This document shows positions 1 to 64,000 of a stretch of DNA of 64,000 nucleotides, piece by piece. Position 1 is the stretch's first letter. Each line of letters begins with the position of its first letter. The stretch comes from Boletus sp. NGJ (lineage: Eukaryota > Basidiomycota > Agaricomycetes > Boletales > Boletaceae): assembly GCA_019096195.1 (NCBI GenBank), contig JAGTXK010000024.1:1-64000 (forward strand). Reading direction: 5' to 3'. The notes beneath the pieces are model-generated. The model searched no databases. It was not told where the DNA came from and worked only from the letters and a program-made list of their open reading frames with translations. Position numbers and translations under genes: made by a program.

Positions 1-85
1 CCTGTGTGCCCCTCGTCCCTCTTCCAACTTCTCACTCCGTCACCCATCCAATCGTGGATCTCGCCAACTGAATAAGCGTCAGAAG

Positions 86-2832
86 ATGGCTTCAGTATTC
101 CTTGATATTTCAGCAGCAGAAGTGGACGACGACGACGACCTCAATGAGAATGAAGACGATGAAGATGAAGGGAGGGCCTCAGTCAGTCAGAAGCCCCTTC
201 CAAACTCATTCCAGATGTTCTTCCCAGTGGACAGGCAACTTATTCACAACAACTGGAGCATTTGTTCAAACGCTATCAGGAGCGGCAACTTCCCATATCA
301 CTGGATCCTGGCTCTTTGTGTCCACTTGAGCCCCATCATATGGTGATGCCTGGTATCATCATGCCACATCTATACATCATGAAGTTCCCAACAAGTAGGT
401 TGTGTTTGCTTGCTATCTCAGATCTTATCTACTTTTCATTTTCAGGGAACATAGCAATATTCTGTCGCACCATCTTCGAAAATCGCGGGCTTCATTGCTG
501 GAATATTACCAGCATTCCGAACAAGGTATATGTTGAGGTGACCAGTCCTCTTCACATTTGCAACACTTGCCCTCCGTCACACATGTCCACTATTTGGGGT
601 ATCTCCATCGTTCCAGATCATGACCACCCGTCCTTGGAAACATTGCCGCCCTTGATCTCACCATGTTCATGGGCTTGGGTGTTACAGGGTGCATATAGGA
701 ATGACATCACCTATGTTCTGTCCACAGATGGACCCACTTGTGAGGTACTTGTCATACTCTGTGGATGACCATACGACACCACCAGTGACAATGTTGAAGA
801 ACTCCAGGACATGTTCTGTCAAGAACAGAGACTATTTGATGAGGCTGCAGCCCGAGATGCAGGTTGCAAAATAATATTTTTTGATAGGGATGCAGGTATT
901 CTCTGATGCAACAGAGAATCTTACCATCATGGTCTTCTGAGATGCATATTCAATATATCATCTCTTGAAGCCATCAAAACACCTCACCCCAATCGGATTG
1001 CTCTTCACGCAGAGGCTCAAGTCGACCCTGCCCTGATCAAGCAGACGCATTCCTCATTCTCTACAGCCTTCTGGAAAGCAGGTGACTACCTACATTTTAA
1101 CAATGGTGAACTTGTGGAACAGATGTTGGCCATCATCTTGGTGGACCACGACCAGAGAGAAGTGATGGTGCAACCCTGTGTTGCTAATACTCCGGCTTGT
1201 ACAGTATCTGTGGTCAGCATCCACTGCCTTTTCAGACAAGGTGACATCATGAAGGTTTTGGCTGGTGTCCATCATGGGTCCACAGGTACCATACTTACGC
1301 CATGTGAAGAATTGATGACTTTGCTTTTGGAAAACAAGGAAATAGTGAGTAATTCTTTTAAATAGTGTGCTTAATGTTGACAGTGTCCAGGTTGTGGTTC
1401 CCTCGATGTTCCTGGAGACACATCTTGCATTGCACATCTGGTCCCTCACTATATGTCATGCAGGTCTCGAAAGCAACCTATCGTATTCACCTCCACCCAA
1501 ATTCAATGAGACGATGCAAGGTAATATTATAGATATCAAAACCGGGAAGCATCACAGTCTAAGAGGATACATGGAGAGCATTGAGGCTGATAGGTGGATT
1601 TGGGTGGTAGTACCCCTTGAAGAAGAATCCATTGCTGTTATCCTGCTTCATGATGATGTAAATATCAGCCTCCCCCAAGGCACCCTTTCCTATTCCACGA
1701 AAGGGGCCTTGATATTGCTGTTGGTGACACAGTCCAGATCCTTTGAGGACCATGGTATGGTACTATTGGGACTATGAGATCAGTCAATTTCCTGAAAGCA
1801 GAGGTCGAGATTGTTTCTGAGATGGATGGTCATCTGGTGAGTTTTTTTGCCTGACATTTTCTTTGGATTCTGCTCACAACATATAGTTCAATATTTCGAT
1901 TTCTCTATGCATGAAAGTGGTGGAACATTCGTATTTCTGTGCCCCCATAGACCATGATGTTTGGATCATTGGCAGATATAAGAAAGGCATTCGAGCAACA
2001 CTTCGTGCTGTAAATCATATGGAGAGTTTTGTCTCATTCCATGGTTATCATAATTTCAGAGTTGAGACCCGTCACTTGGTTACAGAGTAGGTCTCATGCT
2101 GTGATTTCTCTGACGGTACTCTTACTTACTCATTGCAGCCCAGAAAAGGTGTGCTGCTGGATGGAACCCCACTTCAAGGGGTACACCTGGCACAATTCAA
2201 GAGCCTAACTGCAAGGTCCTTTGTGTTCGAAGAACCAACATCCAGGAACAAAACCCCACCGCCTTCTCCTCAAGCATCCACAAGCGAAGGCATTTCTGAT
2301 GCCTGGAAGATTATGCCTAGTGATCTGGAGCCATCCACTGCAGACAAAGGTAACTACAAAAATTAGATAGGCCTAGTGCTCATGTGCGTTTGTAGGTTCC
2401 ATTGAGTGGGTTTTCAATGACCAATTCTGCAATTTCACCTGCCACCAACTGTGCTTCAATATCGGCATTGGCTACCAAGTAGGTAACTACTCTATGCAGG
2501 TCATGCGCACGACTTGTCTGGACCACTTTTCCAACTGCGATGGCCAAGCCCCTCCTGGATGTGTATCTCTTTCTGTGTCTGGCAACCACATAGGGGCTGT
2601 GATGGAATATCATCATGTTCCTGTGCATTTTCTGACCCTGGCAAGTCCAACCACCAAGGATCAGCTCATCCTTGTCCTGCAAGGTGACTGGAGAGGTTGC
2701 TTCTGTTGGGTCGTCAGATGGATCAGAAAGGAGAAGAAGGCAGTGGTCACCCCAATTGCAGTAGATCCATCCTCACCCAACAAAGTAACTGTATTTTCTG
2801 CTGAGGACATTTGTCTGGTCCTATCTATTTAA
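86..2832 (+). pseudogene. Decayed Spt5/KOW-like gene of the mushroom-expanded type
   Basis: Fragments in several frames run left to right and together resemble the Spt5-like (transcription elongation factor) proteins that are multicopy in many mushroom genomes. An acidic N-terminus begins near 86, with a run of Asp and Glu after FLDISAAEVDDDDD. A KOW-like stretch lies at about 1228-1310 (RQGDIMKVLAGVHHGSTGTI), a second similar block at 1560-1640, and a Pro/Ser/Thr-rich segment at 2240-2360 (SRNKTPPPSPQASTS). A last block at 2590-2830 ends in a terminal beta-rich segment. No single open frame spans it, and introns plus stops break it, so it is probably a pseudogene. CpG is scarce, as in the surrounding transposon block. 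It may be transposon cargo rather than a true elongation factor. The family call is by pattern only. Confidence 0.5.
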
Positions 2833-3103
2833 TAAATTTGTTACTTTTATTACATGCCAACTTTGGAGACGATCATAACATTGTAAATCGCTATTGTAAA
2901 AAAATAATACAAGCTAATCCTTCACAATTGAGTCCGTTTAGGCAAGGGACAAGGTTGCATAGTGACAATGACAATAAACAGATGTATTCTCTCAGGCTGC
3001 TAATTGTTGAACGGTTTATAAATTGACGGATAAATGTCCAATGACTTTATAACCAAAAAGATGTCTACTGCATTTGCCCCCCATAACCCAACCACTTACA
3101 ATA

Positions 3104-4330
3104 ATGTTCTTCCAATCGACACCCTCTGATTTATATACCTTACAATTCAAGTTGTCTGGCCATCAGGATGCAATACTATGCATGAGGATATCGAGCAGCG
3201 GCAATCTATTGGCTAGTGGGGGTGTGTACAACATTTCAGTGGTTACAATGTTACTAACTAGACATAGGAATTGATGGATTGCATATCTGGGACCTGCAGC
3301 AATGAATACAGACTATGAAACCTAATCAAATGCGAAACCCTTGAGACTCCATCACATGCTTAGTGTGGCTCACCCACAAAGACAACATTCAAGAGACACT
3401 GTGCACGGGCACTGGGCTTGAATACATCATCTTGTGGAGGCAGCGGGCAGATTCGACAAGTGAATTTGATGAAGTCTGGTCAAGAAGAGTTGATACTGGA
3501 CAAGAAATCATGACCCTCATGTGTGAATCATTTGAAGGCAACCCGCACATAATCACAGCTACCCATGATAAGCAGGTCCAGCTCTGGTCGCTAGATTCAA
3601 AGTATTATTTGACAAATATCTTCAGTGTTGAGCTCACATCTATGGTCCTGCAGGCTTCATGTTTCTGTGGGGGAGATGTTATGATATTTGGTATGTATGA
3701 CAGGGAGATGTAAGTCACAAGGTCATTTAGGCAACAAAAACTAACAATCTTCGACAGCTACACACTTAGGGGCAAGGATGGTACACTACTTGGGTCTTAC
3801 AGCACTGGTAGGATGATGTGAGTTCATCTAACTCCCATAGATTATCTAACTGACCAGAAACAAGTGGGGGAGCTGCAGTAGACAAGACCTGCACCTATGT
3901 TGTTATAGACAATGCTGTGGCTGGATACAGTCTACATCGTTTGGACGATGGAACATTCACTAGGACATATGATACCAAGCCCACGAAAACTTATCCTAAG
4001 CAGGTAGCATTCACAGAATGGGGTGACAAAATAGTTGGCGGAGGAGAGGATGGGAATGCGTACATTTTTCAGAAGGCCAGTGGAGTACTGCTCCAGGTAT
4101 TACACCACTCCACCTTGGGACATGTTCAAACAATATTGGTAAGTTGTTTGTAACTCAACACATCGTCATCACTCACACAATGAAAGACTTATGAAGGAAG
4201 TACTTACTATCTTATAACTACAGCATCATCCTCTGGTAGCAAGCACAGTCCGAAAATCAGTATCTGGAAGAAACACATTCCCTCAGTGAAACAAGAGCCT
4301 CACAGTATCACTTCATGGACCATTTTTAGG
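3104..4330 (+). pseudogene. WD40-repeat protein gene, degenerate
   Basis: Exon-sized pieces in one direction encode WD40-like blades. LSGHQDAILCMRISSSGNLLASGG is at about 3150-3225, a GLHIWDL-type strand end near 3280, IILWRQR near 3425, and TATHDKQVQLWSL near 3555-3595. HRLDDGTFTRTYDTKPTK follows near 3937, and an ISIW ending is near 4258-4272. This matches the single-exon-like WD40 proteins found in many copies in agaricomycetes, whose function is unknown. Plausible introns separate the pieces near 3713-3757 and 3820-3857, but frame breaks are also present between 3275 and 3363. The gene ends before 4330 with a short basic tail. It may still be partly expressed, but decay is more likely given the CpG-poor setting. 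Confidence 0.55.
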
Positions 4331-5026
4331 ACAGCCATGCAGATCCTAATTCATCTGTTGGCGATCAGCATGATTATGGTAATCACATTTAAAAAAATCG
4401 TACATTGCCTACTTCTGCACAGGCCAAAGCATCTTACAAAGGTCCAGTAGTGGTGCACCCCGCAAATTGCACGTATGAACAGCAGCTTCTGGAAAGCTTA
4501 TCAAGTGGAAGTTGATTTTCACGCAGCACAGCTGACAAGTTGAAAGACACCATCGGATGGGGAAGATACACAGAAGGTGCCAATTCCTGAGGAATGGAAG
4601 AATGAAAACATAAATGGGGCCAGTGAGGGCAAAGTGGACTGGGCTAAGGGCTGAGAAAGAGAAACAGCATTACTACTCATTTGAATGAATCAATAGAATA
4701 AACCCATCTGTAGGACTTCATTGAACATTGACAACCAGTGCACTTAGAAGGATTGTGTTTTATTCATTCTAAATGCGTAAAGGGTAGAAAGAATGAAGCT
4801 GTTGCTATAAATGACAGGCTGAGTGTACCAACATGGACTTGTGGCAAATTCACACACTGACCAAGGGTTCATCACTGCATGACCTCCCTGCATGACCTCA
4901 CATCACCCTACTGGGGCTTTGATAACTAATCATAAATACATGCCGCCACACCCTCCCAATGGCGATGGCAGGTGTCAGGCATCACATGGATGGTGTCCAC
5001 CACCTTACTGAGTTTTTACTGAGCTT
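4331..5026. other. No gene seen; flank of foldback repeat
   Basis: There is no supported reading frame. The last 45 bases before 5027 match, in inverted orientation, the bases just after the second foldback repeat at 10265. The repeated unit therefore extends a little outside the hairpin itself. Confidence 0.5.
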
Positions 5027-5259
5027 CTACTACTACATGGTTGTGGTTGCAGGTAAAGAAGGGAAAGCTTACCCAATTTGGAAAGCAGGTTGATATTGTG
5101 AATCAAACTTAGTCCGGGCAATGCTGCTCAGGTGTGGGATGCATGTGATGAGCAGCGTCACCCAGACTGAGTTTGATTCACAATACCAACCTGCTCTCCA
5201 AATCAGGTAAGCTTTTCCTTCTTTACCTGCAACCACAACCATCCATGTAGTAGTAGTAG
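5027..5259. repeat. Foldback (hairpin) repeat, copy A
   Basis: About 233 bp whose two halves are near reverse complements. It starts CTACTACTACATGG and ends CCATGTAGTAGTAGTAG, with internal arms containing GGTTGTGGTTGCAGGTAAAG and its complement, and a short loop around GGGATGCATGTGATG. The form is that of a MITE or foldback element. A second copy lies at 10056-10265 in opposite orientation, and matching flanks on both the inner and outer sides show that the repeated unit is longer than the hairpin. Confidence 0.85.
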
Positions 5260-5564
5260 ACTCTGTAGAAAGTAAATTCAATGTAATTAAAGGTGGCAAC
5301 CGTCTAAATGCTGAACATCCCAGCGCAACGCATCATCCATTGTTGTCATAGTGATGTGCCAATGTGCTGTACAATTGTGAGCCATTGCTATTTATTGTCA
5401 CTACTTGATGTTTGGGTTAACATTGCTCAGCAGTCTTGTTGTCTATCGTCATCCCATCCTGGCACAGCATGTCGTCCATCGCTGTAGTGATCAGTCTTGT
5501 TGTCTATTGTTGCACTCTGTCCTCTATTATATTAGGGCAATAATGTTAGTTATCATTGTAAGCA

Positions 5565-6772
5565 TTATCTCCATTCATTGTATTGTACCTTGACACTAAA
5601 TAGCATATAGTCCAAATCATCCCCTTGGAGATGGAGATTTATGGCGGTAGCCTCTAATGTGAGCGATGTTCTGTCGCTACTCAAATTGGTACATTTCACA
5701 CTAAATACATTTCTCATCGTGATTACACATTCAGTCCTACCATGCATCCTATGAGCTTCATTCTTCTGCTGCCAATACTTCGATGATGTATACTTCAATT
5801 GAAGTTGGATAAGATCGAAGACTGGCCAGCAGTTTTCAAAGTCGGCTAGGTCAGGGAAATGTGCCAACACCTGCATTGTGTAGATGAGACTCTGCTCAAA
5901 TGCCAACTGGTACACTAACCTTGCATATGACTTCATCTAATGCTTTTCGGTTCTGCAGACTTCTACACTTTGTTATATTGAGGTGCCGCTTCACCCCCTT
6001 GTTTATAAACCTCTGTCCCATAGGTTGCATCAATTCTCCATCACTTAATTCATAAGCTCTTACCTTGAGGTCCTTGAATCCTTCCTCTCCCCAATCTAGC
6101 TTTTCTTCTTCCAGATTATACATGCCTCACCCTGGTCTTCCTGCTTCTCCAATCAGCTTAGATATCTTTCTGCTTTTGGCCTGATCATCCTCAGATTCTA
6201 AGAATGATAGACTAGATTCTGATGGTGTTGGAGACTGTTTTAATTGCAATCGCTGATAGTCTGTGGACTGTCTCTCAGGCACTACCTCTATGGGAACCGT
6301 CTCGAATTGAGCTACTTTGGATTGGCGATGGCCCTGCAGAGGAGTCGGAGTATTTGGTCATTTGCTAGTTGACCAGGGAGGCACTATCAGTGTCTTGGAA
6401 GTGAGCATTTCTTTGGTTGCACAGACAGTGATTGGCATAGTAGGCTGATAGAGCATCTCAGCTTGGTAGGAGAGGAGTGGCATTGGCAGGGGATTGTTGG
6501 ATACATTGTAGAAAGGTGGCACTGGGTTCAATTTGGATATAGTCATCTGGGTAATATGATGTGGGACAGAGGCAAGGCGATATCACTTTATCACCAATAC
6601 CTACAGAAGGGTGATTGACAATACCATCAGCACAGTGACCATGATAATTGTGTGATTGACAATAGGCCATCAGCATGGCGACCATATAATTGTTGCACAT
6701 TGTTGCCTCCCAATCAGGCCAGGCCAGCATACAATTAAGCATCCTATTATGGCAATGATAATAACTATTCAT
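5565..6772 (-). pseudogene. Unrecognised transposon-associated gene, degenerate
   Basis: Read on the minus strand from about 6772 to 5565. A low-complexity N-terminus is followed by a Ser/Glu/Asp-rich stretch (SESSLSFLESEDDQAKS near 6190), then a basic turn ending GEAGRPG near 6130. A conserved-looking core follows: MYNLEEEKLDWGEEGFKDLK near 6120-6060 and ITKCRSLQNRKALDEVICK near 5975-5915. A likely intron with GTTAGT donor and ATGCAG acceptor lies here (about 5914-5874), after which the frame continues as FPDLADFENCWPVFDLIQLQ to about 5800. Similar proteins of unknown function occur next to transposons in many agaricomycetes. At least one in-frame stop (near 6125) interrupts it. It sits between the two inverted foldback copies, so it may be cargo of that unit. 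Confidence 0.45.
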
Positions 6773-6959
6773 TTTGTTTGCATCTCATTTAAAGCATATG
6801 TTTCACCTTCTTTCTTCTCAGCAACAAATCTATTAACCATGGGCAATACACATAGTCATCACATGAAGAACTCTTCTCAGGCAAGTTGAAGAGTTTCAGC
6901 TAATGTCTTGGTTCTGACTCTCCTTAGATTTAGCAAGTGCCGGACACTTGCATTGATAA

Positions 6960-7790
6960 TTGCTCTGACCTGATTACCAGTTCCAATTTAACTCTGAAGT
7001 GCAAAGCCGTCAATTATGAAGAGGTTCCCCCTCCAGCAAAAAAGAGGGTTAGTACCCCACCTCTGTTCTGTCGTCTTTTCTCATTGATCATCACTCTAGC
7101 ATTGCAAAGCTTCTGCCAGCATGTTTCCCAACCCAATCACCCCTTCCACTTTACCTCTGAAGTGCAAAACTGTCAATGATGATAAGATTTCCCTTCAAGC
7201 AAAAAAAAGAGTTAGTGCTCCACTAACCCCTCCATTCTGTCATCCTTGCTCATCAATCATCGCTCTAGCATTGCGATAGCACTCAAAATGTGGCTCCCAT
7301 CAGCACGTCTCCCAACCCAATTACCCCTTCCACTTTACCTCTGAAGCGTGAAGCTGTCGATGATGAACAGGTTCCTCCTCCAGCAAAAAAGAGAGTCAGT
7401 ACCCCTCCTCTGTTCTGTTGTCCTTGCTCATTGATCATTACTCTAGCATTGTGATAGCCCCCCAAATGTGGCTTCCATCAGCATGTCTCCAAACCTAATT
7501 ACCCCTTCCACTTTATCTCTGAAGCGCAAACCCGCCGATAATGAAAAGATTCCCTTTCCAGCCAAAAAGAGGGTCAGTACCCCTCTTCTATTCTGTTGTC
7601 CCTTCTCATTGATAATTACTCTAGTATTGTGAGGCTTCTGCCAGCATGTCTCCCAACCCGATCACCCCTTCCACTTTACCTCTGAAGTGCAAACCCACTG
7701 ATGATGATGATGAGATTCCCCTTCAAGCAAAAAATATAGTTAGTACCCCACTAACACCTCTGTTCTGCTGTCATCCTTGCTCATGTGAAT
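6960..7790 (+). repeat. Five tandem copies of an exon-plus-intron unit (about 160-180 bp)
   Basis: Five imperfect copies begin near 6965, 7120, 7300, 7485 and 7645. Each contains CCAATCACCCCTTCCACTTT-like sequence, then CTCTGAAGTGCAAA, an acidic stretch, CCAGCAAAAAAGAGGGTTAG, and a pyrimidine-rich tail with CTCATTGATCATCACTCTAG. Each can encode a short peptide of the form SPNPITPSTLPLK...PPAKKRVSTPP, which looks like a proline-rich nuclear localisation signal. The tail of each unit resembles an intron with branch and acceptor sequences. The last copy leads into the F-box coding region, so the array looks like repeated duplication of a first exon and its intron. Confidence 0.75.
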
Positions 7791-9330
7791 TACAGCCTTT
7801 GCATAGGCACAATACATTGTTTGTAGGTCTCCTCCCCCCCTCCCCTTCATCGAAGGGAAGTTGCCCAAGTATGAGCAGCAAATGCCAACATTTTACCATA
7901 AGGCACCTATTCCTTCATCTTTCATTTTTATCGTAATATCTGCCATAGGAATGTTTTCTTTGGTGCTTGCCTGTTGAGATACTTTTGGAAATTTTTGAAG
8001 AACTTCCCAAAGAGACCATGTGCACACTTTCTCAAGTTTGCCACCAGTTGCAGGACATCATTGTGCTTCCATATTTCTCTCTAGTAGAATTCCGGCCCCT
8101 TGAAGACTCCAATGGATGGCTGGAAGTGGAGGATAAGCAGTGTGGTGCGCTTTTTCTCTGGTGATGAACAAGCACTTTTGTACTGCCAAAGATTTTATGG
8201 TTCATGGCCTCATCACAGATGACTGATCGTCACCTCAAGGCGTTAAATTTCTTCCTTTTATCCTTGGAATCCCTCGGACCTCTTGAGCGGATATATTTTT
8301 CTTTGTATACAGGTCCTGTTCAGGATTCCCCAGCGCTCCAGAATCTCCTCAAAAATATCCAAGCATTGGAGTGCAAGCAACTCGCCTGCTATGGCATCAG
8401 GCGGACAGGTACCAAATCATATATCAATGGTCATAGCTCTCCCAGGTGCACCTTACTCGAGGTCCTTCATATACATTCCCCCCTTCTCTTTGGATCATTT
8501 TCAGTCTTGTCTACTCTGAGAGCACTATGGAGTGCATCCATCAGAGAACTTTCTCTCACAAATACCACTCTCACACCCAATGAATGGTCTATGCTGCTCC
8601 ACACCCTTTCCCTACCACAGCTTTCAACACTTATGCTAGGCAACTCATGCCCTGTTCATACCTTGGTCGATTTTCTGAAGAGGCACAGGGTGGAGGAGCT
8701 TCGGGTTTCCAGCTATGGGACACGCTCAGGTGTCATCATTGAACCTTTGAGGCAGGACTGCCTCTGAACAAACCGCCTCTGAACAACCCTTCTGACATTG
8801 ACATCATTGGACGGTTCACCTGCTGTGGTGATCAGATTGTTATGTCTTATTGACATTTCTTATCCTTTCCAGCTCGTCATTCAATTGAATCACCTGTGGA
8901 ACCAGCAACATCTCTGCTCCACAGTACTGGATTGTATGGAGCATCTCCAGGATCTCCAGGAGCTGCAGGTCAATGTTCCTGTTAGCATTGAAGCTCTCTC
9001 AGCATATGCTGAGAGCGATAGTATCCAAACTTGCTCTGCAAGGGAAGTCACATTGAGAGCATGGCCACCTCAGGAGAGGGGTAACTCTGAAGTGCTTGTA
9101 CGTCATATTATGCCTTTCCCTCCCGGCTTCACTCTAACATTACACCCAGGCATATTGTGCACCTTGGCTATGCACATTTCCACGCATAGAAAAAGTTGAG
9201 CTACACACTAGTAGCATGTGGACTGACGAAGAGCTTCAAAGTGTTTTCTCTGCCTTTACCTCAGTGGGAGGTCAGGACATCAAAATCAGGAGGCAAAAGT
9301 GTTTTTTGTAACTGTGTGTATGCAATCAAT
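7646..9330 (+). pseudogene. F-box / leucine-rich protein gene, probably decayed
   Basis: An F-box core is clear at 7970-8080: LPVEILLEIFEELPKE followed by TLSQVCHQLQDIIVLPYF. Downstream blocks at 8204-8760 are Leu-rich (LSTLRALWSASIRELSLTNT, LPQLSTLMLGNS) and read as degenerate LRRs. After an interruption near 8765-8800 further blocks follow: LNHLWNQQHLCSTVLDCMEH near 8890, then EALSAYAESDSIQTCSAREV near 8985, and SMWTDEELQSVFSAFTSVGG near 9220. This order is that of a mushroom-expanded F-box family, predicted substrate receptors of SCF ubiquitin ligases. The first exon may lie in the tandem array upstream. A stop near 8765 and frame changes suggest a pseudogene, though some could be introns. 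Confidence 0.6.
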
Positions 9331-10055
9331 GTATCAATCAATGTATTATATGGATATGGACCTAGCTATGATGATACCATGAATGTAATATAAGGTAATA
9401 TACAGGTAGTATGGACCAGGACCAACCAAAGTCTTTCCAACATATAGCATGCCCTGTGTGATGGTTGAACTGCAGGATTTGTTGGAGTGAGTGTCATCAC
9501 AGATGACCTTCAAGGCAATCTCCAAGCAATCAGAAATCAAGCCTTCAGATGCTGCAAGAGGCAAAGTCGAGGACAGGAGAGATACTGCAAACAGGCAAGT
9601 GATGGAATGGGTGCATAGCTTTGATGTGAGGTTAGGGGAATGGGTCGACCTGCCAAAGCATCGGACAACTGGCAGTGAAGGATTTGAAGGGGGAAATACT
9701 GGCTCCAGTAAGTGACCTGGGACAATAGTGAGGGTGGTCAGTATATGATAGGTATCTTCAAGTCGATGGTGCTAGATGAATTACCATGATGGTGAAGGCA
9801 TATTAGGGGTGGTGGGAGTGGTGGGAGTCATGTACACTGCCAAAGAATTTTGGGAGGGGGAAATACTGACTTTGGAATACCTCTGCCCATACAACAGTGA
9901 AGGACTTGTGGTGACAGTGTAGATTTCTTTGTCAACAGCAAGATGACAGTCGGTGGGCAATGACAACAGAACATTGCCAATCACTGTGACGACGGGCAAT
10001 GTGCTGCACCAGGATGTTCAGCTTTTGATTACATTGAATTTACTCTCTGCAGAGT
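9331..10055. other. No gene seen; imperfect G-rich duplications
   Basis: There is no supported gene. Two similar stretches around 9672-9710 and 9838-9880 share GGGGGAAATACTG with TGCC-AAAG or AGTGAAGG flanks and look like an old local duplication. The final 30 bases are the inner flank of foldback copy B. Confidence 0.4.
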
Positions 10056-10265
10056 CTACTACTACTACATGGATGGTTGTGGTTGCAGATAAAGAAGGGA
10101 AAGCTTACCCAATATGGAGAGCAGGTTGATATTGTGAATCGAACTCAGTCTGTGCACGTGATGAGTGGCATTGCCCAGACTGAGTTCAATTCACAATATC
10201 AACCTGCTCTCCAAATCAGATAAGCTTTCCCTTCTTTACCCGCAACCACAATCATGTAGTAGTAG
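10056..10265. repeat. Foldback (hairpin) repeat, copy B (inverted relative to copy A)
   Basis: About 210 bp, again self-complementary, from CTACTACTACTACATGG to CATGTAGTAGTAG. The inner flank (ACATTGAATTTACTCTCTGC, ending 10050) is the reverse complement of the bases just after copy A (5260-5291). The outer flank AAGCTCAGTAGGGCAGTGG matches the complement of the bases just before copy A. The pair is therefore arranged as inverted termini around 5260-10055. Confidence 0.85.
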
Positions 10266-10529
10266 AAGCTCAGTAGGGCAGTGGATGCCACAATCATCTA
10301 CATCAACAATGTAATGTATCATGTAGTACTAGCATAGTCAAGGCCGGCTGTAATCAAGCTGCTTGTATACATGTGAGGAACAAAGTCATCAATGTTGTGA
10401 GGCTTGTTATTCGAGCCTTGTCCAACTTTAATTCATAGGCCTTGTCTCTTCTGGGTGAGTTGTTTGACCTGGTTCTATCCCATAAAAACAGTGATCATTT
10501 AATTTCCTTGCCTGGTTACCCTATGGATC

Positions 10530-13500
10530 ATGCCTGCCCGTGATCAGCATTACCACTGTTTCTGTTCAGCTTGTTGTGATCTTGACAAGAATAGAGTTGC
10601 CAGGAACTCCGCAGGTAGGAGCCAGCTGGAACAATATAGGAGTGTCCATCTTCGCAAATCGGTAACTCCTGAGCGTCAGCCTTCCAAGAATGTGTGTAGT
10701 GTGGCCATGGCAGACCCCGCTGAGTGTGGTAGCTTGTCAATACCTGCATCTCGCCTGCTAATCCCCCAGCTGGAAGTAAAATAATCCCACTCTGTTTGCT
10801 GTTCCCATCTAATAGCCACCCTCTAGCCTGATCTGGACTCCCTCGCTGCATCTCTTTTTTCCACAACATTGCATGACAATGGCCCTGATCTAGACTTGCA
10901 GCCTAGCAAATTATGGGCTTCTCACAAGGAATACCAAGCCTCCCATAATCCCAGGGATTTTCCACTACCAAATCTGGCTGACCTTGCCAGTGCTGTCAGT
11001 TGGATGACCCTGTCAAACAAGTACTAATCCATGCTGCCTGCAATCCCCAACAGTACTGATATTCGTCCCATAATAGTGCACGCAATCTAGACCATTTCTC
11101 TACAGCATCAGAAATCCAAGCCCCTTCTCAATGCAGCTCCCTCCCTGCAAATACTAACATATCTGTGGAATGGTGATGAGTGTTTGTTCCTGAAGGCTGG
11201 GTAGTTACTGAGGTAATTGCAGTGTCAGCGGAAAATTGGACAAGTGGAAAAAAAATCATCGTACAGTGATTGCCCACAGGTGCTTGGATCAAATCGAACT
11301 CCGGATACAGCATCTTGGTCAACAACTGGTCACCTCTGCCCCAAACAACTTGCACTCAGAGTTGGTGGCCATTCAGAATGCCTTAGCCAATGTCAAGCGG
11401 CAAGCTCCCTCAGTTAAGATGCAAAAGGAAGAGCTATGCACGGTGTGTTTTTCGCTAGAGAGTCGCATTGACGAAGTGGACCAATCAAGAACTGACGGTC
11501 CAGTTGAGTATGACTCTGGTAAGTGTCTTTGAAACAACAGACAGTTCGAATTTGTACTCAATGCCATTTTGTTAACCCATCATTTTGACCACCCTGTTGA
11601 TCGCTGTGACAAAATTGCACAGGTTTCACTTTTCCTTGCTGTTGTGAGTGTGACTGTCATATCCCATGTAATTCGACAAGTCCAACTCTGGCACTCTGTC
11701 CATAACTCTGGCACGTTCTCCCTCAGAGTACGTCCTCATACCCTCGGACTTGTAACACCCTCACTATAGTATTTATACTTCTCCTTTCGTACATAACCTA
11801 TGCTTCTTCATCTGTCCTAGTCCTGCCTTATAGTTGTCTCCGACCCAGTGTCTGTCTCGCTTAGGAGCACTGCTCCGGCGAGGTCCCATCTCTGTCCTGT
11901 TACTCATTATGCCTTATGAACTCTGTTACTAATACCTTCATTCCGATCATATATAGACCCTTTGTACTACTCCTGTAAAGTCAGTTGGAATATCAACTCT
12001 GAACACTCCTCCTATCTCCTGTCCAAGTCTCGATGACTCACTCCGACCCTCTGCTCGACTTGATATTTGACTACGTTGAGTCCAAATCTCTGATCCTCCT
12101 ATGTCTTCAAAATCCGGGACATCAGACTTGAGCAAGGGCGCACCACATAAGGTGAAGCCAAGTCCCGACACCCTCAAGTAACTCCGGTCCTTCAGAGTTT
12201 CATCAGAGTTGTCTGTTCTTAACAGTGACCCTGTTTGGCATCAGTCGTGCATGTGGAGACTTTTTCCTCAGGATTATATCACTCATCCTCAGCTTGGCAT
12301 TCAAACTAGTCAGCTCACAAGCCAAAACCATTTGCGATTGCACCCTCATACAAATTCCTAAGATCGTGAAGACAGCATTGTCCCGATTCAACCTTGAAGG
12401 TCACACCACCACATATGTGGTTTGTCCACACTATAACTACACTCACAAGCCCTCCTGCAATGGGGGCTCCAATCCCACCTATCCCCTCTGTTGCACCAAT
12501 AAACTCTGACTAGAGGGTAAAGCCTATGACACTATTCTTGTGTGCAATCCAAATGACAGTTGTAAAATTCCCATTAGATCTTTCATCTATCACCATTTTC
12601 ACGACTACTTGGCTGGGTTGTTGGCGAAAAAACCAGGACTAGAAATTCTGATGGATAATCATTGCGATGAACTTGCAAAAGTTGCCAAGAAACCAGTGCC
12701 TGCTGCTGTGAAAGATGTGTGGGATGCTGAGTTTTTACACACCTTCACTGGACTGTGTGGTGGTCAGTTGTTCATTGATCGTGGCGATGAAGGCCATTTT
12801 TTGTTCTTCTTGAATGTAGATTTTTTCAACATGGAGGGAAACCTCCAATGCAATGCAACAACCTCCTGTGGCATCATACTGTATCATGTGCCTGTTTAAA
12901 CCTACCCATGGATATTCACTACAAACCAGAGAATATATACATTGCTGGCATCATTCTAGGCCAGCATGAACCCTCAGGAGACGAACTCAATTTCTTTCAG
13001 GACCCTTTAATTGGTGATATGGTAGAAAGTTGGGACAGGGGCGTGTGTTTTTCTCACACTGCCTCAGGAGGTCAGTCTCGTATCACACATTCTGCTATTG
13101 CTTGTGTCATCTGTGATCTTTCAGTGGTGAGGAAAACTGCTCAATTGAGTGCTGCCACTAGCCATTTCTATTGTAGTGCTTGTCACTGTTTTCACTTGTC
13201 GACTCTCGGCAGGACGGACACAGGCTCTTCCCAATGGACATTTCGTGACAAGGACACCTTGTGCTGTCATGCAGAGGTTTACAGGGCCGCTTCCTCTGCT
13301 GAGTGCCGCAAATTGTTCGTTCAATATGGTGTTCAGTGGGCATCACTTTGGCGTCTTCCATACTAGGACCCAGCCAAACAATTGGTTATTGACTTTATGC
13401 ACTGTTTGCTCGAGGGACTAGCCCAAGGTCACTTTCGTGAATTTCTAGGGCTTACCACCACTATCACAGCCAAAGCGCAGGCTGATTCAGACTTGTATCC

Positions 13501-15000
13501 AGTGTTCACTGATGATTTCCACTGCTCTGCATTGGCTGAGACAGAACTCAGTATGAGCAACCAAAAACACATCAAGAGCATTTATTTGTTACTTCTCAGT
13601 GCCATGGATAATCCTAGAGATGGCGAGGAGGATCTGTGCATCAAGCAACATTTTGCTGCCTTAGAACGAAAGCTGGCTATGAAGAATGTAACCTCTCTAA
13701 AATTTGTGGCCAAGGGGCTTAAGTTGTCACTGTCACACAGACAGGGAAGAGTGTATAAAGGCCATTGGATTAAGACGCTCGTTGAATGGGTGGGTACACT
13801 ACTACTGTTACTTCTGATGTACATTTAACATTTATTCAGCAAAACACGAAGCCCATGAATGCCCCCCTGAAGATCCAGATATCCACTCCATCTATAATGC
13901 AGCATATCCAACAAGTTATCACCGAAACAGATATACCCTCTTGGCTGAGGTTGGTTCCTCGTAACTTTGGTGAGACACGAGCAGAAACTCTGAAGGCTGA
14001 TGAATGGCAAACTATGACAACAGTCTTTCTGCCGCTGGCACTCATCAGCCTGTGGGGTGAAGGGTCGGCACATCCATCAAAGGAGGTGGCAGATCACCTG
14101 CAACGTGTTCTCGACCACACTATGCTTCTTGTCTCAGCAGTTCAAATTGCTTGCTATCAGGTCATGACAGCATCTCGGATGACAGCATATCAAACCTGTA
14201 TCACATCATGGTTAGCTAATTTAAAACAGGTTTTGCCAGATGCTCCCTTCTGCCTAAACGGGCATATGGTGTGCCATATTTATGACTACCTCAAGCTTTT
14301 CGGACCTGTTCGCTCTTGGTGGTGTTTCCTATTTGAGCGCCTCATTGGTCAGCTGCAATGCTTCCCGACCAACCATAAATTTGGTTTGTTGAAAAAGTAA
14401 CTTTGACTCTCATGTACTGACAATCTACAGGCAAACTTGAAGAGATGATCTTACAGTCCTTCATTCAAGGAGCTAGGCTTCGTGGCTGGCTTTCCCGATC
14501 TGATTGCCTGCCTGCTATCAGGGAATGCCTAGCGCTGTTCAATAAGCATGTAAACAGTGATACCCATGAGCTCACAAGCACATTTGCCATACCAAATGCT
14601 GTTGGTGATAAGCAGCAGCAGTCTATCCCCTGTGACCTTGTCCCTCACACTTCCCACAGTTGTGTCAAGTTCTATGCCCGTTATCAGTTCGGTGGGATGC
14701 TCTTCAGTTGCCATTCCACTCATACTGGCAATAGTCTGGTAATGTTCTACCCATCAGGCAGCAGTACTTTGATTCCTGGCTGTATCAAATATATCTTTCA
14801 AGACAACTGTCAAATCCGATTTACTATTTAGTGTCAGTTCCCTGCTGATCTGGACACTGTTGATCCTTTCCAACACTTTTCTTACTTCCCAGCGCATTTG
14901 TACTCTAAAGATCTGGACTCTAATCTCGAGATAATTCATCCAGCAGCAGTGGTATCACACTTTGCTTAATGGTGCTTTTCTGCTGACCATGTAGTTGTTT
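10530..15000 (+). mobile_element. CACTA-type DNA transposon, Tnp2-like transposase, decayed
   Basis: A Cys-rich start (HYHCFCSACCDLDKN at 10540) is followed by a coiled-coil block at 11276-11500 with Leu and Ile heptads. Next come LILSLAFKLVSSQ near 12275 and SRFNLEGHTTTYVVCPHYN near 12385. The Tnp2 core follows: DRGDEGHFLFFLNVDFFNMEG at 12778-12840, LNLPMDIHYKPENIYIAGI at 12898-12950, SHFYCSACHCFH near 13165, VIDFMHCLLEGLAQGHFREF near 13388, then the C-terminal region LRGWLSRSDCLPAIREC near 14478 and KFYARYQFGGMLFSCHSTHTGNS-type sequence near 14670. The order matches Tnp2/CACTA (CMC superfamily) transposases of mushrooms. At least one stop replaces an expected Trp just after 13360 and a one-base slip occurs near 12880, so it is inactive. 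Terminal CACTA repeats were not identified. Confidence 0.8.
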
Positions 15001-16307
15001 TGACATTGACAAAGGTATGTTGTCCATCACACTCATATCAATCTACTAATTCCTGCTAACTCAGGACTAATCATGAAACTAGCTACCGAGTTGTATCCAA
15101 GTACTACAATTACAATAAATTTGCCTCCTTTGCTGAGAGAAATGTAGTGACTTTTGCTGCTCCCGCGTCTGAAGGGATTGTTGGGCCATCCGATATTGCA
15201 CCTTTGGTGGCATACATGACTCCCCTATATGACTCCCCCACCCCTGATATGCCTTCACCATTATACTCAACATTTAGGAACCATCGAAGGGCTATCAACC
15301 CCATTTGACATTGCTCATTGCTCTGGGGGATGATGGCACTCTGGGCACTCCACTGCCTGCTTAGTGGACAGCCAGTGCCTGTTATCTGCCCATATGGTGC
15401 CCACCATGTTGCCCGATAACTTTTTGACCTTTTAAAATATAAAGTTTCATAAATTACTTATAAGCTGACCAAAATTATATATTCTATAGTTCGTGAACCT
15501 CTTCTATCTTAGATAATGTTAAGTGAATCTCAAAATATAACATTTTGTGGCACAGGACATGCTTTCGGATAAGATAAGCTTGTCATGAAAATTATGGCAT
15601 CCATAGATGTTATTATTTTCTATTTCCTTATGTGATACTGAGAAGTTTCATAATAACTTGCAGTATTATGTGATCCCTCAGAATATAAGATTACCTACTC
15701 CTCCAAAATAGTTACCCAAAATATTTAATAATCTAATTACATTTTGCAATGTATTCTCAGGCACCTTTAATGTTGAAAGTCCCAGTGTGTAATGATAATG
15801 CTGCATACATCAGTAAAATTACAGCCTGCTTTATTTGGCTTAATTGACTTAAAATATGCTTAAAGTGCACTAAGCACTGAAAGCCAGCCAATTTCATAAG
15901 ACGCTCAACTCAGTTTCTACTAATTGTCTTAGTGATCTCGCACAACTAATAATCAAATGAAAAGATGGCATTAGTAGTATAGGCCAGTTAGATACAAAAT
16001 GTGATTACTTAATGGTATGAGCGGTCATAAAACAAGAGGGGGAAAATGACCAACCAAGAAGAAAAGAAGGAAAGGAAAAGGGTAAGGAAACATGGCTTAA
16101 ACAAGAAAAAAAGGATGCATGCAAGGATTTGCTGACATGGTAATAAAAAAAGGCCAAAGGGGAGGAGAGTGATGCCTAGGGAAACAGTCATTATTGCACA
16201 TACTAGATCTGCCATTAAGCTACTTACTGTGTCAATGAAATGCAAAGAGATCTTCAAACTTATCATTGCTGGATGAGTCAAATGAACCTGAGGGAACCCT
16301 GACAACA
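15001..16307. other. AT-rich intergenic DNA, no supported gene
   Basis: The first 300 bases may be the 3' tail of the CACTA unit. From about 15415 to 16250 the sequence is AT-rich with repeated AAAATATAA and TTTCATAA words, and no coding pattern is recognised. A minus-strand frame near 16009-16305 is poly-lysine complement and unconvincing. Confidence 0.5.
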
Positions 16308-16519
16308 GTTAGTCTTTGAATTGGTGTAAGGTAGCACTGGGTGGTTGCACCCCAGATTCTGTTGTTGAACTCATACTGGGTTCCTTTAGGGATGTATGGC
16401 GACCATGCATCCACTGACTCTGCTGGTTGGAACTTAACAGTGTTGTTTGCAACTAATGTAAGAACTCGGGCAAGCTATTACATTAGTAAAAACAGGACTA
16501 ACTGTTCAGTGCTGGACAG

Positions 16520-16710
16520 TACTGGACAGTAACATAGTGCTCATAGTGAGGGTCCAACTGGATAGTGGTTTGATAGTACTATGACAGTGTCTCATAGTCT
16601 GTTCATAGTGTGGCCATAGTCTGTCATAGTATTCTAATAGTACTTTCATAGTGTCTCATAGTATGGTCATAGTGATGCCATAGTATATATAGTGCTTCCA
16701 TAGTGGCTTA
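16520..16710. repeat. Degenerate CATAGT-rich tract (left arm)
   Basis: CATAGT and TCATAGTGTC-like words recur roughly every 10-20 bases from about 16535 to 16705. The mirror tract is at about 23690-23870, and a diverged relative lies at 63737-63862. The tract is noncoding and may be a subterminal region of a transposon. Confidence 0.7.
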
Positions 16711-16818
16711 GCAATTCTAATTCTCAATCTAATTCTAATCCAATTTCAAGCCAATTCTAATTTCAAATCCAATCAAATATTAATTCTACTAGTTCTAATT
16801 CTAATTTTAATTCTAATT

Positions 16819-16853
16819 TTAATCCTAATCCTAATCCTAATCCTAATCCTAAT
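16819..16853. repeat. Short TCCTAA/TTAGGA array, five units (left arm)
   Basis: Five perfect TCCTAA hexamers at 16823-16852 are flanked by related TTCTAA and TTTTAA words. The right-arm counterpart at 23540-23575 has six. This difference accounts for the 6-bp offset between the arms. Confidence 0.9.
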
Positions 16854-17310
16854 TCTAATTCTAATCCCAGTTCCAATCCCAATCCTAATGATTTACAAGG
16901 TAAAGTATTGACTTCATGTAATGAGTAGAGAAGGATAAAATTAAGAAACAAGAGAGTGTGGGAAAGTTTTTGAAGTCTGGCTTGTTTATATAAGAATGGT
17001 GGCACAAACATTGGCAAACAATGTCCGCTTTTTTAACACTAAGTGTGGGAAAATGGACTTGGATATTTTTTGAATGTAGGTCTACACTTTTACTACACTT
17101 TTACTACACTTTGGTGTGTACTTTTGATACACTTTTGATACACTTTGTTTGCTACACTAAGGAGAGACATTTTATTATTATGTGAAAGAGATGAACACTT
17201 ATGGGTCAAGGATGGCTGGCTGCTTCCATTTCTGGCCAGCAGTACTCCCAGGCTTGACAGCCTCCTCTTGATTGCCAGCATGATTATCTACAAACCCAGC
17301 ACATATCATG

Positions 17311-17790
17311 TCAGCTCGTATGATTTAAACCAGGATGAGTAATAGGCTTATCTAGCCAGTCATTGAGGAGCTGGCTGCCAATAAGAGTTGGATTGTCCTC
17401 AAAAGTAATGGCCACTTCGTCCACATTTCCACCATCTTCTAACTGTCCCATTTCTAGGCCAGATGGAAAGCCCCCTGTCTGGCTGCCCTCAATTTCCTGT
17501 GAGGCTCCTTCAACTTGTGATGAGGCCTTGTGGACAATGCATAGCCATGGCCTGGCCTGCAGAGGGTGAGTATGAACATGTTCTTCATGTTGCACTGACT
17601 GATTGACTATATCAGTGAGGTGGTTGATGCCCCATTCCAATGCAGCCTGCTGTGCCAACTGCTCTTGCTCAGCTCGCTTGTTGTTTGCTTGTTTTTGCTC
17701 TGAGGTGCATTGCTTTTGAATACTTTCTAGCACAACATGACCAGAATGCTGGTTAGCATTTTTAGCACGAGTAACAGGGCAGGACAACAT
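17311..17790 (-). CDS. Transposon-associated hypothetical protein (left-arm copy)
   Basis: This is a 159-residue frame on the minus strand, duplicated identically in the right arm (22602-23081, plus strand). It begins MLSCPVTRAKNANQHSGHVV, continues with a charged segment rich in Gln, Lys, Glu and Ala (EQKQANNKRAEQEQLAQQAA, likely coiled coil), then an acidic C-terminal half containing EGGNVDEVAITFEDNP-like sequence. Proteins with an ANQHSG start followed by a coiled coil occur beside transposons in agaricomycetes, and I do not know their function. It lies divergently upstream of the Plavaka C-terminal fragment. It may be the first exon of a longer protein, because the frame stops shortly after LNHTS. 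Confidence 0.45.
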   Translation of the reverse strand: MLSCPVTRAKNANQHSGHVVLESIQKQCTSEQKQANNKRAEQEQLAQQAALEWGINHLTDIVNQSVQHEEHVHTHPLQARPWLCIVHKASSQVEGASQEIEGSQTGGFPSGLEMGQLEDGGNVDEVAITFEDNPTLIGSQLLNDWLDKPITHPGLNHTS

Positions 17791-17929
17791 TTCAACAGCA
17801 ACAAGTGAGGATGTTGGTTGTGCGAGTGAAGAGAGAGTTGAAAAATTGTGTATGTAAACTTAACGGTTGCATGTGTCATACAGTCTAGAACAACTCTAAC
17901 TACTGTGATATAGAAGGACTGGGGCGTCA

Positions 17930-19800
17930 ATGTCAACATTTTGGTTGTTCTGCTCATCTTTTGTTTTTACCAAGTCAACTCAGATCATATTTCAGCTATT
18001 CACTCATCACTTTCCTCGTGCCAATATTTGCCAATTCATTGCACCAGACATCTTTCATCAGCTGGTGAAGGGAACATTCAAGGATCACCTCATTGAATGG
18101 GTTGAGAAATTTCTTGAGCACAGGTATGAAAATCTGGCGCAAAGAATTGGTTGGCTGATATTGACTGCCAGTGAGTCTTTTTGACATAACTTGCATTTGA
18201 TCATTAAATCATTGAGTCGTGGCATTCTATTTCAGTATCTCTGTTGTTCCTCCCTTTCTGGGACTGAGGTAATTCCCAGATGGTTGGAGCTTCAGCCAAT
18301 GGACCGGAAACGATTCCAAAGCATTAATGAAGATCAGTAGTGTATTTGATTTCTTTCCTTTCCCCCACTTGTTAATGCTCAAAGTAATAGGTCTATCTAC
18401 CTGTCCTTGAGGGTCATGTATTAAGCAATATCGTGCGGACAATTCACGCACTCCTTGAATTCTGTTACATTGTCCAGCATAATTTTATTCATGAGAAGTC
18501 CTTTTATAAGTTAAGGGATGCACTTACATGTTTCCATTGATATTGTGAAGTTTTCTGGGATACTGGAGTTCGCACTGGTTTCTCTCTTCTCCATCAGCAC
18601 TCTCTTACCCATTACGAGTTGCTGATTCATCTCTTTGGTGCTCCAAACAGTGTATCCACATCCATAATGGAATCAAAGCATATTACCACTGTCAAAAAGC
18701 CTTGGTGCTGTTCAAGCAAGAACAATGCCCTTGGACAGATGTTACAGATAAATCAGCATTTGTCACAGCTAGCTGCTGCTCATGCCGACTTTGAGGCACA
18801 CAGTATATTGATGCCATCAACACAATATGGTATATATCAATGACACCTCTATACTGTCAACTTGCTAACTGAGAACTTCTATAGCTGTTACTGATATCCT
18901 ATTGACAGCTGGCATGACCTCGCTCACACAGAACTCAGTGTGGGAGGAGGACACTGAATCTGATGAAGATGAGGTCCCTATTCCAGCACACAAATCCCTC
19001 AGACTAGCTCATTCAGACATTAAGCTTGCTCAAGTACCAGGTAAGCCTGCTGGCAACATTTATCTATTTATACATGATGATTTGTTACTTATCTCGATTG
19101 CAAGCTCATGGCCATGCAAAGACCATGGTGGCTCTCTCCATTGAGCTTGGCATACCACATCTCTCAGTCCTCATCAGACAGTTTCTATCACAGCAGCTTG
19201 AGTCCGACTTGCTCTTTGCCTCCACCCTTCATTGCACTTAACTCCTAGATTCCATCAGAATCAAAATTTTCCATTCCACCACCATTATTTTTGTGGCCCT
19301 CAGTGATGCAAGCAGAGTCAATGGCCTCCACCAAGAGTAGATCCATGCCAACCCATTTTGGCAGGGTGGTGCATCACGATATAACTGCATGCTTGTCAGC
19401 ACAGATGCTTCCTTTGATGGCATGTTGAGCATGGAAGTTGCACGTGTTTTTTTTTTTTTTTTTTTTCATTTGTGTATACTAATGGTAAAGTGTACTCTTG
19501 CACACTCATCCACTGGTTTGACCAGCTTGCAGATGAGCCAGATGAGCTTACAGGGATGTGGATGGTCACACCATCCTTCCTCAACAGCCATGCAAAACAC
19601 CTCATTGTCATTTCTGTTGAAAGCATCGTCCATAATACCCATCTCATTCCTATTTTCAGTACTGAGTATGTCCCTGAGCATGTAACCTGTGAGAATTCTT
19701 TAGATTTATATGCAGTTTTTATGTTAATTGCTTCTCAGACCACCACATGTTTGAACTGGTTTCTTAGCATACCTAGCAGCTATACATGTCTAATTGACTA
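17930..19800 (+). pseudogene. Plavaka transposase, C-terminal half (left-arm copy)
   Basis: Fragments follow the order of Plavaka DNA transposases of mushrooms: FPRANICQFIAPDIFHQLVK and GTFKDHLIEWVEKFLEH at 18010-18122, then HYELLIHLFGAPNSVSTSIM near 18610, ESKHITTVKKPW at 18672, and NALGQMLQINQHLSQLAAAH near 18724. GHAKTMVALSIELGIPHLSV follows near 19110, then STDASFDGMLSMEVARV at 19395-19446, and finally LIHWFDQLADEPDELTGMW (19507-19563) and VHNTHLIPIFSTEYVPEHV (19628-19684). Introns and several stops split it, for example in the block near 19338. The N-terminal zinc finger and central domains are missing from this arm. An identical copy lies at 20600-22462 on the opposite strand. Confidence 0.8.
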
Positions 19801-19910
19801 AATGTACTAACTTGCATGTTCATGAATTTGTAAAAGTCCAATAAGAAGCTAAAGACTAACAGGACCTCAGCTATTGGACTTGATTGACTTGCAGTACTAA
19901 CATTATGGCA

Positions 19911-20481
19911 AATCATATTAAACATGGCAAGTATAATACAAGCCAAATAAAGCACGCTGTAATTTTACTGATGCAAGCAGAGAATGGTCGGTTACACAGC
20001 TCAGTGGAAATCCCCCTTCTGAATGAGAAGGTCAAATACACATCTGAGACTGACCCGAGTATACCTACAATCACTGTCAACAATGTCATCCACCGCTCTC
20101 TCATTGACATCATCAAGTCTGTTTTCAAAGACAGCATCTCTTTGACTTTTCACATGACTCCGTTTGAACAATTCTGGAAAACCACAGACAAATGTATACT
20201 CAAGATATACTCTGAAGCTTGCTCAGCTCCAGCCATGCTTGACTTCTATAAGGAGATCAATGTCCTTCCAAGGGCACCAGGGGATGACTATGAATGAGTG
20301 GTGGTGTCACTAATTCTCTGGTCTGATGCAATGCAACTTGCCAACTTCAGTGATGCTTCCCTCTGGCCCATCTATCTATTTTTCAGAAACCAGTCAAAAT
20401 ACACATGCAGCAAGCCAACAGCAGCCGCATGTCATCATGTTGCCTATATTCCAACAGTGTGTATTTTCATGCTTATGATTA
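19911..20481 (+). pseudogene. Plavaka transposase mid fragment in the spacer of the inverted duplication
   Basis: This is the 571-bp unique centre between the arms. From about 19972 it encodes AENGRLHSSVEIPLLNEKV and then PSIPTITVNNVIHRSLIDII, APAMLDFYKEINVLPRAPGD, and, after a stop at about 20295, WPIYLFFRNQSKYTCSKPTA. The same order is seen in the copy at 38550-39005, so this is the middle of a Plavaka transposase. Its normal continuation is absent: the homology stops at the right-arm junction, in what should be the intron after HHVAYIPT. Confidence 0.75.
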
Positions 20482-20599
20482 TGCCATAATGTTAGTACTG
20501 CAAGTCAATCAAGTCCAATAGCTGAGGTCCTGTTAGTCTTTAGCTTCTTATTGGACTTTTACAAATTCATGAACATGCAAGTTAGTACATTTAGTCAAT

Positions 20600-22462
20600 T
20601 AGACATGTATAGCTGCTAGGTATGCTAAGAAACCAGTTCAAACATGTGGTGGTCTGAGAAGCAATTAACATAAAAACTGCATATAAATCTAAAGAATTCT
20701 CACAGGTTACATGCTCAGGGACATACTCAGTACTGAAAATAGGAATGAGATGGGTATTATGGACGATGCTTTCAACAGAAATGACAATGAGGTGTTTTGC
20801 ATGGCTGTTGAGGAAGGATGGTGTGACCATCCACATCCCTGTAAGCTCATCTGGCTCATCTGCAAGCTGGTCAAACCAGTGGATGAGTGTGCAAGAGTAC
20901 ACTTTACCATTAGTATACACAAATGAAAAAAAAAAAAAAAAAAAACACGTGCAACTTCCATGCTCAACATGCCATCAAAGGAAGCATCTGTGCTGACAAG
21001 CATGCAGTTATATCGTGATGCACCACCCTGCCAAAATGGGTTGGCATGGATCTACTCTTGGTGGAGGCCATTGACTCTGCTTGCATCACTGAGGGCCACA
21101 AAAATAATGGTGGTGGAATGGAAAATTTTGATTCTGATGGAATCTAGGAGTTAAGTGCAATGAAGGGTGGAGGCAAAGAGCAAGTCGGACTCAAGCTGCT
21201 GTGATAGAAACTGTCCGATGAGGACTGAGAGATGTGGTATGCCAAGCTCAATGGAGAGAGCCACCATGGTCTTTGCATGGCCATGAGCTTGCAATCGAGA
21301 TAAGTAACAAATCATCATGTATAAATAGATAAATGTTGCCAGCAGGCTTACCTGGTACTTGAGCAAGCTTAATGTCTGAATGAGCTAGTCTGAGGGATTT
21401 GTGTGCTGGAATAGGGACCTCATCTTCATCAGATTCAGTGTCCTCCTCCCACACTGAGTTCTGTGTGAGCGAGGTCATGCCAGCTGTCAATAGGATATCA
21501 GTAACAGCTATAGAAGTTCTCAGTTAGCAAGTTGACAGTATAGAGGTGTCATTGATATATACCATATTGTGTTGATGGCATCAATATACTGTGTGCCTCA
21601 AAGTCGGCATGAGCAGCAGCTAGCTGTGACAAATGCTGATTTATCTGTAACATCTGTCCAAGGGCATTGTTCTTGCTTGAACAGCACCAAGGCTTTTTGA
21701 CAGTGGTAATATGCTTTGATTCCATTATGGATGTGGATACACTGTTTGGAGCACCAAAGAGATGAATCAGCAACTCGTAATGGGTAAGAGAGTGCTGATG
21801 GAGAAGAGAGAAACCAGTGCGAACTCCAGTATCCCAGAAAACTTCACAATATCAATGGAAACATGTAAGTGCATCCCTTAACTTATAAAAGGACTTCTCA
21901 TGAATAAAATTATGCTGGACAATGTAACAGAATTCAAGGAGTGCGTGAATTGTCCGCACGATATTGCTTAATACATGACCCTCAAGGACAGGTAGATAGA
22001 CCTATTACTTTGAGCATTAACAAGTGGGGGAAAGGAAAGAAATCAAATACACTACTGATCTTCATTAATGCTTTGGAATCGTTTCCGGTCCATTGGCTGA
22101 AGCTCCAACCATCTGGGAATTACCTCAGTCCCAGAAAGGGAGGAACAACAGAGATACTGAAATAGAATGCCACGACTCAATGATTTAATGATCAAATGCA
22201 AGTTATGTCAAAAAGACTCACTGGCAGTCAATATCAGCCAACCAATTCTTTGCGCCAGATTTTCATACCTGTGCTCAAGAAATTTCTCAACCCATTCAAT
22301 GAGGTGATCCTTGAATGTTCCCTTCACCAGCTGATGAAAGATGTCTGGTGCAATGAATTGGCAAATATTGGCACGAGGAAAGTGATGAGTGAATAGCTGA
22401 AATATGATCTGAGTTGACTTGGTAAAAACAAAAGATGAGCAGAACAACCAAAATGTTGACAT
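20600..22462 (-). pseudogene. Plavaka transposase, C-terminal half (right-arm copy)
   Basis: Mirror of the fragment at 17930-19800. One coding change was seen: the codon in SVLI(R/G)QFLSQ differs between arms (position 21216). With the N-terminal zinc-finger fragment at 24100-24840 also on the minus strand, this copy could be the 3' part of a single minus-strand Plavaka element whose middle was lost or displaced. Confidence 0.8.
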
Positions 22463-22601
22463 TGACGCCCCAGTCCTTCTATATCACAGTAGTTAGAGTT
22501 GTTCTAGACTGTATGACACATGCAACCGTTAAGTTTACATACACAATTTTTCAACTCTCTCTTCACTCGCACAACCAACATCCTCACTTGTTGCTGTTGA
22601 A

Positions 22602-23081
22602 ATGTTGTCCTGCCCTGTTACTCGTGCTAAAAATGCTAACCAGCATTCTGGTCATGTTGTGCTAGAAAGTATTCAAAAGCAATGCACCTCAGAGCAAAAA
22701 CAAGCAAACAACAAGCGAGCTGAGCAAGAGCAGTTGGCACAGCAGGCTGCATTGGAATGGGGCATCAACCACCTCACTGATATAGTCAATCAGTCAGTGC
22801 AACATGAAGAACATGTTCATACTCACCCTCTGCAGGCCAGGCCATGGCTATGCATTGTCCACAAGGCCTCATCACAAGTTGAAGGAGCCTCACAGGAAAT
22901 TGAGGGCAGCCAGACAGGGGGCTTTCCATCTGGCCTAGAAATGGGACAGTTAGAAGATGGTGGAAATGTGGACGAAGTGGCCATTACTTTTGAGGACAAT
23001 CCAACTCTTATTGGCAGCCAGCTCCTCAATGACTGGCTAGATAAGCCTATTACTCATCCTGGTTTAAATCATACGAGCTGA
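22602..23081 (+). CDS. Transposon-associated hypothetical protein (right-arm copy)
   Basis: Identical in sequence to the protein encoded at 17311-17790 on the other strand. It has a charged, probably coiled-coil segment followed by an acidic half. Duplication with full preservation of the frame reflects the recency of the inverted duplication, not proven function. Confidence 0.45.
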   Translation: MLSCPVTRAKNANQHSGHVVLESIQKQCTSEQKQANNKRAEQEQLAQQAALEWGINHLTDIVNQSVQHEEHVHTHPLQARPWLCIVHKASSQVEGASQEIEGSQTGGFPSGLEMGQLEDGGNVDEVAITFEDNPTLIGSQLLNDWLDKPITHPGLNHTS

Positions 23082-23539
23082 CATGATATGTGCTGGGTTT
23101 GTAGATAATCATGCTGGCAATCAAGAGGAGGCTGTCAAGCCTGGGAGTACTGCTGGCCAGAAATGGAAGCAGCCAGCCATCCTTGACCCATAAGTGTTCA
23201 TCTCTTTCACATAATAATAAAATGTCTCTCCTTAGTGTAGCAAACAAAGTGTATCAAAAGTGTATCAAAAGTACACACCAAAGTGTAGTAAAAGTGTAGT
23301 AAAAGTGTAGACCTACATTCAAAAAATATCCAAGTCCATTTTCCCACACTTAGTGTTAAAAAAGCGGACATTGTTTGCCAATGTTTGTGCCACCATTCTT
23401 ATATAAACAAGCCAGACTTCAAAAACTTTCCCATACTCTCTTGTTTCTTAATTTTATCCTTCTCTACTCATTACATGAAGTCAATACTTTACCTTGTAAA
23501 TCATTAGGATTGGGATTGGAACTGGGATTAGAATTAGAA

Positions 23540-23578
23540 TTAGGATTAGGATTAGGATTAGGATTAGGATTAGGATTA
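23540..23578. repeat. TTAGGA array, six units (right arm)
   Basis: Six perfect TTAGGA hexamers at 23540-23575 followed by TTAAAA. The left arm has five. The unit resembles but is not the common fungal telomere repeat TTAGGG. Confidence 0.9.
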
Positions 23579-24099
23579 AAATTAGAATTAAAATTAGAAT
23601 TAGAACTAGTAGAATTAATATTTGATTGGATTTGAAATTAGAATTGGCTTGAAATTGGATTAGAATTAGATTGAGAATTAGAATTGCTAAGCCACTATGG
23701 AAGCACTATATATACTATGGCATCACTATGACCATACTATGAGACACTATGAAAGTACTATTAGAATACTATGACAGACTATGGCCACACTATGAACAGA
23801 CTATGAGACACTGTCATAGTACTATCAAACCACTATCCAGTTGGACCCTCACTATGAGCACTATGTTACTGTCCAGTACTGTCCAGCACTGAACAGTTAG
23901 TCCTGTTTTTACTAATGTAATAGCTTGCCCGAGTTCTTACATTAGTTGCAAACAACACTGTTAAGTTCCAACCAGCAGAGTCAGTGGATGCATGGTCGCC
24001 ATACATCCCTAAAGGAACCCAGTATGAGTTCAACAACAGAATCTGGGGTGCAACCACCCAGTGCTACCTTACACCAATTCAAAGACTAACCAACAAGCA

Positions 24100-24840
24100 A
24101 TTTGATTTAATCATGGCATTAGTACAGTATTAGCCAAAGGAAGAATATTTCTAACTTGAGCTGATGGCACTGGCAGCCGAGAGCATTGATCAAGAGTCAG
24201 AGCATCCACAGCAATGCTAAGACTATTTTCTGCATCAGGGATGATGGTGGGCTGTGTTGGATAAACTTGGAACAGGCCCAAGCTATCAGGTTCTGTGGAA
24301 TACTGAGCAGGGGGAAGTGGACTATGTCATGAATGGGATGGACTGGCAGGCAAGGATGGGGGTGGCACTTGACAAAGACCAACCAATTTGCCAAGTAGAA
24401 AATCAGTGTAACATGCAGATAAGTGGATCTGACTTCCTGAGTGAACAGAGACAACAACAGGTGTATCTTGTGTGTTGGATGGGTCTGCAACATTCTAACT
24501 GGGCTAACAAAATTGTGTTAGTCTCTATTCATTTGAAGAATTGTCGAGATTGTACTTCAACAATGTGTCCATTGTTGTTGAAGTCATTGATATCCATTAT
24601 AATCACTGGTGAAGTCCCTTGGACATCTTGTAGACCAGCTGGCCCAGAACTTGGAGATGAGAAATGTCTATGTGAGCGCTTTCGCTTCTTATTCTTCCAA
24701 TGCTTTTGCTCCAGATGATGATGCTTGGAAAAAAGATCAGACATGAATTCTTTACTTGCTGTACACTGAGACTCATGAGAGCTCAGTGACCATTCACTTT
24801 GGAATGTTCTGCTGCATTCAAGGCATGATAGGTCATCCAT
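24100..24840 (-). pseudogene. Plavaka transposase N-terminal fragment with C2H2 zinc finger
   Basis: On the minus strand from 24840: MDDLSCLECSRTFQSEWSLS gives a C2H2 finger (C-x2-C at residues 6 and 9, then His and Cys), followed by LFSKHHHLEQKHW and a basic stretch KNKKRKRS. Further down the minus strand, at about 24300-24190, TEPDSLGLFQVYPTQPTIIP and DAENSLSIAVDALTLDQC match the equivalent segment of the larger Plavaka copy near 38140-38250. The fragment is cut at 24090, where the inverted-repeat arm begins. Confidence 0.75.
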
Positions 24841-25672
24841 TATTGCAGTAAGGAGGGTGAGGGAGCTTCAGGAAATGACTCAAACTTGGTAACTTCAAAA
24901 TACGAGGCTTTTTTATATTCCGACAATGGCAGCATACACAAAATAGTAAAGATCTAGCCTAGAAAACACAGGTTAGTTATTTGAAGATGCATCTGGGCTT
25001 CTGCAACTTACTAAAATGTCCAGCAGTGTCTAGTGTGTAACAACACACAGTGACTGAATTTGACAGAGAGGGATTGCACATGCTGGGGTGATTGTAGAAT
25101 TTTCCCACAACTCATAAGGCCACATATGAGGCTGATCACATCTTGATCTTGAACCCTATTCATCCACCCATGGCCATGCCCTCCAACAGCTGAAAATATG
25201 CATGTTCCCTGGATTCTGATTCTGATTTAATAGATAAACATGCCAAGAGACAGACTCCAGAAACTGAAGACCAAGTTCAGTCTACAAAACAGAAGGAATA
25301 TCTTGAGAACATGTAAGTATCCAGATTTATTGACATGATCCTGATACCAAAAATGCAATACATCCAGCCCACAGAAAGTGCTTGAATAAAGTAAATGAGC
25401 CTATCAAATGCTCATTCACCTTGCATCTGGCCTCAAAACACTTATACTGTAAATAACCCTTCAAAATTGAAGGAATGCAGGAATGTCATCAGCAAGGTGA
25501 GTATATGTGCATACACTCACTTGCTTGACTACTGATCATTGCTACAGATGAATAAGGCCATTAAATCAATGTGTGCTAATGACTCTGCCCATCTCAGATG
25601 ACAACCAGAATAATCACCCCAAAACCAACCAATCAACATCAATGACATGTTACGACCCACCCTGCAGCGATA
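24841..25672. other. No gene seen
   Basis: CpG-poor sequence with no coding pattern that I recognise. It contains a few words similar to Plavaka 5' regions and the left flank of a Tc1 element whose TA target site is at 25671-25672. Confidence 0.4.
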
Positions 25673-26990
25673 CAGTAACCTCCAAAACTGTTACAATGTC
25701 TAACCCTGAGATGGTGTGTGCAGCACACCACAAACACCCATGGACATTACACTTCACTTTGGTGGGAACAAACAAAGTACACACTCTTGGCTACAATCCA
25801 GCCTCTGGATCATGGAGTTATGTTCTTTTCAAAACAGCAATACAATTGCAATAGTTTTGCATCTTTTAGTAGAGAATGTACAATCTTGTTGAAATATCAT
25901 CATAAGTGGCAATGTTTGGTTATACAAACAAGGATACACATATAAATATTATGTCTGAGTTTGAAATAGTTCACACACTTCTTTATTTCCAACCACATCA
26001 TCATGAGATCCATCTCTTCTACTTAGAAAAACACCATTCTATTGCTGCCACCACTGGTCTCTATGCTTCTACCATATCCAGGCTCCACTCCAAAGAGCAT
26101 TCTGAGCTTCAGAAATCTGTTGGAGGTTGCCCATCCAAGCTTTCTCCTACCAATCTTTATTATGCCATCTGTCTCATTTCATCTAGAAAGGCAGAAAATG
26201 CTGTCCAGGTGACCAAGGCTCTCACCAATGTGGCAATGTGGTTAACCAACCCCTCTCTACCACCACAGTACACTGGCACTTGAGAAAAACTGGTATGAAG
26301 GCTGTGGTGAAGTCTAAATGCCCCCTTCTATCAGCTAGGCATCACAAGGCTTGCTTGTACTTTGCCTATGCTTATAAGAATTGGATTATAGAGGAATGGA
26401 AGAAGGTAGTATGGTCTGATAAGACTAAAATCAATCACCTAGGGTCAGATGGGTGAAAATGGGTCTGGAAAAAAGCAGATGAAGGGCTTAATGATAGATT
26501 GGTTGAAGGGACCTTGAAGTTTGGAGGAGGTTCTCTCATGATGTGGGGGTGTATGACTTGGTAGAGAGTTGGCTATGCTGTCAAGATTTGATGATAGGAT
26601 GGATGGAGACCTTTATCTTCAGATTTTAAAGGATGAGCTGCTAAATACTCTGTAGTATTATGGTCTAGATTCTTCTAACATGATCTTTCAGCAAGATAAT
26701 GACTCCAAGCATACTTGCAAAAAGGTGAAAGAGTGGCTTGGAAAGTAGGATTTTGGGACTATGATATGGCCAGCACACTCTCCTGACCTCAACCCCATTG
26801 AACACCTCTGGGGTCACCTAAAAAGAAGACTAGTAGATCAAAAACATCCTCCTAGTGGAATTCATAAGTTATGAGAGAGTGTGTATGTGGAATGGGAGGG
26901 GATACTACTTGAGGAGTGTCAGACATTAATTGAAAGCATGCTTAAGAGGGTTGAGGCAGTGCTCAAGACAAAAGGAGGCTATACCAAATG
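25673..26990 (+). mobile_element. Tc1/mariner transposon copy 1, right end missing
   Basis: The left terminus CAGTAACCTCCAAAACTG follows a TA dinucleotide and matches the terminus of the copy at 61456. A transposase reads left to right: helix-turn-helix region near 26045-26160 (GLYASTISRLHSKEHSELQK), then KTGMKAVVKSKCPLLSARHH, VVWSDKTKINHLGSDG with the first catalytic Asp, FQQDNDSKHTCKKVKEWL with the second, and [18 protein letters not shown] with the Glu (DDE of the Tc1 DD34E type). Stops interrupt it, one of them just after GSDG near 26455. The 3' terminal inverted repeat is absent: similarity ends at GGYTK and stop near 26990, where a different transposon begins on the other strand. Confidence 0.85.
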
Positions 26991-27610
26991 ATCTACAGAG
27001 CTTTTGTCAACAAAAACCAAGTATTCTGCCTTATATAAACCAATCCTAGCAAGATAATCCAGCTGTTTTTCTGCAGACTGTTCTATTGCAACAGATGTGA
27101 CCTAGAAATATAAAAATCAGTCATCAGACTCATCACAAATGTTGATACAAAAAAAGAAAACTTTTTTCATTGTGAGTCCTGTTCTGTGAAGTGTCCTTCA
27201 AACAGTTGCATGTGAGACATTGACACCACAAGAGATAGCAAGCATCTTCTGCAATTTGTCCAAGTACAGATCAGGGGTCTTGCTGATGGTCCCCAGAAGA
27301 AACTAGTACATACAATCATTGGTTAGTAGCTATTGTATCATAAACAGACTAATTGCCAGTGTGATCATACCTCAACATTGGTACCACTAAGGTGCCTATT
27401 GTGTTTTCATTCTTGTTGAGTTGTTGTTCTATTGCCAGGATTTGGAACCATCCCTATGCATGAAAATATGAGAGAACATGTTTAACAGTGCAAGTTGAGA
27501 TATTGAGGCACATAGCAATCTGTTCAAGATCGAGAAGCCTGAGGTTTGATATTCATACTATGGCCCATTGGATGTCCAGAGAAGTCTGTTTGCCTCATGG
27601 CATATCTGTG
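26981..27610 (-). pseudogene. Second Tc1-like (DDE_3) transposase fragment
   Basis: On the minus strand, pieces read in the order MRHGKQTSLD-like helix-turn-helix region (about 27600-27480), then a TPDLYLDKLQKMLAISCGVN-like segment in shifted frames near 27280-27230, and LDYLARIGLYKAEYLVFVD then KSSVDHLV near 27045-26987. These match the N-terminal half of a widespread fungal Tc1-like family that differs from copy 1. Several stops and frame changes are present. The catalytic Asp of the VFVD(K/E)SS motif is kept, but the fragment stops immediately after it, at the junction with copy 1. Confidence 0.55.
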
Positions 27611-27899
27611 ATGAGGTTTCAAGCCCTGTATCACAAGAAGAAACACAATATTGACACCAGACATACTGTGATCAGAAATCCCAGAATTCCAGAATTTTGA
27701 GTTTTCAAAACTTGTTTTTTTTTGTCACCGGTCAATATGGAACCTGTTCTCTGGCCCCCTCTGAGTTGAATGGTATGGTTTTTGTTGAATTCTGGCTGTG
27801 CATTGAGGTGCAATGCTTGCCTGAAGACAAAATATGTTTTTTTACATAATATTCCCATGGGATCAAGTCATGTGAAAATTACAGTAAGGCCTGTGAAGC

Positions 27900-29158
27900 A
27901 TGGCAATGCACTAAAACGTTCCCAGCTAAACCATTTGGCATGCTCCCCAAACCTTATTCCCAATTGCAACTGGCAGTATACAGTATCTCAGTTGACCTCA
28001 TTACTTCCCTATCCCTCAGCCACAGACACAACTCTATTGTTGTCATCATTGATTGCCACTCCAAAATGATATGGATCATGCCCACAAATACAGAAATCAC
28101 ATTGGAGGGTCTTGCCAGACTTTACAGAGATCATGTTTGGAGGGACTTTGATTTACCAGAACAAATCATCAGTGATTGGGGGGTTCAATTCATCTCCAAC
28201 TTTGTGAACGACCTCAATGACCTTCTTGGAATTCACACCAGTGTATTGACTGTGTACCACCCACAGACCAATGGCCAGATGGAGTGTATCAATCAAGAAA
28301 TCAAGCAATACTTACATCTCTTCATTAATTATCATCAATCTGACTGGTCAAATTGGCTTGCTGTAGCTGAGTTCAGCTACAACAACAAGGTTCAAATATT
28401 GACTGGCTATTTCCCATTCTTCCTCAACTATGGCCAGCATCCCTGAAAGGGATTTGAACTCCATGTTCACATTCATGTGGAAAGTGCAGAAACCTTCACT
28501 ACACACATGCAAACTATCCGAGAAGATGCCAATTCTACCCTAGCTAAAGCTGCTGCGGATATGAAGAGATATTATGATTGTGAAATGCCCCCAATTACCT
28601 ATCTGGAGACAAGGTGTGGTTAGAGTCTACTAACATCAAGTCCCAACAGCCTTCAAAAAAACATGATGACCACCATCTTGGACCTTTTACAGTGCTTGAT
28701 AAGGTCAGACTGTGAGCCTATCAACTCTAACTACCATCTTCGTGGATGACTCATTCTGTTTCCACACATCCTTACTCTGGCCCTATCACCCCCCAATTTC
28801 ATCCCTCCAGAAGACCCAGACCACCCCTGCCAGTCAATTTTGGAGATCATGTAGAGCTTAAAGTGGAAGAGATATTGGACCATCATCTTCAAAGAGGAAA
28901 AGATGAATACTTGGTAAAGTGGAAGGGTCCACCACACAAAGAAAATACTTAGGAACCCCAAGGCCATTTGGAAGGTGAACACGGGGTTAACATCAAGTTC
29001 TGGGATTTCCTTGATCACCACCATCTCGTATCCATGCCTTCTTAGATTCATTGAATCACCCCCTGCTCAATCAAAATCTATGGCTGAGATGTCAACCTGT
29101 TTTTTTATGTGTCAGAAGATTGGATCAACAAGGACATTGATCTTGGAAAAGGGGGTAC
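27900..29158 (+). mobile_element. Ty3/gypsy chromovirus fossil: integrase and chromodomain
   Basis: This is the 3' part of a Ty3/gypsy polyprotein. An integrase core spans about 27950-28450 (recognisable by DRHSKMIW-type and VYHPQTNGQMECINQE segments), followed by a chromodomain near 28850-28980 (VEEILDHHLQRGKDEYLVKW). A polypurine stretch AAAAGGGGGTAC precedes 29159. Only this 3' part is present, and it is broken at several points. The CpG-poor sequence suggests an old copy. Confidence 0.8.
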
Positions 29159-29393
29159 TGTTGTGAGTTCATCTTGTCATCTGGTTTTGTCATCATAGCC
29201 TGGCCCCTTCTCTAATCTGTCATCTGCCATCATGATTCGTCATAGCTAGGACTTGTATATAGACAGGTTAGGAGTATCTAGGGGTTCCCCAAGTCTGTCC
29301 TCCTCAGTCTATAGTCACTCCCATTGTTCAAGGCTGCCTATGATATTTAGCTCATTCTTCAGTCAGTGCATTTGCTGAGATCAGAGCCTGACA
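29159..29393 (+). mobile_element. Probable 3' LTR remnant of the gypsy fossil
   Basis: The sequence starts TGTTGTGAG directly after the polypurine tract and ends in CA at 29393, immediately before the svf1-like pseudogene. It is short for an LTR, so it may be incomplete. No second LTR was found in the window. Confidence 0.4.
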
Positions 29394-29985
29394 GCCTTGA
29401 GGAATAGTCAATATCCAAGGCCCTTCCCAGCGAAAGTCAAGTGCTTGAGGCTTCCTGTAGTAACATATATTGGCATCTTGTGGCACATGTCACAGTACAA
29501 GATATGATGAGTGCTGATAGTATCTGAATTAGGCACTTGGATTGGTCCAGTGACTTGGTCTCTGCAGGCAATTTGTCACCAGGTACAAGTGAGCTCACAT
29601 TTCATGCTCACCCCAGTATTAAATGTGGGTCATGCATGTCGTGGAGTGGGGCACTACCAATTTTAAAGGCTGGCAAAGCCCCATTCGGAGTTGATGAGGT
29701 TGGGGCACATTGCCTTGAATGGAAACTTGCGATGGTGTAAGGCCCAAAGTGATGAACAACACATCCCTTGGGCCTGTTCATGACTGGACTGCAGTAGGTG
29801 AGCCCTCCTTTAGGTCCTTGGCCAACTTTGAAACTGGGTACTGCCAAGTTGAAAGGGAGGTCTGCGGAGAGTCTTTGAGATAAAAAGGTTTTTAAGTTGA
29901 TGGCCACTGCCACAGAATGCAGACCAACATAATAAGATAGTGTACTGTGCATAATAAACCTGGCTTGTTCAACATGTCCAATCAT
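29394..29985 (-). pseudogene. svf1-like pseudogene fragment
   Basis: On the minus strand, SFKVGQGPKGGLTYCSPVMN and RPKGCVVHHFGPYT (29845-29730) match VPGFKVGPGPKGGFSYFGSD and KPEGYVVHRFWPQT of the svf1 gene at 46700-46570. Nucleotide similarity continues to 29394, for example CCTTGAGGAATAGTCAATATCCAAGG against CCTTGAGGAACGGTCAATATCGAAGG. It covers the middle and part of the C-terminal domain. It has stops and an internal deletion of nearly 100 bp. Many CpGs in the intact gene are TpG or CpA here. The 5' limit is uncertain, since clear similarity ends near 29860. Confidence 0.8.
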
Positions 29986-30303
29986 GACCTATACCAATCT
30001 CGATCGCAATGACACTTCAGGTCAGTGTGGCCTTGGTACTCAATTGCGACAGCTCTAAATGTTGTTCTGTTATGTAGAGAGGCATGAATGTAGTTACAAA
30101 ATGTAGTCTTTGACCAAGTGAACCTGAAAGTGGTGCAATCTTTCTTTTCTCCACACCACTTCATTCATCTATGGCCCGCCTTCCTCAGAGCTGAACTCTG
30201 TGCTGGTTTTTCACTTCTTTATCCAGCCTTTTGCTCGCTGAGCAACACACACATTCCTTACCATCCCATTCCACCCCAGCACTAGTCTGAAAGTCCCATC
30301 GCC

Positions 30304-33300
30304 ATGATCAATCCCAACCTCAAAATCATCCCGGACTTTGCCAGCCCAGAATTTGACATTATCCACCAAGGGCTATGCCTAGGCTACCAAGAGGATGACC
30401 AGCAGGCCATCAAATGCCTGGTAAATGCATGGCAAATCAACAAAGACACTCATATTGTAGCCTGGAACACACAAAGGGAAGTGGAAGCCAGGGAAGCTAA
30501 GGAGGTCGAGGTAGCCTGCAGAGCACAAGAAGAAAAAGAGAAAAGACTAGCCAGGGAGGAAGCTGAACATGAGCAACAGGAATCTGACAAGAAGAAAGCC
30601 AAGATGAACTCATTCATGTAGGACACATCAGCTCCTGACATCGTCATTCACCCCTCCTCCCAGTACGCGCTGCAGAAACTAAGTACCTTTGACTATGTTG
30701 AACTATGGTACTGTACTTCACCCTTTCTGGCAGAATAGATGTAGCAAAGCACTCCAGCAAGTCACAAGCTGACAGCACATTCAGCATCTCCAGGGTTGAC
30801 AATCATCTCACTGTTCACTCCATTGCCTCAGTCAGAGCTTCACACAATGTCCTTTCAGACCACAACCTATCCTTCCCAGAGTTCCTCAAAGCAAAGAACT
30901 TCTTTCTCAACCATGCCAGAAAAGCTGAATGGTCAATTGAGCACCTTGACTCCCTAGCAAAGTTTTTCTAGCTGCTAGAAACTCACCCAATGACCCAGCT
31001 GCCCCTAGGGCAAGAGATCAATCCTAACCTACGCCTCACACGTCCACCTAGACTGGCACCAAGAGCTCAAAGCCAGTCATAGCTATGATATCTCCATCAT
31101 CAACCAGCATCTAATACATGCCATAGTAGACAAAGTCAAAGCACTCAACAATGAACTCATCAAGGCCAAGGTAAGCTCATTCCAAAACCCATTGGTTCAC
31201 CACTCACTTCCATTCATTACATATGCCAACCTTCCTATAATCACCTCCAACCTCACACTCTCACAAACCCTCCCACAACCGTGCCCGGTTAAAATCCCCC
31301 CCCACCTGGTGCAGCACTGTGAACAATGTCCCACCACTGCCCCACACTCATAGATGCTAGACTCCCTTGGCAGGTCTGAGTCTTCATCGGGTTGCCTGGG
31401 ACAAGGAACGTGCTCATTCCAGCCATGCTCTGAGTGCCAGAGCCACAGGCACAACCATACCTCATGTTCTCACTTCCCAGGCCCAACCAGAGACTGGCGC
31501 ATGCAGGGTAACTCCCCTGACCCCTTTCACAATCAACATTAGAAGATCCCGTCTTGATCGCAATCATGCTCCCCTAAACCAGCAGCATGCAATCGACCCA
31601 GAAGCAAGGGCAGCAAATCCGCCTGTCCCAAATACCTTGGGTGGTTTCCACACAATGTGCAAAACTGCAACAATGAAGAGTTTTGGGATGGATCCCCCAC
31701 ACAATGTCACCACAACACAGACAGTCACCTCATCAATCCCCAGGGTCAAACCATCTGCAGTGACTGGCAATGACCCCTTGGTTGCCACCTCAAACACTCA
31801 GCCATCCATGAGTGCTCTAGCTGTGGAGATGGGAGACATGGAGCCTAGAACTGTGCTAAAGCTCAGAAAAACTAGAGCTCTAACACCCTATATTCCTGAG
31901 GCTTGGGAGCATCACCTCCACATCCATAATCTCATACATAGATATCCATCTATATCTGATGGCCTTCGCCAGGGCTTTCATGCCAATCTCCCCAACCTAA
32001 CTTTATCATTCACCCCCCCTAATAATTCCTTAATTGAGGTGTATGCTGATATTTTCAAAGAGATCATAAATAAGGAGTTCATCAAAGGGTGCTACATCAG
32101 CCCCTTTGACCTAACAACCATAGAAAACATCCTTGGCCCAATCCAAATGGCCCTGCTCTCCCTTATACCCAAACCTGGCAAACCAGGCAAATTCCATCTG
32201 GTCCAAAACCTATCATTTTCATATAATCCCACCTCACCCAACATATCATCAGTTAATTCACCTGTAGATCCTGACCTCTTCCCAACCCATTACAGTACCT
32301 TTCACATAATGTCCTCTCTTATATCACATCTACCACCGGGATCTGAGGTGGCAGTCTGGGATGTAGCTGAGGCCTATCAAACCATTCCATCCCACCCTTC
32401 CCAATGGCCTTCACTTGTCATCTGATTATTCAGAAACAAATTCACCATTGACACCTCCCTCTGCTTCGACTTCGCCCCTTCAGAAGGCATCTATGGAAAG
32501 CTTGGGGAAGCTGGTGCTGACATAATGAGACACATTGGCATCGGTCCCATCACCAGATGGATAGATAACCACACCTTCTGGCATACAACCACCTGCGTGC
32601 ATTATTAGCTAAACAAATCAATGACAAAGGGGAATACATTACTAAGGGTGGTTGTTCATGGTTCACCGGGAGCAAACTCCCCAATGACAAAACAGAGGAA
32701 TTTGATGAGGACATGACATGCCCCCTCAAAGACCTCATGTAGACCTCCCTCCATTCTGCATCTGACCTAGAATTCTGTTACAACCTGAGTGACATCAACA
32801 GCATATCAGACCAACTTGGCATACCTTGGAAACTCTCTAAAGATGTCCCCTTTACACCCCAACCCATGTTCATAGGCCTAATCTGGAACCTGCCCACACG
32901 TACCATCACCCTTACTGAAGCCAAGCATCAGAAATGCATCAATGCCATCGCCAACTAGGAGGAGAAGTGCACCCACACACTAGACAAAGTATAAAAGCTA
33001 CATGGCAAACTATTCCATGCATCAATCATATTTCCAGCCGGTCGGACCTATTTCATCAATCTCAAAGCAATGCTAGAAATCATTGGCAATAACCCCTTCA
33101 TGTCCAGAATACCCCCCCATGCAACCTCAGGAGATATAAGCTGGTGGAAAAACACACTTAGCACCCTCCTGCTTCCATCAATTCCACTTCCTGGCCTTCA
33201 GCAGATGCATGACTTCCATGCCTTTTCAGATGCCAGCTCAACCAGAATCAGCATCACCATCGGTGAACAATGGTGCACTTGGCACCTTAAAACTGGTTGG

Positions 33301-34740
33301 CATGCTGATGGCCGCAATATCGAATGGGTGGAGAGCATCAGATTCGAGCTCCTCGTCCACACAATCATCAACACTTGTCCCCCCACCTTCATTTCAAGGT
33401 TTTCAGAGACAACAGCAGTGTGGTTGAAGGATGGGCAAGCGGCTGTAGCAGAAACAGGAGGGTCAATGATGTCTTCAAATGCATACACTCAATTCTATAG
33501 GACTCTGGATGTGAAGTCATCACACAGTACATCCCCAGCACTGAAAACCCCACTGATGGCTCCTCCCACAGTATATATGCCCCCTCATATCTTCTCCTTT
33601 CAAGAATCTCCATTTCCCCTGCCCTCCTACCCTTCGTCAGAGATCATAACATCCACACTACCAGCACACCCAGCCCACTCCTCCTCAATACTGGTGCTAG
33701 CCCTTCGTGTGGGACAAACAAACCACCCTAATACCACAACCCTCCCCTGGTAACCCCACCCCTAGTGCAAACCCACAGCTATCCAGGAAGCAGCGGTCAA
33801 CCCCAACCTGGCCCTCCATCCCTCCCTGCTGCATCCAGCATGCAAGGCTAAAGACCACCTGGTGCTATGGCTGCCCATCAAACCACGCAACACACCCAAC
33901 TCTCAGACTATACTATTGAGTGCAGACATCAATCAGATATACAAAGTTATCTTGCATGCATGGGCAGACAGCACAAAGGAAACCTATGGATCAGGACTTC
34001 TGGTTTTCCACATTTTCTGCAATAGCAAAGGCATACCAGAATCCCAGCAAGTGCCTGTTCAGGCCCCCATCATCGCCATCTTCATATCAACCCTTGCAGG
34101 CTCATACTCAGGCAGCGTGGTCATAAATTATGTGAGCGGCATCCGAGCCTGGCACACTATCCACAGGCTTGAATGGTCCCTCAACAACAACAAGATCAAC
34201 ACCCTCCTGAAAGCAGCCTCATCCCTAGCCCCTCCCCAATCCAAAAGAGCCCCATGTGAGCCCTACACCATTGAGATGCTCATATCCATCTGGAGCAACC
34301 TTAACATCGCATCCCTGCTTCATACAGCCACTTTCACCTGCCTCACAACAGCCTTTTATGCAACAGCACGCACAGGCAAACTCACTGTCAAAACACACCA
34401 CTTCTTTAATCCCCTAGTACATGTCAAACCCTCCAATGTCACAATACAACATGACCACTAGGGCAACTCAGTCACCGACTTTCACCTCCCAAGAATGAAG
34501 TCAGCCACAGCCAGAGAGAACATCAGCTGGGCCAAACAAGACAGTCCATCAGATCCACACACCACACTTGAAAATCACATGGCAGTGAACCTTCCCCCTC
34601 TCAATGGCCCACTATTTGCCTATAGACATGGCAAAAACCACCTCCCCCTCACTTGAAGCAAATTCGTATCTATTCTCACCTCCATGCTGAAAGCTTCCAG
34701 AAAACCACCACTGCCATCACAAAAGTTCAAGAAATTAGAC
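30304..34740 (+). mobile_element. DIRS-like (tyrosine-recombinase) retroelement fossil
   Basis: Parts in order: a Glu/Arg/Lys-rich coiled-coil Gag-like start (30304-30620); a second Gag-like segment (QYALQKLSTFDYVELWY near 30660) to about 31190; a reverse transcriptase with LIPKPGKPGKFHLVQNLSF near 32165-32220; an RNase H-like region with FHAFSDASS and GRNIEWVESIRFELL near 33215-33350; and a tyrosine recombinase N-terminal and core region (33920-34460, WADSTKETYGSGLLVFHIF). This order fits the DIRS group seen in mushrooms. It is broken at roughly half a dozen or more places, CpG-poor and old. Terminal repeats were not resolved. Confidence 0.7.
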
Positions 34741-35225
34741 ATAGCCAGATAATGTAAGAAATGATTATGTTATTAGATGTCGGCTGTGTCGTCATTGTCG
34801 GGTATATCATGCTTGCAATGGGTGTCATTGTGCAATCTTAGAAAGCTCAATTTCTGATAGACTTCATAATATATGACAGTGTATTAAATTATGATGCTCA
34901 GCAAGATATTCTGACACTTATTTTCATGCAGATACATGTATACATGTCATGATTTGCATTAATCGTTATGAGACAACATGCAAAAGAATGATATTACAGG
35001 CAGCTATAGCATCAGGATGACTTGGCACGATGCCTCTGGGGTGTGACTGCATTCCAAGAAATTCGCAGAATGTGGGATGGGTAGAAAGTGAGGTGATGAT
35101 GATTGCACTGGATTGAAATGGTCAGCATTTGCACTGGCAGCACTGCAGCTTGAAGGATTCCCTAGTAGGTCTACGCACTCAATAGTAATGTGGAGAAGAT
35201 CAGAATGATGATTAATAGCACACCC
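34741..35225. other. AT-rich spacer, no gene seen
   Basis: Sequence between the DIRS-like fossil and the DUF6698-like gene. No supported reading frame; one minus-strand frame here is in the wrong register relative to the neighbouring gene. Confidence 0.4.
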
Positions 35226-35229
35226 ACCT

Positions 35230-37270
35230 AAGCTGTTTTTTTTTTTTCCTTTTGCTACGACTGCTCTGCTGCTGCTTGTGATGCTCAGTTTCATCTTCCT
35301 TGTCACTTGGGATTGCCCTACTTTTTCCCTTTCCCTTCTTTTTAGCTCAGGACTTGCTATTGGTGTTCTCGGTGTCCTTAGGCATCTCTTCATTGATATC
35401 GATCTCAGACAAGTTGCTGAGAACAGTTGGTCCATGTTTGGAAGAGCCAGCTGCCTGATAATTATAAGTGGCTGCTGAGAGATCATTGGTTGAAGTCAAA
35501 GCCAAAGCCTTGTTGGTACTTGATGAACAGCTATAGTCCCACTGGTGTGGAGGGGAGTTTAGAGGAGGGGTAGCGGTGCAAGGACTGCGATCTGCAACTT
35601 GAGCACAAGGTGCCTCTGAAGAGCTATTGGAGGGTACTCGTGTTGCGGTGCCAACATGTCCAACACCTTAAGCCCACAACTTTGCAAGGAATGTCACAGT
35701 AGAACTGCCAGAAGCAACTCCTGTGTGGTCATTGAGCTTGTCCCTAAAGTCAGCTTTCTGACCTTTCTCATCTTTGAACAGCAATCTCAATTGGAAAATT
35801 GTGGTCAAATAATAATAGCAATAGTATGAGAATACAGACTCACGTGTTGTAGTGCTTGAAAAGTGCAGTCCTCCACTCTATTTCAGCACAGTTCTCAATG
35901 ATCTCCATGATGGTATAATAAAAATCACAGTAACTGAAGGCACCATCAGTCTCTCCCCACCTACTCTTCGAACTGATCCTGAAGCGAGCCTGAAGTATGA
36001 CACAAAGTCAGATCATAGCCATTGCTTTGCAAATCTAGGGATGGGGGCCTATCTGCACACATCCATATGTGATGTGTGCCACTTCAACTTTCTCCATCTT
36101 GTAAAGATCCACATTACAGGCACGTGTACCATGTGAGTTGTCACCAAGGCTGGTTAAGGGACCAGTATAGATGTGGCAAATGATCTAGATGGGTTACTAA
36201 GTTGAATACCAAGCAGAAAAGAAAGCAGCCTATATGTTCTAAGAAGAATCCTTGAAACATCCCTTTGAACATGTTGTCGTCATCAAAGTTTTGTCCAATC
36301 TCTTCCCACAAGAATGCTGGGAGATTGCTTGCTGATATATCAATCTTACTGCTTAAGAGCTTTTGGTGAGTTCTGGTCAGACCCATCATATTTAGTTGCA
36401 TACTGATTGTATCTGGACAGAGGCTTACTTCTCGGCATCCATATGAAACTCATTGATGGCAGTGATAAGGCACAAAAAATGAGCCAAAATGGGGTGGTTG
36501 AGACCCCACTGGGACTTGGAACTCCCTGGGTATATCAGAGGTGATAGCAATGCCACCAGGGGGTTTTCTGCTGCATAATACCCCACCTTATCCTTCAGTC
36601 TTGCTGAGTTGTCAGCACGTGTTAACTTCACAGCTTTCTTCATCTATAAATGTGTCATTTAAAGGTTATTTGAGACAATGTATACACATATACACACCTT
36701 TTGGACTACTTTCCTAAGTTCTTGTAACTGAGAAGCATCATCAATCAACAACTTGAGACCAGGTGTAAGGGAAAGGAGGATATTGTATGCTTGTCTGGAC
36801 TGTTCAATCGATTTCAGTGAACTGTATCTAAGGTTAGCAATAGACATGATGACAGCAAATAATACATGCAGTTGAGCTAGATACTCCTTGTGTCGATTGC
36901 GGTCTGTCTCGTCTTCCTCGAGATCGCTGCTCTCCTTCTGTCTAAGGCACAACATTACCCTGATTACCTTTTTGATGTTGCAGAACATGTCGACACATTA
37001 AGTTACTGCATGTGCAGCAGCCATATAGTCGTTATAATCAATGGTAGACTGTTTGGAGTTACTAGAAGTGTCTTAATCGCTATCGGAATTCTTGAACTCC
37101 ATATCTTCTACATTCCATCTTCTGCATACATTTAGCAGTAAGATAGTACCAACATGTCAAGAGGCTTACTTTGAGTGTTTGGGTGGCTTCCAGAAATGTT
37201 TTTTGACTTGCTTTTCAGGCATGTGCTCTGATTCCTCATAGTTGGTGTGCTTTTTGCTATAGGCTGGCAT
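35230..37270 (-). pseudogene. DUF6698-type gene remnant
   Basis: Read from 37270 down on the minus strand: MPAYSKKHTNYEESEHMPEK (first exon, donor GTAAGC near 37165), then DYNDYMAAAHAVT, CVDMFCNIKKVIRVMLCL and ESSDLEEDETDRNRHKEYL (37050-36865). ILLSLTPGLKLLIDDASQLQ follows at 36783-36724, then MKKAVKLTRADNSARLKDKV (36643-36584) and QWGLNHPILAHFLCLITAIN (36519-36460). CDFYYTIMEIIENCAEIEWR is near 35920-35870. A Ser/Lys-rich basic tail follows to about 35230 (KKKGKGKSRAIPSDKEDE). This order matches DUF6698 proteins that are multicopy in agaricomycetes. Introns near 36660-36700 and 36402-36424 are plausible. Stops, for example in the VT*CVDM joint, mark it as decayed. Function unknown; it may be transposon cargo. 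Confidence 0.6.
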
Positions 37271-37596
37271 TGTGGTGGTCTGATCAAAATGAGCACAGGC
37301 CCATGAGCATAATAGTGCATGCTTACCACATGACTAGATTATCCCAATTTGAAAACAGTCTCAGCATGGTAGCGTGTCAGTTCTCTACCCTTTACCACCA
37401 AGTATGCTGCACCACAAAATTGCCATTGGACTGAGGTGAGTCCATTGAGACCTCATGGCATCCATAAGAGGCTTATCCATGTTGGTTTTTGTAGATTATA
37501 TGAATTAAAATATACATTTTGAGTATGATATAACCCCACTGACATTGCTCTCAAATGAAAATTGTTTTCACAACCTCTTACTTCGTTCTCAGTCAG

Positions 37597-40500
37597 ATAT
37601 GGACAATATGGTTTGCATCAGATGCAACAAGAGGTTTAAAACTGAATGCTCATTGAGTGCTCATGAAGTTCGGTGTGAGGCAAGTAAGGTGCTAACATCT
37701 AATCTCCTTGCCAAGCATCACTGCCTGGAGAAGGCTCATAGTAAGAAGAAATGCAAGTGATTATCCTCACCATCAGGGTCTGGGTCCTCCAGCTCTAAGG
37801 ATGAGACTGAGTCAGAGCATGCTGAAATTCCAGTGGATATGGTAGATGGCTTTCTCACTGCACAAGATGAAGTATGTGTCATTCATAATATGAATCTTTT
37901 TTTTTTTCAACATGTCTTAGATGGAGGAAATTCCTCAGGCCAGTCCATCTGTCATTTCTTCACCACCAGTTCTGTTGGCACATTCTAGATGATGCATTCA
38001 CTTGCCTGCACGCTACACAGATTTCCTACCTGGCAACTTTACTGGCCTTCGTCAAGCTATGCATCCACCTTCGGAGGCTCCATCCTCACCTGGACTTGCA
38101 CATCCGGGCCCTCCACCTCACCTAACTCTATACCAAACAGAACCTGATGCTATGAGTCTTTTTTGTGTCTATCCCACACTTCCGACACTGATTCCTAATG
38201 TCGATGCAGATCTTACAGCTGTTGTTGATGCCCCCACTCTTGAGCAGCACTGTCACATTCGATCATCCTTGCAGCATCTCGGTGGTCTGACTATGTCAGC
38301 TGGCATCACCTCAGAAAATCTATACTTTGTGTTTAGCAGTCCCACAGCTGGCCTCCTCATGTGCTGGCAATATTCAGGTTCAACATCAAAGTTGATCTCA
38401 GAGCTCAACTGGCTGTGGTCCTATATCAAGGACCCTCTCTTCAACCCTGCCAATAAAAGGATCTTCTTCCATGATAGGGAATGGAGACATCTTAACAAGT
38501 ATTTGATGACTGAGTCCAATCCATTCCGTGCAGAGCATGGTTGGCTATGGAGTTTGGTCAAGATACCACTCATCAAGGAGAAGGTCAAGTACAGCTCCAA
38601 AGATGATCCAGGAATACCAACTATCACCATCGAGGTTACCCATCGTTCCCTCACCAATATTATTAGATCCGTGTTCAAGAATGACCTCTCCCCCACATCT
38701 CATGTGACACCATTCAAACAGTGTTGGAGAGCTGCTGACAACCATGTTCTCAATGTATATTCAAAAGCCTACACATCCCCTACAATGCTCGATGTACACG
38801 AGGAAATTAATGCCCTTCCAAGAGAAGCCAGCAATGACTTCAAACGTGTCATTGCATTGCTAATGTTATGGTCTTGATGCAACACAGCTGTCCAACTTTG
38901 GTGATGTGTCCCTCTGGCTAGTCTATCTTTTCTTTGGGAACGAGTCAAAGTATACCCAAGGAAAGCCAAGTGCAGGAGTGTGTCATCATGTTGTGTATAT
39001 TCCAATGGTATGTACTAGCTCCTCGAGGAATGTTATAGCATGCCGCTTAACCATTCTATAGCTACCTGATGATTTTCAAGACACTTATATTGAGGTCTAT
39101 GGAGAGCCCTCAATGGACAATGTATATACCCATTGCAAGCAGGAACTAATGCAAGCCATCTGGAAGTTCTTCTTGGATGACGAATTTGTAAAGGCATACA
39201 AGTTTGGGGTCCTGATTACGTGCACTAATAGCATTGTCAGATGTGTCTTTCCATGGTTTTTTTCCTATTCCATAGATTATCCTGAAAAGTAATGTACTGG
39301 TTTTGTTTACATGGCAGGTCAGTTACTGATCTGAAGTTGTTCTTCAGGGTACCTTTATCATGTATTAAATTCTTGGGCAAGTGCCCTTGTCCTTGCTGTC
39401 TTGTGAAGAAAGCCAACACTCCAAACATGGGAAGAGACTCTAACATGGATATCCAGCTGATGAAGCTGCAATCCAATGACAAGGAGTATCAACAGAAAGT
39501 CAATAAAGTGCAGAAGCTTATTTTCAGGCAAGGTAAGGGGGTGAATAGTAACTATGTTGCCAAGTACACTCAAGCTGAATCCCTCACACCTACTTGAGTA
39601 CATCCTAATCTTCATGTCCAAAATTGTCCTAATGATATAATAGAATGCATTCACTGAGTGACTATCTGACACCAATGCAACATTCAATTTCTTCTTCTTA
39701 TTTATTGTTGATCTGCTCCATGAGTTTGAACTGGAGTATGGAAAGCAATATTTACGCATTTAATATGAATTCTGCATGCCGCTGCAGGCACAGCAGTTCA
39801 GGAACTGAACTGGCGGCATGTACACTGATAGATATATTGTTGTATATGGTATCTAACACATCATTATTGGAAAAGAGATATCGAAGAGTACCAACATTTG
39901 ATTATGGGACAATAAGAAGGTTTCATAAGAATCGTTAGCCATGAAGAGGCTTGCTGCATGTGACTTTGAAGACCTTCTACAGATATGTCTATCAACATAG
40001 TGGCATGATAAGCACAAATTGAAGCACTACATACAGTGCACTATTTCTGTATTTGAAGGCCTACTTCCTGCTCTACACAACACAATCATTCTAGACCTTC
40101 TATTAAATTTGGTGACACGGCATGCATTCACCAAGCTTCAAATGCATATTGACGACACACACTCTTTCTTTGACATAGCGACTACCTCTCTTAGCAGAGC
40201 GGTGCACAAATTTCAGAAAACCACATGCTTATTCTACCACACAACAGAGCTCCCCCAAGAATATGCAGCCCTGAGGTCACCACTAGGCCGCCCTGGCTGG
40301 AAAGCAGCCCCAATCATCAGGTGTGAGGCTTTCGACAGGTCCACGGGTCAAGGAACTCAACTTGTCAATGTATAAGTACCATGCACTTGATGACTATCCT
40401 AACACCATCCAGCAATTTGGTACTACTGATAGCTTCTCAACACAAATGGTCTGTCATCTATCACTGACATGAAAGTAGTACTAATCATTGTAGGGCCAGC

Positions 40501-41865
40501 TGGAACACAGATGTGCAAAGCAATGTTTTCCACATATAGGAAAGAAGAAGGACTCCATGACTACGAGCTTAGCAAATCAGGAAGCAATAGAACAATTTGT
40601 TCAAAAAGTCAATAATATGCACAAGGCCCTTAGGAACACAGATGCTGAGAATGGAAGGCATATGCCATGTTCCCAAAGTTCACTGTCAGACCACTATCAT
40701 GTGGCTGCTACTGTGCGATGTTCTCGTAATATCACAGAATGGTTAGGAACTCTGAGAGATGATCCCACCATTGAAGTGTGTATTATTACTAGTATATTGT
40801 GTCTCGTGCTTCTGCTAATGCCATATCTGCAATGTAGAACTTTTATCCTCACCTCAAGGACCATCTCCTTGCACGTTTTCATGGTCTTGCATACAATGGT
40901 GATGAATACAACTTCTCGGATGCAGACCAAAATTGTGTTCTCCTCCACAATAATAAGATATATGAACATAGTCTCTTGCAAGTAAACTACACAACATATG
41001 ACATTTGATGCAAACAGGATACCATCAATCCCAAAACTCAACCTGAACATTATGCTTCTATCCCAGGAGGATAAGCTTATCCATCCATACTGGTATGCAT
41101 GCGTAATCATGATATTCCACATCATGGTACAACACCAAAAGGACAAGGATTCACCATACTCATGACTGACACACATGAATGTTTTGTTTGTTCAATGGTT
41201 CCAGCAGAACTCAAACTTCCATGCTGGATGGGACACAAAGAGATTGCATCGACTCCAGTCCTTTGATACAGAGCAGAGTACTGAAGCATTCAGTTTTGTT
41301 GATCCTGAGTCTGTAATTCATGGCATTCACCTCATTCCTTCCTTTGCATTCGGACCAACTGATGAATACCTGGGACCCTCTTTTGTCTGTCAAGACCCTG
41401 TGGCAAATAGGCAGGATGTTGATTGGGATTATTTCTACATAAACACGTGAGTATCTAGTTAATACTATTACTAGCTATTGTTGACAGCCATCAAAGATTT
41501 GTCAACAGGGACATGTTCATGCATCTTCAGGGGGAGGAGTTGGTCACAAGGTAACCTGAGATTGGGATGATTTCTTGCAACAAGAAGGGCATGTACCTCA
41601 GGACAATGATATAGAAGATGAAGAAACAGAGGAAAATACTGTACAGAGCCACAAGATCGATTCAAGGGAGGAGGACAGTGACGAAGAGGAGGCTATGAAA
41701 CTTGGAGAGGACTTGGACCAAGAAGGTGTTAGTTCGGATGTGGAGTCTGCTGGCCCAGGGAGTGAGGATGAGGAACACGAAGACGAGTTGGACTGTGCTG
41801 TTACTGACAATGGAGAAGAGCTAGATGATCACATATGGGCTCAGGAGGGGTACAGTGCACTCTGA
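37597..41865 (+). pseudogene. Plavaka transposon transposase, near full length, decayed
   Basis: A C2H2 finger opens it (MDNMVCIRCNKRFKTECSLS at 37597), then LLAKHHCLEKAHSKKKCK. Segment 38002-38877 contains LTLYQTEPDAMSLFCVYPTL, PGIPTITIEVTHRSLTNIIR and SPTMLDVHEEINALPREASN. WKFFLDDEFVKAYKFGVLI follows near 39160-39210, then GKCPCPCCLVKKANTPNMGR (39373-39432) and RYRRVPTFDYGTIRRFHKNR (39874-39933). SVFEGLLPALHNTIILDLLL is at 40048-40107, HHGTTPKGQGF near 41125, VDPESVIHGIHLIPSFAFGP (41301-41360) and VDWDYFYINT at 41420. A very acidic tail (GEDLDQEGVSSDVESAGPGS) ends at 41865. The length and order are those of a complete Plavaka gene with introns, but several stops and frame changes are present. 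It belongs to a different sublineage from the 17.9 kb copy, whose centre reads HQLVKGTFKDHL instead of VFEGLLPALHN. Confidence 0.8.
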
Positions 41866-42149
41866 TGTTCATTTTGTTCTTATCATTTACAGTAAGCTCG
41901 TGACTAATATTGAGTTTCTTGCATTCTCTGATCAGTATCTACATGACACGTACTTGCATTTTGTCGTCTGGACAGTGTCTGAATGGTAGCTGCCACGACA
42001 TGCATATTACCGGACGAGCTCAACCAGAAATAGCTCTGGCATATCAGCATGACGTCAAGATAGTGCATGACTCATTTTCATCACGTGCCCGCAAGCTCTC
42101 TCGTCCATTTCGGGCAATGTCAAAGTTTTGCAACTTTTGTGATGGCACG

Positions 42150-42352
42150 GCCACGGTATCCACATCGGCTCAACCCTGGAATACCTACTTCAAAACATTC
42201 CCTTCGACGTCGTCAAAGTCAAGGGTAGATGGGGAAGCGAAGCATTCCTAGTCTACCTCCGTCGTCACGCCCAAATCCTCGCCCCATATATACAAGCCCA
42301 ACCATCACTACACGAAGCCTTCCTCAGGCTAACCCTCCCACCCGTCCGCAAA
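42150..42352 (+). mobile_element. Tyrosine-recombinase C-terminal fragment (DIRS/Crypton-like fossil)
   Basis: A short segment encodes HGIHIGSTLEYLLQNIPFDV, VKVKGRWGSEAFLVYLRRHA and QILAPYIQAQPSLHEAF, the C-terminal end of a mushroom tyrosine recombinase of the DIRS/Crypton type. Only this end is present. Unlike the fossil at 30-34 kb it is CpG-rich, so it is younger or lies on the unmutated side of the border. Confidence 0.6.
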
Positions 42353-43275
42353 GGTGAGTCCTTCGTCCCCCGTCTCCTACTCCCGGGGTCTATGGCTCGC
42401 GCACCAGGCGTCGCCGGACGACTAGTTTCTGGGTCAGCAGCTCACCGCAGCCGTAGGTCGCTTTGGAGCCGGACAGCGCTCCGCGCTGCCACCCACTCTC
42501 TCCCGCGTGTCGCACCGCACTCACGCCACTAGCACGACATATGATTTATATGTACATACACGTCACAAATCAGATCGCCGTTTCCTCCGTTTCTCTAGAC
42601 CACTGGCCCCGAGTGATGGCCAAAGACTATACAGTTTGGCACTTAGTTACGTAAAATCCTGGCCGATACATGCTTAGTCATTCAAGATATGACAATGTCT
42701 GCCATTCACCGCAGCAAATTTCTCCAAAATCCTCTGGCCAAGCGACGAGGAAATTTTCATTTCAAATGGAGCATTCAATGACCGTCATTCAGACGTCGGC
42801 CTAGTCCAGGGTGATTTCTGACACGAATCATAGCATCTTGACGATTTCAGATTTCTAGCACCCAACATAAAACACGTTCATTCATTCGTGGGGTTGCTTC
42901 TCTTGAACCAGACGTAGCAAGTGCTACACAATTGGCGAGTACTATGTGGACTTCAACTAGAACACTACTGAAAAGGCACCAGGAACGGATGGTCTGGGAC
43001 TAGAAGAAATACGCAATCGCATGGGCCGCAGATAACCAGGTTCATTCGGCAGCTTCTCGTTCGGACCTACTAAAGTGAGAGGTTAGCATTTCCATTTGAC
43101 GCGTGGTCTTGGCGAACTGATCCGCGACACGGACGATTGGTTCAGAAACTGATGCAGAGCTCAATCAGTGGGTGGTCCTCTCACCCGGCTGACCTGACCG
43201 ATATTTATGGCCCAACGTTGGATGCTCCATGAGTATGCCATTCCAAAAATAAAAACAGACACTTCGAGAGGAAAA
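42353..43275. other. Intergenic, upstream region of the P450 gene
   Basis: CpG-rich, single-copy-looking sequence without a supported gene. It contains TATTTA about 70 bp before the P450 start (near 43202), a weak TATA candidate. No RNA gene was seen. Confidence 0.4.
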
Positions 43276-45580
43276 ATGGCCCCTGCCTTCCCACCCAAAC
43301 AAGTCGAGGGAACGTCTAAGATGATCGCTCCTTTATTCGCGATTGCTTCTGTTGTCCCACTCCCGTCTGTCTATGTTAACCATATCAACCGTGTAGCCCA
43401 TCAACCCTTCTTCCTCTCAGCGAGCATTGTGCTGTCGATACTTCTACTGTGGACGTTCGTCTCTAACAGAAGGGCAAATTCTCGTGGCCTGCCATTTCCC
43501 CCAGGTCCGAAACCTCTTCCTCTTGTCGGGAATCTCCACCAGGTGAACACCGCCGAGCCATGGTTGACATACACTTCATGGAAGAAGGAATATGGTGAGT
43601 TGGATCTCCGAAAGTGTACCATTGTGGCAGGCGAACTGTTATACGTGTGCCTCTTTGGTCAAAACTTCATCATCTTGAACACAGAGAAGACGGCCCGAGT
43701 ACTGCTCGAACAACGCTCATCTTTGTATTCCGATCGCCCCTTCATCAAGGCCCATTCAATGTATACTGTATTTTTATTCCTTGTCCATGTCGTGCTGACC
43801 GGGTAATGACAAGGTTCGGCATGGACTTCAGTACGGTCATGTTACCTTACGGTGACGAGTGGAAACTCCACAGGAAGCTTTTCCAGCACGCTTTTCGTGC
43901 AGAGTCCGAAGCACGTAACCGAGGGGTATACTTGAAGAGGGTCCGCACACTTCTCACAAACCTCCTGGACGCTCCGGCAGACTTCGAGCTGCACATCAAG
44001 AGGTCAGAGATCCTTCTACCCTTCTTAATCCCCCATTCTGATAGTAATGTTATAGTTATGTGGCCTCGAATGTCATGGCACTTGCATACGGCTACGAAAC
44101 GGCAGCTAGGGACGACCCCATGGTTAGAACTGTGATGTCGCTGGTCAACTTTCTTGCAAAGGCACTTTCCCCCGAACGGGGCGCAATCCTTTCGGCATTT
44201 CCCTTCCGTATGTCACAAATTTTGACTTCTATCAATTGTTTCACCTCCGTGCGCAGTCGAGAAGCTTCCTGGGTGGTTTCCAGGAGCTGGATTATGGCGG
44301 GATGCTATTCATGGGAGGAAGCTTGCAGGTCAAGTTCTTGATGTCCCGTTTAACTGGGTCAAGGATCAAATGGTGTGACATGGCCAATTCTTGCGTGTGG
44401 CGCATGTGGCGCGCAGCACTGACTACCGCGATAGATGACCGAAAATGCGCCGCCGTCGATGGTGGCCGATTGTCTGTCCCAGTTGGACGAGAAGGATGAT
44501 TATCAGAAACAGGAGTATGCCATCAAAGCAACGGCTGCAACAGTATCCGTTGGTCAGTCTAATTTCCCCTGAGCTGAGATCCGAGGTAAACTCTGATACA
44601 ACCGCACGATAGCCGGATTTGAGACGGTGTGTGCATCATTTCGTCATCACCCTGTTACGTGTATTCATTGAGCGCAGAGTTCATCTACCCTCCATGCGTT
44701 CATTCTCGCAATGCTGTTGTACCCCGAGGTGCAAGCGAAGGCGCAGGCGGAGATCGACTCTGTGATAGGGAGCGATAGGCTACCCCATTTCGACGACAGA
44801 GTGCAGCTCCCATACGTGGATGCTATCCTCCGTGAGCTCGTCAGATGGAATCCAGTGGTCCCACTAGGCAAGTTTCGACAATTGTCTGCGTTTGTGATAG
44901 CAGCTCACCACTTTCCAGGCATACCACATGCGACCTCTGGCGACGATGTGTACGAGGGCTATTTTATCCCCAAAGGTGGGTGCGCAGAAGATCCGACTCT
45001 ATGTGCCGTGTGTGGCTGATCCATTATCTGTAGGTGCATTTGTCATGATTAACGTCTGGTAAGGGCACTGCGCCATCTTTTTTTTTCCCTTTTCTGTTGC
45101 TTATGACAACTTGCTGTGAATAGGGCGATAGGCCGAGACGAGGACAAGTTCACCGATGTGGACGACTTCAAGCCCGAGAGGTTCCTGTCCGAGGACGGCA
45201 AGCTCAAGGACGGTCCTCCGATGTCTGCTAACCCAATCTTTGGACTCGGTCGGCGCATTTGTGAGTATCGTTCTCTGTCTCCTTCGGTGCATCCCATTCA
45301 TGTCTTTTCAGGTCCAGGACGGTTTGCATCCGAAGCGTTCGTGTGGACGGCTGCAGTGTCCATCCTTGCCACGTTCCGCATCACAAAGGCGAAGGATGCG
45401 GATGGCAACGAGATTGATGTGAAGAAACAGTTTACGACTGGCCTCGCGGTGTACGTGATTATGAGACATCCATTGCGATGAAATTGACGGTACACGTTTT
45501 TCAGGCGGCCTGTCCAGTTCCCCTGCTTGTTTACCAGTCGTTCCAATGCCCACGAGAAAACGATCCATGAACATGCTTGA
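43276..45580 (+). CDS. Cytochrome P450 monooxygenase, 13 exons
   Basis: A haem-thiolate monooxygenase, probably ER-anchored. Proposed exons: 43276-43594, 43631-43760, 43814-44002, 44056-44207, 44257-44372, 44435-44552, 44613-44626, 44678-44867, 44919-44975, 45034-45058, 45124-45260, 45312-45450, 45505-45580; they sum to 1662 bases, 553 residues. A hydrophobic anchor (FFLSASIVLSILLLWTFVS, about residues 46-64) precedes the proline hinge LPFPPGPKPLPLVGN. The I-helix reads AGFETSSTLHAF. The K-helix ExxR is ELVR in ILRELVRWNP, the PERF motif is KPERF, and the haem loop FGLGRRICPGR has the Cys ligand; all key residues are present. The pattern resembles mushroom CYPs of the O-methylsterigmatocystin oxidoreductase-like group, with substrate unknown. 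Oddities are a 14-base exon, one GC-AG intron (44868-44918) and a 36-base intron. The start could instead be the in-frame Met at 43321. The gene converges with svf1. Confidence 0.9.
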
Positions 45581-45827
45581 GGAGATCTGCAAGGCTTTGG
45601 CGGCTGACATGTTATTTTGAACCTTGTATTCTCAGGCTTTTATCCTGTTTCTTTTTATTGTTATTTTTTCTTCTTCTCGTTTCATGTCTGCTTCTTTGTT
45701 GTATTATATCTTCTACTTGTCCCTCCTGGCCAGTACTGTATCTCATATATTGCAGTAGCTATATGTACGGCTAAATGTTGCGATCTAACATGATTGAAGG
45801 AGTTGATCCTTCTGATCGGATCGCCGA
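45581..45827. terminator. Shared 3' intergenic region of convergent P450 and svf1
   Basis: A 247-bp spacer between two convergent stop codons, with T-rich tracts at 45630-45700 (TTTTTATTGTTATTTTTTCT). It must hold both polyadenylation regions; no exact AATAAA was seen on the plus strand. Confidence 0.5.
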
Positions 45828-47264
45828 CTAGGAGATGAAAGAAGCTTCGGTGTACAGAATGCCATCAATTTCTAAACCGTCCGACAATCCGGGGATTATG
45901 TTGTCTGGACCACGCACGACCAGCTTCGCTTTATTTTGCCACTGAAAATAGATGAGTAAATGCCCACATGGTCGGATCATGGAACCCACCTGGTAGATAT
46001 ATGGTTTGGTCCCCGCAACATAATTGACCATCGTTTTGATCACGTAAGGTATCTCCGCCAATACATCAACCTTTTCTATCAGGCCTTTTGGGTGGGCGAG
46101 GTCGCCTACGTCAACGTACAGTGAAGCGGAGATGGTGCCTTGAGGAACGGTCAATATCGAAGGCCCCGCCCATCGAAAGTCGAACGCTCTAGGCATCCTG
46201 TAACCCGTATCGGCATCGTGCACAGGTTCGATATGTGTCACGCGAGAGATGACGGGCGCTGATTCCTCGGGCACTTCATCCGGCCACTTGGTCTCCGCAG
46301 TCACCACAGCCAACTTTCCACCAAGAACAAGCGAGCCAACGTTCACGGTAACCCCACCCGACCCACCGCCATGTCTGCCATGGGTGTCGAGCGTGGTGAA
46401 CTCCATCTGAATGGCAGAGACACCCCCGTGAGCGCTGCTCTGGAAGTTGCCAAAGTTCCATTGGGAAGCGACGAGGTTGGGGCGCATGCCTTGGATGGCG
46501 TGAACGAACATGCCGATGCCTTTGACGGTGCTGGCTTGGCCTTTGCGGATGATGTGACCACTTGCGGCAGTCTGAGGCCAAAAGCGATGGACGACGTAAC
46601 CCTCGGGCTTGTTCACGTCTGAACCAAAGTAAGAGAACCCTCCCTTGGGTCCTGGGCCGACTTTAAAACCAGGCACGGAGACGGAGCGGGAAATGTCGAG
46701 GGATAGCTGAAAGTCGTCGGACAAGTTGGCACGAATGACGTACGTCTCTGGGTAGGCTGGGTCCGTGGTGGGTCTGCACGTGATAGAAAACTGGTCTGCC
46801 TTGCACGAGCGCTTATCCAGACCTGGGGGAGGGGTGACGAAATTGTTAACGTTGATGGAGCGCCAGATCGTTTCCTTGGTGTTGGGGATTGTATATCTTG
46901 CATGTGAACTGGATTGTTGGGTACCACATACTAGTCCTTGGTGTTGATCACTCCGTAAAGAGGTTAAAATGGATGGCAGGACTGACCCGATGGAGGAGTG
47001 AATAACTTGACACATGAGGGAGGTGTCATCCTCAAGGAAGTGGTAAAAGGTTTGGGTTTCTGTGACGAAACCACCAGAACACGTCCACTCCAAGTCCCTT
47101 GGTTGAAGATCACCAAATAACTCAGAGGCGGTGGCCTTGGGCTCGAAGCCTGAGACAGGATGCAAGTTGGGTGCCTTTGCATCGACGGTGGAGGAGTTAC
47201 TGATGAACGTTTGAGAACCGGACGACGGGCGATGAGAGTATACTCACAAAAGTGCGGCGAACAT
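45828..47264 (-). CDS. svf1: Svf1 survival factor family protein, with one apparent frameshift
   Basis: Svf1 is a lipocalin-fold, ceramide-binding cell survival factor in yeast, acting at ER-Golgi membranes and in oxidative stress tolerance. Proposed minus-strand exons: 47264-47248, 47199-46987, 46930-45990, 45941-45828, joined by introns of 48, 56 and 48 bp. The product starts MFAALFNSSTVDAKAPNLHP. It runs through LEWTCSGGFVTETQTFYHFL, MWYPTIQFTCKIYNP, NNFVTPPPGLDKRSCKADQF, VPGFKVGPGPKGGFSYFGSD, GMFVHAIQGMRPNLVASQWN and KPYIYQ/WQNKAKLVVRGPDN to SFIS. The exons sum to 1285 bases, one more than a whole number of codons. The register must slip between KIYNP and NTKETIW, at the GGGG run 46884-46887 on the plus strand. 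This is either a sequencing error or a genuine frameshift. Otherwise the gene looks complete at about 427 residues. Confidence 0.85.
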
Positions 47265-49998
47265 GATGGTAGATCTGATGGGGTCGATGAGTCCTTGGTA
47301 TGTCTAGCACAAGGAGTCACAGAGACATCGACCCCTCGGATTCAGTTCTCGGAAGGACCCGACCCCCATTATACTACTCGATTCTCCACGCAACTCGCAG
47401 CATCCATTCACATGTCATATTATCTCCACCAACTCATCAGATTAAACGGCTACTTGTACACTTGCCAGTCGGTCAAGACTGACTCCGGTGGTTGCCAGTA
47501 ATCCACAAGCGTCAATCTAGTGATCACGTCAATCAACAGAGGACGCAGACCAGATGGGACGCAGTTTCAAATGGTGCTGATTGTGCGGTGACCGTTTTGA
47601 AATCAGACAGATTTCTTTACTTGGCAAAAGCTTTTCATGATGCTTTTTGGCGGCTTCATCTATGGACAGTCGCCATGCGGCACCCCCGATTTCGCAAAAA
47701 GACAGCCCACGTCAGATTCGCTTCAATCCACCAAATATGACCTTTTTTCTCTTAGGTTTGGGGTTGTGAAAGCAGTAAGCGAGAAAAATGCAAGAAGAAT
47801 CAGTGCTCAGCTTCGTCCGCAAGAGGGCAGGAATGGGGGTTTGACGGCCATCCTTTTTCTATTACTAGTAAGAAACGACGGCAGCTTGTTAACCAGGGTG
47901 ACCTGCTGGACGGGAATATAAAGATAACGAGACTCACGCTCTTCGTAAGTTATCTGTCTAAACGACTTATGCGACACCGCCAGTTATAAACTTATTAGCG
48001 AAATAGATTTCGGGAGAAACAAAACAGGACGAGACTCTAGTATCAAGCTAAGGCTGATTCTCATATCTGTTCCACGATACGACGCAAGCACTGGTTTGGT
48101 TGCACATAAATGTTCAGGCGGCCACTTTTATGCAGTGCATCAACTTCTGGGTAAATTGGCGGCTCTTTTCGCGAGAGATTTGCAAACCTACAGGGCTGCG
48201 TCCTACTACATCCGTCGCAATGTAAGTTAGGAGGAGCCAGCACGAACTCATGCTGTCATGGCTGATTTTGGCTTGGTGGTTCTCTCAGCGCAAACCGATG
48301 AGCAAGCAGTATCCGTGACGATAATGCAATGCTTACAAGGCACGGTGCAGTTACGTGGATGACGGGCGTTTTTGCCAGGTCAGGTTAGGACAAAAACGAG
48401 CAGACACGTTCCACTTGCTGTGATTGGATCTGGGTCCTCATCGATGGCCAGGAACATACGCGATACAATAACACCAGCGTTCAGCGCTCCGCACCCCCTT
48501 TGATCGCCGAATCAGAACCGGATTGTGGTTGGCGCATGCACGGCCAACGAGGCGGAGTGTGGATGACGTGGTAAGTAGGTGGTCGTAGACCATCACTGAG
48601 CGCTTTTTGGACCACAGCGGAAAACTCCGCCTTTACCAGATCCTGGCGCAATCCCGTTTGATGCGATCAAGTCTTATTAGGTCCGTCCTGTCGTACAAAC
48701 CGCCGCGTGGTCACGGCGTGCACGCTATAGAGATTGGCGTCTAGTTCATATCCTTGACCCAGAGCAGACGAGAGATAGGCCAAGTACCGTAATCAGCTGT
48801 TCTTCGTTCGCACTGCTCATACGATGTATGACGCAAACGTTCGCTAACTTGTCATGGTCCCCTTATCTGATTATACTTACCAACCTGGCGGACCCAAGAC
48901 CAGACAAGCGAGGAAGGAAAATGGGGTCCAAACGGATCAGTGTGACGCTGCTCTTATACTTTTTACTCCAAAACTTGCTATATCTCTCCGTTTCTGGAAC
49001 GGTCCCATCTGTGCAAGAACTGCATCGGTGGCGGGCTCGTGATAATCTTTGTACCCTGTCGTGCTCTCACACTATGGACGACTTCCAATTCCGAGTTGGT
49101 GGCCTTTTCTCATGTAGGGTTTTGTCAATCTCCTTCAGGTTCCTCGCAGACTTGATCAAAGCACAGTTCACCCTATGTCATCCTAGGTATGATAGATGTT
49201 GTATCGGATGGTACAGCCAAGTGGTGAGTGGGATCGGCGGGTGACATGGACATCGATCAATGCCCCTCGGTGGTAGGGCACAACGTCGATTGCCTGCTGA
49301 CCCCAAACTTACTCTTGCTACAATCGGATCTGGGCGTATGAACAAATGCCATGCCATGATAGCCACGGAGCTACGCAGGTCGATTCGATAAAACGCCTGA
49401 GCGCCGGTGAGCACTCCGTATCGATCATCCACCAAGTCTGAGATCAGAACACCAAATCTAAATGCTTCCCAAATTCGGATTCGGAACCGAATTGTGGGGC
49501 TGTCGCGACTTGCACCGGGGGGCCCCACGAGGCTGAGGGTGTGTGGTCGGACGATGTCGTAAACAGGTGACAGACGATGATACCCGTCCTAGATAACCCC
49601 CAATCGTGCGTGGAAGGGTCGTGGAGATTTTGGCACCGTATGTGCAGGATGAGCCCAGTTTATTCTTGCTCCGAACGTGGATAATCGACCCTGAGCCGAT
49701 GACGGTCGTTTGCAACCGACCGACCGCTTTAACTCCGCTGTCCTTCGTTTCGGGACCCTGCTCATACAGCGTACGAGACGAACGTGCAATCACATGTAGC
49801 CTGTCGTCAAAAGAATGGATATCTGAAGTTTCGCGATTCGGGAGCATCAAAGGAGCTCGATTGCCTCAGCAGATGAGCACGACATACATGCACACATACC
49901 CCAAGCATGTGGAGAGAGAAACAGATGATCCAGGAGTGTTAGACACAAAAGAACGCTGACGCGACAAGTCGTAAGATGAGATGTACCCCCAGGTCCAG
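47265..49998. other. 2.7 kb CpG-rich intergenic region with a diverged duplication
   Basis: No gene is supported. Two colinear diverged blocks, at about 48510-48830 and 49470-49775, share CGAATCAGAACCGGATTGTG against CGGATTCGGAACCGAATTGT, GTGTGGATGACGTGGTAA against GTGTGGTCGGACGATGTCGTAA, and CTGCTCATACGATGTATGACG against CTGCTCATACAGCGTACGAGACG. This may be an old noncoding transposon or a promoter duplication. The first 100 bases form the svf1 promoter. Confidence 0.4.
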
Positions 49999-51426
49999 TC
50001 AAACGGTCCCCACGAGTTGCATCGAATCATGGTGCGGTAGTATCGATTCCGGAGGAGTTTGATCGAGCAAGGAAATGATGTGCTCGATGGCTGTCATACT
50101 CTTCCCCTCCGCAAACAATCCCAATCGTAGTCCGTATGCCATGGAAGAGATGGAACTGGCGCTACGCACGTGGCTGATATCGACATTGTCTAGTTTGGTT
50201 AAAGGAGTTGAAAGACATTTGGTGGCCCGAGAGCTATGGCTAGGACCATGGGATCTCGCGAAAGAAGGGATCGTTTCCCGCCGCTTGCGAGGCGTCTGCG
50301 GCTCCCGGGTGACAAGCATCGGACGGCCTTCATCACGGACTTCATCCAACTTGGGAACACTGGTCGAATCATCCCTCGTGTCGACATTGTCACCTTCACT
50401 AGATAGCTGGTCTCCCACCCCGTCGAAACTGACGAATACGGAAATACCAAGAGCATCAAGAGCCGAGGGTGACGAGTACAAGGGAGATGTGGGAATCCTC
50501 GACACTGTCAGTGAAGAAAGCATTGCCGTCCTTGGAGCCGTAGAGTCATCCTGAGAGTGAGCAGGTTTATCGTCCACACGGCCGGTAGCGTTCATGAGCA
50601 TCCCATCAACGGACATCCAGACGTCTGACGGGGTCACCCTTCCAGTTGGACTCCAAGGGGAGGGGAGGCGGCCAATGTCCGCTACGTTAACAGGTGAACC
50701 TACAAAGCCACGTCGGTCGCCAAGCGAAATGACCTCCAGACTTCCGTCGGACATCGTGGTCGGAGAGATTATGCTGCGATCAAGCTGGACTATTACCGCA
50801 GAGGACGGCGTTCTGGGTGTACAAGGTGACCTTGAGTGATGCGCGTGAAACGACGGAGATGTAAGACCATGAGAACCCCTAAAAGGAGATGGACTGTCTG
50901 GTGATACCACGGGCGTCAGAGGTTGAACCTCGGGAGGGCTCGGAAAAGAGAGGCGACCACACTCAATCTCGGAAGCGAGACAGGGGGACGCCAGTAGCGG
51001 CGATGTCGCGAATATGCCTGACAGCGATATGTTTGGGAACGGACTTGCGGGAAGATGGAAGATGTTCTCAGGATTGGTGGGGGCACGCTTTGGTGTTGTG
51101 GACCGGGAGCGACAGGCAGGAGTTATTCGGGCCGTTGAGGAAATGGGAGAGCTTGCTGCGGGAGTGGGATGTTTCAAGGGTGGCGGTTCTTTTACCCAAG
51201 GGGTGTATGGAATGCTGATCCTCTGATGTGTTATCCTGACCGGCGCAGAGGCGGGCCTTGTCGGGACAGTGTTGGGTGTGACCTTTGGTGACCTGGAAGT
51301 GACGGGATTTGGGAGGGCGGCTGCCGAGGGTGACTTCTTGAAGAGGTTCCCTAGAAATCCAATGAAAGAGAACCAGAGGGCCATGAGGAAACCCGGAGAC
51401 CGCTGATTATCGGTCGGCTGTGCCAT
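49999..51426 (-). CDS. Hypothetical protein, Ser/Pro-rich with N-terminal hydrophobic segment
   Basis: A single-exon frame of 475 residues on the minus strand with an ATG at 51426. Near the N-terminus there is a hydrophobic stretch (FLMALWFSFIGFLGNLF, residues 13-29) followed by KKSP, so it could be a signal anchor. The rest is low-complexity: Ser, Pro and Thr-rich, with basic clusters such as RKRRETIPSFARS, and a structured-looking C-terminal segment (AYGLRLGLFAEGKSMTAIEH, residues 435-454). No known domain is recognised. CpG content and codon use match the other host genes. It is divergently oriented to the gene at 51898, with about 470 bp between their starts, so they may share a promoter. 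It is probably real but could be disordered and lineage-specific. Confidence 0.65.
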   Translation of the reverse strand: MAQPTDNQRSPGFLMALWFSFIGFLGNLFKKSPSAAALPNPVTSRSPKVTPNTVPTRPASAPVRITHQRISIPYTPWVKEPPPLKHPTPAASSPISSTARITPACRSRSTTPKRAPTNPENIFHLPASPFPNISLSGIFATSPLLASPCLASEIECGRLSFPSPPEVQPLTPVVSPDSPSPFRGSHGLTSPSFHAHHSRSPCTPRTPSSAVIVQLDRSIISPTTMSDGSLEVISLGDRRGFVGSPVNVADIGRLPSPWSPTGRVTPSDVWMSVDGMLMNATGRVDDKPAHSQDDSTAPRTAMLSSLTVSRIPTSPLYSSPSALDALGISVFVSFDGVGDQLSSEGDNVDTRDDSTSVPKLDEVRDEGRPMLVTREPQTPRKRRETIPSFARSHGPSHSSRATKCLSTPLTKLDNVDISHVRSASSISSMAYGLRLGLFAEGKSMTAIEHIISLLDQTPPESILPHHDSMQLVGTV

Positions 51427-51897
51427 GCTCGCGCGACGCGGGGTAAGCGAGCGTGAAATGGTTCAAGACAAGGAGGGCTGGAGGAACAGGCCGGGTGAGT
51501 GAGGATGGCTGACATCCCCGTGGTGGGCCGACGAGGCCTACTAGTCAGCCATTATTCACAACAGGACTGAAAACGAGAGCATGTGGGATCGATCGTCGGC
51601 CTCACGCTATCAACGCGCTTTTTGCGTGGCGCTCCGGAGTGATGCGAGAAGAGAGAAGACTCTCCTGAATCTGATGCGCACTTGTGCAAGTCGATGGATG
51701 CTGTGAGAGCGACTCGGACGGCGAGCGAGATGGGCCGCGTGTTTTATTTCTACAGGGATGATGGAGGGAAGAGTAGAGATGGAGGTGGTCACATGTAGAG
51801 AGAAGACTCAGCACGTTTGGTTGATAAATGTCCCGGGCGTACTGATGCATGAGACTGACATTTTCTTTTACTTCTCGACCAGCGCAGCACCCATGCA
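51427..51897. promoter_or_regulatory. Bidirectional promoter region
   Basis: A 471-bp gap between two divergent starts. No clear TATA box was found. It includes CpG-rich words and a pyrimidine-rich stretch before 51898. Confidence 0.4.
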
Positions 51898-53068
51898 ATG
51901 CTCTCTCCCAGTGACATCCATCAACTCGACAACGACCCTCTTTCTCCTCCTCCCCTTCCGTCTCACCGCCGCGCTGACCAGAACCCAACTCGGAGCAGGT
52001 TCTCCCCGTCAGACACACCCCACTCTGACTCTGGCCTCAGCATCTCCTCCAGCTCGTCCAGCGAGGTCAGTGGTCCGTCTTTTCTTCGGCTCTCCTTACG
52101 TGGCCATATAGCCGGTCGTGTGCGACCGCATAGATCACTTGCCACTCGTTCATCCTTGTCAATTCGACCGTTCTGAGCGTGTATCTGATCCCTTCTCGGC
52201 TTCCCCAGATCATGGGCACCCCTTTTGATCTCGGCGCGCAGCGTTTCGAATATCCGTTCCCCCAAGCCCAGGGCTCGCCGACAGACCCATTCCGACCACT
52301 ATCGTCCTCCATCACTTCCCATTCCCACGCCCAATTACCTCCCTGGCCCGTTCACATCTCAAAGTCATTCCCTCTGACCCCGCCTCCACTCGGAAAACTC
52401 AAAGCACATCCCAAACTACGCTCTGCCAGCGTCCGTGAGCCACCCGTGCCACCCGGACTCGTAAAGCGGCGAAGTCTTATCGCCGGCATTCAACATCAGT
52501 CCTCTTCCGAAGAACCAAGCGACAGAAGCGATGTGAGTGACGAAGTCGCGCGAGCACGAAGGTCATCTCGCTTTTCTCCGGGTCTCGCCAAGGCAGCTCT
52601 GCGAAATCCACTCCAGTCAGACGATGCAACGCTCAGTCCGCCAGAGATCGTCTCCATGAAACAAGCTGACTCGTACCCGATTGGGTCATTTGATCGACCC
52701 AGTGTTAAGGACCCAGCAGGACTGGCCATTGTTGCTGGTTCTGCAGAGGGTACTCCACGTCCACCGGTTGTAAGTGCCTCTGCTTACAATGCTTGAAAAT
52801 GCGACATAAGGAACATTTGTCCCCTCCTGTCTTCTTCACGATCAACTGACAACTCATGCTTACCAACTGAACTCAAAACTGTTAGCTGCAACGAGAGAGA
52901 AAAGTGAACCGTGTGCGCGAGGAAATTTACGCCTTTGCGGTCTATTGTTGGATAGTTGCCAGCCAGCGTGAGTGGTGCTCCTCTCGTGCGGCAATGTGTT
53001 TCACGTGTTCTGGTCTAGTAGTATGTCGTTGGGTTTTCTATTTTCTTGAGTGGTTCTCGAGGGCCTAA
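51898..53068 (+). CDS. Hypothetical protein, basic Ser/Pro-rich with C-terminal hydrophobic tail, four exons
   Basis: Proposed exons 51898-52065, 52209-52769, 52886-52967 and 53019-53068 sum to 861 bases, 286 residues, with GT-AG introns of 143, 116 and 51 bp. It starts MLSPSDIHQLDNDPLSPPPL, then runs SSSSSE / IMGTPFDLGAQRFEYPFPQA across the first junction. A central segment holds acidic-Ser clusters (HQSSSEEPSDRSDVSDEVAR). The last exons give LQRERKVNRVREEIYAFAVY and CWIVASQLVCRWVFYFLEWF, an amphipathic then hydrophobic tail, suggesting a membrane-anchored C-terminus. If the 52770 donor is not used the protein would instead end at VVSASAYNA. No family is recognised. Confidence 0.6.
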
Positions 53069-53715
53069 CCGGAGGCCAGCGACCTGTACACAGTACGTCG
53101 ATCTGGATTCAGGAGGAGATACACTGACGGGCCTGACAGACGTTTGCATCCAGCTTTGCACGTCTACACCAGCTGTATCTATTCCATTGCACATCATATT
53201 CCCATGCAGGCCTGCACCTCATTCAGCTGTATAAATCAAAATGCCTCTTTCTTGATCACATTGCATATGGTTTCTCCCAGTTATACGTACACTATGCAAT
53301 TTACAATACCGCCTTCTTCTACTCGCTTGAGCGACTTGACCCTCTGTTGTCACTTGTACCGTCTGATAGTGGTCGCAACCTACTCACATCGATTCCACAC
53401 ATGTTGATTTCATTGATGTATTCCTTCGGCCCCCCGCATAGCAATACTACATGTATTAGTAGCACCCCCCACGATTCTACAGTGCGGCAAAACTGCCTTT
53501 GCCTTGAGCCCACCGCGTGTCCGGTCGTAGAGGAGATGAATTCAGAATTTGTTAACTAAAGTGACAATCTGTCTCGGAAGGTTTACCGTTTGTCATGGTG
53601 ATAATCTGATCTTGGGGGGGCCGGCAGCTGTGTAGATAGATCCGCAGCTGCACTGGCGGCTCGGGGTATATAACCCAGTCGGACTGGCCCATCACGTCGA
53701 TCGCCACACGTCGTG
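53069..53715. promoter_or_regulatory. Intergenic and core promoter with TATA box
   Basis: TATATAA at 53667-53673 lies 43 bp before the ATG at 53716, within GGGGTATATAACCCAG. Elsewhere in this 650-bp gap no gene is supported. A G run (GGGGGG) is at about 53614-53621. Confidence 0.6.
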
Positions 53716-54947
53716 ATGGCCCAATACCCCAACGATAAGGACCCTCAGCCAAACTGGCTCTACCCAGGTCAAGAGGGTGCATACCCACCCCAGAACCAAC
53801 CATACCCCTACACCTCGCGTGACGGCGCACCCGCCCCTTCGCCTCCGCCTCCGCCCCCACCGCCAAAAGATTATTACCCACCTGAAGGACCCCCGCCCGA
53901 TTACGGGTACGCCCAGAATCACCCAGATGGCAGATTGGCGTACGATACCAGTGGCCCGTCGCGCGAGACGGACTTTTCTCCGCCCCCGGGTGTGTACGAC
54001 ACGCCCGACGCTGTCCCGCCCTCCTCCGAGCCCCAAGACGGGAACAACGGCGGCATCATGATGAGCATCAGCTCCTTCTTTGGCAACAAAGGCCCTCCGC
54101 CGATGTGGCAGCGTCAACCGCCGCCGCAGCTGCCGTACGATGGGTTCCCACCCATGTGCCTGATCTCGAACGGCAAAACTCTGAGCAAAGGGTTCCCAGA
54201 GTTGCCGCCTCCATGTCAGCTGAATCCGCACCCGTTTGTGACGCACGATGTGGCGGAGGAGGATTGGAAACGGTGGGTCACATGCAATGACGGGGTTGGG
54301 TGGAAGTTGACGAGATGGGATAGGTTCTTGGCGGACATCAAGAAGGCGGGGTCGCTCTCGCCTGCACAACGGATCAAATCCAACGTGATCCCACTGGTCA
54401 CGGGGATGAGCCTTGTCAGTGCGTATCCTCTCCCGCGCGCGTGCGAGGAACCTTTTGACCGATCTGGTGCAACACTGCAGCGGGCTTTATCGCGACGTTT
54501 GCGATCGAGAAGAGGATGAAATACAAGAACCGTGGCGCGGTGGGTGATCTCGTGGATCACTGGAACCATGTCAGTCTCTTTCGCATGTTCCGTGGTCTTT
54601 ACTCACGGGTGTTGTTGTAGTACTTTTTTGGACCTAGGAGGATGGAGGTGGTGCTTTGTCAGGCCTCTGAGCGCCTGAGCGGTAAATTGGGCGCTGCGCC
54701 CATAGGAGATCCCCGCCAGGCACATATGGCAAATGGATTGCACAACGACGACGACGACGACGACTCGTCTGAGGATGAGGATGAGGATGAGGGCCACACC
54801 GCCGTGACGGACAGCTCGAGGCACGGACGTCGTGCTGCGAGAAGAGAGAGACGTGAAGGACGACGGGAGAGACGGGCTGAGCGACGGGCAAGGAAGGCGC
54901 GGGGAGAAGACAAAGAGCCGTACCAGCTGTTTATTACCGCGATGTAG
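53716..54947 (+). CDS. Proline-rich protein with a single membrane segment and acidic/basic tail, three exons
   Basis: Exons 53716-54418, 54481-54569 and 54621-54947 sum to 1119 bases, 372 residues. The ATG at 53716 is preferred because it follows a TATA box. The N-terminal third is low-complexity (PAPSPPPPPPPP, residues 40-51). A central domain follows with LPPPCQLNPHPFVTHDVAEE and DWKRWVTCNDGVGWKLTRWD. One hydrophobic segment spans the first intron (NVIPLVTGMSLVTGFIATFA, about residues 222-241), then a second conserved-looking motif YFFGPRRMEVVLCQASERLS. The C-terminus has a run of aspartates and then an Arg-rich tail (RRAARRERREGRRERRAERR) ending YQLFITAM. It resembles an uncharacterised basidiomycete family by pattern. 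Only 15 bp separates its stop from the next candidate ATG. Confidence 0.75.
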
Positions 54948-54962
54948 TAGTTTGTGTAGGAA

Positions 54963-56879
54963 ATGTCTAGTCCGTCAAATAGACGAGACCCAATTCGGTC
55001 CATCATGGCTCGTCTTCGCAGAGACACGCTCCCCGTCGTCGCTCCTCCTCCCCTTCGCATCTTCGCAACCGGCGCCGTCTTTCTTACCCACTCGCTCGTC
55101 CTCCCCACACATCCCAACCCCGCATCCGTCTCTCGTGCACACTCCGTCCACTGCTCTCGCGGCGGCGCTGCTCCTCATGTCCTCGCCCTCCTCGCCCAGC
55201 TCGCCGCCACCGTCCCTGCAGCCGGCGACATCGAGCCCATGCTCATCGCCTCCCTCGGTGGCAACCCTGACGCCTTCCGTCTGCGCGACGCCCTCGAAGC
55301 CGTCGGCGTCCGCACAAAATACTGCAAAATATGGCCCAGCCTTGGCGTACCCACCGCATGGGTCGTCCACGCCCGCGACACCGACACACGCACCGTCATC
55401 AACCACAACCCCCTCCCCGAGGTCTCCCACGACGACTTCATCACCCTCCTCGGGCCTGTCCTCGCCCCCGAAAATTATGTTGGCCTCAACGCTCCCCAGC
55501 CTGCTCTCGTTCCCCCGCCCGCCCCTAGAGACTACCAGCCGCCACCATCGCCCGTCTCCATGTTTCCAAACGCCCTCGTACCGTCCGCACCACGTCCGTC
55601 CATATCGTCCCGCCCAAACACCGCACCGTCCACGACCAACGCGACTCCACCTCCACCACGTTCCTACGGCATCCCCAGCCCCAATCCACATTCACCTGCC
55701 CCCTTTGACTGGATCCACTTTGAAGGTCGAAGTGCGCGCACCACCATAGCGAACCTCGCCGGCATAGACGGTCTCGCACGCGAGCGCAAATGGCGCCCTC
55801 ACTGCGTCATCTCCGTCGACCTGGGTCGTCGAGCTCGCGAGGGCGTCGAAGTGGTCTGTCCTATTTACACGACGCGCCTCTGTCTCGAGAGACTAACCCA
55901 CCCTACAGCTCATTCCACACGCAGACGTCATCTTCCTCACCACGACCACCTTTTCCTCGCTCTCTGGTCCAGCTCAGCCCGGTCAGCTCGCCCCACCCTC
56001 GCCGGGAGTCGCGCCGAGTCCACGCGCGATCCTGCTCTCGCTTGCACGTCACGCCTCTTCCCACGCCCTTCTCGTGCTCAACGCCGGTCGCGACGGCGCT
56101 GCCCTCCTCAGCCTCCCCACCAGCGAATACCTCCAAAGTTCCGGATGGACCCAACTCCACTCCACCCGATCCAACCCATCCCACTCTTCTGGACACGGTC
56201 ACAGCGCCTCCCATGCGACCTCGAATGGCACCCGTACAACGCGCACGTGGGACAGCGTCGAGAGTGTGCGCTCTGGGTCTGATTTCTGGGCTGGGGGTGG
56301 GCCAGCGGACAGCTCGTTTACGTCACAGGACAGTGCGTATACGCAGCGCGAAGACGGGCGGTCGCATCGCCATTTACCGAGCGGGGAGTCTTTTCATCCG
56401 ATGGACGATGATGATGACGAGGAGCATGGTGAAGATGGGCGACAGACTCCCCAGCCAGAGCCGGCGCTGGAGGTGGAGGAGGAGCTGGACGAGGAGGGGG
56501 CACATGCGGCGTTCGTGGCTGGGATGATATGGGCGCTCAGCAGACGCGTGCTGCCTGGCCCGCCATACGTGCCTGGACTTGGACCCGACGGGGAGGCGAA
56601 AGGCAAGGACACGGTTGCTGACATGGGTATTCGGTGGCGGTTGGACGAGTGTTTGAGGTGCGGTTTGTTTTCGATGCGTGTTTTTTGGACAATGGATCGT
56701 TGATGGGGCGCGTATTTTTGGCGAGTAGGTTTGCTACTGAGCTTGCATGTCGGAAGGCACACGTCCGGGCTGACGACGTCGCTGCGACCAATGTGGCTTC
56801 GTCTTCTGGGCAAGCCAGGGAACGCAGTGAGTGGGATGGACTCGGAGAAGCGATGCGGCGGGCTGGGTGGTTCGATTGA
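54963..56879 (+). CDS. PfkB/ribokinase-family (ketohexokinase-like) protein with altered catalytic motif, three exons
   Basis: Exons 54963-55853, 55909-56657 and 56729-56879 sum to 1791 bases, 596 residues. The N-terminal PfkB pattern is present: FATGAVFLTHSLVLPTHPNP, SRGGAAPHVLALLAQLAATV, ASLGGNPDAFRLRDALEAVG and WVVHARDTDTRTVINHNPLP. A Pro-rich insert follows (residues about 180-240), then FDWIHFEGRSARTTIANLAG, ISVDLGRRAREGVEV/LIPHADVIFL across the first intron, and EEGAHAAFVAGMIWALSRRV. In active PfkB kinases this last region reads GAGD, where Asp is the catalytic base; here it is GAHA. The product is also long because of an acidic-Ser insert (DDDDDEEHGEDG, around residue 470). It may be a pseudoenzyme, or the motif may vary within this basidiomycete group. 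ATG 55005 is an alternative start, since 54963 lies only 15 bp after the upstream gene. Confidence 0.8.
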
Positions 56880-58162
56880 GTCGGTCAAAAGGTGACGAAT
56901 CTATGCAATGATTTCTACGCTGTCACGGTTTTTGCCTTGTCTCTCACGACGTTTTTTTCGATGAATAAATTCACTTGTCACGATCCAAGCCAACAACGAG
57001 TAGCATTTCTTCTTCCACCCCCGGTGTGATAGATACATTGGTAGAGCAATTCCTCTCGACACGCACACGTTTTTAGACACGAGATCCGTATACATCTTTG
57101 GGCTCGACGCCAGCCGCACCTTTCCCCCTCTGTCTCTGTTCTGAATACATGCCTCACGTACTGTTCCGAGTTTCCACCTCGCGGTGGTGGTTTTCTACAA
57201 ATGTCCACATTCGGTGCTTACCTCTTCCAAGAGTGTCGTCCCTCAACGATCACGTTCCCTTTTAGCAATTTTTAACAGACAACACCATTGTAATTACCAC
57301 CGGGGCTGACAATGTGGGCAGTAGGTACAGTAGGACGCGACAGACCAAACGCGCCAAGGTTGCTGAGTTTTAAGTAAGGTTAGAGTGGGACATCTTGTGC
57401 TCAGGACGGTAAGATCTCGCAAGGATATTTTCACGGTTTTTCTAGCGTTGCGTCGTTTCGGTCCTTTCACGTTGGGAAAGGCCCATTCTCGTGGTTGGTT
57501 AGCCCAAACCAACGAACCAAAAAAAAATGCTTCGCTCTGGGCTACAGGTCGGCTGGTTACGAGGACAGTACTTGGCCCTTAATCACAATGACAGCTTGGA
57601 GCAGTCCCCAGACATCTTTGCATTCCAACTATAACCAGAAGCCGGCTTCTGACCAGACAACCCCAGGCTACGCGAAGTGTGAATCCAGCGAACTGCTTGG
57701 CGTTATTCCGCATTGTACCAGGTCGCCACACCTCAAGGGAACGAATGACGCACGTCCCACGAAGCAGGATCATGCACTAAAACAGATTTAGTATGGTGGA
57801 CGACCTTCAAGTCGGTCAAGCGCAATGGAGTATGGGAGCGACGTCTACCAACTTCCCTACCACAACGATTCAATATCGTGCATCCAAGATGTATTTTACA
57901 TCGTGATGAACGGTACATATATCCGCACGTCAATCAATAGGTAGGCAAGTCCTTCGACTCTTTGTTCTACTTACGGGAGACCAAACGCATGTAAAGACTA
58001 CAAGCTCCCTTGCATTAGGCGCGCGGTATGCTCATCCTGATCAGGTTAGCGTTTGTGCAATCATGAAACATAGCATTACAGACTCATTGTTCCCGGTGCA
58101 TGATAAGAGCTGGCCGTTCGAGGTAGGAATGTAGGCGCCGACCAACGTTCAACCCACCTTGT
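56880..58162. other. 1.3 kb intergenic region, no gene seen
   Basis: CpG-rich host-type DNA between the ketohexokinase-like gene and DUF2235. Short frames exist on both strands but none has a recognisable pattern or splice logic. No tRNA was identified. Confidence 0.5.
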
Positions 58163-58694
58163 ATGTCTGCCAGCTCAAGTCAACACCTTCAAGCGGACAG
58201 TCCATCAACTACTCTTCCGCGCATGGCCAGATGCCCAACCTGCAGCGCCTCTAGTAAACTAAATAAGATGACGAGGAACCTCGTCGTTTGCATCGATGGT
58301 ACATCAAATGAATTTGGTCGAAATGTCCGCAATATACTCGTTTCTCTCCACCTGACATCAAATCCATTGTTCGTCTCCCGACAGAATACCAATGTCATGA
58401 AGTTATTTGAAGCCGTTGATTGTGATATCAAAGATTCTCAGCTTGAACAATGCACGTACTACTCGGGTGGTATTGGTACGCGCCCAAAGATTGTGCACGT
58501 AGTAAGGCGTGTGAAAATGGTGATCACCGACATGCTCGACATGGCGATTGCATGGCGAGTCTTTCATCCGAGGCTAGTACTTGTAACCGAGTCTTACTTA
58601 TTGCACAGGAATGTGGGAGAAATCATGAAAGATACTTACACCTGGTTAGCATCAGGAAGGAGACCAGATATACCTATTTGTTTGGTTTGGTTCA

Positions 58695-59222
58695 CTTCTT
58701 AACTGACAATATTCACCCATAATCAAGTTCTGAACTGTTCCAGTTCCATCACTTCCAATCCCAGAAGTACCATTCTGAAACCATATCCTGGAACCTCCAG
58801 TTCTGAGGGTTGCTTCCAAGATTTTCCCATGCCTTTCTACAGGTTCCGAGATGGTTATCTTGGAACTGCTCTGGAACTATTTCTGGAACTTTCCCATGCT
58901 TATTCTGAACTTGGAATGAGCTTTTATTACAGTTAGACTTCCCATCATTTCTTAGCCAATATTTACACATATTATGCTTCTTTTGGGCCTGTTCACATAA
59001 TATCATATATAATATAATATGAGCATACCTCTGCCCATAGTATATATAGTTTCCACTCACTGACACACCTCAGTCATTTTTGCTCTCTTAGGCAGCAGCT
59101 GAGGTGAGTCTCTTTTTACTTATCATTTACCTGTAGCTAATGTACTGTAGTTTTGGACATTCCTGCCCTTTCTTAGATTCTATCATTAATAAATGTTCTG
59201 CTGGATGACAACAAGCTGGTTA
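58695..59222 (+). mobile_element. LTR-like insertion in the DUF2235 gene
   Basis: About 530 bp of noncoding DNA separating the two halves of the hydrolase elbow. It has repeated GGAAC/GTTCC words, a TATATATA-type promoter near 59041, and AATAAA near 59189, which suggests a solo LTR. The exact ends and target duplication were not resolved; the family is unknown. Confidence 0.4.
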
Positions 59223-60070
59223 AATTTCTCTCAAGGTGCATATCAAGTCAGGGTCCTTGCAGGGATGATATATGAGGTAAATTTGCACACTGCTTACTGG
59301 TACAATTATGATTGATGTAGTTACCAGGTTGGATTGTTCAAAAACTCCACTAAGAGACAAATCAGAAGATTAGTCCAATGGATTCTTGTTCACTTTTGAT
59401 CCTGTTAACACATGCAAAAGTGCATATGACCACTTCAAGTCTATCCTATCCCACAGACCAAATGCAAAAGACATGGCATGAGAATTTAGAAGAACCTTCT
59501 TTTGAAAGAATGTGAGAGTATATTTCATTGGTGTGGTATACTACTATGTTTTTTTCATTGACATCTTGGTCTTTGTTACTCAATTGGTCAGGGACACTGT
59601 ATCTGCCATCAGATTTGAGTGAGAAGATGTTCATCTATCTGCTTCTGTGGCTGCAGCACATGCTTGCCACATACAACATATACTGGCTCTTGGTGAGTGT
59701 CATGTGAAGTTTATGCCAGAATATGTCCTCAAGATGAATTTGCCAGATTTCTATAATGCTGCCAAAGATAATCAGTTAGAGGCTAGCAACAAGAAGGAGT
59801 TGGAACCTGAAGGGACAGTCAATAATGTGAATCTTCCAATGAGTGGTGAATTCAGAGACACTTCCAATGATGACATTGTCCTCAAGGATAGAAATGGCAC
59901 CACTGCTAAAATGGCACAGCATATAGTGACCTCCTGCACCCACTTAGGTACCAACAAGTGTACTGATGGAAAGACCGCCAATATCAAGGAAATATGGGTT
60001 TCTGGGAGCCATTCTAACATGTTTATCTTACCACATCATCCATGCTTAAGTTACTTGTAGGGGTGGGAAG

Positions 60071-61103
60071 TGTTACAGTTACCGAAGGGGGTACATCTTT
60101 TCCCCTTCCTTCTCCCCCCATAGGACTATGGGACGACCTCTTCTTTGACTCTAACCAGGGATTCCCCCGCAACACCAACCCAGGCATTGCCCCATCCGGA
60201 ACTACCTTTCTGGGAAGTTATTCATAACTTCCTCTTTAGGAACCTACCCGTTTGGTATGGACATCGCCTTCCTATTTCATTTGATACATGCCTTCTCCCT
60301 TCTTGATCCAATCATAGACATTGCCTCCTTGGCTATGCTCTCTCGCACATAGCCCAGTACTCCTACTTTCCCCATTGGACTCATGCCTGATCCGTTTATA
60401 GTAATCTTTTGTCTATGACTAAACATTACTATATTCGTCACAAAGCCTGCCCTAGATGGGCAAGGCCTATAAATAGGGACACGGGCCCTTCATGTAACTC
60501 TAACCTAGATCTACACTCCTTCCTGTGTAATCTACTGCTTCTCCTGCTAAAGGTTCCACTTCACCTCAGAAGCCTTCTCCCGCGATCTGGAGGTGCTCGC
60601 CTTCATGCTTGTGATCATCTTCCTCATCACTTCGCACTTGTGCACCATTGCTGCCGTTACTGGCTTCTAAAGCTTCGGCAACTCCAACGACCAACAGAGG
60701 TTGGTCATCGTCGGTCAGGACTCCGCCACTGACCCAGCAAGACCGGGACTCCGCCACTGGCACTCGTAAAGCCCGGGACTTTGCCACCGGCATCGAAGAC
60801 TCCGCCATTCGATATTAGGCCCAGTAAGCCCTAGGAATCAGCAGACGGAAGGCTACTGCTCCTAGGCCTGCGCACCGGTCTGCCCCCTCCTTAGTGTAAG
60901 GATTGGGATTCCATGGTAAATCCAAGACTCCGCCATCGGTCGTAGAGGTAACAAGAGGACTCTACGTAAAGCTAGCAGTTGGTCCCCAGTCAGAGGGTAT
61001 TTGGGCCTCTGGAGGTTAAGTAATCTTCCTCAAGTCCTGCTAGTCCTATAATCCAACAGGGGGATTATACGGGAACGTATCACCATTGTTACCAGGTGTA
61101 ACA
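60071..61103. mobile_element. Solo LTR with 5-bp target duplication
   Basis: A 1033-bp sequence begins TGTTAC and ends GTAACA, and is flanked on both sides by GGAAG (60066-60070 and 61104-61108), the pattern left by LTR-LTR recombination. It contains TATAAATA at 60468-60475. It is CpG-rich: I count 16 CpGs in 60421-60780. The gene it sits in has one in 59641-60000, so the insertion is comparatively young. The 5-bp duplication suits Ty3/gypsy or Ty1/copia. Confidence 0.85.
60468..60475 (+). promoter_or_regulatory. TATA box within the solo LTR
   Basis: TATAAATA preceded by GGCC and followed by GGGACACGGG, placed about 400 bp into the LTR, consistent with the U3 promoter of an LTR read on the plus strand. 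Confidence 0.5.
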
Positions 61104-61455
61104 GGAAGTATTGTTCCAGAAAGTCATTCCATCTAGGAAAGGTCTCACTTATGTGAATGTATTGTGAGGCATATATAAGTGGACTACTTTTGAAGCCTGG
61201 GGACAGTCTCTGGACTGATGAAGATCTAAATTTTGGGACAATCAATTTGATGTCTCCCTTTTGGAAACTAGTTGAAGTTCTCCCAATTTGACATCAGATT
61301 TCATTTAGTGGCTTTGGGGAAAATACTCACAAGTAAGACAGTGGTCTAAATAAAATTGTACAGCTAATGGCCCCATAGGTTACATCTGTTTGAACCTTGT
61401 CACATCATACCTGGACAAAAGATACATGCTTCTGTCCAATTTACAAACACATATA

Positions 61456-61671
61456 CAGTGACTTCCAAAACTGTTCCAATACCTAATCCTGATGCAGTGC
61501 GCGAAGCACACTGCAAATACCCATGGGCATTTCGCTTGGCTTTGGTGGGACAAATAATAGTACATACCCTTGGCTACCTATGGGTGCTTGGATCATGTGA
61601 TCTGATCCAAAGAAAGTGGAGATATGGCTATTTTAAAACAGTAACTATATTGGAACAGTTTTGGAACTTTT
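61456..61671. repeat. Left terminal inverted repeat of Tc1 copy 2
   Basis: Matches 62851-63066 in reverse complement with roughly 90% identity or better by eye. The repeat itself ends in a sequence (TATTGGAACAGTTTTGGAAC) complementary to its own start, so each terminal repeat is a nested hairpin. Confidence 0.85.
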
Positions 61672-62850
61672 GATTATCATAAGGGTATTTGGTATATATT
61701 AGTACTTGGTATATACTCCTTTGGCTTTAAGCACTGCCTGAACCCTTCTAGGCATGCTTTCAATCAATCCCTGACACACCTCAGCTGGTATTTCATTTCA
61801 TTTCTTCTGAGTTCTTCTCCACAACTCCTCTATTTCCTTAGGAGGCTCCTTATAGTCTGCCAGCTTCCTTTTGAGGTGAAGCCAGATATGTTCTATGGAA
61901 TTGAGGTCAGGAGACTGTGCAGGCCATACCATGGTCCTAAATTCCTGCTCTTCCAGCCACTCCTTAACCTTTTTGCAAGTATGCTTGGGGTCATTATTTT
62001 GTTGAAAGATGACATCAGGAGGATTCAGATCATAGAACTCCAAGGAATCCTGGAGTTCATCCTTTAAAATTTGAAGGTAGAGATCACCATCTATCCTACC
62101 ATCAATCTTGGTTGCATAGCCAACCCCATCCCAAGCCATACAGCCCCACAACATCAAAGAACCCCCTCCAAACTTCAAAGTCCCTCAACTAATCTGTCAC
62201 TAAGCCCCTCTCCTGGCTTTTTCCATGCCCATTTGTGACCATCTGACTCAAGATGATTGATTTTGGTCTCATTAGACCTTACCACCTGCTTCCAGTCCTC
62301 TAGAGTCCAGTCCTTATGAGCATAAGCAAAGTCCAACTGAGCCTTGTGATGTTTGGCAGAGAGTAGTGGGTGTTTGGACTTGACTATGGCTTTCATACCA
62401 ATCTTTTTCAAATGATGACAAACTGTATTAGGATGGAGAGGCTGGTTGGTGATAGTGGAGAGAGCTTTGGTGACCTGAATAGCATTCTCTACCTTATTAC
62501 TGAAGATAAGGCGAACAGCATGATGAATATTAACAGAGGAAAGCTTTGATGGATTGCCTTCAGTAGACTTTTGAACGTCAGAATGCTCCTTGGAATGAAG
62601 CCTAGAGATGGTAGCAATGCCAACACCTGTACTAGAGGCAATAGAGTGGATGGAATGGCCAGAATCAAGTTGAGAGGGGATAGTGTTCTTTTAAATGGCA
62701 GAGAGAGATCACATGATGGTAGTGGTTAAGAGTCAAGAAGTGTGGGAACATTTTTAGACTTAGACATGATATTTATATGTATATCTTTGTTTGTACCACC
62801 AAACAACAGCAATTATCCCCTTATATCATAAAGATTCTAATGCTCACATC

Positions 62851-63066
62851 AAAAATTCCAAAACTATTCCAATATAGTTGCTGTTTTAAAATAGCCATAT
62901 CTCCACTTTCTCTGAATCAAATAACATGATCCAAGCGCCCATAGGTAGCCAAGGGTATGTACTATTATTTGTCCCACCAAAGCCAAGCGAAATGCCCATG
63001 GGTGTTTGCAGTGTGCTTCGTGCACTGCATCAGGGTTAGGTATTGGAACAGTTTTGGGAGTCACTG
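62851..63066. repeat. Right terminal inverted repeat of Tc1 copy 2
   Basis: Partner of the left repeat. It differs at scattered positions, several of them transitions, consistent with ageing after insertion. Confidence 0.85.
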
Positions 63067-63134
63067 TAGGTAAGTTTATACTTGTGTGAGGTCATTTGTA
63101 TTTTTTTTTTTCGCTTTTTTTCAGTTTTAAGTAA

Positions 63135-63736
63135 TTAGAATAGAGGTTATGTACAATAGAAGTCTATTTACAAATACTTATATACTATACAGTATATAGT
63201 ATTGTAGATAAAGTTAATGAATGGAATTGAAAATTGTATTTATACAAACTAAATGATATTTTTTATTCATGCTATTATAGTGTAATGTACATTGCATCAT
63301 TATATCATTATCAGATGATAGTAAAATTCTATTATAAGACAATGCTTGAATTCCAAATCATGTTATAAGTATAATTTTTGTAGCTATTGTCAATGCTTTT
63401 GACCTATATATTTCCTTGGCTTCTTACTGATAATAATTATTGCAATTATGATGTTTATAATGTCATTGTATAACATTATACAAAATTTTCAGATCTGCTA
63501 ATGCGTGTCAGTGAAATAGTGAGCTGAAGAAGTGGCATCCAGTTGGTTACTACAACCAGAGGATGTGCCCTAACAAGTGCCAAGTGCTACCTGCAAAAAT
63601 GAGGAGCAGGTGAGATGCTTAATGTGAAGGAGCTAGCTCACTGGCAAGGATGAGGATGAGAAGACTGTTAAAAAGTCATATGCTGGAAGTGGAATATGAG
63701 TGATGTGGACAGCAGAACAGATCAGCAGACATTAGT
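63135..63736. other. AT-rich spacer, no gene seen
   Basis: AT-rich sequence after the presumed DUF2235 stop, with no supported gene. The last 250 bases are more balanced but show no coding pattern. Confidence 0.4.
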
Positions 63737-63862
63737 AAGAATAGGACTAACTGTCCAATGCTGGACAGAGAGTAATATAGTGCTTATAGTAAGGGTCCAC
63801 TAGATAGTGGTTTGATTGTACTATGATAGTGTTTCATAGTCTATTCATAGTGTGGCCATAGT
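63737..63862. repeat. Diverged third copy of the CATAGT-rich tract
   Basis: AGGACTAACTGTCCAATGCTGGACAG and the following CATAGT-rich 90 bases match 16490-16625 of the left arm (and its mirror in the right arm) at about 85% by eye. It shows that this tract belongs to a dispersed repeat family. Confidence 0.75.
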
Positions 63863-64000
63863 GTACCAGGCTCTGAGGCATCAAAGATATTCATTTGAAA
63901 TGAGATACATAGTTATTTCAGATTCTTCAGCCTCCCTCACCTGTTTTTCACCTTCAATCCAAGTGTCACACATAGCTCAATATTTCAAGTCATATATGGC

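Follow-up and report, generated by a model that had tools for sequence, protein, structure and literature searches.

The window (the whole stretch of 64,000 nucleotides analysed here) contains a 7.8-kb inverted duplication that is probably the product of a foldback inversion, in which a segment of the order G1-E-G2 was folded back on the far side of G2 by microhomology-primed foldback or template-switch synthesis. Here E is a decayed transposon, and G1 and G2 are parts of an older gene, G, that it interrupts. Read from its sequence, the inverted duplication is not a mobile element; on this reading the locus is no new genetic element, but a naturally occurring chromosome scar of known type.

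Structure of the duplication

The features discussed below are as follows (window coordinates, strand, description).

15200-15790, plus: end of X, a repeated element, about 15 bases before the left terminus of E
15808-19973, plus: decayed transposon E, PlavakaB type, with inverted ends and termini CATCAGTAAAATTACAGC..GCTGTAATTTTACTGATG
15808-16307, plus: E_left, the left end of E, found beside the left arm only
16308-19910, plus: left arm (A), internal part of E
16480-17158, plus: left part of element M, inside E (right-arm copy 23234-23918, minus)
17987-18103, plus: Plavaka transposase fragment of the left arm (PF18759 profile 287-325)
19911-20481, plus: centre between the arms, comprising the right end of E (19911-19973) and G2
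19974-20480, plus: G2, a stretch of an older Plavaka gene, corresponding to about aa 171-346 of the C133 ORF and ending in an intron
20474-20482: J1, the putative new inner junction, TATGATT (the reverse complement of 19911-19917) followed by an extra A
20482-24090, minus: right arm (A'), the inverted copy, whose match runs on to 20474 with one extra base
22289-22405, minus: Plavaka transposase fragment of the right arm, a copy of the left-arm fragment
24090-24141: J2, the outer right junction, where E_left and g (the next part of gene G) are missing; exact base uncertain
24091-24867, minus: G1, from a gene of the kind that G2 belongs to: its N-terminal part, as far as about aa 110

The arms occupy 16308-19910 and 20482-24090, where the preliminary description had placed them. 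They differ by two substitutions (G at 16958 against A at 23434, in the same reading, and A at 19176 against G at 21216) and by one TAATCC unit, the extra hexamer of the right arm (23573-23578), just as that description had listed, and the 20-base poly-T that it reported in both arms lies at 19447-19466 and, as its complement, at 20926-20945. At the inner ends of the arms, seven more bases match (19911-19917 with 20474-20480), interrupted by an extra A at 20481. Self-BLAST returns the arms with this 7-base extension as a single alignment of 3,617 columns at 99.75% identity; a chance origin of a 3.6-kb match at such identity is ruled out. Among inverted pairs of at least 150 bases in the window and 17 loci (165,202 bases), no second pair near 3.6 kb was found, and the next-best measured 224 bases at 96.9%. 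Together the arms and centre amount to an imperfect palindrome whose loop measures 0.57 kb, and DNA folding of the centre mostly recovered the pairing of the arms because the arm ends were in the folded sequence. The centre, an unduplicated spacer between the inverted copies, had been called a unique stretch of 571 bp. Indeed, nothing else in the genome matches it from end to end; 12 matches are partial and more distant. It nevertheless contains part of gene G, the preceding portion of which lies beside the right arm.

The transposon and the gene that it interrupts

Sequence comparison places both arms within a decayed DNA transposon, E, of which neither arm holds an end. The termini CATCA and TGATG are present at 15808 and 19973, and alignments to related loci stop at or just past the right one (C48 and C62 at 19973, C114 at 19975 and C73 at 19976). 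E shares these termini and a Plavaka transposase fragment with PlavakaB transposons, which are described as ending in CATCA..TGATG and as producing target duplications of 2 or 3 bp (PMC12730594); unlike them, E is decayed and lacks a clear target duplication, being preceded by TA and followed by CA, with a left flank that is perhaps not original. The match to PF18759 (E-value 4.8e-14, profile positions 287-325) covers a fragment only, and E is without the N-terminal transposase stretch that C48 has. To the left of the arm, 15805-16077 aligns collinearly with the arm to the relative C11, scoring 89 where the best of 100 shuffles reached 39, and 16078-16307, compared with C11 as a block, scores 37, a value reached by none of 300 shuffles. 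Repeats lie in and beside E: element M occurs at 36 or more other places (40 of 240 candidates scored), with full copies of about 1.2 kb, and element X has copies in C27, C81 and C130 that are 89-93% alike. Left of the end of X there is a tnp2 match barely above the cut-off and a DUF4218 match barely below it.

The right end of E is followed by G2, which has a Pfam PF18759 match within 20298-20486 (E-value 3.5e-8) and ends at an intron start placed by comparison. A single C133 ORF matches both G1 and G2 but on opposite strands, minus for G1 and plus for G2; the same holds for another copy in the window (37993-38874), and in 8 of 10 relatives of G1 a relative of G2 lies 0.9-1.0 kb downstream on one strand. 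From this gene order I infer that G1 and G2 were once a single gene copy and that the original order was G1-g-E-G2. The sequence past the inverted arm is G1, inverted, which in the order suggested by those 8 of 10 relatives precedes the non-inverted arm. G1 DNA occurs once in the assembly. A translated search (E-value up to 1e-4) did not find g to the left of E, and a relaxed translated search returned background matches among the matches listed.

The inner and outer junctions

The two inner junctions differ sharply. When alignments of 40 bases or more were considered, all 5 related loci aligned there (C48, C62, C73, C114 and C133) crossed 19910/19911, whereas none of the 5 crossed 20481/20482; alignments on the right side start at 20479-20482, at most 3 bases into the centre. 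Because related loci cross the left inner junction and none the right, 20480/20482 is taken as the new join and the spacer as continuous with the non-inverted arm. The new join (J1) carries a short inverted microhomology between the end of the spacer and the start of the inverted copy, the 7 bp TATGATT, which among 200,000 random pairs was matched at a frequency of 7e-5 if flush and 2.6e-4 if a one-base slip is allowed.

The outer right junction (J2) is less sharply placed, as matches towards the edge of the right arm run to 24090 in C74, to 24141 in C133 and to 24186 in the window copy. The match to C11 passes 24090 by 18 bases (DNA) or 28 bases (protein), and as protein it scores 82.8 bits with the right arm and 75.1 with the left one. 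The anchored extension along C11 scores 11 for the right flank and 4 for the left, the best of 60 random stretches giving 8. The C11 relative thus favours the right flank directly at the outer boundary, a result that still speaks against the simplest form of the foldback reading; the right copy may hold slightly more of E, and the left arm may have been altered just outside 16308. Despite this extension, the reading of the right arm as the original copy was set aside, because the rest of the left flank (15805-16307) is collinear with C11, the block 24091-24320 does not clearly match it (12 of 300 shuffles reach the score of this block), and the inner junction leaves little doubt. By eye only, a 24-base likeness can be seen between 24113-24137 and the left region of E.

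A probable course of events

The arrangement would be explained as follows. An older Plavaka gene, G, would have been split by the PlavakaB-type transposon E, giving G1-g-E-G2. Later, a DNA end or stalled fork would have terminated in the intron of G just past G2 (20480), and its 3' end, TATGATT, would have paired with AATCATA (19911-19917), 556 bases back on the same or the sister strand, as the junction suggests. Synthesis from the paired end would then have copied E backwards to produce the inverted arm and continued toward G1, which would explain why G1 is now found past the right arm and in opposite orientation. About 0.65 kb (the left end of E and g) is absent beside G1, and would have been skipped, or lost later, at the join. 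The left side would also have changed, as the left end of E now lies about 15 bases from X and g is absent there. The preliminary description had offered foldback repair or template switching among several origins, and this proposal gains support from the 7-bp microhomology at J1, the ancestral left inner junction and the opposed parts of G.

The left outer flank is accounted for only in part by the foldback reading. A full palindrome would predict another G1 to the left, which counts against that reading, as G1 is single copy and a search with E-values up to 1e-4 did not find a second G1 left of E; the contig start lies within a repeat-rich stretch, where later loss is possible. An inversion by staggered breaks, in its simple form, was also tried and dropped: it should put E_left beside G1, and E_left adjoins the other arm.

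Alternative explanations

The strongest contender is a variant of the foldback reading, and so shares part of its probability: a replicative template switch with two jumps in one event, J1 and then J2. I consider it a serious possibility, short of an even chance. The first jump would lead onto the sister or parental strand and the second over about 0.65 kb to G1; alternatively, a resected end folds back and the deletion follows later. The two-jump version explains J1 and J2 jointly and without a dicentric intermediate, and the one extra base at J1 suits it. A foldback plus deletion, however, looks alike by junction sequence, and microhomology at J2 cannot be judged with g lost and the exact join uncertain. 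A rearrangement driven by transposase, that is, alternative transposition using an end of E, is very improbable: the left end of E is intact to its CATCA terminus and g is not clearly flanking it, but both junctions fall within E rather than at its termini, J1 by 63 bases and J2 by about 500. Still less credible, and barely worth entertaining, is that the 7.8-kb unit is a foldback-type transposon with 3.6-kb inverted ends and a 5-bp target duplication. This was prompted by CAACA, which abuts both arms (16303-16307 and 24091-24095), and was dropped: the left flank is E-like and in line with C11, the right flank codes for gene G from 24141 at the latest, the arms end inside E and not at transposon termini, and the unit was not found a second time (all 17 candidates scored). 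Rolling-type transposition, which the preliminary description had also entertained, and transposition of any other kind are likewise unsupported, as both arm boundaries are inside E.

The foldback reading must also be weighed against an older age and against error. Long inverted repeats can convert each other, so an old inverted repeat might have had its arms kept alike by gene conversion, in which case near-identity would be no sign of recent origin. I find this rather improbable for the present locus, as the intact 7-bp match at J1 lies outside the arms and suggests little decay since the event; the very recent origin first proposed is likely, even though conversion between the arms could also preserve their likeness. 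An artefact of assembly or library, arising from a read that is chimeric or folded back or from wrongly joining two nuclear haplotypes that differ here, is unlikely, if somewhat less so than conversion. Long-read data do contain foldback reads, one described example having about 2 kb between its segments (PMC12870357), the contig is short (77,964 bases), and search results of the same score pair across contigs (C17/C126, C112/C119 and C3/C131), so that two haplotypes may be present. However, a foldback read predicts the reverse complement of the left flank past the right arm, where G1 was found, without E_left; the arms differ at three places; and a mis-join by read overlap leaves a join at 7 bases unexplained. 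The differences and the spacer had been held to argue against a simple artefact, and the two different outer flanks, unexpected from a simple foldback read, strengthen this without removing the possibility.

Related systems and possible consequences

The closest parallels are human foldback duplications, which likewise consist of a non-inverted copy, an unduplicated spacer and an inverted copy (PMC3907307). In the cases described, 2-8 bp of inverted microhomology occur at 13 of 21 sequenced junctions, at the same spacer/inverted-copy join that has 7 bp here, and some junctions have insertions of 1-3 bp, like the extra base at J1 (PMC3907307). The human spacers measure 766-70,466 bp, so that the centre here is slightly below the shortest, and the human cases are large and mostly accompanied by a terminal deletion, whereas here the visible duplication amounts to only 3.6 kb and a repeat makes up the left outer flank (PMC3907307). 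Foldback inversions of Saccharomyces cerevisiae are similarly primed by hairpins, with stems down to 4 bp, and their products bear secondary rearrangements, as this locus seems to; in contrast to it, they were selected in laboratory strains (PMC7467729). Their loops have a median of 36 nt in large-loop cases and reach many thousands in some, and the centre here is longer than most (PMC7467729). By their descriptions, yeast origin-dependent inverted-repeat amplification, in which inverted copies are tied to inverted or repeated sequence (PMC4689423), and the inverted copy-number changes at long repeats in Candida albicans (PMC7371428) are also similar. Among the titles and abstract openings consulted, I found no earlier report of such a structure in a fungal transposon.

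If the foldback reading is correct, the locus offers a natural foldback inversion resolved to the base, in what appears to be a filamentous fungus, and an apparent foldback transposon would be reinterpreted as an ordinary repair scar. Because the transposon had split the gene earlier, the sequence would show which order is ancestral, which inner junction is new and which microhomology primed the synthesis; genes split in this way may thus offer a yardstick for inversions where DNA is rich in repeats.

A further idea, to which I attach little probability, is that the duplication acts as a hairpin-RNA locus silencing M-type and PlavakaB elements genome-wide or, relatedly, forms the core of a larger chromosomal palindrome. 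In the latter case, the other outer arm would have collapsed or been cut off at the contig start. In the former, a read-through transcript would form a 3.6-kb double-stranded RNA including part of the multicopy element M and could act by RNA interference, as proposed for Mu killer in maize; if transcribed, the locus would be a candidate trigger of transposon RNA silencing. Mu killer, too, carries part of a transposase gene as an inverted duplication (PMC3440606), and a silencing locus of that kind would be expected to yield a hairpin transcript and small RNAs. The genome contains 15 Piwi-domain matches, 14 of them over the cut-off.

Results

The inverted repeat that the preliminary description reported at 16308-19910 and 20482-24090 is borne out, with arms that differ by two substitutions and one TAATCC unit. 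Aligned, the arm pair gives 3,617 columns at 99.75% identity, and at the inner ends 7 further bases match with one extra A between them. The window covers positions 1-64000 of contig C43 (77,964 bases) and the genome set comprises 141 contigs (32.8 Mb), whose Plavaka elements suggest a mushroom-type fungus. The parts of the structure are as follows.

15808-19973, plus: E, a decayed transposon of PlavakaB type
16308-19910, plus: left arm
19911-20481: centre
19974-20480, plus: G2, which encodes a portion of a Plavaka protein (Pfam match in the second part, E 3.5e-8)
20482-24090, minus: right arm
Right flank of the right arm, minus: G1, the N-terminal part, by its match to an ORF on C133

Other inverted repeats in the window include a short imperfect palindrome in two copies about 5 kb apart (5013-5291 and 10024-10275; 81-83% self-complementary) and a 0.7-kb inverted pair of 77% (26277-26987 and 61706-62414). 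The segments 61454-61674 and 62848-63068 are also inverted (95%) and may be terminal repeats of the 61706-62414 copy.

Besides both arms, a search of the genome with 17160-19910 found sequences 69-90% identical to the query, with the longest matches in C48, C62, C133 and C11. Three of these loci (C62, C11 and C48) follow the order of the left arm, with additional DNA inside each of them, and have in common with it the element E, whose ends, CATCAGTAAAATTACAGC and GCTGTAATTTTACTGATG, lie at 15808 and 19973. Position 19973 is also where the alignments of C48 and C62 stop; that of C114 continues for two bases more and that of C73 for three. The CATCA..TGATG ends of E are the same as those given for PlavakaB transposons in PMC12730594, the arm contains a Plavaka transposase fragment (Pfam, E 4.8e-14), and at least 131 matches to this transposase family occur across the genome. 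E is decayed, because the arm is without a stretch of about 1.8 kb that C48 has between the equivalents of 17899 and 17915, with Plavaka matches to profile positions 1-168. E also contains the first 0.68 kb of M, a repeated and apparently non-autonomous 1.2-kb element found at 36 other places among the matches listed (40 of 240 candidates scored). M (window 16480-17158; L004 1500-2690) has inner CATAGT and TAATCC sub-repeats, its C5 copy ends CATTAGTAAAAACAGGA..TCCTGTATTTACTGATG, and the arms hold it truncated.

On sequence comparison, the centre and the right flank each hold a different part of the same kind of gene, G. A single ORF (C133:351002-352054) matches both, over amino acids 48-94 on the minus strand and 172-346 on the plus strand, as does a copy at 37993-38874 in the window; the region 37593-41649 is a further Plavaka copy, related to G and less broken. 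Eight of ten relatives of the G1 piece have a relative of G2 0.9-1.0 kb downstream on the same strand (spacing 909-970 bp), two of these, C17 and C126, looking like copies of each other; the remaining two, C104 and C42, have none among the matches listed. Close relatives in common to G1 and G2 are found in C133, C43, C74 and C71, and I infer that both derive from a single gene copy. G2 ends a short distance into an intron, as comparison with three relatives indicates. Towards the right arm the G1 match ends at 24090 in C74 (36% identity), 24141 in C133 and 24186 in the window copy. From the relatives' spacing, the missing piece between G1 and G2, g, amounts to 132-193 bp if the join lies at 24091, and slightly more if at 24141.

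All five loci with an alignment at the left inner junction (C48, C62, C73, C114, C133) run through 19910/19911, whereas on the right-arm side their alignments start at 20479-20482 and none crosses (alignments of at least 40 bases), so the inner right junction is, by this comparison, the new one. Evidence on the outer junctions comes from one relative, C11. Its match to 15805-16077 is collinear with the arm and scores 89, where the highest of 100 shuffles scored 39, and as a block 16078-16307 scores 37 (shuffle mean -0.4; reached by 0 of 300 shuffles). The right-flank block 24091-24320 has a score reached by 12 of 300 shuffles, not clearly above chance. The C11 match nevertheless extends past the right-arm boundary into the flank by 18 bases as DNA and 28 as protein, and anchored extension scored 11 into the right flank and 4 into the left flank; the best of 60 random stretches reached 8. 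The right copy of E may thus extend a few bases further, the left arm may have been altered just outside 16308, and the exact position of the outer right junction (24090-24141) is uncertain.

The two substitutions in 3,603 bases amount to 0.06% divergence between the arms; E and its nearest relative, in C48, differ by about 10-16%. If 1e-9 to 1e-8 substitutions per site are assumed for each year, the duplication would be of the order of 30-300 thousand years old, provided that the arms do not convert each other; the error is wide, the estimate being based on two events. Position 16958 changed in the right arm, because G, the base of the left arm, is found in all six homologs; for 19176 one of four loci could be compared, and it shares G with the right arm.

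Discussion

What process could have produced this arrangement? The inverted arms most likely arose by foldback or template-switch synthesis, judging from gene order and the new junction. E would once have lain within G between g and G2, giving the order G1-g-E-G2. The present order, E-G2, inverted arm of E, inverted G1, is the product that such synthesis from the G2 end gives. A strand ending TATGATT at 20480 would pair with AATCATA at 19911-19917, and copying from the paired end would run backwards through E towards G1. A flush 7-bp match at the join occurs in a fraction of 7e-5 of 200,000 random pairs (2.6e-4 with a one-base slip). The far join lacks about 0.65 kb in all, made up of g and the leftmost 500 bp or so of E. 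The C11 boundary result leaves the strength of this reading unchanged, since neither the gene order nor the inner junction depends on it.

Human inverted duplications and yeast foldback inversions, as described in PMC3907307 and PMC7467729, have the same anatomy. The human spacers given there span 766-70,466 bp, the 571-bp centre being slightly below the shortest, and 13 of 21 junctions have 2-8 bp of inverted microhomology, with 3 more in repeats and 5 with insertions (PMC3907307). I rate the structure as a further case of an already known kind.

Foldback reads do occur: the tool of PMC12870357 includes a read in its count if the second segment begins within 200 bp and near the read middle, but one example shown there has about 2 kb between segments. 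A simple foldback read does not yield a structure whose arms differ at three places, whose outer flanks are unlike each other and whose centre measures 0.57 kb. A mis-join between haplotypes is possible, and some contigs look duplicated: same-score rows fall on different contigs in the pairs C17/C126, C112/C119 and C3/C131, which suggests that the assembly contains duplicated haplotypes or segmental copies.

The left side fits foldback synthesis less simply. A complete foldback would place g and G1 again left of E, but G1 is single-copy in the 141 contigs, and a repeat, X, lies about 15 bases from the end of E. One possibility is that X and further DNA were inserted there, which would put the second G1 upstream of where the contig begins; the other is a rearrangement of the left side. 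The bases flanking E are TA before and CA after, the expected target duplication not being clear; they agree with a changed left flank and prove nothing. X (12848-15790) consists of tnp2-type transposon remains with a DUF4218 match below cut-off, and for its right end there are copies of 89-93% similarity in C27, C81 and C130.

If the arms gave a hairpin transcript, it could enter RNA silencing in the way proposed for Mu killer, a route that is conceivable because the genome has 15 Piwi-domain matches (14 over cut-off). For Mu killer, PMC3440606 proposes silencing by a hairpin transcript and also offers an antisense model. Further along the window, 42001-58000 has a GC content of 0.49-0.61, against about 0.38-0.48 elsewhere, and contains an Svf1-like gene (45828-47165, minus); it is perhaps a gene island between transposon-rich stretches.
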